This document shows positions 1 to 64,000 of a stretch of 64,000 nucleotides of DNA, piece by piece. The notes beneath the pieces were generated by a model. It saw only the letters and a list, made by a program, of their open reading frames with translations, did no database searches and was not told the DNA's origin. The number at the start of each line of letters is the position of its first letter. Positions within the stretch are counted from its first letter, which is position 1. Position numbers and translations under genes: made by a program. Origin of the DNA: Norana najaformis (taxonomy: Eukaryota; Annelida; Clitellata; Crassiclitellata; Hormogastridae); NCBI GenBank assembly GCA_964023275.1, contig OZ029918.1, forward strand, positions 17,712,361-17,776,360, given 5' to 3'.

Positions 1-664
1 GCTGCATTGGGTCGGATCTACAAGCGCGGGCCGCTACTTTGGCCTCGACTACTTCAGGTAGACCGTGGGTGCGAGTTTCTGGGTGTGTTACACAACTGCT
101 AGCAAAGCGAAATGTGCATGTAAGACGTGGTAACCATCGGCAGAAGGGAATCGTCGAACGCTTCAATCGTACCTTAGCAGAGCGACTATTTGGGGCACAG
201 TACGCCCAGGAGATGTTTCTTGCTGCGCGTGGGTCTACAGAGCGGTCGGTTGAATGGGCACGCCAGTTGCCCCAGGTAGTAGCTGCACTAAACGACGTAC
301 CAACGCGGCTGATGGACAAGAAGCCGGCCGATTTGATTAAAACTGCGCGGGTGGTACGAAAGTCCTCTCTTCCAGCTGGTCGTGTTATTGGCTTGCATGA
401 GCCTATTCTCGGGCATGATGTCTGAATTAGGTACCTGTATGCGCCTGGTGAGCTTGAGGTGGTGGAAGAAAACCCTCAACCGACCCTGTATGGTCGCTTA
501 CAATTCATGCTATTTTAAATGCTGTCCGGCAGGCTGCCCAGCCTGTATTGTACTATCTAGTAGATGGACCTGCTCGTGGGTTTGTACGCGAGGAGCTAAT
601 TGTAGTTCCTATGGGAACTGCACTGCCACCTGATACACAGTCGACCTCGCGTTTGATGATATAG
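1..664 (+). pseudogene. Maverick/Polinton-type integrase, 5'-truncated by window edge, frameshifted
   Basis: A retroviral-type (rve, DDE) integrase that would insert element DNA into the host chromosome. The window opens inside the core domain. A VDRG motif near position 70 carries one catalytic Asp and GIVERFNR near 155 carries the catalytic Glu, about 31-35 residues apart as the family requires. The reading frame shifts near 90 and again between about 400 and 455. The C-terminal part (YLYAPGELE, then VLYYLVDGP and RGFVREELIVVP) matches the tail of integrases that accompany PolB in Maverick/Polinton and adinto-like elements. The stop is at 662-664. It faces PolB on the other strand and their 3' ends overlap. 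The family call rests on recognised motifs; the gene is clearly inactive. Confidence 0.8.
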
Positions 665-3600
665 TGCCCGTATGCCCATCTGGCGCTATCCCTTTTTGTG
701 TCCAAGAGCGAGAGGCTGGTCTTATTTTCCTCGTATAGGCCTATTTGGTGTCTATGGCTTCGGAGGACGACCTGTGTACGCTTGAACTCCTTTCGCTCGA
801 ACAAACATTGCTTAAATAGGTCGTGGTATAGATCTTTCTTCACTACAGCCTTCTGAACGCCCTTTGCTTTCCGGATCTCTACGTTCACCCGCTCTCAAGA
901 TGGAGTACATCTTCGGGCGCAGGCCGATGAACTTTGCAATGGAAGCGCCACTACATTCGTCTTTAAACTTGCCTATAACCTTCTTATTCTCACTGCTGTA
1001 GTATGGACTGTTCGATGGGCATTCGCTGAAGTCGTACAAGCGTTTGTTACCCTACATGTCGGCATAGACGTCCGACGTCCCTACATGGAACTGCAGGCTG
1101 TCGGTATTGGCATATAACAATTGGGCCTTATCCTCGTACTGGACTTTAACCTCGTTATACCAAAAGTCATACATGAGATGCTTGCTGAGGTCGAGGACGG
1201 CCTGACCAATGTAGACTGGTCGGTTCAGTTTCAGCTTACTCTTGGTGCTATGGACAGCCATAAGACCGCCATCAAAGATGGTGTGTGACAAATAGGCGGG
1301 ATCGGCAATCAGGCGGCGTAGCTGGTCCTTTTTCGTGGTAACCACCAAATCGACCCTGATGCGCGTGTGCAAGTTCTCCATCGTCTTACCAAAGACGGCA
1401 TTGTTGGCCGGCTTGAAGAAGTCCTTCTCAAAGTCCGACGTTGCCTTAGCGCGTAACTGGGTATTCATCTCGATATCTGAGGCTATCCAAGCTTGCTGAC
1501 GGAACTTTAGTGTACGGTGGACCTTGTTGACTCGCATGCCCAACGCGTGGTACAACTTCAGATTGCGATAGTGAACTACCTACTGCTCTTTGGGGCGTAG
1601 GCTTGGAACCAGCTTCTGACATTCTAAAAACTGTCCTCCTAGTTCGGCCACGAGCATGCACTGATAATCGCTCAGCCATGCCTTTTTGGACGGTTAGGGT
1701 CTCTGAAGCTATTGGATAGTCATTGTGGGCGTTGTGGAGGTTTTCCGGATACTCCATGTCAACCTTGAGCAGAAAGCCCTCAGACGCTTCGTCTGACGTT
1801 GCTAGTACTTCATCCAGCGTTGGACTTACCCAGCTAAAACCCCCGACCGGTAGGAGCTGCTGCATTGCCCAGCCATAGAGGTTATTCGCATCTAAATACA
1901 TGATCCAGCTGTTTGGCTTTGAGACTTCATAATCGGGACATTGAGGGTTGTTTGCTTTGGCAAAGCGTTTGGACACCATTGAGATTCCACGCGAAGCCCC
2001 GCTCTACAAACGGGTGCACGTTGATGTCTGTCAGAAGCTCCAGCTCGATTTTGGTCTTTTTCAAAAAGGCATCCCAAGCCATCCCCGGCAAGCTGATGTA
2101 GTTTGCCGGGTCCAGGCTGTAGTGCTTTATAGCCGTTCTTCGAAAGGTCTCAAAGACGTCCGCCAGGAGAAGTACATCGATACGGAGATACGTGGTAGTC
2201 ACCCAGGGTCTTACAACCGAATACCTCCCACACCCGCTGGGCATGTTGATAGTCCGCATTGCTGATACTTTCGCGGGTAAGTCGGCTGTAGAAGGCCTCC
2301 GGTGGTGGAAGATGCTCCTCATCGAAGCGATGGTGACCATCTGTGTATTCGTATGGGTAGGTGCCTTTGCGCTGTAACAGCCATAGCTTTACCGCATCGT
2401 CAATGGAGCTGTTGGTAATCCGATGATGAGGTCTGCCGATGATAGATTTCCCGCTAGATTGTCCAACGAGCTGTTTAGGAATTGGAGACTATCGATGAAC
2501 TGCAGCCGCCCTAGGCTGAAAGTCATGTACTTCTCTATGTTATTAGGGATGCGGCTGATTTCATGGTTTTGCATTGCCTCACAGCTGCCTAGCGCCTGCA
2601 TGATAAGGTGACTATCATAGCCTCGCAGGTTGTGGAAGACAAGGGGTACCTTGCATGTATTTGGGTATATGCGCAACTTAAGGTTGCAGGGGTTATGAGC
2701 AGCCCCACGGTACTTACCGGTTATGTCGTCTATCGTCTCACTACTGATATAACATGTGGTTGCCGCTAAAAAAAGCTTGGCAGTCGGTCGATGTCATCAA
2801 CATTCTTGCCTTATTAGCCAGACTCTGCGTGATAGTAATAAGTTCGTCTTGTAAACGCCGCAGGAATTCTACGGCATTCTCACCCCGGTAGAGTACTGGC
2901 GCTTTCGCGTGGCCATCGCAGCGAGCTACCACATAGCAGAAGCTACACGGTTGTTGCTTGGAGATGAGTTTAGTGTTGCTTTCGCTAGGATTCATGGTGG
3001 CACTTTCTACTGGTACGTTTGACGCTTCAAAGTCGGCGTAAATGATGTATGGAACGCGCATTTGCTTGTCGTATTTTTTGATTTTGAGGATATTCTTATC
3101 CTGTTGGAGCATCGCAATACGCTGGGGCTTCTTGCTAATGCCCTAACAGTCTATGATGTGACTAGCCAAAAGAGCCTCGGCGGAGAAGACATGTAGACAG
3201 CGACGGCATGGATGCTTCCTGTGTTCGTCGTGGTTGTTTTTATACAGCATACGAGCCAGATCCTTGAACTAGAGGTAATGCTGTTTTTCATCGTCGTCGG
3301 CCAATAATAGAAGATCGACGTTGTGGACTCTAGTCTCGGAAGAGACGCGGATTGGATTCGGTCCGCCTTTAAATTTCCACCCAAAGACGCTTATGGCTAT
3401 GGTTGAGTTTTGACGTTCGAAACGATCGATATCCGTCACCTTCACTGGGAAGGTGATTCATTTAAAGTCCAGCTTATCGAGGTAGGCTCGATATTTAGAC
3501 GGGCGTTGGGGGTCTTTTACTGCTAGATGCATTGCCGATAATACCGCACATTCGAAACAACAGTTGTCTACTTTCTGCACGTTGACAACCGAGCGTGGCG

Positions 3601-3983
3601 GAATGTACTTCGGCGTGGAAAAATAGCTTCTAGCCCGAGATGGCTGGTACTTGGCAATACCAAGGTCCAGCGCTACAATACGCCGAAGTCTCCATCCAGA
3701 ACCCTCGTTGGTGTACTCCTCGAGATGTTTAAGCATCTCAGCTTTGGCTGCCTGTCCACTACCCTGTATGTCATCCACGTTGAGAACTGGTTCGTCAACA
3801 CTTCGAAAGTAGGCCGTTGTGGTGGTGATGGTGGGAACCGTCGTATATTTGACCGGCGGTTAACGCCATCTTTTCCAACTCGACAGTTAGTAGTAGAGTA
3901 TGTTTAAGACCTTGTAGTTTGATCAACTCTTTGCGAAGCTGTACCTCGATTCTAGGTACCATAGCACAAGAATGCCAGAGCAT
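553..3983 (-). pseudogene. Protein-primed-type family B DNA polymerase (Polinton/Maverick), decayed
   Basis: Replicative DNA polymerase of a self-synthesising transposon. Blocks occur in family order from right to left: an N-terminal block with EGSGW and SVVNVQK, a zinc-binding CRRCLHVFSAEALLASHI segment near 3,200, exonuclease motif YADFEAS near 3,035, GYDSHLIMQ near 2,610, KTDVILLADVF near 2,150, polymerase motif YLDANNLYGWAM near 1,880, NNAVFGKTMEN near 1,400, and the motif C position near 1,105. The frame changes at several places and stops intervene, so no complete polymerase is encoded. Motif C reads YANTDS: the first, metal-binding Asp is replaced by Asn at 1106-1108. The 3' end runs antisense into the integrase. 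The start near 3,983 is uncertain. Confidence 0.85.
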
Positions 3984-4091
3984 CTCTCTACAGCCTGTGA
4001 CCAGGAATTACTTCCACCCGATAGTCTCTCAGAAGTTGGTTGACTAGTTCTTTGTGTAATACAAACTGTGGGAGACCTTCCATAGCATCAC

Positions 4092-4311
4092 TTTCTTATA
4101 TTCACTACCTCGCTATTTCTCTAATTAGATTTTCATAAGCTAGTCGAGGATTTTTTCTTATATTCACTACCTCACTGTTTCTCTAATTAGACTTTCAGAA
4201 GCTAGTCGAGGATATCTCTTATATTCACCTTCTCGCCGTTTCTCTAGTTAGATTTTCAGAAGATAATCGAAGACTTTCTTATATTCACCACCTCGTCATT
4301 TCTCTAACTGA
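4092..4311. repeat. Tandem repeat, about 61 bp x 3.6
   Basis: Four successive copies begin TCTTATATTCAC and continue with TTTCTCTAATTAGA and AAGCTAGTCGAGGA; the last is partial. They lie just beyond the 5' end of PolB 1 and may be the subterminal part of that Maverick element, but its terminus could not be located. Confidence 0.8.
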
Positions 4312-4321
4312 ATAAAAACCC

Positions 4322-4450
4322 GTTCCTCAAAGCCTTCCTGAGATCGGAGGAGGCTACTACAGACTACTCTGTTGAAGTCTTCTTTAGATTAGAGGGGGTT
4401 ACTACAGACTACGCTGTCAAAGCCTTCCTGAGATTAGAGGAGGCTATAGG
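4322..4450. repeat. Tandem repeat, about 47 bp x 3
   Basis: Three copies of a unit containing AAGCCTTCCTGAGAT, GAGGAGGCTAC and TACAGACTAC follow directly after the 61-bp array. It is probably part of the same subterminal repeat region. Confidence 0.7.
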
Positions 4451-4619
4451 CGGGGGTGTCATCTGAGTGCAAAACCGCCATTTTACATACTACTTATAGA
4501 AACCAGTAAGTGGCAGAAAGTGAAGGAGGTATATGTCTACAAAGTAGAAGATAGGGATGCCTATAAAGTTCTGAAGGTAAACTTGGCACCCTGGACTTTC
4601 AGGTATTTATGGTAATTAC

Positions 4620-5031
4620 TTGCACTTGTCTAAGACTGTAGGCCTACCAGATTTCGACGCCGAGTTTATAGTGCAGAGAGCTGGATCAAATGTAGGTGTT
4701 GGTTGTGTATTGATCCAAGAGGTGGATGGCGTTAAGCATCCGATTGCACATGCTAGTCGTAAATCAGTCGATAGAGAGAGGAGATATTCAGTCGAGGAAA
4801 AGGAATGTGTGGCGATTGTTTAGGGTATCCAGAAGTTTGGCAGATATTTGTTTGGGAAAGAGTTTGTGTTGGAGACAGACCATTGTGGGCTACAATATTT
4901 AAAGACTGGTAAGATAAGAATTCAAGGGTCGTGCGATGGTACTTCGCACTCCAGAACTATTGTTTCAAGGTACGACATATTAAGGGAGCAGAGAATGTGG
5001 TGGCTGATAATTTGAGTAGGGGACTGGAATA
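4620..5031 (+). pseudogene. Ty3/Gypsy RNase H fragment
   Basis: Encodes the end of a Gypsy pol: a D-x-E start (DFDAEFIVQ), the RH core with GVGCVLIQ and RRYSVEEKECVAIV, then after an in-frame stop at about 4,821 the block GRYLFGKEFVLETDH, and after a frame change near 4,915 AENVVADNLS. RNase H normally removes the RNA strand of the RNA-DNA hybrid during reverse transcription. Neither a reverse transcriptase nor an integrase adjoins, so it is an isolated relic. It sits between the tandem repeats and a SINE. Confidence 0.75.
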
Positions 5032-5099
5032 ATTGCATGTAAGAAAAGGTGAAGGTTAATGGAGATATATTATTGTGCATATTAAATGTAAATGTAGAT

Positions 5100-5345
5100 G
5101 TATATGTTTTATATAGCGACCGTATGGCCTCGACCCTGCTCATTTTGCAATAAATTTATTGGGTGAGATCCTCACCACCGCTGCCCGTTTGAATGGGCGC
5201 CACGCCATTTAAGGTCCCCGTGCACGGACTGTACTAGCCCGAGATTTAAATCTCTAAAATAAGCCACGACCGGGACGCGAACCTGGTATCCTCACACACA
5301 GAGGCTCCTTGGCGTCCGCACTTACTGATGTAGCTAACTAGGCCA
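5100..5345 (-). mobile_element. tRNA-derived SINE
   Basis: On the minus strand a tRNA-like head runs from about 5,345 to 5,263. It has an A-box-like TTAGCTACATCAG (within 5321-5340) and a good B box GGTTCGCGTCCC (5272-5283), about 40 bases apart as in a Pol III promoter. A roughly 160-bp body follows and ends near GGTCGCTATATAAAAC, the kind of tail borrowed from a partner LINE. A functional tRNA is unlikely because the acceptor stem does not pair well. Confidence 0.65.
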
Positions 5346-8220
5346 GTATTAGAGATAAGTGTTTATCAATTCTAATTGATTTTACTATTGTATGAACTGT
5401 GCGTATAATTGACATGGTTATGCGTATATTAGAATAAGCGTTTGCGTTGACTAACGTAATTAGGCCTACTCACTTAAAATACTTGGCCGGCTTAGGGCGT
5501 TCAAACTAATCAAAATAGCAAGGCCAGCATAGGCTCTCAAAATATATTAAATACGGGGAACAAAGGATGGTTTTCTGAACTAATTTTACGGGTGATCAAC
5601 GTGGATGTTGATGGATTGTTTTATTCGCAATCTGCCATAGTTTGCGAGTCATTACGAATGATATTTCAAACTGATGTTTCGATTGCCAGCCAATCGTGAT
5701 TTTACTTGTGGGATTTTCGACCAATGGCGACACATTGCTATTGGAAGTCGTCAGCCAATGAGGGGACACAGTGGACGCGACTACTTATCCTTTGTAAACA
5801 AGTGAGCAGACGACTATTTCCTAGAAGGACTGTGAAATCGCTACAAATATTGGTGAAAGAGGCAGACGATGCTTTCGGCCAGTAGGAACCTTTTGACGGT
5901 GGAAGATTCGCTGTGAAAACCGTTGAAATAGTTAGTTCACGGCTGGATTTTGGGCAGGAAGGTCCTCGTTGCGATTCAGCGTGACTCCGAGAAATAAGTA
6001 GTCAGTTGCGGACTTGTCAAGTCGAACTGCATTCTCGAATGATGAGCATATAAAGGCTCATGTTTTACAGGTAGTTAACCTGTGTTTCGGTTGTGAAATG
6101 ACTAAGTTTTCGTCGAGAAACTAATGTCAGAAATTCGTGGATTAATCCCATGTAAGTGCTTCGAAACGGACTTAGTGGCGTGAGTCGAAAGTCTTCGACT
6201 CTACAGTGCAACTACATCTCGTCAAGGAACCATTTCATTGGACGGTAACGATCGAATCGTGTGGATTCTAATCCTTGAACTGCAAGGAACTCGCTTAAAG
6301 TACCTACTACGAGAGACATTCAACCGATGGTCTACAAGGTATGTCGGCGTGGTGAATAGAATCGTTTGTGCAGAGACATCTAGTGGTGAGTGACAATCCA
6401 ACCATACTACGTCGATGCAAACTCACTGCAACTCACAGTGAAAGTGTTTCAGACTTCATCAGAGTCAGTACACAGGGGTAAAATGGCCATCCAAGCTTGT
6501 GGGTGGGTAGAACTATAGATTTAGGCTTGATAAGAAGCTGGCCTTAATTAAGGATTAATTAAGACATTGAACTATATAATATATTGATTGATTTACAAGA
6601 AGTGACTTTGTTCGTTTTTATTCAATCATACGTTATGATACAAGATGGTAGTGGAAAATACGAGCTATTGTAATGTCATTACAATTTCCGCTAGATATCA
6701 CATGTTGATTTGAGTCTGACCTATAATTATCATATCAGGAGACTAAACCCCAATTAACATGTGTATCTACCTACAGCCTAAACAAACTTGTAGGTACCAT
6801 GAGGTAATGTAAAGTGACTGCATTCTATGGTCACCAGAACTAGACAAGAGAGCATTAGACACAAGGGGGTTACAATAAGGTAGTATGTAAGTAGTTAGTT
6901 ATTCCTAACAAATGCGAATATGGTATGGGGAATAGTTAAAAATTTGTTCCAAATTTTTCCTAAGTTGTAGCGAACGCCATTTATTACGCATTTGGTTAGA
7001 TTATATTGCGTTCTGTGTTTACCTACTTACTATTGTTGAATCTAGTGTACCGACTAGTTTGAGTAACTAATTAAGATTTAGATTTAAGAGTAGCCGGCCA
7101 GCTACAGAATAGGTAGGGTTTTATTATTAATAAATGGCCAGCTTAAGTAGATAGTTAGACTATAGTCAGTTAGCTGGGCGTTTTGGGTGGTATCGACTGA
7201 GCGTTACGGAGCAAGTCAATCGTTAAATTGGATTAATACAGACGATGAATCTGCAGAATTGAAAGAGGCCGTTGAAATTCAAACAGCTGTTTACCATGAA
7301 AACGAGATCGGGTGATCGTGCTTTTGCCACGTAGGATGCCTGCGTCATGCTTCAGAGCAGACGAACTAATGGGGATTTTAACGACAGAACGTTGGAAATA
7401 GTCGGTCGAGCTACGTTAGAGTAAAGACCGTTAAATGGTTGCACATTACTCGCGAAGAAAAGTCGAGTTTTCAGTAATTTAAAGGCAATTAATTGCTACA
7501 TTACTCGCGGTTTATTGAGTCATAGTTGCTACAGTAATAGTCCACTGACTCATCGATCGAAAGTTCGTAGGATCGGACGAAAGAATCGAACTCTGGAGTT
7601 AATCCGTTGCCAACGGATCGGCGGAGAAACTGCGAAAATCTTCGACTCACGATAGTCCTAAAACTAAACTCGTATAGTTACCGAAAGTTGTGAATCTTCG
7701 GGTAACTGTCACCGTACGAAAGCGTATAGACAGTGAACTAATTGCAAGAACGGTTATCAACCGTTGGAGTATTGCGTTCGTGAAGAATAAGTGGCCGTCT
7801 GCAAACCTCGCCATCTTCGAAAACACAGTGAAAGCCAAGAAGAAAAATGCACGGTTTCGCTTCCGTTTTCTATCTGTGAACTCTCATCCCAGGAACTGGA
7901 AAGTGGAATCCAGACTGAACTACGCATGAAGGGGAAGTCAAATAAATTTTATACTTAGTTTAGTATAGCTGGCCATAGTTAGGTAGCTAGGTATTTGTGT
8001 TGCATGATTGTTATGAACATTTATTGAGAACGATATGACAATACATACATACATATATATATATTAGGGTGTTTTATGTACTACATGATATTTTCAACTC
8101 AAAGATTTTTTACCGGCAAGGTCGAATTATCATGCCAATTTATGTATAAACTCCATATCCGAAATTATACCTTGATAGCTGAACATTTAGGACGCGCAAG
8201 CCGACCGAAATTAGGAACCC
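5346..8220. other. No recognisable gene
   Basis: No coding similarity was recognised on either strand. A TATA-like CATATAAAGG lies near 6,048, and a TGGTAGTGGAA stretch near 6,645 resembles an LTR-element primer-binding site, so part of this may be a decayed LTR retrotransposon without its genes. A 79-codon open frame at 7,690-7,929 resembles nothing known to me. A short TACA/TA microsatellite is at 8,040-8,065. Confidence 0.4.
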
Positions 8221-8389
8221 AGTGATCTTCCTCGTTTTGGCCAAAATTTGTGACATCACGATGTCTGTTCTTCGCGTTTTCGATTTTATTCTTATAGTAA
8301 TTAATTATAATTATTATGTTAAATTAATGTGTCGTATCGCAGGTGAGAAGGCAAATTTGACTAGAAAAAAGATTGATAAGATTGAAAAG

Positions 8390-10470
8390 GTTGATTGGCA
8401 GTATTGAAGATCACTTCGGTTATGCGAACTACCTACACGAGGAGAAGTTCTCAATGTGTTGTTTAATTTCCATACACAAAGAAATCAGAGTCTGGATGAC
8501 AGCATGAAGGAAATGATCGCTATGATACTTCCAATTTGGGAAAGAGCACAGATTCCAACGAGGGCTACGAATCATGTTTAGAATCAGCTACGACGTCTTC
8601 ACAAGGAATGTCAAAACCTAAAAAATGTATTTCAAGGAAGTCTGACACCGAAGAGGGAAAGCGCAATGCTTTCAAGGATTCCTTGCAGGATCTCTTTGAT
8701 ATTACCCATCAAGATGAGATGACTACAATCAAGATAGAAGAGGATCGGCAGGTTTTGAAAGCACAGCGTGAGAAAGGACGACGTGGTTGCATGGCAGACG
8801 TTGATGTCAAACTTGCAAAGCAAGAAGAGAGAGCGCTGGCAAGATCAGCAGCAACTGCACAGCGTGAGGAACGATATCGTGCAAGCGCAGCTGTAGCGAC
8901 GGAGGTTTCTCTGTTGAAAACGTCATCTGAGGAATAGGCGTCATCAGATATCTCAGAAAAAGAGCAAGAACCTTCAATCGTAATCGTAATCGTAATCTCG
9001 AGATTTCTAAAGCGCCCAACGAAAGCTAGTTCACGGGAACCAGCTTATTCACAGGCGCTCAGTCAAAACAAAGTCGCTAAGCAAAAGGGTTCGGTTCCAT
9101 GTCAAGATCCAGGAGTCAGGCAGTCAGACAGTCGGACGGCTACGGTGGATGGTGTTTGAAATTGAAGCGAGAAGAGAGATAAGGGGAAGAGGAAGAATCG
9201 GGATCAGAATTTTGGAAAAGAAGTGTTTTCAGTCTTGAGTGAAAGACCTGTGCAGAAACTGAAAGAGGTGAAGTGTTGAGTTCGTATGTTTGACCAGACA
9301 ACTGTCTGCTTCAATGTCTGCTCGGCCACCGAAGCGGCGAAGGGGAACAATCTCTGCAGTTACTTGTGATGCTGCAGCAGCTCTTGATCGCACCAAAACC
9401 AGCAGCAGGATAGCCTCTTACATTTTCTCTGCTCTCTCTGCATCCTATATATATGCAGCACCTGCTGGTGAGCTGATCATCAGTCCATCTGCACTCCATC
9501 GAGCAAGAAGATAACCATGCAGTGAATCTTTTGATCCGAAGGTCCCCGTACTATCCACTGGACGGCAAGGTCATGCCAGAGTTTACAGGTCGAGGGTGTG
9601 TTGATCGCCTTCCATTAATTGTATCTGGTAAGGATGTGACCAAGATACTGGCCATCCACAAACTCCAATCCGGGACTGCTGCCGTCATGGCAAAAGCGTG
9701 TTTGGCCGAGATCAGAAGTTGGGGATTGGAAGACAGAATCGTGGCCATGTGTTTCGACACAGCGGCGAGTATCATAGGTTGCAAAGGCGGCGTATGCAAC
9801 AAGCTGGAAACGGAATTAGGAAAGGCCCTCTTGAAACTTGCCTGTCGACAACATGTTTCAGAAATTGTTCTGGAAAAGGTGTTTTCACTTCATGATTATG
9901 CAAGGTCTCCAAACTTGGAACCCTTCAATCATTTTCGTGACTTCTGACCTCAAATCGCTCAGGCCAAGTATCGCAAAGCAATTGAGGATAAAGAGGCAGA
10001 ACAGCGTGTCAAAGAAATTCGAAAAAATGTCATCACCTTCGCATTGCAGCAATTGAGTACTGAACACCACAGAGACCTTCAATTCTAGAAGGCAATCCAT
10101 ACTTACCAGGACAAGGAAGTCTCACAGGTCGCCCTAACAGCATTTCCCCTACACCTTTAGTATTTGATCCAACTACAAAAGCGCTGCCAGATTTTTTCAT
10201 CACTTCTACCACCAAACTTTTTCAGATCTTTGGATTGGATGATGACGCTTTTCTTGATCTAGACCCGCGACAATAGGAGTCAGAACAAGCATATAGTGAG
10301 ACAAAAGACATCACATCCGCCTTAAAAGTGACGAACGTTTTGGCGGAGAAAGAAGTGGCTCTCATGGAACCCTTCAATGAAGCCCTGGTCCGCAATGAAG
10401 AAGAGAAACAATTTGTCCTGCAAATGGTCGAGTACCATCGAAACAAATTTCCAAATGTACTGAAGTGAAT
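8390..10470 (+). pseudogene. Decayed transposon-borne protein with FDT-AS / CR-H motifs
   Basis: A full-length but broken copy of a protein family that recurs in many invertebrate genomes and looks like a DNA-transposon transposase. In order: an N-terminal helical block (RLHKECQNLKN), a basic segment with MTTIKIEEDRQ and KLAKQEERALAR at 8,690-8,850, a block AAALDRTKTSSRIASYIFSA near 9,390, the central domain at 9,522-9,947 with VDRLPLIVSGKDV, MCFDTAAS and LACRQHVSE, and the tail VLAEKEVALMEPFNEALV with EEKQFVLQMVEYHR near 10,340-10,450. Several frame changes and stops separate the blocks, and a LINE 3' end interrupts it at about 8,975-9,290. The family is recognised by motif; the transposase assignment is inference. 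Confidence 0.6.
8975..9290 (-). mobile_element. LINE (L2/CR1-like) 3' end inserted in the preceding gene
   Basis: This stretch is the same sequence family as 26,325-26,590, sharing GGAACCAGCTTATTCACAGG, GATAAGGGGAAGAGGAAGAA and GTGAAAGACCTG. There it is the 3' end of a LINE with C-terminal RT coding. The left border has the (CGTAAT)n tail expected at the 3' end of a minus-strand insertion. It is severely 5'-truncated and lies between two blocks of the gene at 8,390-10,470. Confidence 0.7.
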
Positions 10471-10726
10471 AAATAAATGACAAATAACTGACTGTTCTTC
10501 TTTTGATTTTGCCTTATTTTCTATTTTATGTGTTGAAATTGTTCGGATCTTTGAAAATTACAATGTATCACATTGCTTTCTAAGTGAAAATTCTTCCGGG
10601 GCTTTGCGCAAGTTCTAAATCTATTCTGATTTTCATCTACTTTGGCAAATAACAATGTTTTTCAAGGTGGAACACACAAACAACTTGGCCGATATTAATT
10701 TTGAAACTTCAATTTTAAGACACACC

Positions 10727-12304
<1,578 letters not shown>

Positions 12305-12341
12305 TAACACTGGTCAAAATTTTTTTACTTTTTTGCTTCTG
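12305..12341 (+). repeat. Left TIR of the GERFHQ transposon
   Basis: Starts TAACACTGGTCAAAA and reaches TTTTTTGCTTCTG. The first 13 bases match the reverse complement of 19658-19670 exactly; the rest matches after a gap in the T-run. Confidence 0.7.
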
Positions 12342-12479
12342 AAGAAACTTCAACTGTTTTATATAGAATTTGGCACACTGGATGCAATGGTTTTCTCAGA
12401 ATTTTTATATCACATAAGGTTTTTGAGAAAAATGGTACGCAAGATTTAAAAAAGAAACACATAAAAATTTACTTAGTGC

Positions 12480-12722
12480 ATACATTTACAATGTACTTGT
12501 AATTTAATTTGTGGATACTCAAAAATCTGACTGTGGCTGATTTGCGTTTGTATTCAATGTCAGGAGCTTCTCTGATCAGTGTCCAACAGTAACCAACCAG
12601 CACACTACTGCTCCACACACCTTGGTATCGTTTCTCCATTGTGGCAATGTTCTGATGAAATCGTTCGCCATCTTCATCGCTGATGTCACTAAGATTTGCT
12701 GGGAAGAAAGCCAGATGGGGAT
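12480..12722 (-). pseudogene. GERFHQ-family protein, C-terminal part (copy 1)
   Basis: Continues the reading of 17,975-19,365 across the Gypsy insertion. It contains HPHLAFFPANLSDIS, DEDGERFHQNIATMEKRYQG and GYCWTLIREAPDIEYKRK, the hallmark end of this family (usual form SDEHGERFHQDI then MEKRYQG). Function is unknown; because the gene lies between TIRs it is probably required for transposition. This end is open to its stop, and the break is only the inserted Gypsy element. Confidence 0.7.
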
Positions 12723-15700
12723 GCAAGATACCACACCCGGGAACCCACAGCAAATCTAGCAGGGCGAACACGCAAATCATACGCGTGTTTCCTACGCTCA
12801 GCAGTTCTCTGTAGCTGCTCACGTACAAGTCTGTACGCGGCCTCAAGCCTCCCTACCAACTCCTCAGCATAAGTGGAATAAGAGCCCACTCTAGCATCCA
12901 ATTCAGGGGGCCTCCCATACACCACATCTAACGGCGATACTGTCTCTCGACCGAACATGAGAAAATTGGGCGTGAAGCCTGTTGATTCATGGACCGAAGC
13001 TCTATAGGCGGCTAAGACGGACGGCAAGAACTCGTCCCAATCTTTCTGGTGTTCACTTATAACCTTGCCCAGCATGGAATTAAGAGTCCGGTGGAATCTC
13101 TCTATGAGCCCATTCCCACTTGGGTGGTAGCTAGTAGTTCGGACCTTGTCTATGTCAAGGAGCCGACAGAGCTCCTTAAACAAGTGCCCTTCAAAATTAG
13201 ACCCCTGATCTGTCAGAATCTGTAAGGGAGCACCATACCGAACAATCACCACATCCATTAGCGCTCGGGCGATGGACATAGCCTCCTGGTTAGCTAATGG
13301 TATTGCCTCCACAAATTTGGTAAAATAATCCATCAAGGTGAGAATGTAGATGTGTCCCTTTCGACTCCTAGGATGCGGTCCGGTAATATCAAGGCCCAAC
13401 CGTTCCCAGGGTGCACCACACAGCATGGTCTGCAACGGTCCCTGCCGGGGCGGTGCACCTCTTAGATAACGGCAACATCGTGAACAATGCCTGCAAAAGC
13501 GCTGAACTTCCTTGGACCAGCCGGGCCAATACCCTCGTTGCCGGACCTGCCATTTGGTTCGGCGGACACCCAAATGACCTCCGGTTATTCCCGTGTGAGC
13601 AAGCCTGATGAACTCCTCCCGAAGACTCTTGGGTAGGAGGAGTTGTTCCACACCTCCGGGTAACTTCCTATATAACACATTACGACGTACGTAGATATGG
13701 TCCCGTTGGTACCAATAGACCTTTACAGCCTCAGTCTCGCTTAATATATCCTGTAGCTCCGGAACCTGGGCGCCTTCCTCCAACCATCTGCTCACAATGA
13801 CCAAATCGGGATCGTTCTTTTGGGCCCTTTCGACGCGGTCCAGCGGCCCCTCCACAGAGCCCCCTGTTACAGGACCTGCTTCCACTGATCTCACCGCCAC
13901 TCCTCCCCGATCCTCACATTGGCGACAGGGCTTTCTGGACAACGCATCGGCATTCCCATGACTCTTTCCCGGCCTATGGACTATTTCGAAATCGTACTCA
14001 GCCAGCCGTTCCAGCCACCGGGCTTGTTGCCCAATGGGATCTGGGGTCCTTTGTAGCCATTGGAGAGCGGCGTGGTCAGTCCGCAGCACAAAGTGCCGAC
14101 CCAGCAGGTATTGCCTATAGAGCTTGGCGAAATGGACTACCGCCAACAACTCCCTACGAGTCACACAATAGTTCTGCTCAGCAGTGGTAAGGAGCCGACT
14201 ACCGTATGCAATGACGTTCTCGCGCCCATCTACTCGCTGGGATAGCACCGATCCGATCCCAACATCGGAGGCATCACAGTCTAACACAAAGATTCCTTCA
14301 TCTTTAGGCAGTCCCAACACCGGGGCAGTAGTCAGGGATACCTTTAACCGGTCGAAAGAAGCCTGACACTCCTCACTCCATCTAAACGTTCTTCCTTTCT
14401 TAGTGAGGGCAAACAGAGGAGCAGCCATCTCTGAAAAATTATGAATGAACTTCCTGTAATAGGAGCACAACCCAAGGAAGGCCCGAACTTCTCTCAATCT
14501 CAGGGGAGGAGGCCACCGGACAACCTCGCGCACTTTAGAAGGGTCCACCGCAATTCCCATTGGTGTAACCACATGTCCCAAAAAACTAACCTCCCTACGC
14601 ATCAAATGGCACTTACTGGGCTTCAGTTTAAGTCCCGCTTCCCGCAGTCTTTGGAACACTTGTCTTAGCCTCACGAGGTGCTGCTCAGACGTTTTCCCGA
14701 ACACGATCACATCATCAATGTACACCAAACATTGTTCAAAGTTCAGTCCCGATAACACGATATCCATCAGCCTCTGGAAGGTGGCCGGCGCATTACATAA
14801 CCCGAAGGGCATTACCCGCCATCGGAAAATTCCCCGACGCGTAATGAAAGCGGTCTTGTCTGCATCCCGCGGGTCCATCTCAACCTGGTGATAACCACTC
14901 CTGAGATCCAGCGTACTAAACCAACCCGCGCCAGCGAGAGAATCCAGGCACTCATCTATTCTGGGGAGTGGATATGAATCCTTCCGAGTTTGGTCATTCA
15001 AGCGACGATAGTCAATGCAAAATCTCATGCTTCCATCCTTCTTCTTAGCTAGGACCACATTAGCCGCCCACTCACTAACAACAGGCTCAATTACTCCGTG
15101 CGCCAACATCTGATCCAACTGCTGGTCGATCACTGTCCTATGGGAAAACGGCTGACGTCTTAAAGGCTGCCTAATGGGTCGGGCCTCTCCGGTTTCAATC
15201 CTGTGCTTACAAAACGAGGTACGTCCCAGCTCCCCTTCGGTTTTGGAGAACACATCTTGATACTCCTTCAGCAATTCCCTTAACTGACACACCAGAGCCC
15301 CTGGGACTTCCTCGGAAACATCCTTTATCAGCTCTTCCACAAAAGGCGGCTCCTTGCCAATCCCGCCATCCCGACTGCTGCTTTCACTACCATTTACCTT
15401 GACCGGGTGCAAATCTCCCAGTAATTGATCCTTGCTGAGCTTAGTAGGGGTCTCATTTAGATTCAACACTCGTACAGGCGCTACATTGGAGTCCTCTGAT
15501 ACAACAACCCGTGCCAAATGCACACCTGGCTGAACCTCTTTCGCCTCGGTCATCCAAGCTGGGGCGGTGAAGGATATGTTCCTATACAAGGTCCTGGCCG
15601 GTACATCACTCTGTGCTAAGGGGGCTATCACTACATCTTCGGCAACCATGACCCTGCGGCACCACTCTGAACCATCTCCTTTTACTAGTTGGATGCGCTT

Positions 15701-17203
15701 CCTGCCGACAAACAGCGCGCCTGTTCCGAACCCCAAACGGCACCGATGCTGCCTCAGCCAGTCCATTCCTAACATCGGTTCCAGGATCTGGTCAGATACC
15801 AAAAAGGAGGTGTCCAGCACAAACCCGCGCCTAATCTTAATGGGGATGCTGATCTCTCCCAACACCCGGATTTCCGTGCCATTAGCAGCCAAAAGGGTGC
15901 GCCTACTAGGGTGCAATTCTAACCCCATTACCGTGGAAAATGGTACCAGACTCACCTCAGAGCCAGTGTCGATTAGGCACTTCTGAGAACGTCCGTGGAT
16001 CACACCTTGAATGTAGATCGTGTTCCCATCCGTTCGGCTCGATGACCTCTGCCAAGCAGTGTAATTTACCGCTGTCGTCTCTTCCTCCGGCTGGTCGTTG
16101 GGCGCGGCGGCCTCCGTAGTCGAACCCTGGAATCTCCTCGGTTGGCGACAGCGTCGGGCAAAGTGTCCTCTTTTCCCGCAATTGTAGCAGGCTCCATCCT
16201 GCCTCATTCTCTCCAGTTGCGTCCCTTCGCGCCCAGCGGGTTGTCCCGTTCCTTCCGACGTCTCGTGCAGACTTCGTATGGCCGCTAGTTGTCGGTCCAT
16301 CTTCTTCTCCCATTCGGTCTGCCAGCGCCGTTGTGTCTCCCGTTGCGCCGAAAAGAACTGCTCCATCTGGTTCTGCAGTGGACCCATCCAGTCGGCTTCT
16401 TGTGTCCCCCGGACACGGTTGGTTGGTCGTCGACGATCGTCTGCATCCGACATCCGTTGATATGTCTCCAGCCTCAGGGCCACCCGGTAAGCTTCGTCGA
16501 GGGTTCTGGGTTCCCTTTCGCGTACTTTCAGTGACAGTTCACGATCGCGGATAGCCTCCAGAAACGCGTCTCGTGCCACAACCTCGGTCGTCTCATTCGA
16601 AGGCGTCGGGTAGGCGAGCACCACTAACCGCCTGACATCATGTAGCAGGTCACCAAGAGTCTCATTAGGCTGTTGACGTCGGTAATAAAGCTGTGCCCGG
16701 AAGGTTTCCGCTTGGCCCTCTGTACCGTATCTCTGCCGCAGTCTCTTGGTCAGCTCCTCGTAGGTAACGTCTTGTTGCGCCCCGAAATCCCACAGCAGCT
16801 GGGTTGCAGCTTTATCGAGTGCGCAGCGCAGGAAATCAATCTTGTCCAACGCAGTCCACTGGTTATATCTCGCACATACTTCAAACTGTGCGAGGAAAGA
16901 TTCCACCGATCCGGTTCCGTCAAATTTCCCGGGCTTCATCGGCATCTTCCGATGTCCTGTCGCGGCGCCGTCTTCATCTCTGCGTGGTCGGGTGGACATT
17001 GTTCTGGCTGAACCCCTCGCCACTGCCGATGCAGGGCTGTCGAAGTCGATCCCCTCCAAGAATCGGTTTTGCTGACTCTGGCGTCGGTCCGACATCTCTC
17101 TCCTTGTCTCCGGCGTCGAACTTTTCGGCTGACGATCAGATGAATCTGCCAGGTCCAACAAGGTGTATACAACTGTGTTCCCTTCTGACTCCGCAGCGTC
17201 CAT
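12689..17203 (-). CDS. Ty3/Gypsy Gag-Pol polyprotein, open but C-terminally truncated
   Basis: One 1,504-codon open frame. Order: gag capsid-like region (about residues 95-260), zinc knuckle CYNCGKRGHFARRC (about 337), protease DTGSEVSLVP (about 410), RT with FCIDYRRLN and YIDDVIVFG (about 824), RNase H LDCDASDVGIGS (about 973), integrase zinc finger (H-G-H near 1,200, CRHCSRC near 1,240), catalytic DITGP (about 1,272), ILTDQGSNF and IERFHRTLNSML (about 1,365). This is the normal Gypsy order with IN last. The frame passes GSRVWYL, where the integrase C-terminal domain begins, then runs 12 codons into the flanking transposon. The last domain and the 3' LTR are missing. The ATG at 17,203 follows the primer-binding site by about 65 bases. 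Confidence 0.93.
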   Translation of the reverse strand: MDAAESEGNTVVYTLLDLADSSDRQPKSSTPETRREMSDRRQSQQNRFLEGIDFDSPASAVARGSARTMSTRPRRDEDGAATGHRKMPMKPGKFDGTGSVESFLAQFEVCARYNQWTALDKIDFLRCALDKAATQLLWDFGAQQDVTYEELTKRLRQRYGTEGQAETFRAQLYYRRQQPNETLGDLLHDVRRLVVLAYPTPSNETTEVVARDAFLEAIRDRELSLKVREREPRTLDEAYRVALRLETYQRMSDADDRRRPTNRVRGTQEADWMGPLQNQMEQFFSAQRETQRRWQTEWEKKMDRQLAAIRSLHETSEGTGQPAGREGTQLERMRQDGACYNCGKRGHFARRCRQPRRFQGSTTEAAAPNDQPEEETTAVNYTAWQRSSSRTDGNTIYIQGVIHGRSQKCLIDTGSEVSLVPFSTVMGLELHPSRRTLLAANGTEIRVLGEISIPIKIRRGFVLDTSFLVSDQILEPMLGMDWLRQHRCRLGFGTGALFVGRKRIQLVKGDGSEWCRRVMVAEDVVIAPLAQSDVPARTLYRNISFTAPAWMTEAKEVQPGVHLARVVVSEDSNVAPVRVLNLNETPTKLSKDQLLGDLHPVKVNGSESSSRDGGIGKEPPFVEELIKDVSEEVPGALVCQLRELLKEYQDVFSKTEGELGRTSFCKHRIETGEARPIRQPLRRQPFSHRTVIDQQLDQMLAHGVIEPVVSEWAANVVLAKKKDGSMRFCIDYRRLNDQTRKDSYPLPRIDECLDSLAGAGWFSTLDLRSGYHQVEMDPRDADKTAFITRRGIFRWRVMPFGLCNAPATFQRLMDIVLSGLNFEQCLVYIDDVIVFGKTSEQHLVRLRQVFQRLREAGLKLKPSKCHLMRREVSFLGHVVTPMGIAVDPSKVREVVRWPPPLRLREVRAFLGLCSYYRKFIHNFSEMAAPLFALTKKGRTFRWSEECQASFDRLKVSLTTAPVLGLPKDEGIFVLDCDASDVGIGSVLSQRVDGRENVIAYGSRLLTTAEQNYCVTRRELLAVVHFAKLYRQYLLGRHFVLRTDHAALQWLQRTPDPIGQQARWLERLAEYDFEIVHRPGKSHGNADALSRKPCRQCEDRGGVAVRSVEAGPVTGGSVEGPLDRVERAQKNDPDLVIVSRWLEEGAQVPELQDILSETEAVKVYWYQRDHIYVRRNVLYRKLPGGVEQLLLPKSLREEFIRLAHTGITGGHLGVRRTKWQVRQRGYWPGWSKEVQRFCRHCSRCCRYLRGAPPRQGPLQTMLCGAPWERLGLDITGPHPRSRKGHIYILTLMDYFTKFVEAIPLANQEAMSIARALMDVVIVRYGAPLQILTDQGSNFEGHLFKELCRLLDIDKVRTTSYHPSGNGLIERFHRTLNSMLGKVISEHQKDWDEFLPSVLAAYRASVHESTGFTPNFLMFGRETVSPLDVVYGRPPELDARVGSYSTYAEELVGRLEAAYRLVREQLQRTAERRKHAYDLRVRPARFAVGSRVWYLASPSGFLPSKS

Positions 17204-17267
17204 ACTGGCTTCCTACCGACAATCTTTGACAGGCGAACGACCCTCTCAACAGAAGTAGACAAACGTA

Positions 17268-17284
17268 CCCCACTTCTGGTACCA
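17268..17284 (-). promoter_or_regulatory. Primer-binding site of the Gypsy element
   Basis: TGGTACCAGAAGTGGGG starts three bases after the LTR end and begins with TGG, complementary to a tRNA CCA end. It would prime minus-strand DNA synthesis. The tRNA species is not assigned. Confidence 0.6.
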
Positions 17285-17613
17285 AGTTGTGGCAAACGGC
17301 GGTCTGTCTTTTCCGTCGACGAGTGTTCTGCAAGTCCGTCAGGTTCGGCTCCCCCTAAGTCTAGCGGGAGGCTTCTTATACTTCTCAAGTGAAGAACAAC
17401 GAAGTAACCTTCTCGAATTTAATGGTGCTCAACTCGAGCAACCAACTTTAATTAACTTCGAAGATCACACACAATTCGGTAAGAAAGTCAAACAATTCGC
17501 CACGAGTCATAACTCAGTCACATGAGAACTCTACAGTTAGGTTCGCGCCCCGACAACAACACAGCAACGGCAGCAACCGCAGCAACCGAACCCAAACCAA
17601 AATCAACCCCTCA

Positions 17614-17621
17614 CTTATATA
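17614..17621 (-). promoter_or_regulatory. TATA box in the Gypsy LTR
   Basis: TATATAAG on the minus strand, directly downstream of the U3 tandem repeats, as expected for the LTR Pol II promoter. Transcription would start about 30 bp on, near 17,585. Confidence 0.6.
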
Positions 17622-17636
17622 CCTGTAAACTACAGC

Positions 17637-17940
17637 TTAGTTTAAGCCTACAGTGAGTTTAAGCCTACGGCGAGTTTAAGCCTGCAATGAGTTTAAGCCT
17701 ACGGCGAGTTTAAGCCTACAATGAGTTTAAGCCTACGGCCGAGTTTAAGCCTGCAGCGAGTTTAAGCCTACGGCCGAGTTTAAGCCTACAATGAGTTTAA
17801 GCCTACGGCCGAGTTTAAGCCTGCAGCGAGTTTAAGCCTACGGCGAGTTTAAGCCTACAATGAGTTTAAGCCTACGGCCGAGTTTAAGCCTGCAGCGAGT
17901 TTAAGCCTACAATGAGTTTAAGCCTGCAGCTTAGCTTAAG
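17637..17940. repeat. 17-18 bp tandem repeat in U3 of the Gypsy LTR
   Basis: About 17 copies of GAGTTTAAGCCTACGGC and close variants (CTGCAGC, CTACAAT). The position just upstream of the TATA box suggests an enhancer-like array, an inference from place only. Confidence 0.95.
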
Positions 17941-17974
17941 CCTAAACTGGCGAGGGTTCGCCACAATATGCATT

Positions 17975-19365
17975 TTTAGTGACATTTTACCGCCATCAGA
18001 TGAAATGCTTGATGCACCTTTTCAACCAGCTGAACATAATTTGATGATTTGTTATTGCCCAGAAAATTGCTGACGACATCCTTCAACGATCGCCAACTTA
18101 ACCTTATTCAGAAGTTCGTCAAAGCGAATGTCATTCATCAGTTCCATGATCTGTGGACCAACAAATATGCCTTCTCGTATCTTGGCCTCACTTGTGCGAG
18201 GAAACTTGTCTCTTAAGTACTTGAACCCCTTTCCCTCTTTCTTCAACGCCTTGACAAAGTTCTTCACTAGTCCAAGCTTTATGTGAAGAGGTGGCAACAA
18301 AACGTTAGTGGGATCAACAAATGGTTCGTGATGAACGTTCTTTTGGCCTGGTACCAAACGTTTGCGACGTGGCCAGTCCTTCTTGATGTAATGGGAATTT
18401 CTTGTACGACTGTCCCACTCACAGTACTTTGTATACCTTAGCTGCAGCCCAACAAGAAGTGCTACAACTTTCAAATCACCACACAAATTCCAGTTATGCT
18501 TACTGTACTGGATAGATGACAGTAACAGCTTTATATTATCACACGTCTCTTTCATGTGCACAGCTTGCCCTACAGGTATTGATGGACACCTATTTCCATT
18601 GTGTAATAAAACTGCTTTAAGCTTAAACTCGATGAATCAATGAACAATCGCCATTCTTCCCGATCATATTGATAACCTGGTGCGCCAAACAATCCTTCAA
18701 CATCTTTGCAGAAACATAAAGTATCGTTTTTATCAAAAAACTTTATCAAGTCGTCATGTCGCTTGCGAAATACAGCAGATTCCATCCCTGAAGCCCAGCA
18801 ATTCCGCTTGACTATGATAAATTTAAGTACCTGGCTAGGTCATTTAGTTCAGGTTGAATAATCAAATGAGGCTTACAGTATTGCAATGGTTGGAAATCAA
18901 GATCTGTGAAGTCTTCTGTTTCCTCTGTCACAGTCTCATCAACGTCGTCGATGGTCCACACAGCTGGTGGCTTAGGCACAGGAAGACTGTCATCATGTGG
19001 TTAGTGGTCTCACTGCCGATGGAATATTAGGATATTCAATTGATTTCTTGCTTTTGGAGGAATGGCAGAAAACATTTGTTAAACAGAAATAACAGTCTGA
19101 AACATGATCTTTCTGCTCCCGCCATATCATTGGAACAGCAAACGGCATAGACGGCCGAGAACCATTCATCCATGCTCTGAGATTGACTGCGCAAGATGTA
19201 CAAAAATATGAGGTGCCCAATCTTTATCGTGGTCTTTACATCCAAAATACAGTTCATACGCTCCCATAACAAGTGGAGTCATTGTCTTCTTTTGAGATTT
19301 CAAAGTGAACTCACCGCAGATGTAGCAAAACGTATCACGGCTGTTGATGCAATCACGTGACATTT
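17975..19365 (-). pseudogene. GERFHQ-family protein, N-terminal and middle parts (copy 1)
   Basis: Blocks in order: MSRDCINSRDTFCYICGEFT with a CxxC pair near 19,330, a cysteine-containing block ending MPFAVPMIWREQKDHVSDCY near 19,120, PNIPSA near 19,030, EEWRLFIDSSSLSLK near 18,640, HMKETCDNIKLLL and CGDLKVVALLVGLQL near 18,470, then LLPPLHIKLGLVKNFVKALK near 18,270 and KIREGIFVGPQI near 18,160. Frame changes separate the blocks (near 19,200, 18,800, 18,570 and 18,060). The reading ends at the Gypsy insertion near 17,970 and resumes at 12,722. Cys-rich N-terminal blocks suggest zinc binding. Function is unknown. Confidence 0.7.
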
Positions 19366-19633
19366 TGAACTCACCACAATACTTTAACGTTTGAAAAGCA
19401 GGAAAATATTGCCAAATATGTTAGTGAAGAAATAAATATATTCATTACGCCTCTTACATAATTAGTAAGTGTATCAAAATTATCGCTGAAACACTAGGAA
19501 TATGTTAATTACAATTATCAATAGAAACCATTATGACGCAACTTTCGGCAATTTTACAAAAAGGTCACGTAATATAGAAATTCCGTGCTCATTTCTAAAA
19601 TCAGCGACTGATACACTGCTAGAATCATCAAAA

Positions 19634-19670
19634 TTTAGTACGGAAGCAAAAATCATGTTGACCAGTGTTA
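19634..19670 (-). repeat. Right TIR of the GERFHQ transposon
   Basis: Reverse complement begins TAACACTGGTCAACATGAT and reaches TTTTTGCTTCCG. It pairs with 12,305-12,341. The terminus of the second copy at 59,390-59,415 resembles it (about 21 of 26 bases by eye). Confidence 0.7.
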
Positions 19671-19749
19671 TTCCTGTGCGTGTACGAAATGTTTCGCTGT
19701 GGCATTTGGCTTGCGCCAGATTTAGTCACAATGAAAAGGCATTCAAGCT

Positions 19750-19955
19750 GCCGTTACCGTCGCTTGAATTCTAACGATAAGTTCAAGTCCTCTACACTGC
19801 CGCATAATATAGCGCCACAACGAACTGACCCTGAACGACATTAGAGAACCGACAGAACGCAGAAGACTAGGCAGTGAATTCCAAAGCTTTGAGTCATCCA
19901 CGGAGAACGCCAGATAGCTCAGCACTGTTCTAATCATTATTATTACCATTTTAAT
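19750..19955 (-). pseudogene. LINE RT C-terminal fragment
   Basis: Encodes FSVDDSKLWNSLPSLLR, the conserved segment after the RT thumb of L2/CR1-like LINEs. It is a short 3' fragment abutting LINE A and distinct from it, because LINE A has its own version (APRIWNRLP). Confidence 0.55.
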
Positions 19956-19957
19956 TT

Positions 19958-21387
19958 TTATTTATTTAAAGCACTTGTAACGTGCGCAATGTCAGTACAC
20001 CTGAACCTGAGGCGCAGATGTATGTTCGCTAGGGGCCAAGATGGATTCATGCAAAAAGCTAGGATGAAGTAGCGAGTCTTAACAAGTGATTTAAAAGATG
20101 ATAGCGAGTTTGCAAGTCGGGCCTTATGTGGTAGACGATTCCAAATGCGAGGAGCACAGCATCTAAAGGCATGTGATCCTACAATTGTCCTGAACCTAGG
20201 TTCTTGCAACAAACCAGTATCAGAAGAAGGCAAGAACCTGGGAGGGCGATATGGAGTCAGCAAAGTATTAAGATATGATGGAAGGCCAGTGTTCTGATCC
20301 TTAAAGGTCAAGCATGCAATTTTAAACTTAATACGCCACTCAACATGAAACCAGTGAAGTTCACTAAGGCGACCTAATGCATTATATGCATAAGAAGAAC
20401 ATGTAACAACCCTAGAAAGAGTTTTTGAACCATTTGGAGCTTTTTGACAGTAAAAGAGATATACCGTATAACAATGCATTTGCATAGTCTAATCGAGAAG
20501 TAAAAAGTGCACATGCCACTGTTTTAGCCATGTCATTAGAGAATGTCTGATGTGACGAAATGCCTTGATGTGGTAGAAACAAGACCTGCAAATCGAAGAT
20601 ACGTGTGAAGTCATAGCGAGCGAGTTATCAAGGGTGACACTGAGAGTTTTGATTTTGTCTGTTAGTGAGATTTTGGTTCCTGCAAGGTCCATAGAAGAAT
20701 GCGAAGTGAAAGACTGCATACACTGGTGAGTTGTGAAAAGAATTGCCTCTGACTTATCTGGATTGATTGCAAGATCATTAAAGCAGAACTAAGTGTGAAG
20801 AGAGGACAAACAGTGTTCAAGTTTAGTTTTAGCTGAGGGATCTGTTGTAGAGAGCAACGTGTAGTTGAGTATCATCAGCATATTGCTGCACCGATGTATT
20901 GTGCGTGCGTGCAATTTGACAAATGGACGAAACAAAAATATAAAATAGGAGAGGCCCAAGGACAGAACTCTGAGGTACAACTGAACGACAGGCAAAAGGG
21001 TCAGAGCTAGATGAGTTTATTGCCACTCGGTGAGAACGATCATTAAGATAAGAAGATATCCAGTGAAGAGCAGGACCAGTAATTGCAAAAGATGTGTAGA
21101 GTCGAAACAGCAAAATACCATGATCTATAGTATAAAACGCAGCACTCAAATCAAGAGATATAAGAAGAGATGCTTTGCCAGAATCCATTAAATTAAATAT
21201 ATTGCTAACTGTGGCAGTAAGAGCAGTCTCAGTTGAATGATATTTACGATAAGCCGACTGAAAAGGACTAAAATTCGGAGAAGATGTCACATGCCCCTGA
21301 AGACGTATGAGAAATAGGCGTTCAAGCAGTTTGGAGATATTACTCAGACTGGAAATAGGCCTATAATTATCCAGGCAATTATTACTA
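19958..21387 (-). pseudogene. LINE A (L2/CR1-like) reverse transcriptase, 5'-truncated
   Basis: A non-LTR RT that would copy its own RNA at a nicked target. Right to left: DNYRPISSLSNISKLLERLF near 21,360, FQSAYRKYHSTETAL near 21,240, LLISLDLSAAF near 21,165, catalytic YADDTQL near 20,865, then in other frames GTKISLTDKIKTLSVTLDNS near 20,660 and the tail ELHWFHVEWRIKFKI and APRIWNRLPHKARL near 20,330-20,120. Frames change near 20,830 and 20,490. DLSAAF is followed by YTIDH where the family has DTIDH, so a catalytic Asp is lost. No endonuclease part is present; the 5' end stops at an inverted LINE piece at 21,388. Confidence 0.8.
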
Positions 21388-21473
21388 CCATTCCACTTAA
21401 ACTGCACTACTTGCCCTTCACAATCACATAATCAGCTACGTGGAAATGTAGCTGTTCTCATTTGACTTGACCT
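21388..21473 (+). mobile_element. Inverted fragment of LINE B reverse transcriptase
   Basis: These 86 bases are the reverse complement of 22,514-22,600 with few changes (shared CCATTCCACTTAAACTGCAC and GCCCTTCACAATCACATAAT). The piece of LINE B therefore exists in both orientations about 1 kb apart, head to head with LINE A. Confidence 0.8.
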
Positions 21474-21545
21474 TTCTGCCGAAAAATGAAAAATAAAATA
21501 ATTACTAATTAATAACTTCATTATTATTACTAATTAATAACTTCT

Positions 21546-21640
21546 GAAACCTTGTGTCTAATGCACAAGGCTTCAAACGATGGTGCGCCAAACCAAGCCG
21601 CAAAAAAATTGTTGTGCGTAGAATAGCAGGAGTCAGCGTA
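21546..21640 (+). repeat. Dispersed repeat family R1, copy 3 (partial)
   Basis: Contains TGTCTAATGCACAAGGC, CAAACGATGGTGCGCCAAA as in copies at 11,893 and 48,551, then diverges. A short duplication of ATTACTAATTAATAACTTC lies just left of it (21,500-21,543). Confidence 0.55.
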
Positions 21641-22089
21641 TCCGTGATCGAGTGAACCATTTGCTAGGATGAGGAGTGAGCAATGAGCGGAGATGCAAGC
21701 GTAAGCTTGTAAGCCTTGTAAACTAAGACAGTTTTTAAACGGAATTCCTTGATGATCAATCAGTGTGATGAATGCCATAATGGTGTAATATACTGAGGGT
21801 TTCTCGCAATGGCTCTAGCCAAAGAAATTTGAACTAGGTGTAGATTGTGCAAAAAATTGTTTTAGCAGTACCAATGAGAACTGAGTTGCTGCAGTCGAGT
21901 CGGCAAGAAACCAGAGCAGTCGCTAGCGAAACCAAGACAGTTTGAGAATGTAATGTCTAATTCTGTGTACATCCGTATGTGAAAATGAACTGATTTGCAT
22001 ACAGTTTTAACATTGTCGGAAATAGACATGAATGAATCCAAAGCAATGGCTAAACTGCATGCACATTCGAAATGATTAACAGTCAATCC

Positions 22090-22809
22090 ACCTGACTAAA
22101 CAGACATCAGCCAAACAAATTTGTGCAGTTTTGACTTTTTCTAAGAGAAGGAATTCAGCCTTCGAAGGATTCAGTGTAAGCTTGCCATGCAAGACTGAAC
22201 AGCACCGAAAACAGAAGCAAGCAATTGGAGAGCAGAGTTAGACGAGGAGCTATCGAATGAAAGATATAGCTGGGTATCGTCGACACATAGGTGATCGCTT
22301 AGAGAGCTTTCAGTGAGTAGTGAAACAACTGGAATTATATATAGTGTAAACAGAAGATTTTTTAGCTCAGAACCTTGCATAACACCACAGTTCAAAACAA
22401 ATGCAAGTAAGATGCAAACCAGTTATGAACAGGACCAGTTAGGCGAAACATTGCTGGAGGCGGTGAAGGAGTATGTCGTAATCGACAATATCAAAAGCGG
22501 CAGAAAGATCAAGTAAAATGAGAACAGCTACTTTTCCACGGAGCTGATTATGTGATTGTGAAGGGCAAGTAGTGCAGTTTAAGTGGAATGGTAGGCATAC
22601 TTGTGTAGAAAGATTGACAAAAGGTGTCAAACTCAAGTGGCTTGCAGACACCTTTTCCTAAATTTTTGGGATAAACTTGAGATCAGAGTTGGTGTGATGG
22701 TTGGAGAGATACCCATGAGATAGGTTTTAGGAAGAGTTTTAACTATGGTATGCCCAACGCTGGCGGGAAAGAGCCTTAAGCGAGCGAGCGATCGATCGAT
22801 CGAGCGAGC

Positions 22810-22872
<63 letters not shown>

Positions 22873-24300
22873 TGACAATGGGTGTACGAATTTGTCCAAG
22901 ACATTAAGAGCACACTGCTTATCAGGAGATGAGATGATTAAATTACATTACGAACCCCAGCCAGAGTTATTGAGTTGTTGTTCGGAGTAGGCCAAGAGCC
23001 GCAGGAGAGCTGACATAGGGTATTTAGGCCATGAGACTCAGGAACGTTAGGAAACCTGAGTTTTGTCAGGTCTTGTCTGATAAAAAGCTTAAGAACCTAT
23101 CAAGAGAAGAGTGCGATGTACAGCTCGGCACTGTCGAAAGTGTACTGTATTTGTCGGGGTGAAAGATTTTAACTGTTGCCATTGTAACTTTGGATAAGAG
23201 GAGTTTTCAGCTACCAGCCAAGTACGTGGATTTTGCTGCTGATACATGTTTATGAACAGAACGACACTGACGGGAAGGTAAATGAGGTCGACGCTAACAT
23301 CTCTCAAAACGGCTGTGCAGCAGCCTCCTGATAGCAGCTATATCTGAGTTATATAAGGGCTGGGAAGGGCGACTCTGTTAGACTTAGTGGAAATATTCCT
23401 GTCCAAAATATCAGTTAAAGTTGAATTTAGTTGGACACCAAGCTCGGTAGCTGTCTTTGCTAGGCATAACCACTGGGGGAGACACGATGTCAGCTTTGAA
23501 TGTTGTAACATTGAGCAATTTCCATGGTCTGTAACTAATAAAGAGTATATGGAATGTGGCTTATGCCAGAAAGAAACCTGAGCAGTAACAGGAGTGTGAT
23601 CAGACATACAGGACTCATAAGAAGATATGGGGTATACATTTTGAGAAGCAGAAGACAGACCGAATTATAAGAAGATCAAGTGTGTGGCCCATGCCATGGT
23701 TGCAAGGGAAATGTGCTGCACAAGAAAAGCCAGATAGGAGATCAGAAAACTTTTGTGAAGCATTGTCTAGGGTGCCCATATGCATATTGAAGTCGCCCTT
23801 TATAATAAGATCGAAAGAAGAGACCCGGGAATTCAAGAAATCATTGGTATTCTGTGAAAAAGTCAGAAAAAGAAAGGTAGGAAGGGTGGTAAAGGTGAGG
23901 CGTTAATTTCCAAAGACCATGATAATGATAAGGATTTTGAATGATTTGGGGTTGAAATAGGTGAACGGAGGCGAGCAAGTTTCAGGTGTGACTTTTGAAG
24001 GAAGACAACTCGGCAACTAACTCTGTGCGTTCAGTGAGCGAGGATATCAAGATGTAGTTTTGGAGAGAAGTGGCCTTATTCCGAACAGCGTGGATGTTGA
24101 GGTGGAAAAATTGATTGTTTCAAGACGGCAAGGACCAGGGCATAACTCGAAGTTATCAGAAAGAAGTACCAGTGTAAAGCAAACAACTGAAACGTAATTC
24201 TATTAAATTTCGGACATAGATGTAGATTTGAAGAGGAATGGGGTATGCTGAGGTAACAGAACGAGTCAAAAAAGCGTGTAGATAATTTAGACATGGCCAT
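22090..24300 (-). pseudogene. LINE B (L2/CR1-like), endonuclease and RT fragments
   Basis: The 5' part (23,338-24,300) carries endonuclease-like pieces: IIKGDFNMHMG near 23,800 and HTLDLLI near 23,690, then MSDHTPVTAQVSF near 23,600. The RT part follows: KVAVLILLDLSAAFDIVDYD near 22,520 and a catalytic box written CVDDTQLYLSF near 22,280 (usual form YADD), then GKLTLNPSKAEFLL near 22,190. Stops and frame changes separate all blocks. A GA-rich microsatellite lies inside at 22,790-22,870. The left limit near 22,090 is approximate. Confidence 0.7.
22783..22870. repeat. (GAGC)n / (GA)n microsatellite
   Basis: GCGAGCGATCGATCGATCGA followed by about 55 bp of GA dinucleotides. Confidence 0.95.
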
Positions 24301-24632
24301 TTGGATAAGGTAAATGGAATAGGTATTAGAACGACGGGAAAATAAAATTAAGCAGTTTGTTCCGGCAACAACGTGGATACTGAGGAGACTGAGGTAGGCC
24401 TACTCAGGTGGCAATGAGCACAAAAAAGGTACAACAACGACCAATGCATAGAATGATTTATAGAGCGTCCTATTGGCTTGAAACCAATAACAGCGAGAGT
24501 TAACGAGATTAACCTAATGGTTTAAAACATGTTTAATATCCTACTCAACCTGCAGCAGACATGTGCAGTCGTAAACAAATGTCTGTTCCCATACACTAAT
24601 CTCAGAATCATAATTCTATCTAATCGTAATCA

Positions 24633-24875
24633 GCGCTGACACAAGTTGGCGTAAAACATGCATCAGAAGATGAAGAGCAGCACTTACATACCAGAGCAAG
24701 GGTATCGCTTATGCTGCTTAATTACCTCGGTAGAGCCACAGCACGTGGCCTTAAACTTGACCTTAGCTTAGAACGATATATCCTCCGCAGCCGACAGATG
24801 GCACGACCTAATTATAACGACGAACTTCTTACCTTTCTGTCCAACAGTCAGGAAGATGCGATACACGCCCTGTAA
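24633..24875 (+). other. Exon-like open frame, unknown
   Basis: An 80-codon open stretch with no ATG at its start, preceded by AATCAG (a possible splice acceptor at 24,632-24,633) and ended by TAA at 24,873. The peptide includes RARVSLMLLNYLGRATARG and ARPNYNDELLTFLSNSQED, has ordinary composition and looks like coding sequence. I do not recognise it; it could be a host exon or a transposon ORF. Confidence 0.25.
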
Positions 24876-24919
24876 GCATCGACAGCGCTAACACCTCCAC
24901 TTCAATGCTCATCGGCTCC

Positions 24920-25547
24920 CCTTCTGCTTCTTTTACTCCTTCTTTCATTCACCATTCCTCTTGCCTTTTTTCTCAGTTCTTAAATGCTGCCCCTCTCTCC
25001 CTTCTAGTCCGCTTCTCTCTTTCTTCCACATCCTGATGATCGTATCAATTACTGCTGTAGCTTCTTCTTCCTCTATATAGTCCAGCTGCACTTCGTCTTT
25101 CTGTTTTGATCCTGTCTTCGTGCCCGCTGTTCTTCTGCCTCATTAGTTCCACCCTGTGCCTCCGCTTCTTTCAAGTTTTTCTTGCTGTCTTTCCCCTTTC
25201 GCTCTTCATCTTCCTCCTCCTCCTCTTTTTCTTCCTCAGACTTCTCCTCGTCCTCCTACCTTCACCCTTCCCTGCCATCTGAAACACCATCTGCAGTATA
25301 TCACCACATTGAGCGGCGGCGGACAGTAATAGTAGTCAACGCGTGTTTATATCGGCTTTCTAGGAATTATAATTCGTGCCGGCAACAAAATGCATCCAAC
25401 ATTCTCTCTAACTTTCTTTATCTGTCTGTCTGTCTGTCTCTGTCTCTCTGTTTGTCTCTGTCTGTCTCAGTCTTAATCTCAATCTATTCCCTCGCTTCGC
25501 CGCTCTCTCTCTCTCTCTCTTCCTCTGTCGCTTTGGCTCTGTCTGTC

Positions 25548-25586
<39 letters not shown>

Positions 25587-25640
25587 GTCTCTTAGTATCT
25601 CTCTACCTCAATCTTTCCGCTCGCTCTCTCTGTGGCTCGC
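24920..25640. repeat. Pyrimidine-rich low-complexity tract
   Basis: Long C/T-rich sequence with TCC/TTC runs (25,190-25,260) and TCTG/TCTC arrays (25,410-25,600). Open frames here are products of base composition. From 25,640 to 26,325 I see nothing. Confidence 0.85.
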
Positions 25641-26324
25641 TCTGTGTTCTTTCCTTCATTTCTGTGTCGGCCTCTGTTTATATCTTGTTGAGAATTTTGT
25701 GGCCGAGACTCGTGTCACATGCAGGGACAAAGAACCGATGGAGTATGGCATTCGTCATAAATTTATTCTTAGCACAAACAATATAGCAAAAACACCCCAA
25801 CGACCACCCATTTTTTAAAACTGAGATAGAACTAGTAACTTAATAGTTCGCCGAAGAATGAAAACTACTATATTGACTCGTATGGGCAATATTTCTATAG
25901 GCTGTACATGCCGTAACCATAGACTTATGTAGCTTATGTGTCGGACTCTCTCCCAATATCCTCTCAAATATCGGGAGAGGAAACTACCTACGATGATTCA
26001 CGAAGGCTTCCGAGTTGAAAGGCCATGTCAGTCAGCATGCAATGCATTTTTTGCATCTACTGGTATCAGTACGAGGCAGCTGCACTCACCAACTGTTCAG
26101 CTATGAGATGCTTGAATAATATTTGACCTTATGCAAGTCGTGCATTATCCTAGGTTTGCACATGTATGCATACATATAATAAAGACTAACTTCAAAACTA
26201 TACAAGAAACAACTGAAATTACAAACAAAAAACCTATAAACTAATTGACTTGTAACTTGACATATGACATATGTTATGATATATGGGGTATGGTAATATA
26301 TCGTAAGCTCGAATCGTATTTCTA

Positions 26325-27345
26325 CAGCGCCCCGCGAAAGCTAAGTCGCGGGAACCAGCTTATTCACAGGTGCTCAGTCAAAACAAAATCGATCGGCAGG
26401 AAAAGTTCGGTAAGATCCAAGAGTCAGGCAAGCAGACAGTCAGACGGCTACGGCGGATGGTGCTGGGAATCGAACCGGAAAGTGAGATAAGGGGAAGAGG
26501 AAGAATCAGAGTAGGATTTGTGGAAGAGGATCATTTTCAGTATTGAGTGAAAGACCTGCGCAGAATTTGCAAGAGGTGAAGTGTTGAGGAAGTTCATATG
26601 ACGGGTCAGATAATTGTCAAGTTCTGGCGGGAATTTATTCCAGAGGGTTGGAGCAGCTATGGCTATGGAGCGATTTCCAAAGTTTAAGGATGAGGTGACG
26701 GGGTGCCGATAAGAGCTAGGGCACAAGAGGAGCGGGTTGAGCGAAGTGGTTGGGCTGTAAATAACTCACGAAGATACGAAGATAGGAGGATTGAGAAGAT
26801 TGAACTGTGTTGTAGGTAAGAGATAGGACTCTGTACTCTATTCCTTCATTTATTTTAAGTCATTGAAGTGATTTGAGCACAGGAGTGATATAATGGTGTT
26901 TGGGGATTTTGGTGACAGCACGAGAAAGAGCATTTTGGATGGCGGTTTATTTGGGTGGTGTCTATATTGAGGAAAAGTGAATTGCAGTAGTCAAGTTTTT
27001 GACTATGGATGTGGCAATGGTAGATGCAGTTTTGAAGTCAAGCAAAGGGCGGATTCTGCTAAGGATACGGATATGCATGAAGCAAGAGCGGGATAGATGG
27101 ATGATACGATCAGAAAAGGAGAGGTTTTGGTCGATGATCACACCTAAGTTGTGGATATAAGGATTAGTAGTAAGGGAGTGAATAGAGGCAGAGTGCAAGC
27201 TGAAGGAAACAGAAGGGTCAGGAATTTCCTTGAGCTGATCGCGCAGGTATGTAAGTATGAATTCAGTGTTAGATGTGTCGCAAAATCGTTTGCTCGACAG
27301 GGGTGGGTGAGTTCGGCCTGGCCTGTGTGGCCCAGGACTTACAAA
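26325..27345 (-). pseudogene. LINE C (L2-like) 3' end, 5'-truncated
   Basis: The C-terminal RT region: ASIHSLTTNPYIHNLGVIID and NLSFSDRIIHLSRSCFMHI at 27,060-27,195, RIRPLLDFKTASTIATSIV near 27,020, then after a frame change RSIAIAAPTLWNKFPPELDN near 26,650. The 3' UTR begins near 26,450 and ends at about 26,325 with GGGCGCTGTAGAAATACGAT. Catalytic RT motifs are absent because the copy is 5'-truncated at a minisatellite near 27,345. The 3' UTR recurs at 8,975-9,290. Confidence 0.8.
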
Positions 27346-27359
27346 GGCTGATGTCGAGG

Positions 27360-27740
27360 ATGGCGTACAGTTAAAGAAGGCTCTCGAGGCCTAGACGTCG
27401 AAGACCGTGCTGCAGGCGGAGACGGCGAGGCACAGACCGTCGAATACAGCGGCGGAGACGGTGAACGAGGCGTAGACCGTGTTGCAGGCGGAGACGGCGA
27501 GGCGCAGACAGTCGACGATAGCGTCAAGGCGGAGTCGGTGACCGAGGCGAAGACGGTGAGGCACAGACCGTCGAATACAGCGGCGGAGACGGTGAACGAG
27601 GCGTAGACCGTCGACTCAGGCGAGGACGGCGTGGCGCAGACCGTTGACTCAGGCGAAGACGGCGAGGCACAGACCGTCGATGATAGCGTCAAGGCGGAGT
27701 CGGTGACCGAGGCGAAGACGGCGAAGATCTGTGTATACAA
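27360..27740. repeat. GC-rich minisatellite with higher-order structure
   Basis: Units built on GGCGGAGACGG, GAGGC(G/A)(C/T)AGACCGTCGA and GTCAAGGCGGAGTCGGTGAC, arranged so that a longer block (near 27,515-27,610) recurs near 27,415-27,480 and 27,690-27,730. It is much richer in G+C than its surroundings. Confidence 0.85.
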
Positions 27741-28152
27741 CATGCACACACATGTCATTCTCCCTTCGTTCCGGTTTGATAAGTTTATTTAACTACGCCG
27801 TCATATCGAGATGATAAGCGTCATTACAATGACACTGTACAGAGACAAATTTGTCACTGGCTAAACTATGGGTCCCAAGACAGGTGAGCTGGCGGCCGGC
27901 TACCCAACCAGAAAACCCCGGTGGGGATACTGGGGGTAGGATTTTTCAGTGCTCGCGCAGCGGAGATGGGTTTACTCCCTCCCCTGTCTTGGTCACATGT
28001 AAGAGGGCTTTGGGATTATAAGTGTTCTCAAAAAATGCTATTTACAAGTGTTCTTGGTTTGATTTTGTTTTAGAAACTGTTAAGTTCGTTGGAGTTTCTT
28101 TGTCTTTGACTTCTTTCTTCTTGGTTTTCTTGTTTATCGTCTTTCTTCTCCC

Positions 28153-28515
28153 TTGTTTGATGGCACAAGGGCCGCCAGGGTTATCCGGGTCATGTTCCTT
28201 GTCTAATGGCACAAGGACCGTCAAAGTTATCCGGGTCACGTTCCTTGTTTAATGGCACAGGACCGCCAAAGTTATCTGGGTCATGTTCCTTGCTTAATGG
28301 CACAGGACCGCCAAAGTTATCTGGGTCATGTTCCTTGTTTAATGGCACGAGGACCGCCAAAGATATCCGGGTCATGCTCCTTGTTTAATGGCACAAGAAC
28401 CGCCAAAGTTATCTGGGTCATGTTCCTTGTTTAGTGGCACGAGGGCCGCCAAAGATATCCGGGTCATGTTCCTTGTTTAATGGCACAGGAACCGCCAGAG
28501 TTAGCCGGGTCAGAT
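28153..28515. repeat. 46-bp minisatellite x 8, 3' UTR of the I-like LINE
   Basis: Eight units of 45-46 bp, each starting TTGTTTAATGGCAC and ending CCGGGTCATGTTCC or variants. The array begins seven bases from the stop of the LINE RNase H frame and forms the whole visible 3' UTR. Open frames across it are composition artefacts. Confidence 0.95.
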
Positions 28516-28521
28516 ATGTGA

Positions 28522-31500
28522 TCAGATCTTCCTTCCGGATGCCTCCAGCCACTTGTAGATGATATCTAAGCAGCTGGTTTGACTGAGGACGGTGCGAAGA
28601 TCGAATGTCCGTTTCCTGCGAGCACACTCCCGAGTGAGCTGGTCTTGAAGCCCTGACTGGGCAGGGCACTCCATTAGGAAGTGTCCTACAGTTTCTTGGA
28701 CGTCGCACTCGTCGCAGTTTCCGGTCGGATGTTGATCCCATAGCTTCAACTGTGCGTTGAAGCAGCAGTGGCCTAACCGGAGTCTGGTGATGACAATTTC
28801 CTTTCTCCGGTTTCGGTCGCTGTATTTTCGAGCAAGGCCCACGTTCGGCTCAATGGCCCGATAGTCTAAGCCCGTGACCGAGGTGGACCATTCTGCTTGC
28901 CACTTTCGGAGGAAGTGGTCTCTGTAGATGTGTCGAGCTTCTCGGAATTCTAGGTATGTCGGGAGATCGACTCTGGTACGATTTAACGCTTCTCTGCACA
29001 TACCGTCTGAGGTCTCGTTCCCTGCGATGCCCAGATGACCGGGGATCCAGACGACCGTTGCCGGCGACTGAACGCGTTGTCCGTAGTCGTCCAGTGCGTG
29101 CATCAGGTCCACGAGATGCTGCGGTCCGGACGCAGATTTCTATCGTTCCAGGCTCTCTGTCGCTTCCAGAGAATCTGAAAAGACGACAACATGAAGTATG
29201 TTAGCGATGGTAGCCCATTCTATTGCCCTCTGTATGGCCATCATTTCTGCCGCCAGGACTGATGAGCCGTCGCTCATCCGGTAGCTTCCATGATGGTCAA
29301 GAGAGGGCACATAAAAAGAGCATGATACTTTACCTGCGGTGGTCTTTGACCCATCCATATAGACAGCCACTCGCCCGTCGTAGGTTTGGATGTGACCCTC
29401 AGCCATGGCTCTCCTTCTGGAAAGGATGTCTGTAGGTCTGATCCTCTCCTTCAGGGTGGTATCTATGATGGACGGGTAAAGTTGCCACGGTGGTCGAGTG
29501 GAGGAGGTGAGCAGAGGAATCGTCGGAGCGGCGACTTCTGCTTCGATCTGTATCGCCTTGATGCGGATGGGATCCGTGTCGCGCTTTGCTGCCTTCAGCT
29601 TCCTTCCGCTGGAGACGACTTGTGTCGGGTGATCCGGGATGGCGTTTATCTTCATGACATACTCCATCATCTGCTGCTTGCGTTGGAGGTGAAACGGCAT
29701 TTCGCCGCAGTCGACCTGAAGGGCGGCCAGACTTGTTCCTCGAAGTGCCCCGGTCGCTATCGTCAACGCTTTGCACTGGATCGTGTCGAGCGTTTTCTTC
29801 ACGTTCGTCGTGGCACTTTCGTAGGCAATGCAGCCGAAGTCGATGACGGAGCGTATCAAGGTTCGATAAACCATCAGGAGGGTGTCTTTCGACGCCCCCC
29901 AGTGCGATCCTGCAATGGCGCGCATCAGGTTGAGGCGCTTATTGCAGCGATCGGCCACGTACCGTATGTGATCCGACCAGGTGATATGCCGGTCAAAGAT
30001 CACACCCAGAAACTTCACAGTCTTCTCGTAGCCCAGGATGGAAGTCCCGAGCTTCAGCGGTCGGTGAGCTGAGGTTGTTCCACAGCGATGGAATTCCACG
30101 GCAACGGTCTTAGTTGTGGATACATTGAAGCCCCACTCGTCAAAGAATTGCTTCACTTGATCGAAGTAGGACTGCAGGTATCGTTGGTTCACGTCCGGGT
30201 ACGGCCCTGCTCGCCAGATGGCGCTGTCGTCTGCGTACAGAGACAGCTTGACGTCGTTCTTTGGATCCGGGATGTCGTTCATCATGAAAATGAACAACAC
30301 AGGGCTGATGACACTGCCCTGCGGCGATCCGTTTTCCATGTGGAAGAGATCCGACGCGAACACGGATCTTTCTGTCGGTCAGGAAATCCCGAATCCAGTT
30401 GAACATCTGACCAGTGATGTTATGGTGGCGTAGCTTGTGCAGTAGGCCGTCGGTCCACATGAGGTCGAAGGTTTTCTCGAGATCCACGAAGACTCCAGTG
30501 AGGGTATTCTTGACGTGAATAGCTCGCTGGATGTTGTCTTTGAGCCGGACGATGTGATCCTGGCAGCTTCTCAGCCTGCGGAAGCCGGACTGGAACTTGT
30601 TGAACTGGTTGGTTGATTCCATGTGCCAGTTCAGCCTGTCGGTAACTAATCGCTCCATCCGTTTGCACAGCACAGAGGTCAGCACAATCGGACGATATGA
30701 GTTTCCCTCGTAGGCTGGTTTGTTCGGCTTCAGGATCGGGACGACGATGGAGTTCTTCCAGAGAGCCGGAAGTTTGCCCTGTCCCCATACCTCGTTGAAC
30801 AGTTTCAGCAGCGCCAGCAAGCTGGGCTGAGGAAGCCGGGCCAGGATCTCGTACGTGATGTTGTCTTCGCCGGGGTTCGAGTCCTTCTTACACCGTAGGA
30901 GGGCGATTCGTAGAGCCTGGATGATGAAGGGCTCGTTGAAGGGTTCTTCGTCAGAGGGCAGCTGACCACCGTGTAGTTCTTCAAAGTGCTCGACTTCAAA
31001 GTCAGTCTTGCGCTTCTGGAATTCCACAGTGTGGTTTTGATTGCTGCTCACTTCAGAGAAACACCTTCCGAAGAATTCCGCTTTCTCCTCGTTTGTAGTG
31101 TATTGATGCCCGTCCTTTTTCAGCGTTGGTATTGCTGGTTTCGATCTCGCACCGGACATCTTCCTCAGTGTTACCCAGATCTTTCCAAGTTTCGACTTGT
31201 CGTTGAGTGTCGTGCAATATTCTCTCCAGGACGCCTTCTGCGCATCCTTGATGATCTTTTGGGTCACTCCCTTGATGCGTCGGTAGTCAGCAACGTCCTC
31301 CGGATTCCGAGTTTTCTGCATCTTTTTTCTTGCGTCGGTGCGCATCTTGACATGTCTTGTGCATTCTTCAGTCCAGTACGGCACGTTCTTGTTGTTCTCT
31401 CGGGGAGGAGTAGTCACTGGGATGTGCAGCGTCGCAATCTCCTTCAGCGTTTCCACGATGTTGTTGTGGCTCGTCTCGATGTCATCGGTGACGAGATCTG

Positions 31501-32347
31501 GTGTGATTGCTTTTCTGCAGTCCTCCTTGAAGGCCATCCAGTTGGCCTTTCGGTAGAGCCACCTCGATACGAAGGACTCTGCAACCGAGACTACCTCCTC
31601 CACGCCGATGAGGATGGGCGAATGGTCACTTCCCATCGAGTCGTCCAGGACTGTCCAAGTGCACTTTTGCGCCAAGAGCGTCGAGGCCATCGCAAGGTCC
31701 AGATGACTGGAAGTTCCGAAGACGTTACTGACAAAGGTGGGAGTTCCAGTGTTTAGAGCGACATAGGAGCTGGCTTCCATGTCGTCTTCCAACTGCGAAC
31801 CCCGCGCGTCAGTAGAGTTGGACCCAAAGACGGTGCTGCGCGCATTGAAGTCGCCAAGCACGATCGCCCGTCTCTCTCGAAAGAAGCTCGAGTATGTGTT
31901 CGGCAGTAGAGGTCTCTCCGAATCACCTGGCCGATGGTAGACGTTCACGATCGTGAGCTTCTTCGCCAGTGCATCGATTGGGATGGCGATCGATTCCGGA
32001 TCGTCGGTGGTGCCAGTCAGAGAGTAGGCGATTCCTTTCCTGACGAACGTGGTCACTCCTCCTCCCTGCTGTCCCGTGGATCGGTCATGTCGCACACAGG
32101 TGTAGCCTGGTATTTCAAGACTGTTTGTTGGTCTCAGCCATGTTTCCTGAACGCATATGACCGATGGCGGATCCCGCATTTCGGAGATGCGGTGCCTCAG
32201 CTCCTCCAGGCGGGCTCTGAGGCTACACGCGTTCCACTGCAGTATGGTGAAATCCATGTTGGGTTTCACAGAGAGGAGTGGCAGACGTGGTTTTCTTGGC
32301 ATCGAACCCTTCGCTGATTGCGCTGGTGACTTTGTCGGTGACCACAT
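28522..32347 (-). pseudogene. LINE ORF2: endonuclease, reverse transcriptase, RNase H
   Basis: Endonuclease: QWNACSLRARLEELRHRI, VICVQETWL, VLGDFNARSTVFGS, SSHLDLAMAS, GSDHSPILIG (32,254-31,600). RT: NSYRPIVLTSVLCKRMERLV near 30,690, FRRLRSCQDHIVRL near 30,570, GVFVDLEKTFD near 30,490, NGSPQGSVISPVLF near 30,320, LYADDSAIW near 30,235. RNase H: VAVYMDGSKT, AEMMAIQRAIEW, VVFSDSLEA, giving the D-E-D set, then VVWIPGHLGIAGNE. A zinc-like CDECDVQETVGHFLMECP follows near 28,690. Lesions are a frameshift near 30,365 and an in-frame TAG at 29,140-29,142; otherwise the frame is continuous. The family call to the I group is from RNase H plus C-terminal Cys motif. Confidence 0.9.
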
Positions 32348-32795
32348 CCATCGGGATGTTGAAGTGCGAGTGGATGGCTGCCGAAAACAATTCTAGCAGC
32401 TTCCCTGCTGGCATCGAGGCGTAGTTACCTTTACCGACATCCTCTCCGATCGCATAGGCGGCTTGGCACAAAGCTTGGAGAGCCGTCAGTTGCACGTCAG
32501 TTTCTCTAATCAAGGCCTCACTTGTTCCCTGTCCTTGTGACGCATCAGGGTTGTGTGCGTGTTTTGGTTGTATTTTCCCCTGTCCTTTGGACGCACCAGG
32601 GGCGTGTGCGGTCTGTGGTTTTGCTGCTGCGCTTCCCCCTTCCTTCGTTCGTCGTTCCTCGGGTAAGTATAGCGCCTCTGGCAACTCAATAAAAGGTGTG
32701 ACGAAAGTTTGATGCATAGGTAATTCAAAAGCACTCGGCAGGCGGCTATACCGAGGCGTAGCAGTCACAGTTTTGTGACAGATGGATTCAGGCAC
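32223..32795 (-). CDS. LINE ORF1, C-terminal part
   Basis: An open frame upstream of ORF2, overlapping it by about 125 bases in another frame, the usual LINE layout. It encodes a low-complexity segment with an imperfect duplication (HAPGASKGQGKIQPKHAHN and DASQGQG) and a helical C-terminus (QALCQAAYAIGEDVGKG, LLELFSAAIHSHFNIP). No CCHC knuckle is visible, which is unusual for I-group ORF1. It would bind element RNA. The N-terminus may be missing. Confidence 0.5.
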   Translation of the reverse strand: MPESICHKTVTATPRYSRLPSAFELPMHQTFVTPFIELPEALYLPEERRTKEGGSAAAKPQTAHAPGASKGQGKIQPKHAHNPDASQGQGTSEALIRETDVQLTALQALCQAAYAIGEDVGKGNYASMPAGKLLELFSAAIHSHFNIPMDVVTDKVTSAISEGFDAKKTTSATPLCETQHGFHHTAVERV

Positions 32796-33019
32796 AGGAT
32801 ATTGGCGTCATCTATGAGGAGATGTGTAGCCACACGAAGATGATGTATAGAGTCGGTATATATGTATACAAGTATTCAAAAACTTAAACAGTGTGTTTCA
32901 AGAACCTCATAAAGACGCTATAGCATGACTATCTAAAAGTCCTCTGACTCGCCAAATAAAGGCACGATCGATACACATTCAGGTTGTTGCAAGCCGCACC
33001 TGATTATTTGATTACTGTA

Positions 33020-33475
33020 ATAGCATTCAGTATGGTGTTAACACATCACACCTGAAAGCATTCGTCCATTCACAATGCCGCTGCACTACCTGCAAACTGA
33101 AATTCAACCGCATCACTGCGACTCTACGTGGTGACTCCATTGGCTGCCCATCAGCTACCAAATCAAGAACAAGATGGGATTGTTGGTCTACAACAGCCTT
33201 CATCACGTGATCCCATAATACTTCGTAAGACTGTGTACACCGAATTCATCTCACAACCATGTCACTCGCTCACGGCGACCTCCACACTAACATGAACTTA
33301 ACGATAAGGTTCGCAAAGTTTTGCAATTGCTGGACCATCTGTCTGGAATAGCCTACCACCTGGCATCCGTAATCACCAGCTGTCAACGGATCGATTTAGG
33401 AAAGAACTTGAAACTTCGATGTTTCTTCAAGCGTATCTATGTGCCTGAGCAAGTCCTTCACAGCCCAGGTTGTAA
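33020..33475 (+). pseudogene. LINE (L2-like) RT C-terminal fragment
   Basis: Reads LHWLPISYQIKNKMGLLVYN near 33,150 and, after frame changes, VWNSLPPGIRNHQLSTDRF near 33,350, the standard end of L2/CR1 RTs. The 3' side runs into an AAT microsatellite, typical of an A-rich LINE tail. It has opposite orientation to LINEs A-C. Confidence 0.7.
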
Positions 33476-33507
33476 TGACCGTGGAAATCAAATGCCTACA
33501 GAATAGC

Positions 33508-33590
<83 letters not shown>

Positions 33591-33604
33591 CAACAACAAC
33601 AACA
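33508..33604. repeat. (AAT)n / (AAC)n microsatellite
   Basis: About 78 bp of AAT then six AAC units; probably expanded from the tail of the LINE fragment at 33,020-33,475. Confidence 0.97.
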
Positions 33605-34217
33605 ATGGCATGGCCCTTGGTTCAAGATGGCGGCAATTTTTCCTCTGCGAGGTCTTGATTTTATTCTACTGTCATTGTCGCTCTTTTCTTCGCTGAAAAT
33701 CTTGTTCTGAGTTATAGGTTTTGCGGTTTCTTTTACATAATGCCTTAAGTTATACACACATGCGACTTTTATCTACACACGCGGCGACCTACTCCGCACC
33801 CTTGTTTACGCGTATTATACCCATACCTTCTCGCCTTGTTAATCGAGCTTTGTAACCTGCTGTCCTAATCATGTCACAAGGCCAGTCTTGGCCACGATAA
33901 CAGACTTGCCAGAAGTCTAAGGGCTTTTATAGCCACTGCCATGCCATTAGACAGGTGCACCGGGACGATGGGTTGGTTTATAAACACGGCCTTCGTGATA
34001 GTTCATACCCAGGATCTCATAAATCACCGTTGTCCGTCCTCCCTTCGGATATTCCAGGTCGGGCTTGTTGCCTCGGGTCAGTCTTTATGTGTGCAGGGAG
34101 GAGGGGCCCCGCTGGACTCTGGGTCTTGCTCCGTCCAATGGACAGAGTCCTTCCTTAGCTCACCCTAACGCTGCATGTCATCTGATAAACACATTCCCAA
34201 TGCCGCTCGATCCTCTT

Positions 34218-34252
34218 TGGGCCATCTAGTCTCTCAGAGACTAGATGGCCCA
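34218..34252. repeat. Perfect 17-bp inverted repeat with a 1-base loop
   Basis: TGGGCCATCTAGTCTCT, one C, then its exact reverse complement. It lies 200 bp upstream of an RT pseudogene and between sequences with no recognised gene (33,605-34,450). Confidence 0.95.
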
Positions 34253-34451
34253 GAATCGCATCCTATCTGACCCACTAACCCTGATACTTGGCATATTCTT
34301 CTGCTTTTAGCAGTTTCATTTTGGTTCCCCCAGCCAGAAAGGGCAGACGCCACAATGCAGTCTCTATTAAAACGAATTGCATTTTCACTGCCGAGATGAA
34401 CTCCAATGCCCAATTTTCGGCACCGATTGCTTTTGTTAAGCGGAATGTGTA

Positions 34452-36740
34452 ATGAGGGACCCCAGGGTCCAGAAGCTAGCATCAGCTGTGACCGCTAAAT
34501 TGGAAGACGGTAACATCAGAGCAACGGTGCGGATTTTGTGCTCGGAGGAACAGCCAGTCCGGGCAGACCCGACATCCTTTGCGGATCTTCAGTCCAAGCA
34601 CCCTATTCCCTCTTGGTCAGATAAGTACATACCGCCTTTTAATCAAAACCTCTCAGCTTTTCAGGTTACGGAACAGGACATTTTGCATGCGGTCCGTCCC
34701 TTTCCAGCTGGTTCCTCGTGTGGCCGTGATGGGTTGCGACCAAACATATATAGGACCTGATTACATGTAACGAAACTGGCCCTGATGTTATTTCCTCAAT
34801 TATCTCTTGTATTAATCTTCTGTTGGAAGGCTTCTGTCCAAGCACAATCACTCCCATTGTTTTTGGCGGTACTTTAATGGCCTTAAGGAAGAAGTCAGGT
34901 AGTTTTCGCCTCATTGCCATATGATACCTTTAGCGCCGCCTGGCCTCTAAATGGGCTAATTCCTTTGCTTTGAACCACCTCTCAGGTTACTTCTCTCATC
35001 TGCAACTCGGGATTGGCACTCGTGGCGGCTGTGAAGCAGTGGTTCATGCCACCCGTCGTTTTCTTGCTTGCTTGCCACAAGACTTGGTGTTAGTAAAGCT
35101 TGACTTTAGCAACGCATTTAACAGCCTTAGTCGTAGACCTATGCTGGAAGCGGTGGCAAATTTGGTCCTTGAACTATACCCATACTGTCATCTTGCGTAT
35201 GGAACACCTTCAATATTAAAATTTTGCGACTTTTCCATCTGACCACAAGCTGACCTTCACCAGGAGGACACTTTGGGTCCCCTCCTCTTGTGCCTGCCTC
35301 TACAATCGCTGCTTTCACGTCTGTCCTCTTCCCTGGTGCTGGGTTATCTTGATGACCTAACTCTGGGCGGCAAGACCTCTGTTGTGGCGGGGTATGTCGG
35401 GGTTATCATGTCAGAAACTGGTGCCATGGTCTGACTTTGAACATCACAAAATGCGAGGTCATTTCACAAGCTTAACATCCCACTCTTCCGGGTCCACTAA
35501 ACCGCTTTTCAGCAACATTACCAGATGATGCCTGCCTCCTGGGAGCACAGTTATCTCTAAGGGAGCCCGCAGGTCTGTTCTGGAGGCCAGAGTTTCAGGA
35601 CTCAGGGTCGGCGTCTCGCATCTGGTATCTGTTGGTAGGCATGACGCCCTCCTCCTTCTTCGCTGCTCTCTTAGCTCACCTACTTTGCTTCGCACCCTCA
35701 GATGCACCCCTTGTATGGACCATCCGTGCTTGAGCGTTTTTGATATTGTTCTGCGAGATGGCCTCTCGAGCACCTTGAACTTGGCTTTGTCGGACATGCA
35801 CTGGATTCAGGCCTCGCTCCCGGTTAGGGATGGTGGACTGGGTATTAGACGTGCAACTTCGCTGGCACTTCCAGCCTTTTTGGCCTCAGCAACAGGTACC
35901 ACTACTCTCCAGGCATCCAAACTGGCCAGATCAGGGACTGACGCAGTGGGAGATTAAGTTTTTCTTATGACAAGGTCCCAATGGAGTTTGATATCAAATG
36001 TACCCTTTCCAGACGACCCAGTTGCACATAAAACAATCAGCATGGGATCGCCCTTTGATTATAAAGGACATTGCCACCTTACAAGCATCTGCCCTATCGG
36101 ACTATCACAGGGCGCGGGTTATGGCGGTGGCTTCACCTCATTCTAGGGACTGTTTTTTTGCCCTTCCAGTAAGTGCCTGTGGTCTAAGACTCGGAGATGA
36201 AGCAGTACGAGTGGCCGTGGGTTTGCGCCTCGGTGCTGAGATCTGCACCACTCATAGGTGCCTTTGTGGTTCAATGGCTTTGATTGACGGTTCTCTTGTT
36301 TTGGCTTGTCGTCTTGAACCCGGCAGGACTGCCAGACACGCAGCTCTAAATGACTTAATCTGACGAGCTCTTAATCCCTGGCAGGCGGGCAGGTCTATGG
36401 TCTGGGATGTTACTGTTGTAGACACTTTGGCCGATTCTTACTTGCCTCACACAGTCACGAATGCAGGCACAGCAGTAGAGTTGGCTGCTCAGAGGAAGGT
36501 CACCAAATATACGATTTATCGGCTTCCTATCAGTTCATTCCTTTGGCCTTCGAGACCCTTGGTCCGATAAATTTACAGGGCTTGGAGTTCTTAGCTAATC
36601 TGGGTTGACATTTGACCAAGGTTTCCTGAGACCCAAGAGAGACCGCTTTCCTTTTCCAACGTGCTGCCTGCACAATTCAGCGTTTCAATTCGATTGCCTT
36701 CCGGGACACTTTACAGGAGCTAGACATCAGCGAAGATTGA
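34452..36740 (+). pseudogene. Non-LTR-type reverse transcriptase, decayed
   Basis: A copy of an RT family common in invertebrate genomes. Blocks: MRDPRVQKLASAVTAKLEDG (34,452), FPAGSSCGRDGLRPN near 34,705, GGCEAVVHATRRFLACLPQD near 35,030 with LDFSNAFNSL near 35,105, the catalytic box LGYLDDLTLGGKT (YLDD at 35,345-35,356), ASLPVRDGGLGIRRA near 35,815, YHRARVMAVASPHSRDCFFA near 36,105 and AVRVAVGLRLGAEICTTH near 36,210. At least six frame changes or stops occur. No endonuclease is recognised, so the clade is not assigned. Base composition is more G+C-rich than the flanks. Confidence 0.8.
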
Positions 36741-36954
36741 TATCTTTAACTTCCTGAGGAATCATAAATACCTCGGGGCAAAAAAAATAATAGTGAGTTG
36801 CTTCTTCGCAACTCACTAAGCTCTTGCACCCTGCTCCATACACGTCGCTCACTTCGCTGCACATCATGCACGGCTCTTGACCCATTCGACCAACTGCTGC
36901 GCAAAGGCGTATGGACCGTATGTCAGCAGTGCTAGAGGAGCGCAATCTGAGCAC

Positions 36955-37630
36955 ATAATTATTTATTCAACATCGAACTTACCGAAAATGTTTTCCCTGA
37001 TTGTGCTTCTTCTAGCAAACTGAGCCGCTAATGTAGGCTTTAGGATTATCTGTCATCTACTTCAGTTTATATCACTCTTGTGAAACACAGATACTTGAGT
37101 CACTTGCCATATGCTGATTGTGTAAATGAAAATAAAATCATCCTTTACACTTAATATTGTAATACAGCTTTTATATAGCGCCTGGAATAACCTCGCAAAA
37201 GCGCTCTATTAATTACTCTTTTATACCCGGATGTCAACACAATGAGGCAGCTATACATCCCACTTATATGATTTTTTCTTTGACCTATATAGATAAGAAG
37301 GATAGCTGAGTCAACTAATGAAAATCTTCTATACCTGGAGTTGAACCTTGGAAAACTAAGTAGGCCTAACTGGTTTTCAATTTCATCTCATTGCATCTAC
37401 ACCGAAAGAGTGATGAAAAGCTGATGAGTCTACCTCCGCAAGTGCAATTTCACCATCAATATTGTCATCTAATCGTTTACGTTTTGTAAGAAATTTATCC
37501 ATTGTTCGTATCAACAAATCCGAAAGCAATATGTCTATAAAATGTTATTTCTTCAAAATCAGCGAAATCTTATGAACATATAGTAAACAGAGGGAGCTTT
37601 CTTTGGCTAGCGATGCAGACTGTGTGGGGA
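36955..37630. other. No gene; possible SINE relic
   Basis: TTTATATAGCGCC near 37,170 and GGAGTTGAACC near 37,325 (resembling a reversed Pol III B box) are spaced like the tail and head of a minus-strand SINE. The A box cannot be recognised, so this is weak. Confidence 0.3.
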
Positions 37631-39042
37631 TTATATTTGTAAATGGCGTTTATGATGTTTCAGATGCATTTGGAAAAGTCTGGGTAATCTCATTTTATTT
37701 TCTTCCCAGAAGTTAAGCATGTTACTGCTAGAGCAGGTAGCAGTTCGCAAGTAATCGTCCAGTTCTTCAGAATTCATAAAAGGCGCATCCTTTTCTTTCA
37801 TAAAACTGAAAAGATCTTCAAAATGACCTGAGGTCGATGTAGAAACTTCTTCCGACTGCACTTCAGAAAAATAATTAACTGAAGAAATGGATTTCACTTC
37901 TGACCTTATTATGCTGCATACTTGTCGTTCCTCTTCTGCTGAATCGACCCACTTGAGTGTAAATCGAGGATCGAGTACTACTGAAATGTTTAAGTTGTTT
38001 TCTTTCAGTAAATCAGAGAAACGCTGCTTTAAAGAGCAGGTCAAACCAGTTTTAACGGATGTGACATATCGAGTTTGTTCTTTCATCATTGCTTTCTCTA
38101 AGCCAATTATAGTCGGAATAACCATGCTGCTTGTTGGATGTATTTCTGCTTCTAATTTTTCTGTAGCGGTTGCAAATGGCTGTAAAATTTCTTTTAATTC
38201 TATCAGTTGCAATATATCTGTTGGTGAGAGTGTGACTGATGAAGCAGTTATCTCAGCAGCTTGTTTTAATATTCCTTCACACTGACTCTCTACTTTCAGA
38301 ATTCCAGCAATCATTGAAAATTTACTGTTCCATCTAGTTGCAGTAGGTGTTGGAATATGAGTAATTTCTCTGCTATCCAGCAGTTCTACAGTTTTACATG
38401 ATTTATGAATTGTAGAAACAAGAGATGAGCATTTAAAAATAAGATTGCTAATTTTCGTTGTACCTTCTTGCAATCCATTGTTGATCACAAGCTGCAGATT
38501 ATGAGCAAGGCAAGCATATCATGGAGGAATGGGTGTTGGAGATTCTCCCTCATGTCATCCCAATTGATTGCTACTCGAATGAAATCATCGTTATCTGCTG
38601 TTAAAATCATTTGTTCTTCTGCCGTTGCTGAACACTCTCCTTGTTTGAATGCTTGTTTCATGTTACTTGCATTATCAGTAACAATTCCAACCATCTTGTT
38701 TCCAGCACTAAACTGATCGCTGTACATATTTATTATGTTTTCTGCAGTGTGTGTTCCAGTAAGACGACGACAGACAACAAGGCGGGTTTGAAACACACCA
38801 GCATGAATTGTTGACAAACATAACCCAAGAAAGCTATGCATACGACGGTTTGACCATATGTCACACTGACCAGTACAAAACTCTGCAGAACTTAAAACTT
38901 CTTCCAGCTTTATTTTTAACCCATCACAGCGTTCAATAATTTTATTATGCATTGTTTTTCGAGATGGAAGCTTATAAGCTGGCTCAACTTCTTTCCACAT
39001 TTCAACAAAACATTCATTTTCAACTTCAGAAATTGGTCGCAT
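37631..39042 (-). pseudogene. hAT transposase, frameshifted and C-terminally truncated
   Basis: A DDE transposase of the hAT superfamily. The N-terminal part (38,485-39,042) reads KLPSRKTMHNKIIERCDGLK, CDIWSNRRMHSFLGLCLSTI and MVGIVTDNASNMKQAF, including the catalytic Asp regions. The frame shifts near 38,490. The second part begins around the CLAHNLQLVINNGL position and continues TATRWNSKFSMI, VLDPRFTLKW near 37,965 and LDDYLRTA near 37,755. Normal hAT proteins end with a dimerisation domain after LPRLFQ; here homology stops there near 37,660, so that domain and its catalytic Glu are gone. One terminus survives at 40,187. Confidence 0.85.
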
Positions 39043-40049
39043 GCTCTTAATTACATATTCGGTTATGGCCTTGGTAATTATAATGGGTGTTTGTTACGTT
39101 GCATGCTTCCATTGATGGTTTGAAGAACATTGTAACAGGCAAGTCTGCCATCATACTCACTATTATTCCATCGTCTCTTGCAGCTTTTCGCCTACTCGTA
39201 AGACTTAAATTCTGCAGGAGAGCAAATCTGCAAAAATATTTAGTAAGATTGTACGTTTTACATATAATATTTTGTAAGCTTATAAGTTTTTCGTATAATA
39301 TTTTTAAGCTTATAATTTTTAAGTATAATATTTTTAAGCTTTAAGCTTAAGTTTTACGTATAATAGCCATCATTCAAAAGTTTACTTAGGCCTACAATAA
39401 GAAACTGTAAGCCTCATATTACACAAGTTCATCCACAAATTAAGAATCATAAGAATTAATTAACTTGCAGTTAGATTTAAAACCGATTTACTATTATTGA
39501 TATTAATAATAATCCCACAAATATAGCTGGAGAGTGGGACAACTTGGCCCAAAATTCCCAGGCCTGGGCATGTTTATAAAAAAACACCCATTTTTTTTAC
39601 TATGGCCATCGTTTCCCCGGGAAATGCAAAAATAAAATTATGGAATAATTTATCAAATAATAAATACCTGCCTCTGCAGGGCTAACTAAACTGGACATCA
39701 CATGTGTTGGAATCCAGTTTGCTGTAATATTCTTGGAACATTTTTAGCATTTTCGAGCTAATTTTACTTTACTTTCGAATACGTTTATGTATTGAAATTG
39801 TTCATAAAAACGTGTCACAACTAACGGCAATTCTTCTATAAAAGTGATCCTTAAAAACTAAGAGGGCTACGTTGTCTACCAGCTGCCTGATTAAAAGGAA
39901 AACAAAGCAGCTGCCTCCACGCTTGTCACAAAATATACAAAAGACTCTAAATATTGGTTGATATATTTATTGGTTACAAAGAAAGCAGCCAGAAAAAAGT
40001 AGGTAAGGAAATATGTAGGTTAGGTAATTATGAAGCTAATTATTAAATT
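39043..40049. other. AT-rich 5' region of the hAT element, no gene
   Basis: Between the hAT coding start and its terminal repeat. It contains a degenerate array of TTTTTAAGCTTATAA-like words (39,250-39,350). No coding similarity was recognised. Confidence 0.5.
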
Positions 40050-40187
40050 TTAATTCTAACTAGACAAGTTTAATTAGAATTAGAATTAGCAAAATTTTGG
40101 TTACTGATTAATTAGAATTATAATTAACCACCAAGCTAATTAATTAGGTAATTAATTAGTCTCTAATTAATTAGTTACCCATCACTG
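40050..40187 (-). repeat. hAT terminus with TIR and TAATTA-rich subterminal region
   Basis: On the minus strand the element begins CAGTGATGGGTAACTAATTA at 40,187, a typical hAT end, followed by many TAATTA words. The adjoining ACTCACTG (40,188-40,195) would be the 8-bp target duplication. The opposite terminus was not found, in keeping with the truncated transposase. Confidence 0.6.
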
Positions 40188-40343
40188 ACTCACTGACTGC
40201 CTGACTTGCAATGAGCAGTGAGGGCGAGTTGTCTGACCTGCATCTATTAATTTTCAGGGTTCTGTGCCGCTTGCGTTGCGATCAGTCAGTCTGACTGGCT
40301 GTGAGTGGCTGAATCTCTATGTCTGACGGCTTGTGACTCAGTT

Positions 40344-41670
40344 CGCTTGAAAATAAAATTGAAAAAAGGGACAAGAAACGATCTTTCGAATAGGATTAAA
40401 TGCGCCTAACAGACTTACCGCAGTTGCCGGGATTTCCGCAATGGGGTCCTATGTACTTATGTAGTACAGATTCATATATCTGTCTTTCTGTCTATCCGTT
40501 TGCCTATCTAGACAAGGTAGGCAGAGACAGCAATACTTAAGTAGGTACAATTGGAAATTACAGACTTGCATTGCTTACTGAAGTCCTAAATGAAGAATGA
40601 GAATTTTAATCAGTTCACAGCTGCCTTTTACTGATTCTACAACTAAAATATTGCCGGGGCCCAACCAATGGCCGGGCCCCCATGCTCGAAATATACGTCG
40701 CTGTTGCGTTACATAGATGATATCTATATATGTGGCTGTTAACCATATTTTACAGTGAAAGTTTTTATATTTTATATATATATATAATTTCAGTTTTCAG
40801 ATATAAAGAGTAAACATTATAAATAAGCTACCGAAAGTGTATGCTTACAAATCAAGAGCCCTGAAAAGAAAAGAAAGGAAAAACGAGAATAAAATTTTAA
40901 AAAGGGACAACAAACGCTCTTTCAAATAGAAATAAATGCTACTACTAGACTTACCGCAGGTGCCGGGCTTTCCGCAAAAGAAGTCTCACCAAGCCGACCT
41001 ATAGAATTTGAACCAGAAGTAACTGTTGAAAACTTTCCTCGAACAGGTAGCACCCGGAGCTTTTGCAAATGGAAATGAGGTACAGAATGTAATAGTTGAG
41101 AAAAGTGAAGATCAAGGAAGCAAAACTTTGGATTCGAGGGAGATACAAATCATGCGATTGTTGAAATGGAGTCAAATAATGAGGAATAACGTTGACCTTG
41201 ACATTGAATGTATCACAACCGAGTTTCCTTCTCAAACAGAAATAGAAAAGCATGTTAACAATGGTAACATCCAATTGCCTAAAACATTCCCAAAAGACAA
41301 AATGCAATCAAGTTTTTCCAGAAGGCATACTGAGATTTCGAAGCACCAATGGAGAGCAACATGTGAGAGATTGGCTTGTTTGGAATCGACAGAAACAAGC
41401 ATTATATCGTTTTCCGTGTGGATTATTTTGCCACAATACTAGCATATCAGCATTAAGTCTGCATTAACTTCAACTGAAGGCTGGACGGCTAGTGGAAGTG
41501 GAGAAAGCTATTCTGCAGGATCCCAGAACATGAAAAAAGCAATGACCACAGAGAATGTTACTTAGCTTGGCGAGAACTAGAGAGGCGCCTGTTGTCCGGG
41601 AGAGGAGTTGACACCATATTAGAAGCGTCATTCTAAACGGAAGCTGTAAAATGGTATAATATTTTAAAGC
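40344..41670 (+). pseudogene. ZMYM1-like hAT protein, N-terminal part (5' half of split gene)
   Basis: Encodes a basic N-terminal region (SRALKRKERKNENK near 40,855), a segment with FPKDKM near 41,295, and the TTF-type zinc-finger block, read in another frame as NGEQHVRDWLVWNRQKQALY near 41,365 with a CGLFC-type cysteine pair. Then CYLAWRELERRLLSGRGVDT near 41,590. This is the order found in hAT-derived ZMYM1-like proteins. About 95 bp of the N-terminal region is duplicated (40,344-40,440 and 40,880-40,975). Reading stops at 41,670 at the LTR of the Gmr1-like element and resumes at 58,656. Confidence 0.65.
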
Positions 41671-41852
41671 TGTTATTTTCTTTTCTTTAACACGACAACT
41701 CCAATCTTGCCAGTTACCGACATTTTTTTTCTTCTAGACACGTTCTTCTTATATACATTAACACGCCCCCAATCACTGTGCACACATATATACACATCCA
41801 GTGTACGCCCTCATCCCGTCACGCCTCACCGGCTAGCAAAACCGTGCTTACA
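41671..41852 (-). repeat. 3' LTR of the Gmr1-like element, 182 bp
   Basis: Matches 58,475-58,655 almost throughout. Minus-strand ends are TGTAAGCAC and AAATAACA. It contains a TATA-like TGTATAAG-type word and an AATAAA-like signal. A purine-rich tract (GAGGGATAAAGGTAA, about 41,853-41,867) adjoins its inner edge and is the likely polypurine primer. Confidence 0.9.
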
Positions 41853-41940
41853 TTACCTTTATCCCTCATTTTTCAAGCTCACAAATTATCTTTCAAAATT
41901 TGTGAACTTGCCACCATCACATACACAACTTATCTCAATA

Positions 41941-42048
41941 ATGCACTCTTATCTACTTTATACATCAATGTAATCTTATCTACTTTATACATCAATGTAA
42001 TCTTATCTACTTCATACATAAATGCAATCTTATCTACTTTATACATCA
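41941..42048. repeat. 27-bp tandem repeat x 4
   Basis: Four units of exactly 27 bp of the form ATGTAATCTTATCTACTTTA plus TACATCA, between the RNase H stop and the 3' LTR. Confidence 0.97.
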
Positions 42049-43440
42049 CAGTCTTGACAAAAAATCAGCAACCGTATTCAAACGCCCTTTCTTATATTGT
42101 ATTACTATATCAAAGGTTTGTAACGCTAATGCCCACCGTACCAATTTGGCAGACTTCGACATAGATTCGGTTAAATAAGTGAGTGGGTTATGGTCCGTGT
42201 AAACATTAATTTTGGATCCAATAACAATTTCTTTCAATTTGTTCAATGCCCAAACTATGGCATAAGCCTCCTTCTCAACAGTAGCCCATCGTTTTTGGGT
42301 ATCCGTTAACTTTTGACTGATAAAAGAAACAGGGCGTGGAATTCCCTCACAATCTACTTGTGTTAGAACAGCCCCTACAGCAAAATCACTACTATCACAA
42401 AATAAACTAAACGGTTTCCCAACCTCAAACACATGCAAAACCACATTGCAACGTATCCTATCCTTAATTAAATCAAATGCTTGCTGATGTTTATCAGTCC
42501 ATACAATTTTATCCGCCATCTATTTAAATGTTAAATGGTTTCGCTAACTTTGCAAAATCCACAATGAATTGTCTGTAATACCCAAAAAATCCTAACATTT
42601 GTTTTACTTGCTTCTTACTTTCATGTGGTTTCAAATTAACCAAACTTTCAATCCTCTCTGGATCCATCATTTTCTTGCCAGATCAAATTACATGTCCAAT
42701 AAATTTCACTTCGCTTTTAGCAAAAATGCATTTCTTTACATTCAAAGTGATATCATGTTCCCTCGTACGTTTCAAAAATGCCTCTAAGTGTTTCAAGTGT
42801 ATACCCCAGTCCTGGGAATGAACCGCAATGTCATCCACATAAGACTCTGAAAATTCACGTATAGGCTGTAAAACCATGTTAATAGCCTTGACAAATGTTC
42901 GCCCAGAATTTACCATACCAAATGGGACTCTGGTAAACTCGTACAGTCCATTGTGGGTCAAAAACGCCATTTTCCACTGATCCTGTTGTTTTACTGGACA
43001 AGTCCAATATGCGCTTCGACAGTTCAAAATTGAAATGACGTTGGATTTTCCGACCTGATTCAAAACATCACTGACGATCGGCATGGGATATTTACAGTCC
43101 ACGGTAAACGAGTTGATATATCTGTAATCGCATGCAAGTCTCAACGAACCATCTTTTTTTTCACGATGACTAATGGACTTGCCATTCTACTCGATGAAGG
43201 TTTGATGATCTTGTTTTTTAACATTTCGGTGATCTGTTTATCTACCTGTTCCCGATAAATGACAGGAATTCGATAAGCCATAAATTCTTTTTCTTTGAAT
43301 TCTGGTTTGAGGATAATCTCATGTTACACCAGAGTGCATAAACCTGGTCTGTCAGAGAAACGATCTGCATACTTATTTAAAAGGTCTATCAGCTGTTTTT
43401 GTTGACTTGGTGTCAAATGAGTAATTTGCCCATAATCCAA
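42046..43440 (-). pseudogene. Gmr1-like pol: reverse transcriptase and RNase H
   Basis: RT starts after the integrase tail with LTPSQQKQLIDLLNKYADRF and DRPGLCTL, a stop at 43,324, then LRLACDYRYINSFTVDCKYP near 43,140, FTRVPFGMVNSGRTFVKA near 42,910, and the catalytic SYVDDIAVHS near 42,845. RNase H follows in 42,046-42,519 (SLFCDSSDFAVGAVLTQ, RWATVEKEAYAIVWAL, VYTDHNPLTYL) and ends TVADFLSRL, immediately before the 3' LTR region, with no integrase after it. Breaks: the stop at 43,324, a frame change at a T-run near 43,150, a stop near 42,683 and one near 42,520. Confidence 0.9.
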
Positions 43441-45698
43441 CTCAATCGGTTTCCCATCTTCCTCTTTCTTTTCGGCACCCTGTGGCAATTCAACTACCGT
43501 TCCAAAATCTTCGTCTTCCTCCACAATCAGACCACAACTTAATGTTCTTGTTACATACTTTCGCATTTTGTTTGCATGTATCACTCTTCGACTGTCACCT
43601 CCCATGTCAACTAAATAAGAATCGTTTGATCTTCTTTGTAACACAACACATGGGCCGTGCCATCTGGATAATAATTTATTCGTTGACGTCGGATACAGGA
43701 CTATCACCTTCTCTCCAATTTCAAATTCTTTCTCTTTTGCTCTTCGGTTGTACTGTTCGCTATATTTATGCTGTTTTCTTTCTGCGAAACCTTCTGCATA
43801 TTCCATCGCTCTTTCCATATTTTCCTTCGTTTCTTTCAGATATTTTATCGGTTGAACGCCAATGTGAGGTGGTAAGTTAATTTCTTTCGACCAACTTTCT
43901 TTCATGATTGTTACAGAATTTCTTGGATGTTTTCCATAAACTAACAAACACGGCGCTATTCCTGTCGTTGCATTAGGAACTTCTCTTAACGCCCAAACTG
44001 TGAATGGTATAATCTTATGCCATTGACGTGGATCATCAATAATCACATGTATCATTTTTTTAACGTTTGATTCCATCTTTCAACTAATGCTGCTGCTTCT
44101 GGGTGTCCAGGCGTATCGAATCTTGGACTACATCCCATCATTTTAAGAAATTCTCTTGTTAAATTGGCTGTGAAGTTCGTTCCTTGATCGCTGGTAATTA
44201 CTGACGGAACTCCCACATCAATGAACATCTGCATTAATGCTTCACATACCGCTTTTGCTGACAACGATTTCATTAGATATATCATAGGGCACCTTGTACA
44301 TGAATCGACGATACATAGACAATACTTGTGTCCCACTGCAGAAGCTGGTTCTATGGGACCAACAACATCCATAGTCATCCTTCGGAAAGGAATTTCTTCC
44401 CTAGGTATAGGATTAATTGGTACCCTATTGATCACCAAGTTTCTCGATTTCAGTTGGCAATTTTCGCAGGACTTGCAATATTTCTCGACATCTCTTCGCA
44501 TTTTTGGCCATACAAATGATAAATTGATTCGTTCTCTTGTCTTTTCATCTCCAAGATGTCCACCAAATACAGATTCATGCGCCAGTTCCAACACTTGCAA
44601 TCTTGTTTCTTTGGGCAACACGAGTTGGTATATCACTTGATCCAACATCTTATACCTTTTATAAAGTAACCCATTTACTATACAAAAGTCAGAACCTTTG
44701 TTTCTCGCCATCTTCCACCAAGATACTAATGATTCATCTTCTCGTTGTTGTTTTTCAAACTTTGTCGCATCTGCCATCTGCATTTGTTGTTCATCACTTC
44801 TGTCTTTTTCTCGAAATAATTCTCTTATTTCCAAATCACCTTCGGTCCACTCTTTTGTTTCAGTCTCTTCTTCGTTCTCGCCTCTCCTACTATCTTTCTC
44901 CTCTTCTTTCTTTGTCACCTCTTTCTGCTTTATATTTCCTTTGCGTCCTTTTCCGGTTTCATTATTATCCACACTTTCAGTTTCCTGCTCCACTTCACCC
45001 TCTTCCACTTCATTTCTTTTACTTTGCATTCTTGTCACCACGTTTACTTGCATTTCACCTTTTATCATATTCATCTGTGGTACAGCTCTCAATTCTTCAA
45101 TCATCGTAGGATGCAGTAACAATCTTTCCTTGCTACTCATTTTTTCCAAACTTGCACCTATCAGCGTGACATAAGGCGTAATCGAGTATTGACTCTGTGA
45201 AAACCCATCTGTTTCTTCATTATTGTTGTATATTCTCATCTGCATTTTCACCAATTTAGCAGGGATAGCATCGCCTGCTACACATTGAATTTGTACATTT
45301 CCGACCTCTTCGACTTTCATGCCCTCCAGTACTTCGTTGCTAATCACTGGGATCTCTGTTCCTGAGTCGAGTAATGCTTTGATTTTTCTTGGTACTCCAT
45401 CCATACCACACATTTCCACATCTATATACTGCAATGCTGCTTTCTTAATCAACGTTGACATCCTGTCTTTCCTTGTAATGTTTTCATGACTCTCCGAACC
45501 CATTAATTCTTCCTTTTGTAGTTCCACTTTCATGATAGTTTTTACTTCTTTCTTCTCTTCCACTTCTCCTTTTGACCTAATATAACCTCCTTTTACAAGT
45601 GGATGTGATATGCTCTGTAGATTATCGGGCATATTCATAACTTTAATTCGATTAACTTGTGCATTATCTGCATTATTCTCACCACCGAGTCTCGTCAA
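43440..45698 (-). pseudogene. Gmr1-like pol: protease and integrase
   Basis: Protease: KALLDSGTEIPVIS (DSG active site) near 45,375. A charged linker rich in Glu and Lys follows. Integrase: GGHLGDEKTRERI and CKSCENCQLKSR (HHCC zinc finger) near 44,560-44,455, MTMDVVGPIEP near 44,365, VITSDQGTNF near 44,190, and AALVERWNQTLK near 44,080, giving D-D-E. A frameshift near 44,070 leads to the C-terminal domain KVIVLYPTSTNKLLSRWHGP near 43,700. That domain reads on into the RT start at about 43,440. IN therefore lies upstream of RT. Confidence 0.88.
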
Positions 45699-45699
45699 T

Positions 45700-46697
45700 C
45701 ACTTGCATCTGATTTACTTTTGGATTTCCTGTATTTCTTGCATAATTGCTATTCGTACTCGTAAGTGTACAATTTTTGACCAAATGTTTACCGGATCCAC
45801 ATCCGTGACATCGTTTCATCTCACTTCTCTGCTCATTACCGCTTGTTCTTCTGAAAAGACCACTTGCATCTCATCTGACAAAATTCTGTGACGACCTGTT
45901 GTAAGTCTGTCCATACCTAACTGGTTCTTTTTGTTCCGTACCCACTGGAAAATTTGTTCTGGCCTCTTTTTTAAACTGGTTGTCAAACCCATGACCCCCG
46001 GTCTCTTTAATTCCTCTCCATTTCTCCGTCGTACTTTGGTTGCTTCCCCAACGTTCATAGTTATTCTTGTTCCACACACCTGTATCAATCCGGTTATTTA
46101 TATACATATCAGCTAAATCCGCCACTACACTAGATTCAAAACAGTCGACTCCCTCTTTCGACAAAACAAAATGCATTGTACCTGGTGGTAAAGTCTCTTT
46201 TAGCTTATCTGCCACAAACAGATCAAATAACTTATCGTAGTCTTTCTCCACCTTCCTACTCCTGACGTAATAGTTTAGCAAATTCTTGAGTCTAGCTGTA
46301 AACATCGTGTACGTTTCTTCTGCCATCTTTTTAGCATCTATAAATCGAGACATGTACTCTCTCGGCGTTAGTTTAAATTCTTTCAACAAATGATCTTTGA
46401 CCGTTTGTAATTTTCCATATCCGCATATGATAATCTATTCAGAACAGTACGGGCTTTTGACATCATCATTGGCAACAACAACTTTACCCAATATCTTTCA
46501 TCTACCTCAAAACTGTTAAACGCGTTCTCCACGGTCTCAAAATATAATGGCACTTCCATCATGTCAAAGGGCATGCTCGGTAAAACGTGCTTCATGGCAT
46601 CTCCTATCTTCTTGATCTTCGCTAACAACGTTTCACTTTCTTGCTGTTTCCTTTCTAATAACTCTGTCTGCCTCTTGCGCTCTTCCCGTTCCTCAGC
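45700..46697 (-). pseudogene. Gmr1-like gag, capsid and nucleocapsid (downstream of the insertion)
   Basis: After the PolB element, gag resumes with a charged stretch (EEREERKRQTELLERKQQES) and a capsid region with RYWVKLLLPMMMSKA, FKLTPREYMSRFIDAKK, FDLFVADKLKETLPPG and HFVLSKEGVDCFES. The last part resembles the SCAN domain, which is thought to derive from a Gmr1-like capsid. A CCHC knuckle CHGCGSGKHLVKNC lies near 45,800. Frames change near 46,385 and 45,870. Confidence 0.75.
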
Positions 46698-46703
46698 AGT
46701 ACT
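46698..46703. repeat. Left target-site duplication of the PolB element
   Basis: AGTACT here against ACTACT at 57,398-57,403: five of six bases match. A 6-bp duplication is the Polinton/Maverick standard. Confidence 0.6.
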
Positions 46704-47787
46704 AGTATACAAGGGCGAGTTCTGGCCCACCTCAAAACAAGGGCGGGTTCTGGCCCACCTCAATACAAGGACAGGTTTAAAATCACCTCCAAACAAGGAC
46801 AGGTTTAAGATCACTTCCAAACAAGGACAGGTTTAAACTCAGCTCCAAATGACCACAGGTTTAAACTCATCTCGAAACAAGGGCCGCTTTAAACTCACTT
46901 CCAAAAGACCACAGGTTTAAACTCAGTTCCAAAAGAAGACGAGTTTCATCTCCAAAAGTTCATTTATAATATTAATAATAATAACAATAAATGCGATTTA
47001 ATAGAATAATTTAATAAAAGATCGCCTGTCTTAAATATACTAAGTTTTATTATAAGCTGTATATATTGGAATAAATGTGATAAATATATAAAGGATATCG
47101 CGTGTCATTGCTTAAATATATTAAGTTTTATTATAAGCGGTATATAATGGTATAATCGTGATAAATATATAGGCCCTATAAATGTAATTAGAAGAACGAA
47201 AGTCCTATAGATCGTTACGGAAGAAGAAGAGGAGGAGGAGTCTTAAGATGAGAGGGGAAGCCGCAATGCTTGGTACATATATTGGCTAACCCATGATCAC
47301 GCCTTGCTCAGTCATCCGAGCCGTTCTATTTGTATGTTTCCGTATGTCTGCGTATCTGTGTGGCTCCGTCTGGCCGTGTTTCTGAATGTTTCTGAGCGTT
47401 TCTGTCTGTGTATCTGTGCGTTTCTGACTGTCGGTGTATTTATGTGTGTGCATCCGTGTGTTTCTATCCGTCCGTCTATCCGTGCGTTTCAGTATATCTA
47501 TGTATTTCAACACGTCAGTATGTCTTTGTTCTTCTCTCTCTCAGCGTTTCTGTGTGTTTCTGTATGGCTGCAAATCTGCGTGTTTCTATCTGTCGGTCTC
47601 TCTGTATATTTTTGTCTTGCCGTGTATATCTGTGTTTCTTCCGTCTCTCTAAGTATCTGCGCGTTCCCGTCTGTCTGTGTATCTATGCGTTTCCCTCTGG
47701 CAGTGTATCTATGTGGTTCTGTCTGGCTGCATTTCTGAGTGTTTCTGGAAGAAGAGGAGGAAGAGGAAGAAGAAGAAGAAGAAGAAG
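46704..47787 (+). repeat. Left TIR of the PolB element, about 1.08 kb
   Basis: Outer part: nine 28-bp units. Middle: AT-rich sequence. Inner part: a degenerate array around GTGTTTCTGTCTGTC-like words (47,330-47,745), ending in a GAA run. It matches 56,313-57,397 inverted; over a 70-codon stretch I see one changed residue between them. Confidence 0.95.
46711..46957 (+). repeat. 28-bp iterons at the left tip
   Basis: Nine units of 28 bp starting seven bases from the terminus. The first two carry GGTTCTGGCCCACCTC; most others carry ACAGGTTTAAACTCA and end TCCAAA. The last unit is a few bases short. They are mirrored at 57,144-57,390. Confidence 0.9.
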
Positions 47788-50204
47788 ATTCACGCGTATA
47801 AGCATACGTACAGACAGGTGCATTCTCTTAAAGACAAAGGCGTAGGCGCAGACGATTATACGAGTCCGCACACACACACACACACACACACAAACAATCT
47901 CAAATACGATGTTCCATTTATAATTAAAACACTATACATGCGTCTAACTGAAATGTATTCGCGTCACGCATGAAAGATCAGACGTCGTTAGTCTGGCATA
48001 CGAATTTATGACTCTCTCTCTCTCTCTTTATACATATATATATATATCTCCCAATCTCTCTCATATCCATACGCGTGTATCTATTAGCCAGTCTCTGTCT
48101 CTTCACCTCTATATAGTTATCTCACAAACTTTATTTTAAGCATTATACGACCAAAAGCTTACACATAAGCATATATATATATATAAATATACACAGGCCT
48201 ACATACATATATAGATACGCATACACACTACTACGTAAATAGAAACACGTGAGCAATTATACACACACGCGCGCATACGTACAGACACACGCACTCCGTC
48301 ATGCGTACGCGCAGACTCGTGCACATACAAACGTACATTAGAGTAGTCAAAGGATCATTTATTCAGTACGAAAGAATATCGACGCGTACGAGCAAACTGC
48401 GTTATAGCCGTACAACCAAATGTTTATCAATGCATAGGCACGTTACAAAACAATACCAAGGCATCGAGCAAACAGGCTTACAAGCATATACGTACCCGTC
48501 CGTTCGTAGCTCATCGCCAACCTTACGTGACCCATAAATAGCAACATCTAATGCGCCAGTGTCTAATGCACAAAGCATCAACCGACGGCGCACCAAAGCC
48601 AAAACTACAATGGAGTCGATATCCAGAAGGACAGTCCGCACGACAGATAGGCAACATACGATGGATAAGCGATTCGAAACGGATAAGTGTTAAATTGAGA
48701 ACAAAATGACGGGTGCTACAGAGCGGAACGAACAGATGCGAATATATATTGATATAACGCGTTAAGACTCGAAATGTATAGCGTAAAAGAAATGACACCA
48801 TGTAAATAAACCTCGCGCATTTAGCCTGGCCTACGAGTTTATATCTTTGACGAATGTGTAGTACAAATAATTATCTAAGATTGGCATTAATTAATATTGG
48901 CAAGCGTTCGTTTCTAATCAATCGCACCTGTCAAACGCGATATCCATCCGTAGGATTTAAAGATTTAACCCCTATCCGAAATTTGCAATTATAATCGGCG
49001 TTCGAATGAACGCCTTCTTATGGTATCCCCACCTTTTGCAGTCGTCGACGTTTGCGACGGTTGACGGCTTTGATCCACCCCACCCTTCCAGTCATTGTCA
49101 ACTGCCAAGATTGACACCTTTGATCTCGATTCAAGGCCCCATACAGTCTGCAATTACAAGTGTTAGATGGGTAAGGCACCTGCTAACAAGTTCGTACCTG
49201 TTAAAGTATACAAGTATACCCCCCGCACATCCCATTAGCGGGAGACGGCCGTCGGTCAATTTCAAGTCTAAACAAGACGACATTGTTTACAATATCTGGT
49301 GTCAATCGGTTTAAGCGGGCTAGCTAAAGACGATATGCACACGCAGACAGACGCACATTCGTACACACAATCTTTTAAATGGGCTAAACGACTAAGAAAA
49401 TGCACGTGTCAGTCTCTCCGCCCGTCTGTCCTTCCGTCCGTCTCTACGTCTGTCCCTCAGTCAGCCTGTCTCTCTATACGTCTCTACGTCTGTCCCTCAG
49501 TCTGGCTCTCCGTCCGACTCTACGTCTGTCCCTCCGTCTGTCTCTCGAATTATTCGTTTTAAATCTTAACCGTATTTAGCTAGAGAGAAAAAAAACGTAT
49601 AAGAAGAAGGAGGAGGAGGAGGAGGAGGAGGAGGAGGAGGAGGAGGAGGAGAACGAGGGCGAGCTAATGTTTCAATCGTTAGGAATGACTCGCGTTCGAT
49701 TGGTCTCTCTCTCTTTCTCTGCATCTCTCTGCCTCTCCGTAACTGTCTCTCACACTTTGTCTTTCTTTCAGTCTGTATGTCTGTCTGTATGTCTATCTCT
49801 CTCTCTCTCGCTCTCTTTAATTCGCCAACGACATTGACGACATTCAACAGTCACTGCATCAATTAGCATTGACCGGTTATACGCGTAAACGTACACCTGT
49901 ATAGCGGCCCAACATTAGCATGTCATGCGAACACAAACACACGTGGAAAAGCATATGGTCATACATATATGCCTACACACACAGTCACATTTCGAACGCA
50001 CGCGATTGGTTATGATTTTCATCGGGTTAGAGATAAGACACACCTCTAAAGGCGCAGATTCAGCGAGCCACTCCCCTCAATCGATGTAGCGTACAATGCA
50101 TCGATTGTTTAATCCAATTGATTGACAGCTCGGAATGAATTAAATGCATATTGATTATCGCTCGGTCCTTGATTCGTGCACCGACATCGTTCCATTAGGA
50201 AGTC
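47788..50204. other. Left arm of the PolB element, no gene recognised
   Basis: Low-complexity and AT-rich sequence: TA and CA runs (47,870-48,230), a copy of repeat R1 (48,551-48,740), CT-rich arrays (49,400-49,560), a GGA run (49,607-49,650) and TCTC runs (49,705-49,815). No integrase, ATPase or capsid motif was seen on either strand. Confidence 0.6.
48551..48740 (+). repeat. Dispersed repeat family R1, copy 2
   Basis: Matches 11,893-12,110 in order, with GTCTAATGCACAAAGCATCA, GGCGCACCAAAGCCAAA and TTGAGAACAAAATGACGG. Its presence inside the PolB element shows that R1 inserted after that element formed, or travels with it. Confidence 0.7.
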
Positions 50205-50731
50205 ATGGACGAGGATACGGCGTGTAAGTTCGACACTCGATTTTATCATAGGTCTATATTTATTTAGTATAACGAATTTAGTAATTTACATTTTAAATTT
50301 ATGTCGTAGAATATATATATGTGTTTCTATACGAACTTGTCATTTGATTTGGCATTTTTGATCGTACGTTTCTAAGCTCTAGTAATATGTATAGAAATGA
50401 TTGCTTAGAAAGATCCATCGATTGCTGCTTTGCGCATTATGATAAGCGTCTTACGGAAGTCAACGGCTTTGACTAAATTACGAATTGCTAATGCATCAGA
50501 TTATAAATTATAAATGGTACATTCTTATTTAAATCTACAATATCAGTCAGGATTTATATATTTTGGTATCTTTCTACATCATTCTACTTTATATTTATGC
50601 TATATAGAAATGTCTAGAAACGTCTTAAAACACGATCGCTTAACTCGATCCAGTAATCAAATATGCGTCGTTTATGCATAGCGAGATAATTACGCCTACA
50701 GTCTCTAACGATCGTGTCGCTTTTATTATAG

Positions 50732-50890
50732 TACACGAATTAGAGCCTGACGATATAACAGCTTCCGAATTGAATCGATGCGCAGCGCGTTCTCCAAATC
50801 ATCAGTCGGAGTCAATGTGGAATCAGTCGAGCAATATGACAGACAGCGAACTGCTGGCATACGTTTTACAACTCGAAACCCAACAAGTGT
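50732..50890 (+). other. PolB exon 2: first copy of a duplicated module
   Basis: 159 bp, phase 1 at both ends, between TTTTATTATAG and GTATGTATAC. It encodes WNQSSNMTDSELLAYVLQLE near its end. It is a symmetric exon, which can be duplicated without breaking the frame. Confidence 0.65.
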
Positions 50891-51071
50891 GTATGTATAC
50901 ATATTCAAAAGTATATAGCGAAAATTTCTATGACAATATTGCGTGAAATTCATCGTTAGCCGTTCGTAGGTCTATCTTACTATCACACGCTTATATGCAA
51001 AAGCATCGATAATGAAATACAAATAAATTCGTCTTGTAAGCTTTACACATTCGTAACATTGTTTGTTCTAG

Positions 51072-51257
51072 CACGCGTTTCTGATCATAACGATACAACG
51101 GACGCGATTGAAACGACCGATTTGCAACTGTTCGATTTATGGAATCAGTCGAGCAACGTAACGGACGATGAACTGATGGCGCATGTTTTACAATATAAAA
51201 CCGAGGAAGAGACAAAACGTAAACTGGCAAGATCGATAGAACGTGGAAAACAACCGC
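51072..51257 (+). other. PolB exon 3: second copy of the module
   Basis: 186 bp, phase 1 at both ends, between TTTGTTCTAG and GTATGTATAAG. It encodes WNQSSNVTDDELMAHVLQYK, aligned with exon 2 over 21 codons; 48 of 63 bases agree by my count. A basic stretch (KRKLARSIERGK) follows. Confidence 0.65.
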
Positions 51258-54200
51258 GTATGTATAAGTATATAAATTTATATTCGTAACGCTATTGCGA
51301 TAACTCGTTAAATTTCCATTTCAATCATTTCTTTCTTTCCATCTCTAACTGCCCATCTGTCTTTCTGTCTGCCTTTCTATCTATCCATCTATCTATCTAT
51401 CTATCTGTCTATCTACCCGCCTTTCATTCTTTCGGTCTATATATCATTCAATCTATCTGTTGGTCTCGCTCTCTCGCAGTTACGTTCGGAAGCATTGGTA
51501 TAGAAATGTATATACGCGAATAATATATATATATATACGCTCATTTTCTTGTTAGTAAAGAAAAGAAAACTGGTGGAATCAGAAGGAATGTCATCAACGG
51601 AAAATCGATACAAGAAAATAAGTATGGAATCAATAACTCATTTTCAAATTTCCGGCATTTTCGTCTAGTTTCATTGTAGAGTATAAATCCAACGATCATG
51701 CATACAATCGTATCAAATTTGTGTTAAAATGCACTTCTTTAGATCGATTAGATATTTGTGCTTGCGGCGTCTTTGTGGGTCGGTTACTTCGCTTTATTAA
51801 CAATCCGTTGCAAATAATCATTCGTACATACATGCATATATACACTCCTCAATAGCTCCCTTTGCATATTTATAAGAATGCAATTCTAACGAGTAAGTAA
51901 TTTAAATTTTGTTTAGATAACGGTACGGGTGACAAGTGTAAAACTTGTTCGGCCTACAAGGAAAAGTCGCTGTCCAGCGATGGTATGTGTGATACGTATA
52001 CGAATCAAAAAGAATGTTCGAAATGTCACGCTCGACTACAGACTCGCTTCTTCGCGCCGGGCAAAGACTGGTGCAAGACGTGCGATAGGAAGCAGTCGAA
52101 ACTTCATCTTAAATCTTCAATCCAAGGCACCTTCGTAAAGCAAGACATTCCAATCGATCCGAACGTGATCGATCCTCATCCGATGTTGCAAAGTTTGGAT
52201 CACACTTTTAGAGAGACTCTGGAAAATTGCCTGAGCGATCAGGGGTGTGTATTCTTTAATCGATATTTCGGTTCAGCTTTAGGAAATCATCGATTTCATA
52301 CTCACACATAAATCAAATACGTGCATTCCCAAGCATCATTGTCGTTCATCTAATCGATTCAGATCGAGTATTAATCAAACAATTTCTGTTCGCAATTGAT
52401 GTTTTAGACCCATCAAATGGTACTTAACGATGGACGTCAAGTTCCTGCGAGAGAGTCTCGAAGGAGATGCATCTACCACTGGGTATTTTAAATCGGAAAA
52501 TGCCATCCTAACGAGTCCTTTTCAGCTCGCAGAGCAGCTCACAGCTGCTAATACGAGGTTTGGAACGCTAATAGACTCGTTCGTAACAGAGGGTTCGGGA
52601 TGGCGAGTCGACGGAGTAGCCGATCTCCAATTATGCACAGCAGCGTATGATCCCATTGGTGGATCGTCCTTTATACCCACACCTCCTTGGATAGCCAAGA
52701 AGAAGGCGACTTTAAATATTGTAAACGATAAGGACGATTATTGCTTTCTGTATAGCGTTCTCGCCGTTTCTCACTCATTCAAAATAATCCACAACGTGTA
52801 AGCCATTACCGACCCTTTCTAAACGAGTTAAATATAGCTAATCTAAAATTTCCTTTAGATATCGGGCAAATCCCACTGTTTGAATCAAATAACGCAGAAT
52901 TCGCCGTAAACGTAACATACGCAAACGACAAGGATAAAAATTTTGTACCGCTGTATGCCTCTCCGCACAGAGACAGAGAGCACATAGTTAATTTGTTGCT
53001 GCTGAGCAAAGGTGAAAAGCGTCATTACGTTGTAATTCGCAATCTTTCGGCTCTTTTGGCGAGGCGAAATTCTCGCAAATGTAAGATCTTTCCCTGTCCG
53101 TATTGTCTTCACTGTTTCAAATACGAACGCGTCAAAATGGCTCATATGCTGGAATGCGGACGTCACGGACTTCAAGCGGTTAAATATCCGTCTTCAGGTA
53201 ATCGGATTTTGAAATTTACCAATATTCGAAATCAAATGGCCATGCCATTTGTAATTTACGCAGATTTCGAATGTTTCTTAGAGAAAACAGACGTATCCAT
53301 CGGAAATTCGACCAAAATTTGCGATAATCACTCACTCATTTTGCTGCTTGACGGTCTCATGTTTTGAGCGTATAACAACGAAGAAGCTTTCGCGTATAGC
53401 GGAGATAACGTGATGGACGCATTTTTTAATCATATAAAGAACGGAACAGGACAGAATTAACGGCATTTTATCGTTGAACGTGAAAATCTAGCCCCTAACG
53501 ACGTTGGAACAGGAGACTTATAATTCCTGTAAAATGTCCTTCTTGCGATACTGACTTGAATAGCAAAAATAAAGTCAGACATCACTGTCATGTGACGGGT
53601 AACTTTTCAGAGGCCGTTTGTTCAAACTGTAATCTACAACTGAAATTTCGAAAGCCCACAAAATCGAAAAACTTCCTGATACCCATTGTTTTCCATAATT
53701 TATAAGGATACGATTCGCACTTGATATTGAAGCATTTAACACGCGAATACGCGCCAAACGAGATATTCGTTATTGCTACAAATATGGAAAAGTATTTGGC
53801 GTTTGAAATTGACGGTCTTCGGTTTTTGGATTCGCTGCAATTTCTAAACTGTAGTTTAGACGTTTTGGTGAAAAATTTGGCAAAAGATGGAGATTCAAAT
53901 TTTAAGCATCTGCGCCGTCATTACAACGACGATGAGCAATTTAAATTACTTTTACGCAAAGGCGTGTATCCATACGAATATATGGATTCCGAAACCAAAA
54001 TGACTGAAACTTCTTTACCAGCAAAATCCGAATTCTTTAGCAATCTCACAGAAGAAAATATCGACGCCGACGATTACGCGCATGTTCAGTCTGTTTGGCG
54101 TAAATTTGAAATGCAATCTCTTCGCGATTATCACGATTTATACGTTAAAACTGACGTTATATTGCTCGCCGATGTTTTTGAGGAATTTAGAAAGATGACG

Positions 54201-55830
54201 ATGTCTAACTACGAGTTAGACCCGCTACATTACTTTTCTAGCCCCGGTCTGAGCTTTGACGCCTGCCTTAAAATGACAAAGGTATCGCTGGAACTCTTAA
54301 CCGATCCCGATAAATTTCTGTTCATCGAAAAGGGCTTGCGCGGCGGTGTCTCGATGATTAGCAATCGCTATGCCAGAGCTAACAATCCGTATTTGAGGGA
54401 CGATTACGATAGAAATGTGGAAAACAGTTACATTTTATATCTCGATTGTAATAATTTGTACGGATTTGCCATGAGCGAACCTTTACCTACTGGGAAATTT
54501 AGGTTTTTGGACCCCGACGAAATTGAATATCTTGACTTGGAATCGAAATCGGCTGACGACGCAGATGGCTTTATTCTGGAAGTAGATTTAGAATACCCGC
54601 AAGAATTACACGTTAAACATAACGACTATCCTTTGGCTCCGGAAAAGCAGGCCATCAATTCAAGCATGTTGTCGCCGTATGCACGCGAATTGTGTGAAAA
54701 GTTAGGTCTCAAACACGGAAACGACGTGAAAAAATTAGTGCCAAACTTTAACGGCAGGACAAACTACGTCGTCCACTATCGGAATTTACAATTTTATCTG
54801 AAAATGGGAATGAAATTGAAAAAATTCACAAAATTTTGCAATTCGAACAATCAAAGTGGCTTAAGACATATATAGATTTCAATACTAGCAAGCGACAGGT
54901 TGCCCCGTCTTCTTTCGAGAAAGATCTGTTTAAGCTTTTCAATAATTCGGTCTATGGAAAGACTCTCGAACAGACGCGCCATCATCTGAACGTGCGCGTC
55001 GTTACCAATGCAAGATCGGCAAAACGCTATATCGCTCGTCCGACTTTTATGTCGTTTCACATTATAAACGAAGATGTAACGGTTATTCAGTTAACCAAGT
55101 CTTCAATCTTTCAGAATAAGCCCGTATACGTTGGCATGTCTATTTTGGATATTTCAAAATTACAAATGTAGTTTTCATTACGAACATATATTGACCGTGT
55201 TCGGCGAAAGAGCAAAATTGTTGTTTACGGATACCGATAGTTTGTGCTATCACATTCGCACGGAGGATGTCTATTCCGATATGAGAAATCATACTCACCA
55301 TTACGACGCGTCGGATTATCCTCCCGATTACATTCTTTACAGCCGCGTTAACGCTAAAGTAACAGGCGAATTTAAAGACGAAACCAATTCCATACCTCCG
55401 ATCGAATTTGTAGGCTTGCCCTCAAAAATGTATAGCCTGTTGCTTCCCGACAATAAGGAAAAGAAAACTGCAAAAGGTATTAAGAAATCGTTTGTGAAGA
55501 AAAATATTCGTCACGAACATTATAAGAGTTGTCTGTTCGACGAACGACTTACATCGTCTAGGTTTTTCGCCATTCGCAGTCGTAAACACGCTTTGTACAC
55601 TATAGAGATCCGTAAAACGGCTCTTTCGCCTTTCGACGATAAACGTTTTCTGCTTAACAGCATCGACTCTTTAGCTTACGGACACGTTCATGTACTCGTT
55701 GATAATGCTTAATCTTTTGTATTCGCGTTTGTCTGTTATTAACTTGCAGACTGTTTAGTTTGTCAACGTTGATTTGGCCATCGTTGCTGTTTCTCGAGTA
55801 ATATATGCTTACTTTTACATTTCTGATGCT

Positions 55831-55836
55831 AATAAA
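55831..55836 (+). terminator. Polyadenylation signal of the PolB gene
   Basis: AATAAA about 120 bp after the PolB stop, the first such hexamer downstream. The rest of 55,713-56,312 holds no gene. Confidence 0.5.
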
Positions 55837-56312
55837 ATCAGTTTCAACACCTTCTGGTTATCCATTTGTAACTATATCAGTTTCCCTTAGACATCTCCTA
55901 TACTTGCTCCTTTCTCTATTAATGTTATGTCTTCCAGACTCGAATATAATCTAATCTACTCAAAAGACTTCTAGCACATCGTTATCATAATGTACAAGAC
56001 CTCAATTAATTCGTATAAGAAGAATAATTTATGCGTACAGTCAGCACGATAGAGATAAGAGATGCAGAAACGAGCAAAAAGGAGTAAATCTTGCAGAGAA
56101 CAATTCAAGCAAAGGTGGCAATAGATTGTAAAACTTTGATTCGTATATTGTATGAACTCATATAAATCTCAAGAATGCTGAAATTATACGATTGAAAAGA
56201 CTCGTAACACGAAGTAAAGCGTTAGAATGAATACTAAGATTATCTCAAATCGTGTGGAGACGAGAGTATGGTTTAAAGTCATGAAAACTATGTTCTTCTC
56301 TTCTTTCTGCTT

Positions 56313-57397
56313 CCTTCTTCTTCTTCTTCTTCTTCCTCTTCCTCCTCTTCCTCCAGAAACACTCGGAAATACAGCCAGACAGAACCACATAGATACACTG
56401 CCAGAGGGAAACGCATAGATACACAGACAGACGGGAACGCGCAGATACTTAGAGAGACGGAAGAAACACAGATATACACGGCAAGACAAAAATATACAGA
56501 GAGACCGACAGATAGAAACATGCAGATTTGCAGCCATACAGAAACACACAGAAACGCTGAGAGAGAGAAGAACAAAGACATACTGACGTGTTGAAATACA
56601 TAGATATACTGAAACGCACGGATAGACGGACGGATAGAAACACACGGATGCACACACATAGATACACCGACAGTCAGAAACGCACAGATACACAGACAGA
56701 AACGCTCAGAAACATTCAGAAACACGGCCAGACGGAGCCACACAGATACGCAGACATACGGAAACATACAAATAGAACGGCTCGGATGATTGAGCAAGGC
56801 GTGATCATGGGTTAGCCAATATATGTACCAAGCATTGCGGCTTCCCCTCTCATCTTAAGACTCCTCCTCCTCTTCTTCTTCCGTAACGATCTATAGGACT
56901 TTCGTTCTTCTAATTACATTTATAGGGCCTATATATTTATCACGATTATACCATTATATACCGCTTATAATAAAACTTAATATATTTAAGCAATGACACG
57001 CGATATCCTTTATATATTTATCACATTTATTCCAATATATACAGCTTATAATAAAACTTAGTATATTTAAGACAGGCGATCTTTTATTAAATTATTCTAT
57101 TAAATCGCATTTATTGTTATTATTATTAATATTATAAATGAACTTTTGGAGATGAAACTCGTCTTCTTTTGGAACTGAGTTTAAACCTGTGGTCTTTTGG
57201 AAGTGAGTTTAAAGCGGCCCTTGTTTCGAGATGAGTTTAAACCTGTGGTCATTTGGAGCTGAGTTTAAACCTGTCCTTGTTTGGAAGTGATCTTAAACCT
57301 GTCCTTGTTTGGAGATGATTATAAACCTGTCCTTGTTTTGAGGTGGGCCAGAACCCGCCCTTGTTTTGAGGTGGGCCAGAACCCGCCCTTGTATACT
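56313..57397 (-). repeat. Right TIR of the PolB element
   Basis: Inverted copy of 46,704-47,787, with the array of 28-bp units at 57,144-57,390 and the terminus GTATACT at 57,391-57,397. Small differences occur in the outermost units. Confidence 0.95.
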
Positions 57398-57403
57398 ACT
57401 ACT
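57398..57403. repeat. Right target-site duplication of the PolB element
   Basis: ACTACT, pairing with AGTACT at 46,698-46,703 with one mismatch. The gag frame of the host element continues from here to the left flank when one copy is discounted. Confidence 0.6.
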
Positions 57404-58182
57404 CTCAGCCAATTTCTTCAGATGCGCCTCTTTCAGTGTCCTTTTCTTTTGTTCCATTTCTACACGTTCTTGCCTTTCCATTTCTGCCCTTTCCATAGCT
57501 TCCTTCTTTATTTTCAAATCTTCTTGTCTGGCTTGTTCCGCCCGTTCTCTTTCTAACATAAGTTCCACTTCTCTTGTTGATTCTCTTTCTCTTTGTTCTT
57601 CCATCTGTTGCAGACGCTCTACTCGCTCTCTTTTCCTATTCTCTTCTATCTCCATCTGTTGTTCCATTCTCCTCCGTTCGGCCTCTTCTCGATCTTTTCG
57701 TGCTTGTTCCATTTGAAAATCAAACTTTTGTCTTTTCAATTCCAATTCCTCTTTGAGAATCTTTTCTGCTTTCTCTTCTTTCTCCTTTTGCAACTCCAAT
57801 TCCGCCTTGCGAGCCTGTTCTATTCTTTCCAAGTCCGCTTTGCGAGCCTTTTCTACTTTCTCTTCTTTCTCCCTTTGCAACTCCAATTCCTCCTTCCTTC
57901 GTTTCTCTTCCCTCTCTCTTCTCTCATTATCATCCACTGCAGAAATACTTCCATAGACATCGGTGCAGGTGTTTTCTCGACTGGTTTTTCTACAATGCCA
58001 CCTACTGCTCCTTCTTCAGTTTCTTCTTTTAGCCATACTTCAGCTAACGTCTCCATCAAAGCCTCGCGTGTCATGTCCTTCGTCTGTTTCTCCTTATATC
58101 CCGCTTTCAACAACAGTTGCTTTAGCCTATCAGAAGACATTTTCTGTATATCACTCTGCTTTTCCGTCGATAACCGTTCCAT
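57404..58182 (-). pseudogene. Gmr1-like gag, N-terminal part with long charged coiled coil
   Basis: The likely start is the ATG at 58,182 (MERLSTEKQSDIQKMSSDRL), followed by a helical block with LKQLLLKAGYKEKQTKD and EALMETLAEVWLKEE. After a frame change near 57,900 comes about 180 residues of Arg/Glu/Lys-rich heptad-like sequence (RRKEELELQREKEEKVEKA and similar), a strong coiled-coil candidate. It ends at HLKKLAES, where the PolB element is inserted. A long charged coiled coil ahead of the capsid is not usual in gag and may drive multimerisation (inference). Confidence 0.7.
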
Positions 58183-58474
58183 CTTACTTGTTTACCTCAA
58201 GTGATACTCGTCTAATGAGTTCACCTTTACGGACAGTGGTTTTGTTTCGTGCCGAACAAATAAGTTTTATACCTGTCCTCTGTTGTTTCTGCGTAGCTTC
58301 ACCTTCTGTGCTTCTTCTCGTTCACGTCCACGTCCACGTCCTAGTTTTCTCTCCGGTTGCGAATTCTTCTCTTCGTCTTTATCAACGTTCCTCTTTATAT
58401 TCTTCGGTTTCCTCGACTCGTTCTCTCTTCGGTTGGGACTTCGTATCCCGCCGCTTTAACCACCAAATGTGAAC

Positions 58475-58655
58475 TGTTATTTTCTTTTCTTTAACACGAC
58501 AACTCCAATCTTGCCAGTTACCGACATTTTTATTCTTCTAGACACGTCTTTCTTATACACATAAACACGCCCCCAATCACTGTGCACACATATATACACA
58601 TCCAGTGTACGCCCTCATCCCGTCACGCCTCACCGGCTAGCAAAGCGTGCTTACA
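58475..58655 (-). repeat. 5' LTR of the Gmr1-like element, 181 bp
   Basis: Minus-strand ends TGTAAGCACGC and AAATAACA; AATAAA occurs near 58,530. The TTTGGTGGTTAAAGCGG region just inside (about 58,450-58,467) is the probable primer-binding site. Confidence 0.9.
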
Positions 58656-58860
58656 CGCATCATCGATGTTTTGCTGTTCTTGGGAGAACTTGGCATGCCT
58701 TTTAATAGTTTGTCCCATCGCATTGGTGATTCAAACAATTGAAACTTTTAGGAATCATAGAATTGCTGTCCATTCGGGACCCCACCCTCGGGAACATGCG
58801 TCTAGAGGAATCACAGAAAAGGGATTAGCTACTCCAAATTCATTAAAGGCCAGAAATGTT
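58656..58860 (+). pseudogene. ZMYM1-like hAT protein, continuation after the nest
   Basis: Reads RIIDVLLFLGELGMPFNSLS, then after a stop and frame change GNFLGIIELLSIRDPTLGNM. This follows the ERRLLSGRG segment in ZMYM1-like proteins, so it completes the gene broken at 41,670. Reading fades by 58,860; the transposase core was not found and 58,860-59,389 shows nothing clear. Confidence 0.65.
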
Positions 58861-59389
58861 CCTTTGTTAAGTAATTAAGCTTATTAAGTTGTTTTGAAAG
58901 CATGTGGCTGGGTGACTGTGGGTGTGGCTCCCCAGGTTTTTCTTTCAATTGAGGCTTCATACTTCCATTTGAACTTCTGATTGAAGTGAAGGCACACACT
59001 GACAGGAGACCATATGCTGTTTATCTAACACATGTTGCACTGTAGACTTTGTATTATAACGGGTGTTTGTACGAAACTAGGAGGGCTGTTGGAGCCCGTA
59101 AGAGGGGCGCAAAAACAGTCTTGAACCACCTTATAAAATTCCTCACAGAGGTCCTGCCGACGAGAGGGATGGATTAGTAACTAACATATTTCATGGCAAA
59201 GTCCATTATATGTACCTCAGAAAGTGGAGAAAGTTTAGCGGTTATTCTTTTAAATGTCCTCCACCCTAAAGAAGTAACTTATCTCGGGAAACTAAAACCG
59301 ATTAAATAAGCATCAACTAAAGTGAGGAAAATATTTTGAAGAATTGTGACATGAGTCTCTTATGTTGTTTGTGCGAATGTGGAAAGAAT

Positions 59390-60690
59390 ACACTGGACAA
59401 CAAAGATTTTGCTTCTGAACATTTTTTGGTATATCTTGTAGATTTTTGGCCACTGACCATTAAAAAATCACACTCAAATTTTCCTATTACGCACCGTTTT
59501 TGGGAATAGCCTATTACGTGATTTCCTCTCACATTTCAGTCTACTAATACGTTTCGCACAAAGAACTGTTTTCTTTAGTCCAGGCATGCCTGGCATTCAC
59601 TCAGCGCAGGTTGCATAACGTGCAATGGAAATGCTAAAGCTTAGGCATGACTGGATGCTGGCAGGAAAGGCTATTAAAGCAACTCGCATGTCTCTGGTTT
59701 CTCTGCTAAAAATAAGAAATTTGTTGAATACCCCCAATCTGCCTTCAGCCATGAGATCAGTGCCGCATGACGACAATTTGCCAGTACCAAAGCCACCAGA
59801 GACACGAAGCCTAGACGAGGCAGACGAAGATGCCATAATGCACGAGCCAGATGTGGAAAACGACATTGATCTAGATTTAGAACCGCTTATGTCCGGTGAG
59901 CCTCATCTGAATCTGATAACACAGTCAGAATTAAGTGGAACATAAATCACTTGTTGGTACAAGAAAGATATGTTGCCTCCTCTTCATATAAAATTCGGAC
60001 CGATGAGAAATTTCGTGAAAGCGATGAACAAGGGAGGTGAAGGATTTCAATGTTTGAGAACAATTTTTATAAAAATAATTGACGCCAAGATTGAGGAAGG
60101 CATTTTTGTTGGTCCACAAGCGACACGTCATCAATGACAAGCGGTTCAAAGATCTGCTAGTGGAGCCAGAATAAATCGCATGGAAGGCATTCAAGGGTGT
60201 TGTTGAGAATTTTCTTGGCAACTACAGAGCACCAAACTACGTTCAGATGGTTGGCAACATAACATGTCCAAGCATACAAAACCATGAAGTGCAACATGTC
60301 ACTGAAGATTCAGTTTTTGCAATCTTACTTGGTCTTCTTCACTGATAATCTTGGTGCAGTCAGTGACGAGCATGGTAAATGGTGATGATGGAAAAGGGGT
60401 ATCAGGGCAACTGGAATCTATCAGTGCTGGCCAAATATTGTTGGAGACTGAAACGATAAGCATCAGATGCTAAGCACAAGCGAAAATCAGCAGCAAAGCA
60501 CTTTTAGCTCAGTTAAACTAATGCAATGTGTCAGCATCATTGTGCGATTAAATTCAATACGTTAATTTCATGCTTCTCCAAATTCCTACGTGATATAGTC
60601 AATCTGACATATTTGTGTTCAGCTTGAAGCTGTCTATCGTAATCAGCACAAAAATTGCCCGGAAGCAAAACTTTTCAAAAAATGTTGTTT
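59390..60690 (+). pseudogene. GERFHQ-family transposon, copy 2, decayed
   Basis: Opens with ACACTGGACAACAAAGATTT and TTGCTTC (59,390-59,415), like the terminus of copy 1. Coding blocks: PNLPSAMRSVPHDDNLPVPK near 59,735, HLNLITQSEL near 59,910, then LPPLHIKFGPMRNFVKAMNK near 59,975, KIEEGIFVGPQ near 60,090, NMSLKIQFLQSYLVFF near 60,290 and LGAVSDEHG near 60,350. The Cys-rich N-terminus is missing, and the middle (from ITQSEL to LPPLHIK) is deleted. Several stops and frame changes follow. GGAAGCAAAACTTTTC near 60,663 may be the remains of the other TIR. Confidence 0.65.
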
Positions 60691-62404
60691 TATGGATATA
60701 TTAAAAGATTAATGTACCTTTGACAGAGGTTCATGAGAAAAAACTGCAGCTGTATATAAGCAAGCTAAGACACTTAGCATCAAAGAAAATACGTACTGCT
60801 GCTAAGAAGAAACTGATTTAGACTGGTGGAATCATCGGTGCTGTAGTAGCTCTTGACCTTTCCTTCCTAGATTCGATTCTAAATCTCAATCATTAGGATT
60901 GAGAAGTCAAAGGAGGGTTTAGTCGATCCCAAACAAATTGAGAAATAGGAGGAAACCAGAACAGATGTTGAACTAGGCAGAACTTTATCAAAATTAGATG
61001 GCAAAATCTACGATATACTACTGTACATAGTTAGTAATATTGTTCACGACGAAAAGCAAACTTGTTTTCAAATAGTTTTAGTCGATTTCTAAATATTGAT
61101 GAACTAGCATTATATCAAAATTTACTTCTAAAATGGCGATAAAAACAGAATATGTGGAGAGCGACAGCTTAAATTCATAGATTTCTAGGTGCTAAGCACA
61201 GTTCCAAAGAAATGGAAATCTCACGCTTCACGTCTTTTGATGCACATTAAAAATAACCCAGATTTGACTTAGAGCGACAAGGGATATGTCTTGAACTATA
61301 CGTCGATTTCTAAAACCCATGCCGTGGATTTGGTAAACGACTTACTCAGAAAAAAGAATGTCGACTCCAAGACCTAACCGTTGTCCTTACCTTTCCAAAC
61401 AAGGAGAAATTAAATTTTCAGATTAATTTTATGTACCTATTCCTGATCGCTCATGCGATTTTTTAGAGGCTGTCTAAAGGTGTAGTCTTTGCAACTTCGG
61501 ACCAGGATTAGTTAAAACCGAATCGACTGCAATGTCTTGTTTTATGAGTGTTTTGCATTGATGTTCAAAGATGTTGCATCGGCTGTTTCCTACCACACAT
61601 TTTGCACCAGTGTTTACCGGAAACGAAAAGGCGAGCTTGTTCACATTTTGAACATTCTTTTTGAATCATGCAAGTAATACAAACCAATCGCTCAACAACA
61701 ACTTTTTCTATTACGCTGAACAACTTCTATATTGTCAGCAGTATCGATATATATAAAAAACTTGTTACTTATTTGTTAGGATCATTATCATATTTTGTAA
61801 AATATGCAATGTAAGTTCTGAGAAATTTTAATGGTACAATATGGTACAATATGTATGCTTGTATGTATCTATATACGTATGTAAAATTGTATGAATGCAT
61901 GCATATATGCATGTTTGCATAATTAATATAGCGCGTTTTAAATACATCACCGATGCTGCACGTACGACTATCTGCCTGATCTAAATAAGTGTGTAAGTCA
62001 GTCAGAAAATGTGTAGAGATATGCATATGATCACTGTATTTATCTCAACAGTCTGCAAACAGAATAGATAACGAATGAAGTACGAAGCTGAAAACAAGTT
62101 AAGATTTTCATACTTCTTCTATTCTGTAGACTTTCTGTAGGCGTTCCTTCTGAATCCACCAGTTTTCCCTTCCTTAAAGAACAAAAATTACCGTATAAGT
62201 GTTTTACGTATTTGCATTTCTATATCGTTGATTGTGCAAATAAGTATTGTGTGTGAGAAAGAGAGAGAGACAGACAGACAGACAGAGACAGAGATAGAGT
62301 AAAAGACAACGAGACAGAGACAGAGACAGCAAGACAGAGAGAGAGAGAGAAATACAAATGATAGATGTAAAATTTAACATGTTATTACAATATAAATTTT
62401 CTTA
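60691..62404. other. No recognisable gene
   Basis: AT-rich sequence without coding similarity. A GA/GACA microsatellite occupies 62,255-62,352. Confidence 0.5.
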
Positions 62405-62671
62405 ATGAATATAAATTTGTATGTACATGCACATTGGTTTCCTCTTTCTATCGATCTGACCTGTTTGTCTTTTGTTTCTTCTTCTGCTTATTATTGTAAG
62501 ACGTGCGTCAGTAGCTCGCCGTCTGAATTGTTGCTCGATTTATTTCATAAATCGGATATGCTTGAAAAAGCTACTGCATGCAGTTGCGAACCGTTTATTT
62601 TAACCGCGTCTGAGCAGCGAATTAATTCGTTATATCGTCATGCTCAAAGTCGTAGGCCTATGCTAAAATAA
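62405..62671 (+). other. Possible terminal exon, unknown protein
   Basis: A pyrimidine-rich tract ending TTATTATTGTAAG (62,447-62,501) could be a splice acceptor. After it the frame reads SSSPSELLLDLFHKSDMLEK and SEQRINSLYRHAQSRRPMLK and stops at a TAA overlapping AATAAA (62,668-62,674). The composition is protein-like and unlike nearby low-complexity frames. I do not recognise it. From 62,675 to 63,841 I see no gene. Confidence 0.3.
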
Positions 62672-63724
62672 AGCAACACTAGTTTGCAATACTAATTTAT
62701 ACGTATCAATACATTTAATTTAGCGCATCACAAAGCACTGCTTACATGATTATTATTTAAACGTGTAAACACAATTGCATTTTAAGACGATACTAAAATG
62801 TATGTTACACAGAATCAAATGCAATACTGTTTAAATGCATTGGAAAACCGTTGCAGTAAGATAGTCCAACATAGAAGGCATGCTAAGCAATATAGACCTA
62901 TATTTATGCAAGATTTATAATTTGTTTTCTTGGAAAGCATAAAGTAATTTGTTTAACATCAGCTATGTAATATAATCAATCTAATCTTATGACTTCTATA
63001 GCATAGTCAACATATTACATAAAGCAACATGATCGCTTCTAAGAAAAATTGCATTCCAAATTATTATCAATTACAGAAGCATGATTGAAAAGGCATAGGC
63101 ATGATCGTGTGGAATTACATCTATATTACAAATTAAAATTAAAATCATTGAACTGCTTAGCTAAAACAATACAAAGTATAGGCCTAACACATATTTAATT
63201 GTTGTACTAGCAGTTCAGATCCTCATCTACGGCTTCGATTCAGCCATGCACTGAACGATGGCGGTCGTTGAACAAGTGGCTATCGCTGTTTTAATGTAGA
63301 TTTTATGCCAAGCACATAACCTGTTAATCATAGACTTTGATCTGGTCGTTTTCTTCAGACAAATGCAGGGTAGGAAACAACGGTTGGTGTCTAAGATGAT
63401 GGTGCCTAAATCATTTACTGTTGATTAAATTTGTGCTAAAAGCATGCGCCGTGAAGAAAGTCATCACCGTCGTCTTTTTCTTTTTATTCTTTTTCTTCTT
63501 CTGCCACAAAGCATGTGATCTTAAAGCCAAGTCGCATTTCTGCAGTGGATGAATATCGTTCTATTTGAGCAGCACCATATGTGATTTGGCAAGGGGAAGG
63601 CCCTTATATGCCAATGTTAAGAAAATGAAGTCGCTAACACTTCATACCTGTGGCTGCCTCTCGATGGTAGCTTAAGGGTCTGTCTTCTACTTGTATCATC
63701 ATCATAATCATCAGCACCTTCATC

Positions 63725-63800
63725 ATCATCAGCAGCAGCAGCTTCTTCTTCTTCTTCTTCTCCTCCTCCACCTCCTCCTCCTCCTTCTTCTTCGCGCTGG
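63725..63800. repeat. Trinucleotide-rich tract (CTT/CTC/CAG)
   Basis: ATCATC, AGCAGCAGCAGC, then CTT and CTC runs, just beyond the GPCR tail. Charged open frames on the minus strand here reflect composition. Confidence 0.85.
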
Positions 63801-63841
63801 GCCGGGTAACCTCCGTTCTCGCATTGGGCACGGCGTAGTGT

Positions 63842-64000
63842 TCACTGAAGCGGAACCTGCGATTCCATAACCGAACTGAGTGAGATGGAAACGTAGGTTT
63901 TTGATATTAGGCACGGTAGGACCCGCCGGACCTCTGAAAGTTTTCGTTCATCCAAGCATAGAGGAATGGGTTGTAGATAGTCGAGCTCATCGCCGTGACA
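63842..64000 (-). CDS. Rhodopsin-class GPCR, TM7 and C-terminal tail (partial, window edge)
   Basis: At the edge the minus strand reads VTAMSSTIYNPFLYAWMNEN, the end of transmembrane helix 7 with the NPxxY motif (NPFLY) and the start of helix 8. The STIYNPFLYAWMNENF wording is typical of neuropeptide receptors of the NPY/RYamide/luqin kind, a tentative call. In frame the sequence then gives FQRSGGSYRA and a stop at 63,907-63,909. Shifting by one base near 63,937 gives SEVRRVLPCLISK and a tail ending at 63,842, more like a receptor. Either a base is missing or an intron or short tail exists here. It is the only likely single-copy host gene. Confidence 0.65.
   Translation of the reverse strand, partial: CHGDELDYLQPIPLCLDERKLSEVRRVLPCLISKTYVSISLSSVMESQVPLQ

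Follow-up and report, generated by a model that had tools for sequence, protein, structure and literature searches.

The stretch of DNA analysed here (64,000 nucleotides, referred to as the window) holds a Polinton-like element bounded by long terminal inverted repeats (TIRs), inserted in the gag gene of an LTR retrotransposon (Table 1). A Polinton-type family B DNA polymerase (PolB) is its sole recognised gene, in agreement with the initial annotation, where neither the breakage of this gene nor the disrupted gag was mentioned. Compared over their full arms, the two TIRs differ at 11 positions and by no indels (~99% identity), and over the 1.08-kb repeats originally described there are 10 mismatches in 1,084 positions, again free of indels. 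With up to three mismatches allowed, the outermost 17 bases find only the two ends of the element in the window (0.11 matches expected).

The host retrotransposon is delimited by two putative LTRs, outside which a 4-6 bp duplication was looked for and not found. Its reverse transcriptase was undetected by Pfam, and the absence of a large deletion in the retrotransposon was for this reason dropped as an argument. The repeat copy in the left arm of the element recurs in 7 of the 21 stretches sampled (matches with E no higher than 1e-3, including short ones), and by its length and dispersal we take it to be SINE-like. Scans of the window for tRNAs and Rfam families returned no matches.

Table 1. 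Coordinates of the element, its parts and its surroundings in the window
Feature	Position	Strand	Remarks
Left-edge Polinton integrase	4-634	+	Found with L001 integrase
Left-edge PolB pieces	about 658-3,787	-	Found with L013 PolB
Host retrotransposon, putative LTR	41671..41852	-	96% (176/183) to 58474-58655
Interrupted gag, 3' part	45816..46691	-	
Likely target-site duplication, left copy CTCAGC	46692..46697	.	Perfect match to 57404-57409
Whole element (likely extent)	46698..57403	+	10,706 bp; orientation set by PolB
Left terminal inverted repeat	46698..47787	+	1,090 bp; holds a 28-bp tandem array and 26-bp-period repeats
Left end AGTACT	46698..46703	+	1 substitution from (AGT)2; motif as given in PMC8097293
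No recognised gene	47788..52429	.	Longest ORF 136 aa; six-frame Pfam up to 51902
Dispersed host repeat copy	48534..48737	.	75% to 11877-12069
Stretch with diverged second copy	51086..52250	+	Copy at about 61430-62660 (-)
Cys-rich ORF	51901-52308		Within/overlapping the shared stretch 51086..52250
PolB pseudogene, Polinton-type family B DNA polymerase	about 52430..55712	+	Putative start codon
Endonuclease-VII-like zinc region within PolB	53499..53702	+	PF02945, E 4e-05
Gap between PolB and right TIR	55713..56313	.	Integrase not detected
Right terminal inverted repeat	56314..57403	-	1,090 bp; terminates in ACTACT = (ACT)2
Likely target-site duplication, right copy CTCAGC	57404..57409	.	Perfect match to 46692-46697
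Interrupted gag, 5' part	57410..58182	-	
Host retrotransposon, putative other LTR	58475..58655	-	Pairs with 41671..41852

A broken polymerase gene

The PolB gene is nearly full length yet disrupted by six lesions, two in-frame stops and four frame changes. The L013 PolB aligns to 52490-55685 in five pieces, which together span nearly the whole of the broken gene, and Pfam family PF03175 matches 53706-54872 (E 9.3e-13). The gene was also recovered by profile search, and the polymerase blocks are still legible. With an E cutoff of 0.001, 7,198 proteins are related to it; its largest piece is 62% identical to the best-scoring of these, and the gene groups in a clade with P0001 and P0034 (0.987). 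The PF02945 match in the zinc region is shared with many of the listed relatives, for which it was available precomputed. Compared with solved structures, the PolB profile gave no match (E cutoff 0.01). The search for relatives with genomic surroundings gave no close one; viral contigs yielded two loci and, with the single sequence as query, none, and the genome-contig search returned 12 contigs, all listed as bacterial or archaeal assemblies. In the 5' part of the gene, a GT-AG pair at 52245-52410 would preserve the frame, yet no intron is claimed, since intact vertebrate Mavericks are reported to be intronless (PMC8097293) and a start at 52430 needs none.

Gene content of the arms

Searches of the arms, which the initial annotation had envisaged, detected no integrase, ATPase or protease. 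Six-frame Pfam searches of 47,786-51,902 and 55,688-56,315 returned no Polinton gene and no transposase domain. At 136 aa, the longest ORF of 47788-52429 stays under the 138 aa that bounds 95% of mononucleotide shuffles. Packaging ATPase was sought both by six-frame Pfam of the arms and by tblastn with two ATPases, and C5 protease by six-frame Pfam; neither was found in the arms. None of 10 proteins other than PolB and integrase from two viral contigs matched the window (E cutoff 0.01), in a comparison that took in 13 of the 20 listed ORFs.

The integrase of L001 gave nothing better than E 0.83 when the element was searched alone, and no match at E up to 1 inside the element when the whole window was searched; as a positive control, the same query recovered the left-edge integrase at E 2.3e-68. 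A profile built from the L013 integrase and its kin (120 of 462 relatives) carries little weight: all the integrases it picked up in the window belong to retrotransposons, and at the left-edge Polinton integrase, which it missed, it gave only 482-607 at E 1.8. Pfam scored this known integrase at merely E 0.036, so that its silence on a decayed integrase in the element carries little weight. Pfam is likewise a weak detector of capsids (the guessed capsid gene of L013 scored 0.028, that of L014 nothing); outside PolB and the TIRs there is no ORF longer than 136 aa and no capsid match, and the element may hold a decayed capsid gene.

The tail-to-tail integrase and PolB pair described earlier at 1-3,983 is real. 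It had been taken to show that an integrase-bearing relative has been in this genome, and for the past this stands, whereas the pair is no proof of a working helper, because the copy is itself in pieces. The left-edge Polinton shares with L001 and L013 the arrangement in which the integrase adjoins the tail of PolB.

Borders and target-site duplication

The ends AGTATAC and GTATACT, at which the element was originally delimited, lie most likely 6 bp inside the true borders on each side. AGTACT and ACTACT, read before as a 6-bp duplication with one mismatch, would then be the end motif of the element itself, and the perfect hexamer CTCAGC, found immediately outside on either side, would be the 6-bp duplication of a Polinton/Maverick. 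Among intact vertebrate Mavericks, (AGT)2//(ACT)2 is the end motif met most often, with duplications of 6 bp and TIRs of 46-1,447 bp (PMC8097293); here the right end is exact and the left end is one substitution off. One given hexamer matches by chance once in 4,096. Because the hexamer is perfect and the end motif is published, CTCAGC is preferred over AGTACT/ACTACT, which we regard as the less likely duplication, and the element most likely spans 46,698-57,403.

The gag reading frame offers a separate view of the borders. Among 21 gag relatives, the best-scoring border was that of CTCAGC for 6, the originally proposed one for 5 and a 3-bp version for 5, with 5 ties, and none favoured a GTATAC duplication. 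These relatives argue against GTATAC without deciding among the other three. Residues counted by eye in P0241, P0243 and P0244 had favoured AGTACT/ACTACT, a preference left undecided by the wider gag test.

Origin of the element

The PolB, the end motif, the long TIRs and the 6-bp flanking repeat support placing the element among the Polintons/Mavericks, the family to which it was first assigned. The RVE integrase, the packaging ATPase and the C5 protease are among the four core genes of this family (PMC3671162), and as no RVE integrase was recognised, the element is classed as a defective derivative and not as an autonomous Polinton. Of the two origins offered in the initial annotation, a deletion derivative fits best, with its timing unproven, and a minimal PolB replicon fares poorly, given a broken PolB and no second copy in the window or in a 201-kb genome sample.

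We place at about even the chances that a Polinton/Maverick-type element lost its other genes by internal deletion before insertion and was inserted by the integrase of another Polinton. Such an element would be copied by protein priming from its (AGT)2 ends, the deletion would probably precede its arrival at the gag site, and integration would be performed by an RVE-type integrase supplied in trans. With the integrase meeting the tail of PolB, as in the left-edge Polinton, and the TIRs only 1% diverged, losses after insertion would have to strike both flanks of PolB within little time, and we lean towards gene loss before insertion. Also in favour of early loss, the six PolB lesions exceed the prediction of the TIR clock (P 0.01 to 0.24). 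For some of the plausible indel rates, however, this excess falls short of significance, and the insertion could seem younger than it is if the TIRs have undergone gene conversion. No second copy of the element or its repeat was found in the window or in a 201-kb genome sample, and mobility in trans remains a presumption.

Nearly as likely is the reading in which a complete Polinton used an integrase of its own to insert here, after which one or more deletions removed the other genes in place while PolB decayed. Host mutation has eroded 96% of vertebrate Maverick loci (PMC8097293), and at an indel/substitution ratio of 0.3 at least six PolB lesions have a probability of 0.24. Loss in place is opposed by the short time allowed by TIRs that are 1% apart without indels, and by the two deletions needed under the layout of the left-edge Polinton. 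In vertebrate Mavericks a PolB module and an integrase module lie on opposite strands, both pointing centrally (PMC8097293), and if this arrangement applies, a single deletion in the interval from PolB to the right TIR, even after insertion, would account for everything.

It is improbable, in our judgement, that the element represents a PolB-only replicon lineage, an offshoot that would keep only its protein-primed polymerase and its jumping-back ends, copy itself and rely on full Polintons for an integrase (the inverse of a polymerase-borrowing satellite), and whose PolB was under selection until recently. The near-complete length of PolB, the 62% identity of its largest piece, its legible blocks and the lack of any other recognised gene speak for such a lineage; against it stand the six lesions and the failure to find a second copy in the window or the 201-kb sample, and nothing in the analysis demonstrates it. 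A transposon of another type with 6-bp duplications, such as a Ginger2 with a captured PolB, is very improbable: GTATAC is present at both ends and fits the RTATAY target of Ginger2 (PMC2836005), but that border shifts gag out of frame and is favoured by none of the 21 gag relatives, on which grounds a GTATAC duplication is judged unlikely; the TGTNR ends of Ginger2 (PMC2836005) are not matched, and six-frame Pfam of the arms found no transposase.

Relation to known systems

On the preferred reading, pre-insertion deletion and integration in trans, the element is a well-delimited, apparently young and putatively non-autonomous Polinton that retains its two ends and their motif and has disrupted a gene at its target site; an integrase-bearing relative is present in the same genome. 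If further copies share identical inner junctions, Polinton ends would be mobilisable in trans, whereas a lone copy would be an ordinary fossil. No paper on non-autonomous Polintons or Mavericks by that name was found in the open-licence literature.

Foldback/Galileo-like elements have long, internally repetitive TIRs and a P-type transposase. The TIRs described here are internally repetitive as well; six-frame Pfam of the arms returned no domain of a transposase. Ginger2 shares the 6-bp duplication class and differs in its ends and its transposase. With autonomous Polintons/Mavericks the element has in common the Polinton-type PolB, the long TIRs, the (AGT)2//(ACT)2 ends and the 6-bp flanking repeat, whereas its 10.7 kb compares with 12.7-24.6 kb in intact vertebrate elements (PMC8097293), integrase, ATPase and protease are undetected and PolB is broken. 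Integrase-less Polinton-like viruses also do without an RVE integrase, and the integrase of a resident Polinton has been suggested to act on them in trans (PMC4642659); however, capsid and ATPase genes define those viruses (PMC4642659), and none was detected in the element by searches of which Pfam detects capsids poorly. A precedent is found in Mayetiola destructor, where degraded Mavericks with polymerase alone or integrase alone have been described (PMC8504770), and the element, with its single remaining core gene, is a further example of such a state. The Mayetiola consensuses, of 0.6-4.5 kb, are called fragmented in that report (PMC8504770), whereas the present element keeps both TIRs, its end motif and a flanking repeat.

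Borders and insertion site

We judge the element to be a defective Polinton with good ends. Its two terminal inverted repeat (TIR) arms align with 11 mismatches and no indels, and they hold a 28-bp tandem array close to the end and 26-bp-period repeats deeper inside. The terminal 17 bases, with up to three mismatches allowed, occur within the window only at the two element ends (0.11 expected). On the left, CTCAGC is followed by AGTACTAGTATAC, and on the right GTATACTACTACT is followed by CTCAGC. According to the available part of PMC8097293, the most frequent end motif of intact vertebrate Mavericks is (AGT)2//(ACT)2, with 6-bp duplications outside it. Read this way, the element spans 46,698-57,403, the CTCAGC duplication flanking it is perfect, a single substitution separates the left end from the motif, and the imperfect duplication AGTACT/ACTACT of the initial annotation becomes the end motif itself.

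Coordinates of paired repeats and the left-edge integrase
Feature	Position	Strand	Length or similarity	Basis
Left TIR	46,698-47,787		1,090 bp	arm comparison
Right TIR	56,314-57,403		1,090 bp	arm comparison
Left-edge integrase	4-634	+	~64% to integrase of contig L001	
Putative LTR, host retrotransposon	41,671-41,852		176/183 identical to other LTR	
Putative other LTR, host retrotransposon	58,475-58,655		176/183 identical to first	

The insertion splits a minus-strand gag, and the left gag flank as query yielded 21 relatives. All three relatives aligned across the insertion point lack the element and continue uninterrupted there, and the gag comparison supports entry into an open reading frame. 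When border versions were compared by score over the full set of 21, CTCAGC was best for six, the initially annotated border for five and a 3-bp version for five, with five ties. The relative P0245 aligned gap-free over the junction under CTCAGC only (166 vs 152); P0243 and P0244 scored slightly better with the initial border (196 and 201 vs 190 and 195). CTCAGC is thus preferred for its perfect hexamer and the published end motif, the gag relatives not deciding. They do speak against GTATAC as the duplication, which was best for 0 of 21.

The TIRs (1% divergence vs ~4% for the LTRs) look younger than the LTRs, in agreement with the age order that nesting would require. A search for 4-6 bp duplications flanking the two putative LTRs gave none. 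The host retrotransposon (41,671-58,655) has short putative LTRs of ~182 bp and integrase domains directly after a protease-like motif, an order resembling that of Gmr1-type Gypsy elements; its reverse transcriptase was not confirmed by Pfam.

Gene content

PolB stands as the sole gene recognised, as initially annotated, Pfam and protein searches recovering no other Polinton gene in the element. Compared with PolB of viral contig L013, 52,490-55,685 is covered by five consecutive pieces with four frame changes, likewise in a profile search, and the stop map gives two in-frame stops. Pfam matched PF03175 on the biggest piece (E 9.3e-13) and an endonuclease-VII-like zinc region (E 4e-05). Relatives at E <=0.001 made up 7,198 of 7,991 scored candidates, of which 120 were listed; the best-scoring was 62% identical. 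In a tree of 73 sequences, including the first 60 of those listed, the element clusters with database relatives P0001 and P0034 (support 0.987).

Single Pfam scans of 20 of the 91 listed ORFs of at least 45 aa, and six-frame scans of 47,786-51,902 and 55,688-56,315 with X at stops, gave only sub-threshold matches outside PolB, no Polinton gene among them. The longest ORF besides PolB and the TIRs has 136 aa (mononucleotide-shuffle 95% limit, 138 aa). Protein queries were 13 of the 20 listed for viral contigs L013 and L014, whose capsid labels are guesses. Of these, the two PolBs alone had hits in the element, the L013 integrase aligned to a Gypsy integrase at 13 kb, and none of the other ten matched the window at E <=0.01. 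At 12,689-17,203 lies an uninterrupted 1,504-aa Gypsy gag-pol frame whose domains are protease, RT, RNase H and integrase; GC is ~52-57% across 13-17 kb vs ~40% in much of the window.

The strongest integrase test was the L001 query, which found the left-edge integrase at E 2.3e-68 as a positive control and nothing better than E 0.83 in the element. Pfam and the integrase profile are weaker tests, since the same control reached only E 0.036 and E 1.8 (short piece only), respectively.

Related sequences and other repeats

Positions 1-3,983 hold a second, decayed Polinton remnant, truncated by the window edge. Its tail-to-tail integrase/PolB pair was correctly annotated: the plus-strand integrase abuts minus-strand PolB pieces, most of which share 30-55% identity with the PolB of the element. 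A reverse-oriented, diverged copy of 51,086-52,250 lies at ~61,430-62,660 (63% overall, 69-72% in parts), with no PolB match beside it.

A 201-kb sample of contig 1 (21 stretches) contained no second TIR, just low-complexity or short matches of at most 45 positions. It held one decayed PolB fragment (212 positions, 76%) and integrase-profile matches in two stretches, not sorted into Polinton or retrotransposon origin. A dispersed SINE-like repeat at 48,534-48,737, with a further copy at 11,877-12,069, has matches, some short or partial, in 7 of the 21 stretches. Non-LTR retrotransposon pieces (endonuclease and reverse transcriptase) lie at 29,140-32,347 on the minus strand, and local tandem duplications (84-94% identity) at 17,630-17,944 and 28,151-28,512.

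Gene loss and mobility

PolB and integrase lie tail to tail in L013, in L001 and at the left edge of the window; among the further contigs, integrase-like matches follow PolB on the same strand in L004 and precede it in L008. The tail-to-tail layout would imply that genes have gone from both flanks of PolB. With the vertebrate layout, PolB and integrase modules on opposite strands and both pointing to the centre (PMC8097293, part available), a single deletion is enough. From TIR divergence, ~15 substitutions and 0.6 new stops are expected in the PolB span, and the probability of at least six PolB lesions is 0.01 to 0.24 at indel/substitution ratios of 0.1 to 0.3; we lean towards an element already defective when it arrived.

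The TIRs would serve protein-primed replication through jumping back, which the accessible text of PMC8097293 expects of Mavericks on the analogy of adenoviruses and tectiviruses, and an integrase would insert the copied DNA, creating the 6-bp duplication. Because no integrase was detected in the element, we take integration to have occurred either in trans or, ahead of gene loss, in cis.

Most vertebrate Maverick loci are degraded, as stated in the portion of PMC8097293 at hand, and Mavericks cut down to polymerase or integrase alone are already known from the available part of PMC8504770. Such reduced forms having been described, more copies of the same form would change the standing of the element. 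As far as that part of PMC8504770 describes them, the reduced Mavericks share with the element the retention of a single core gene.
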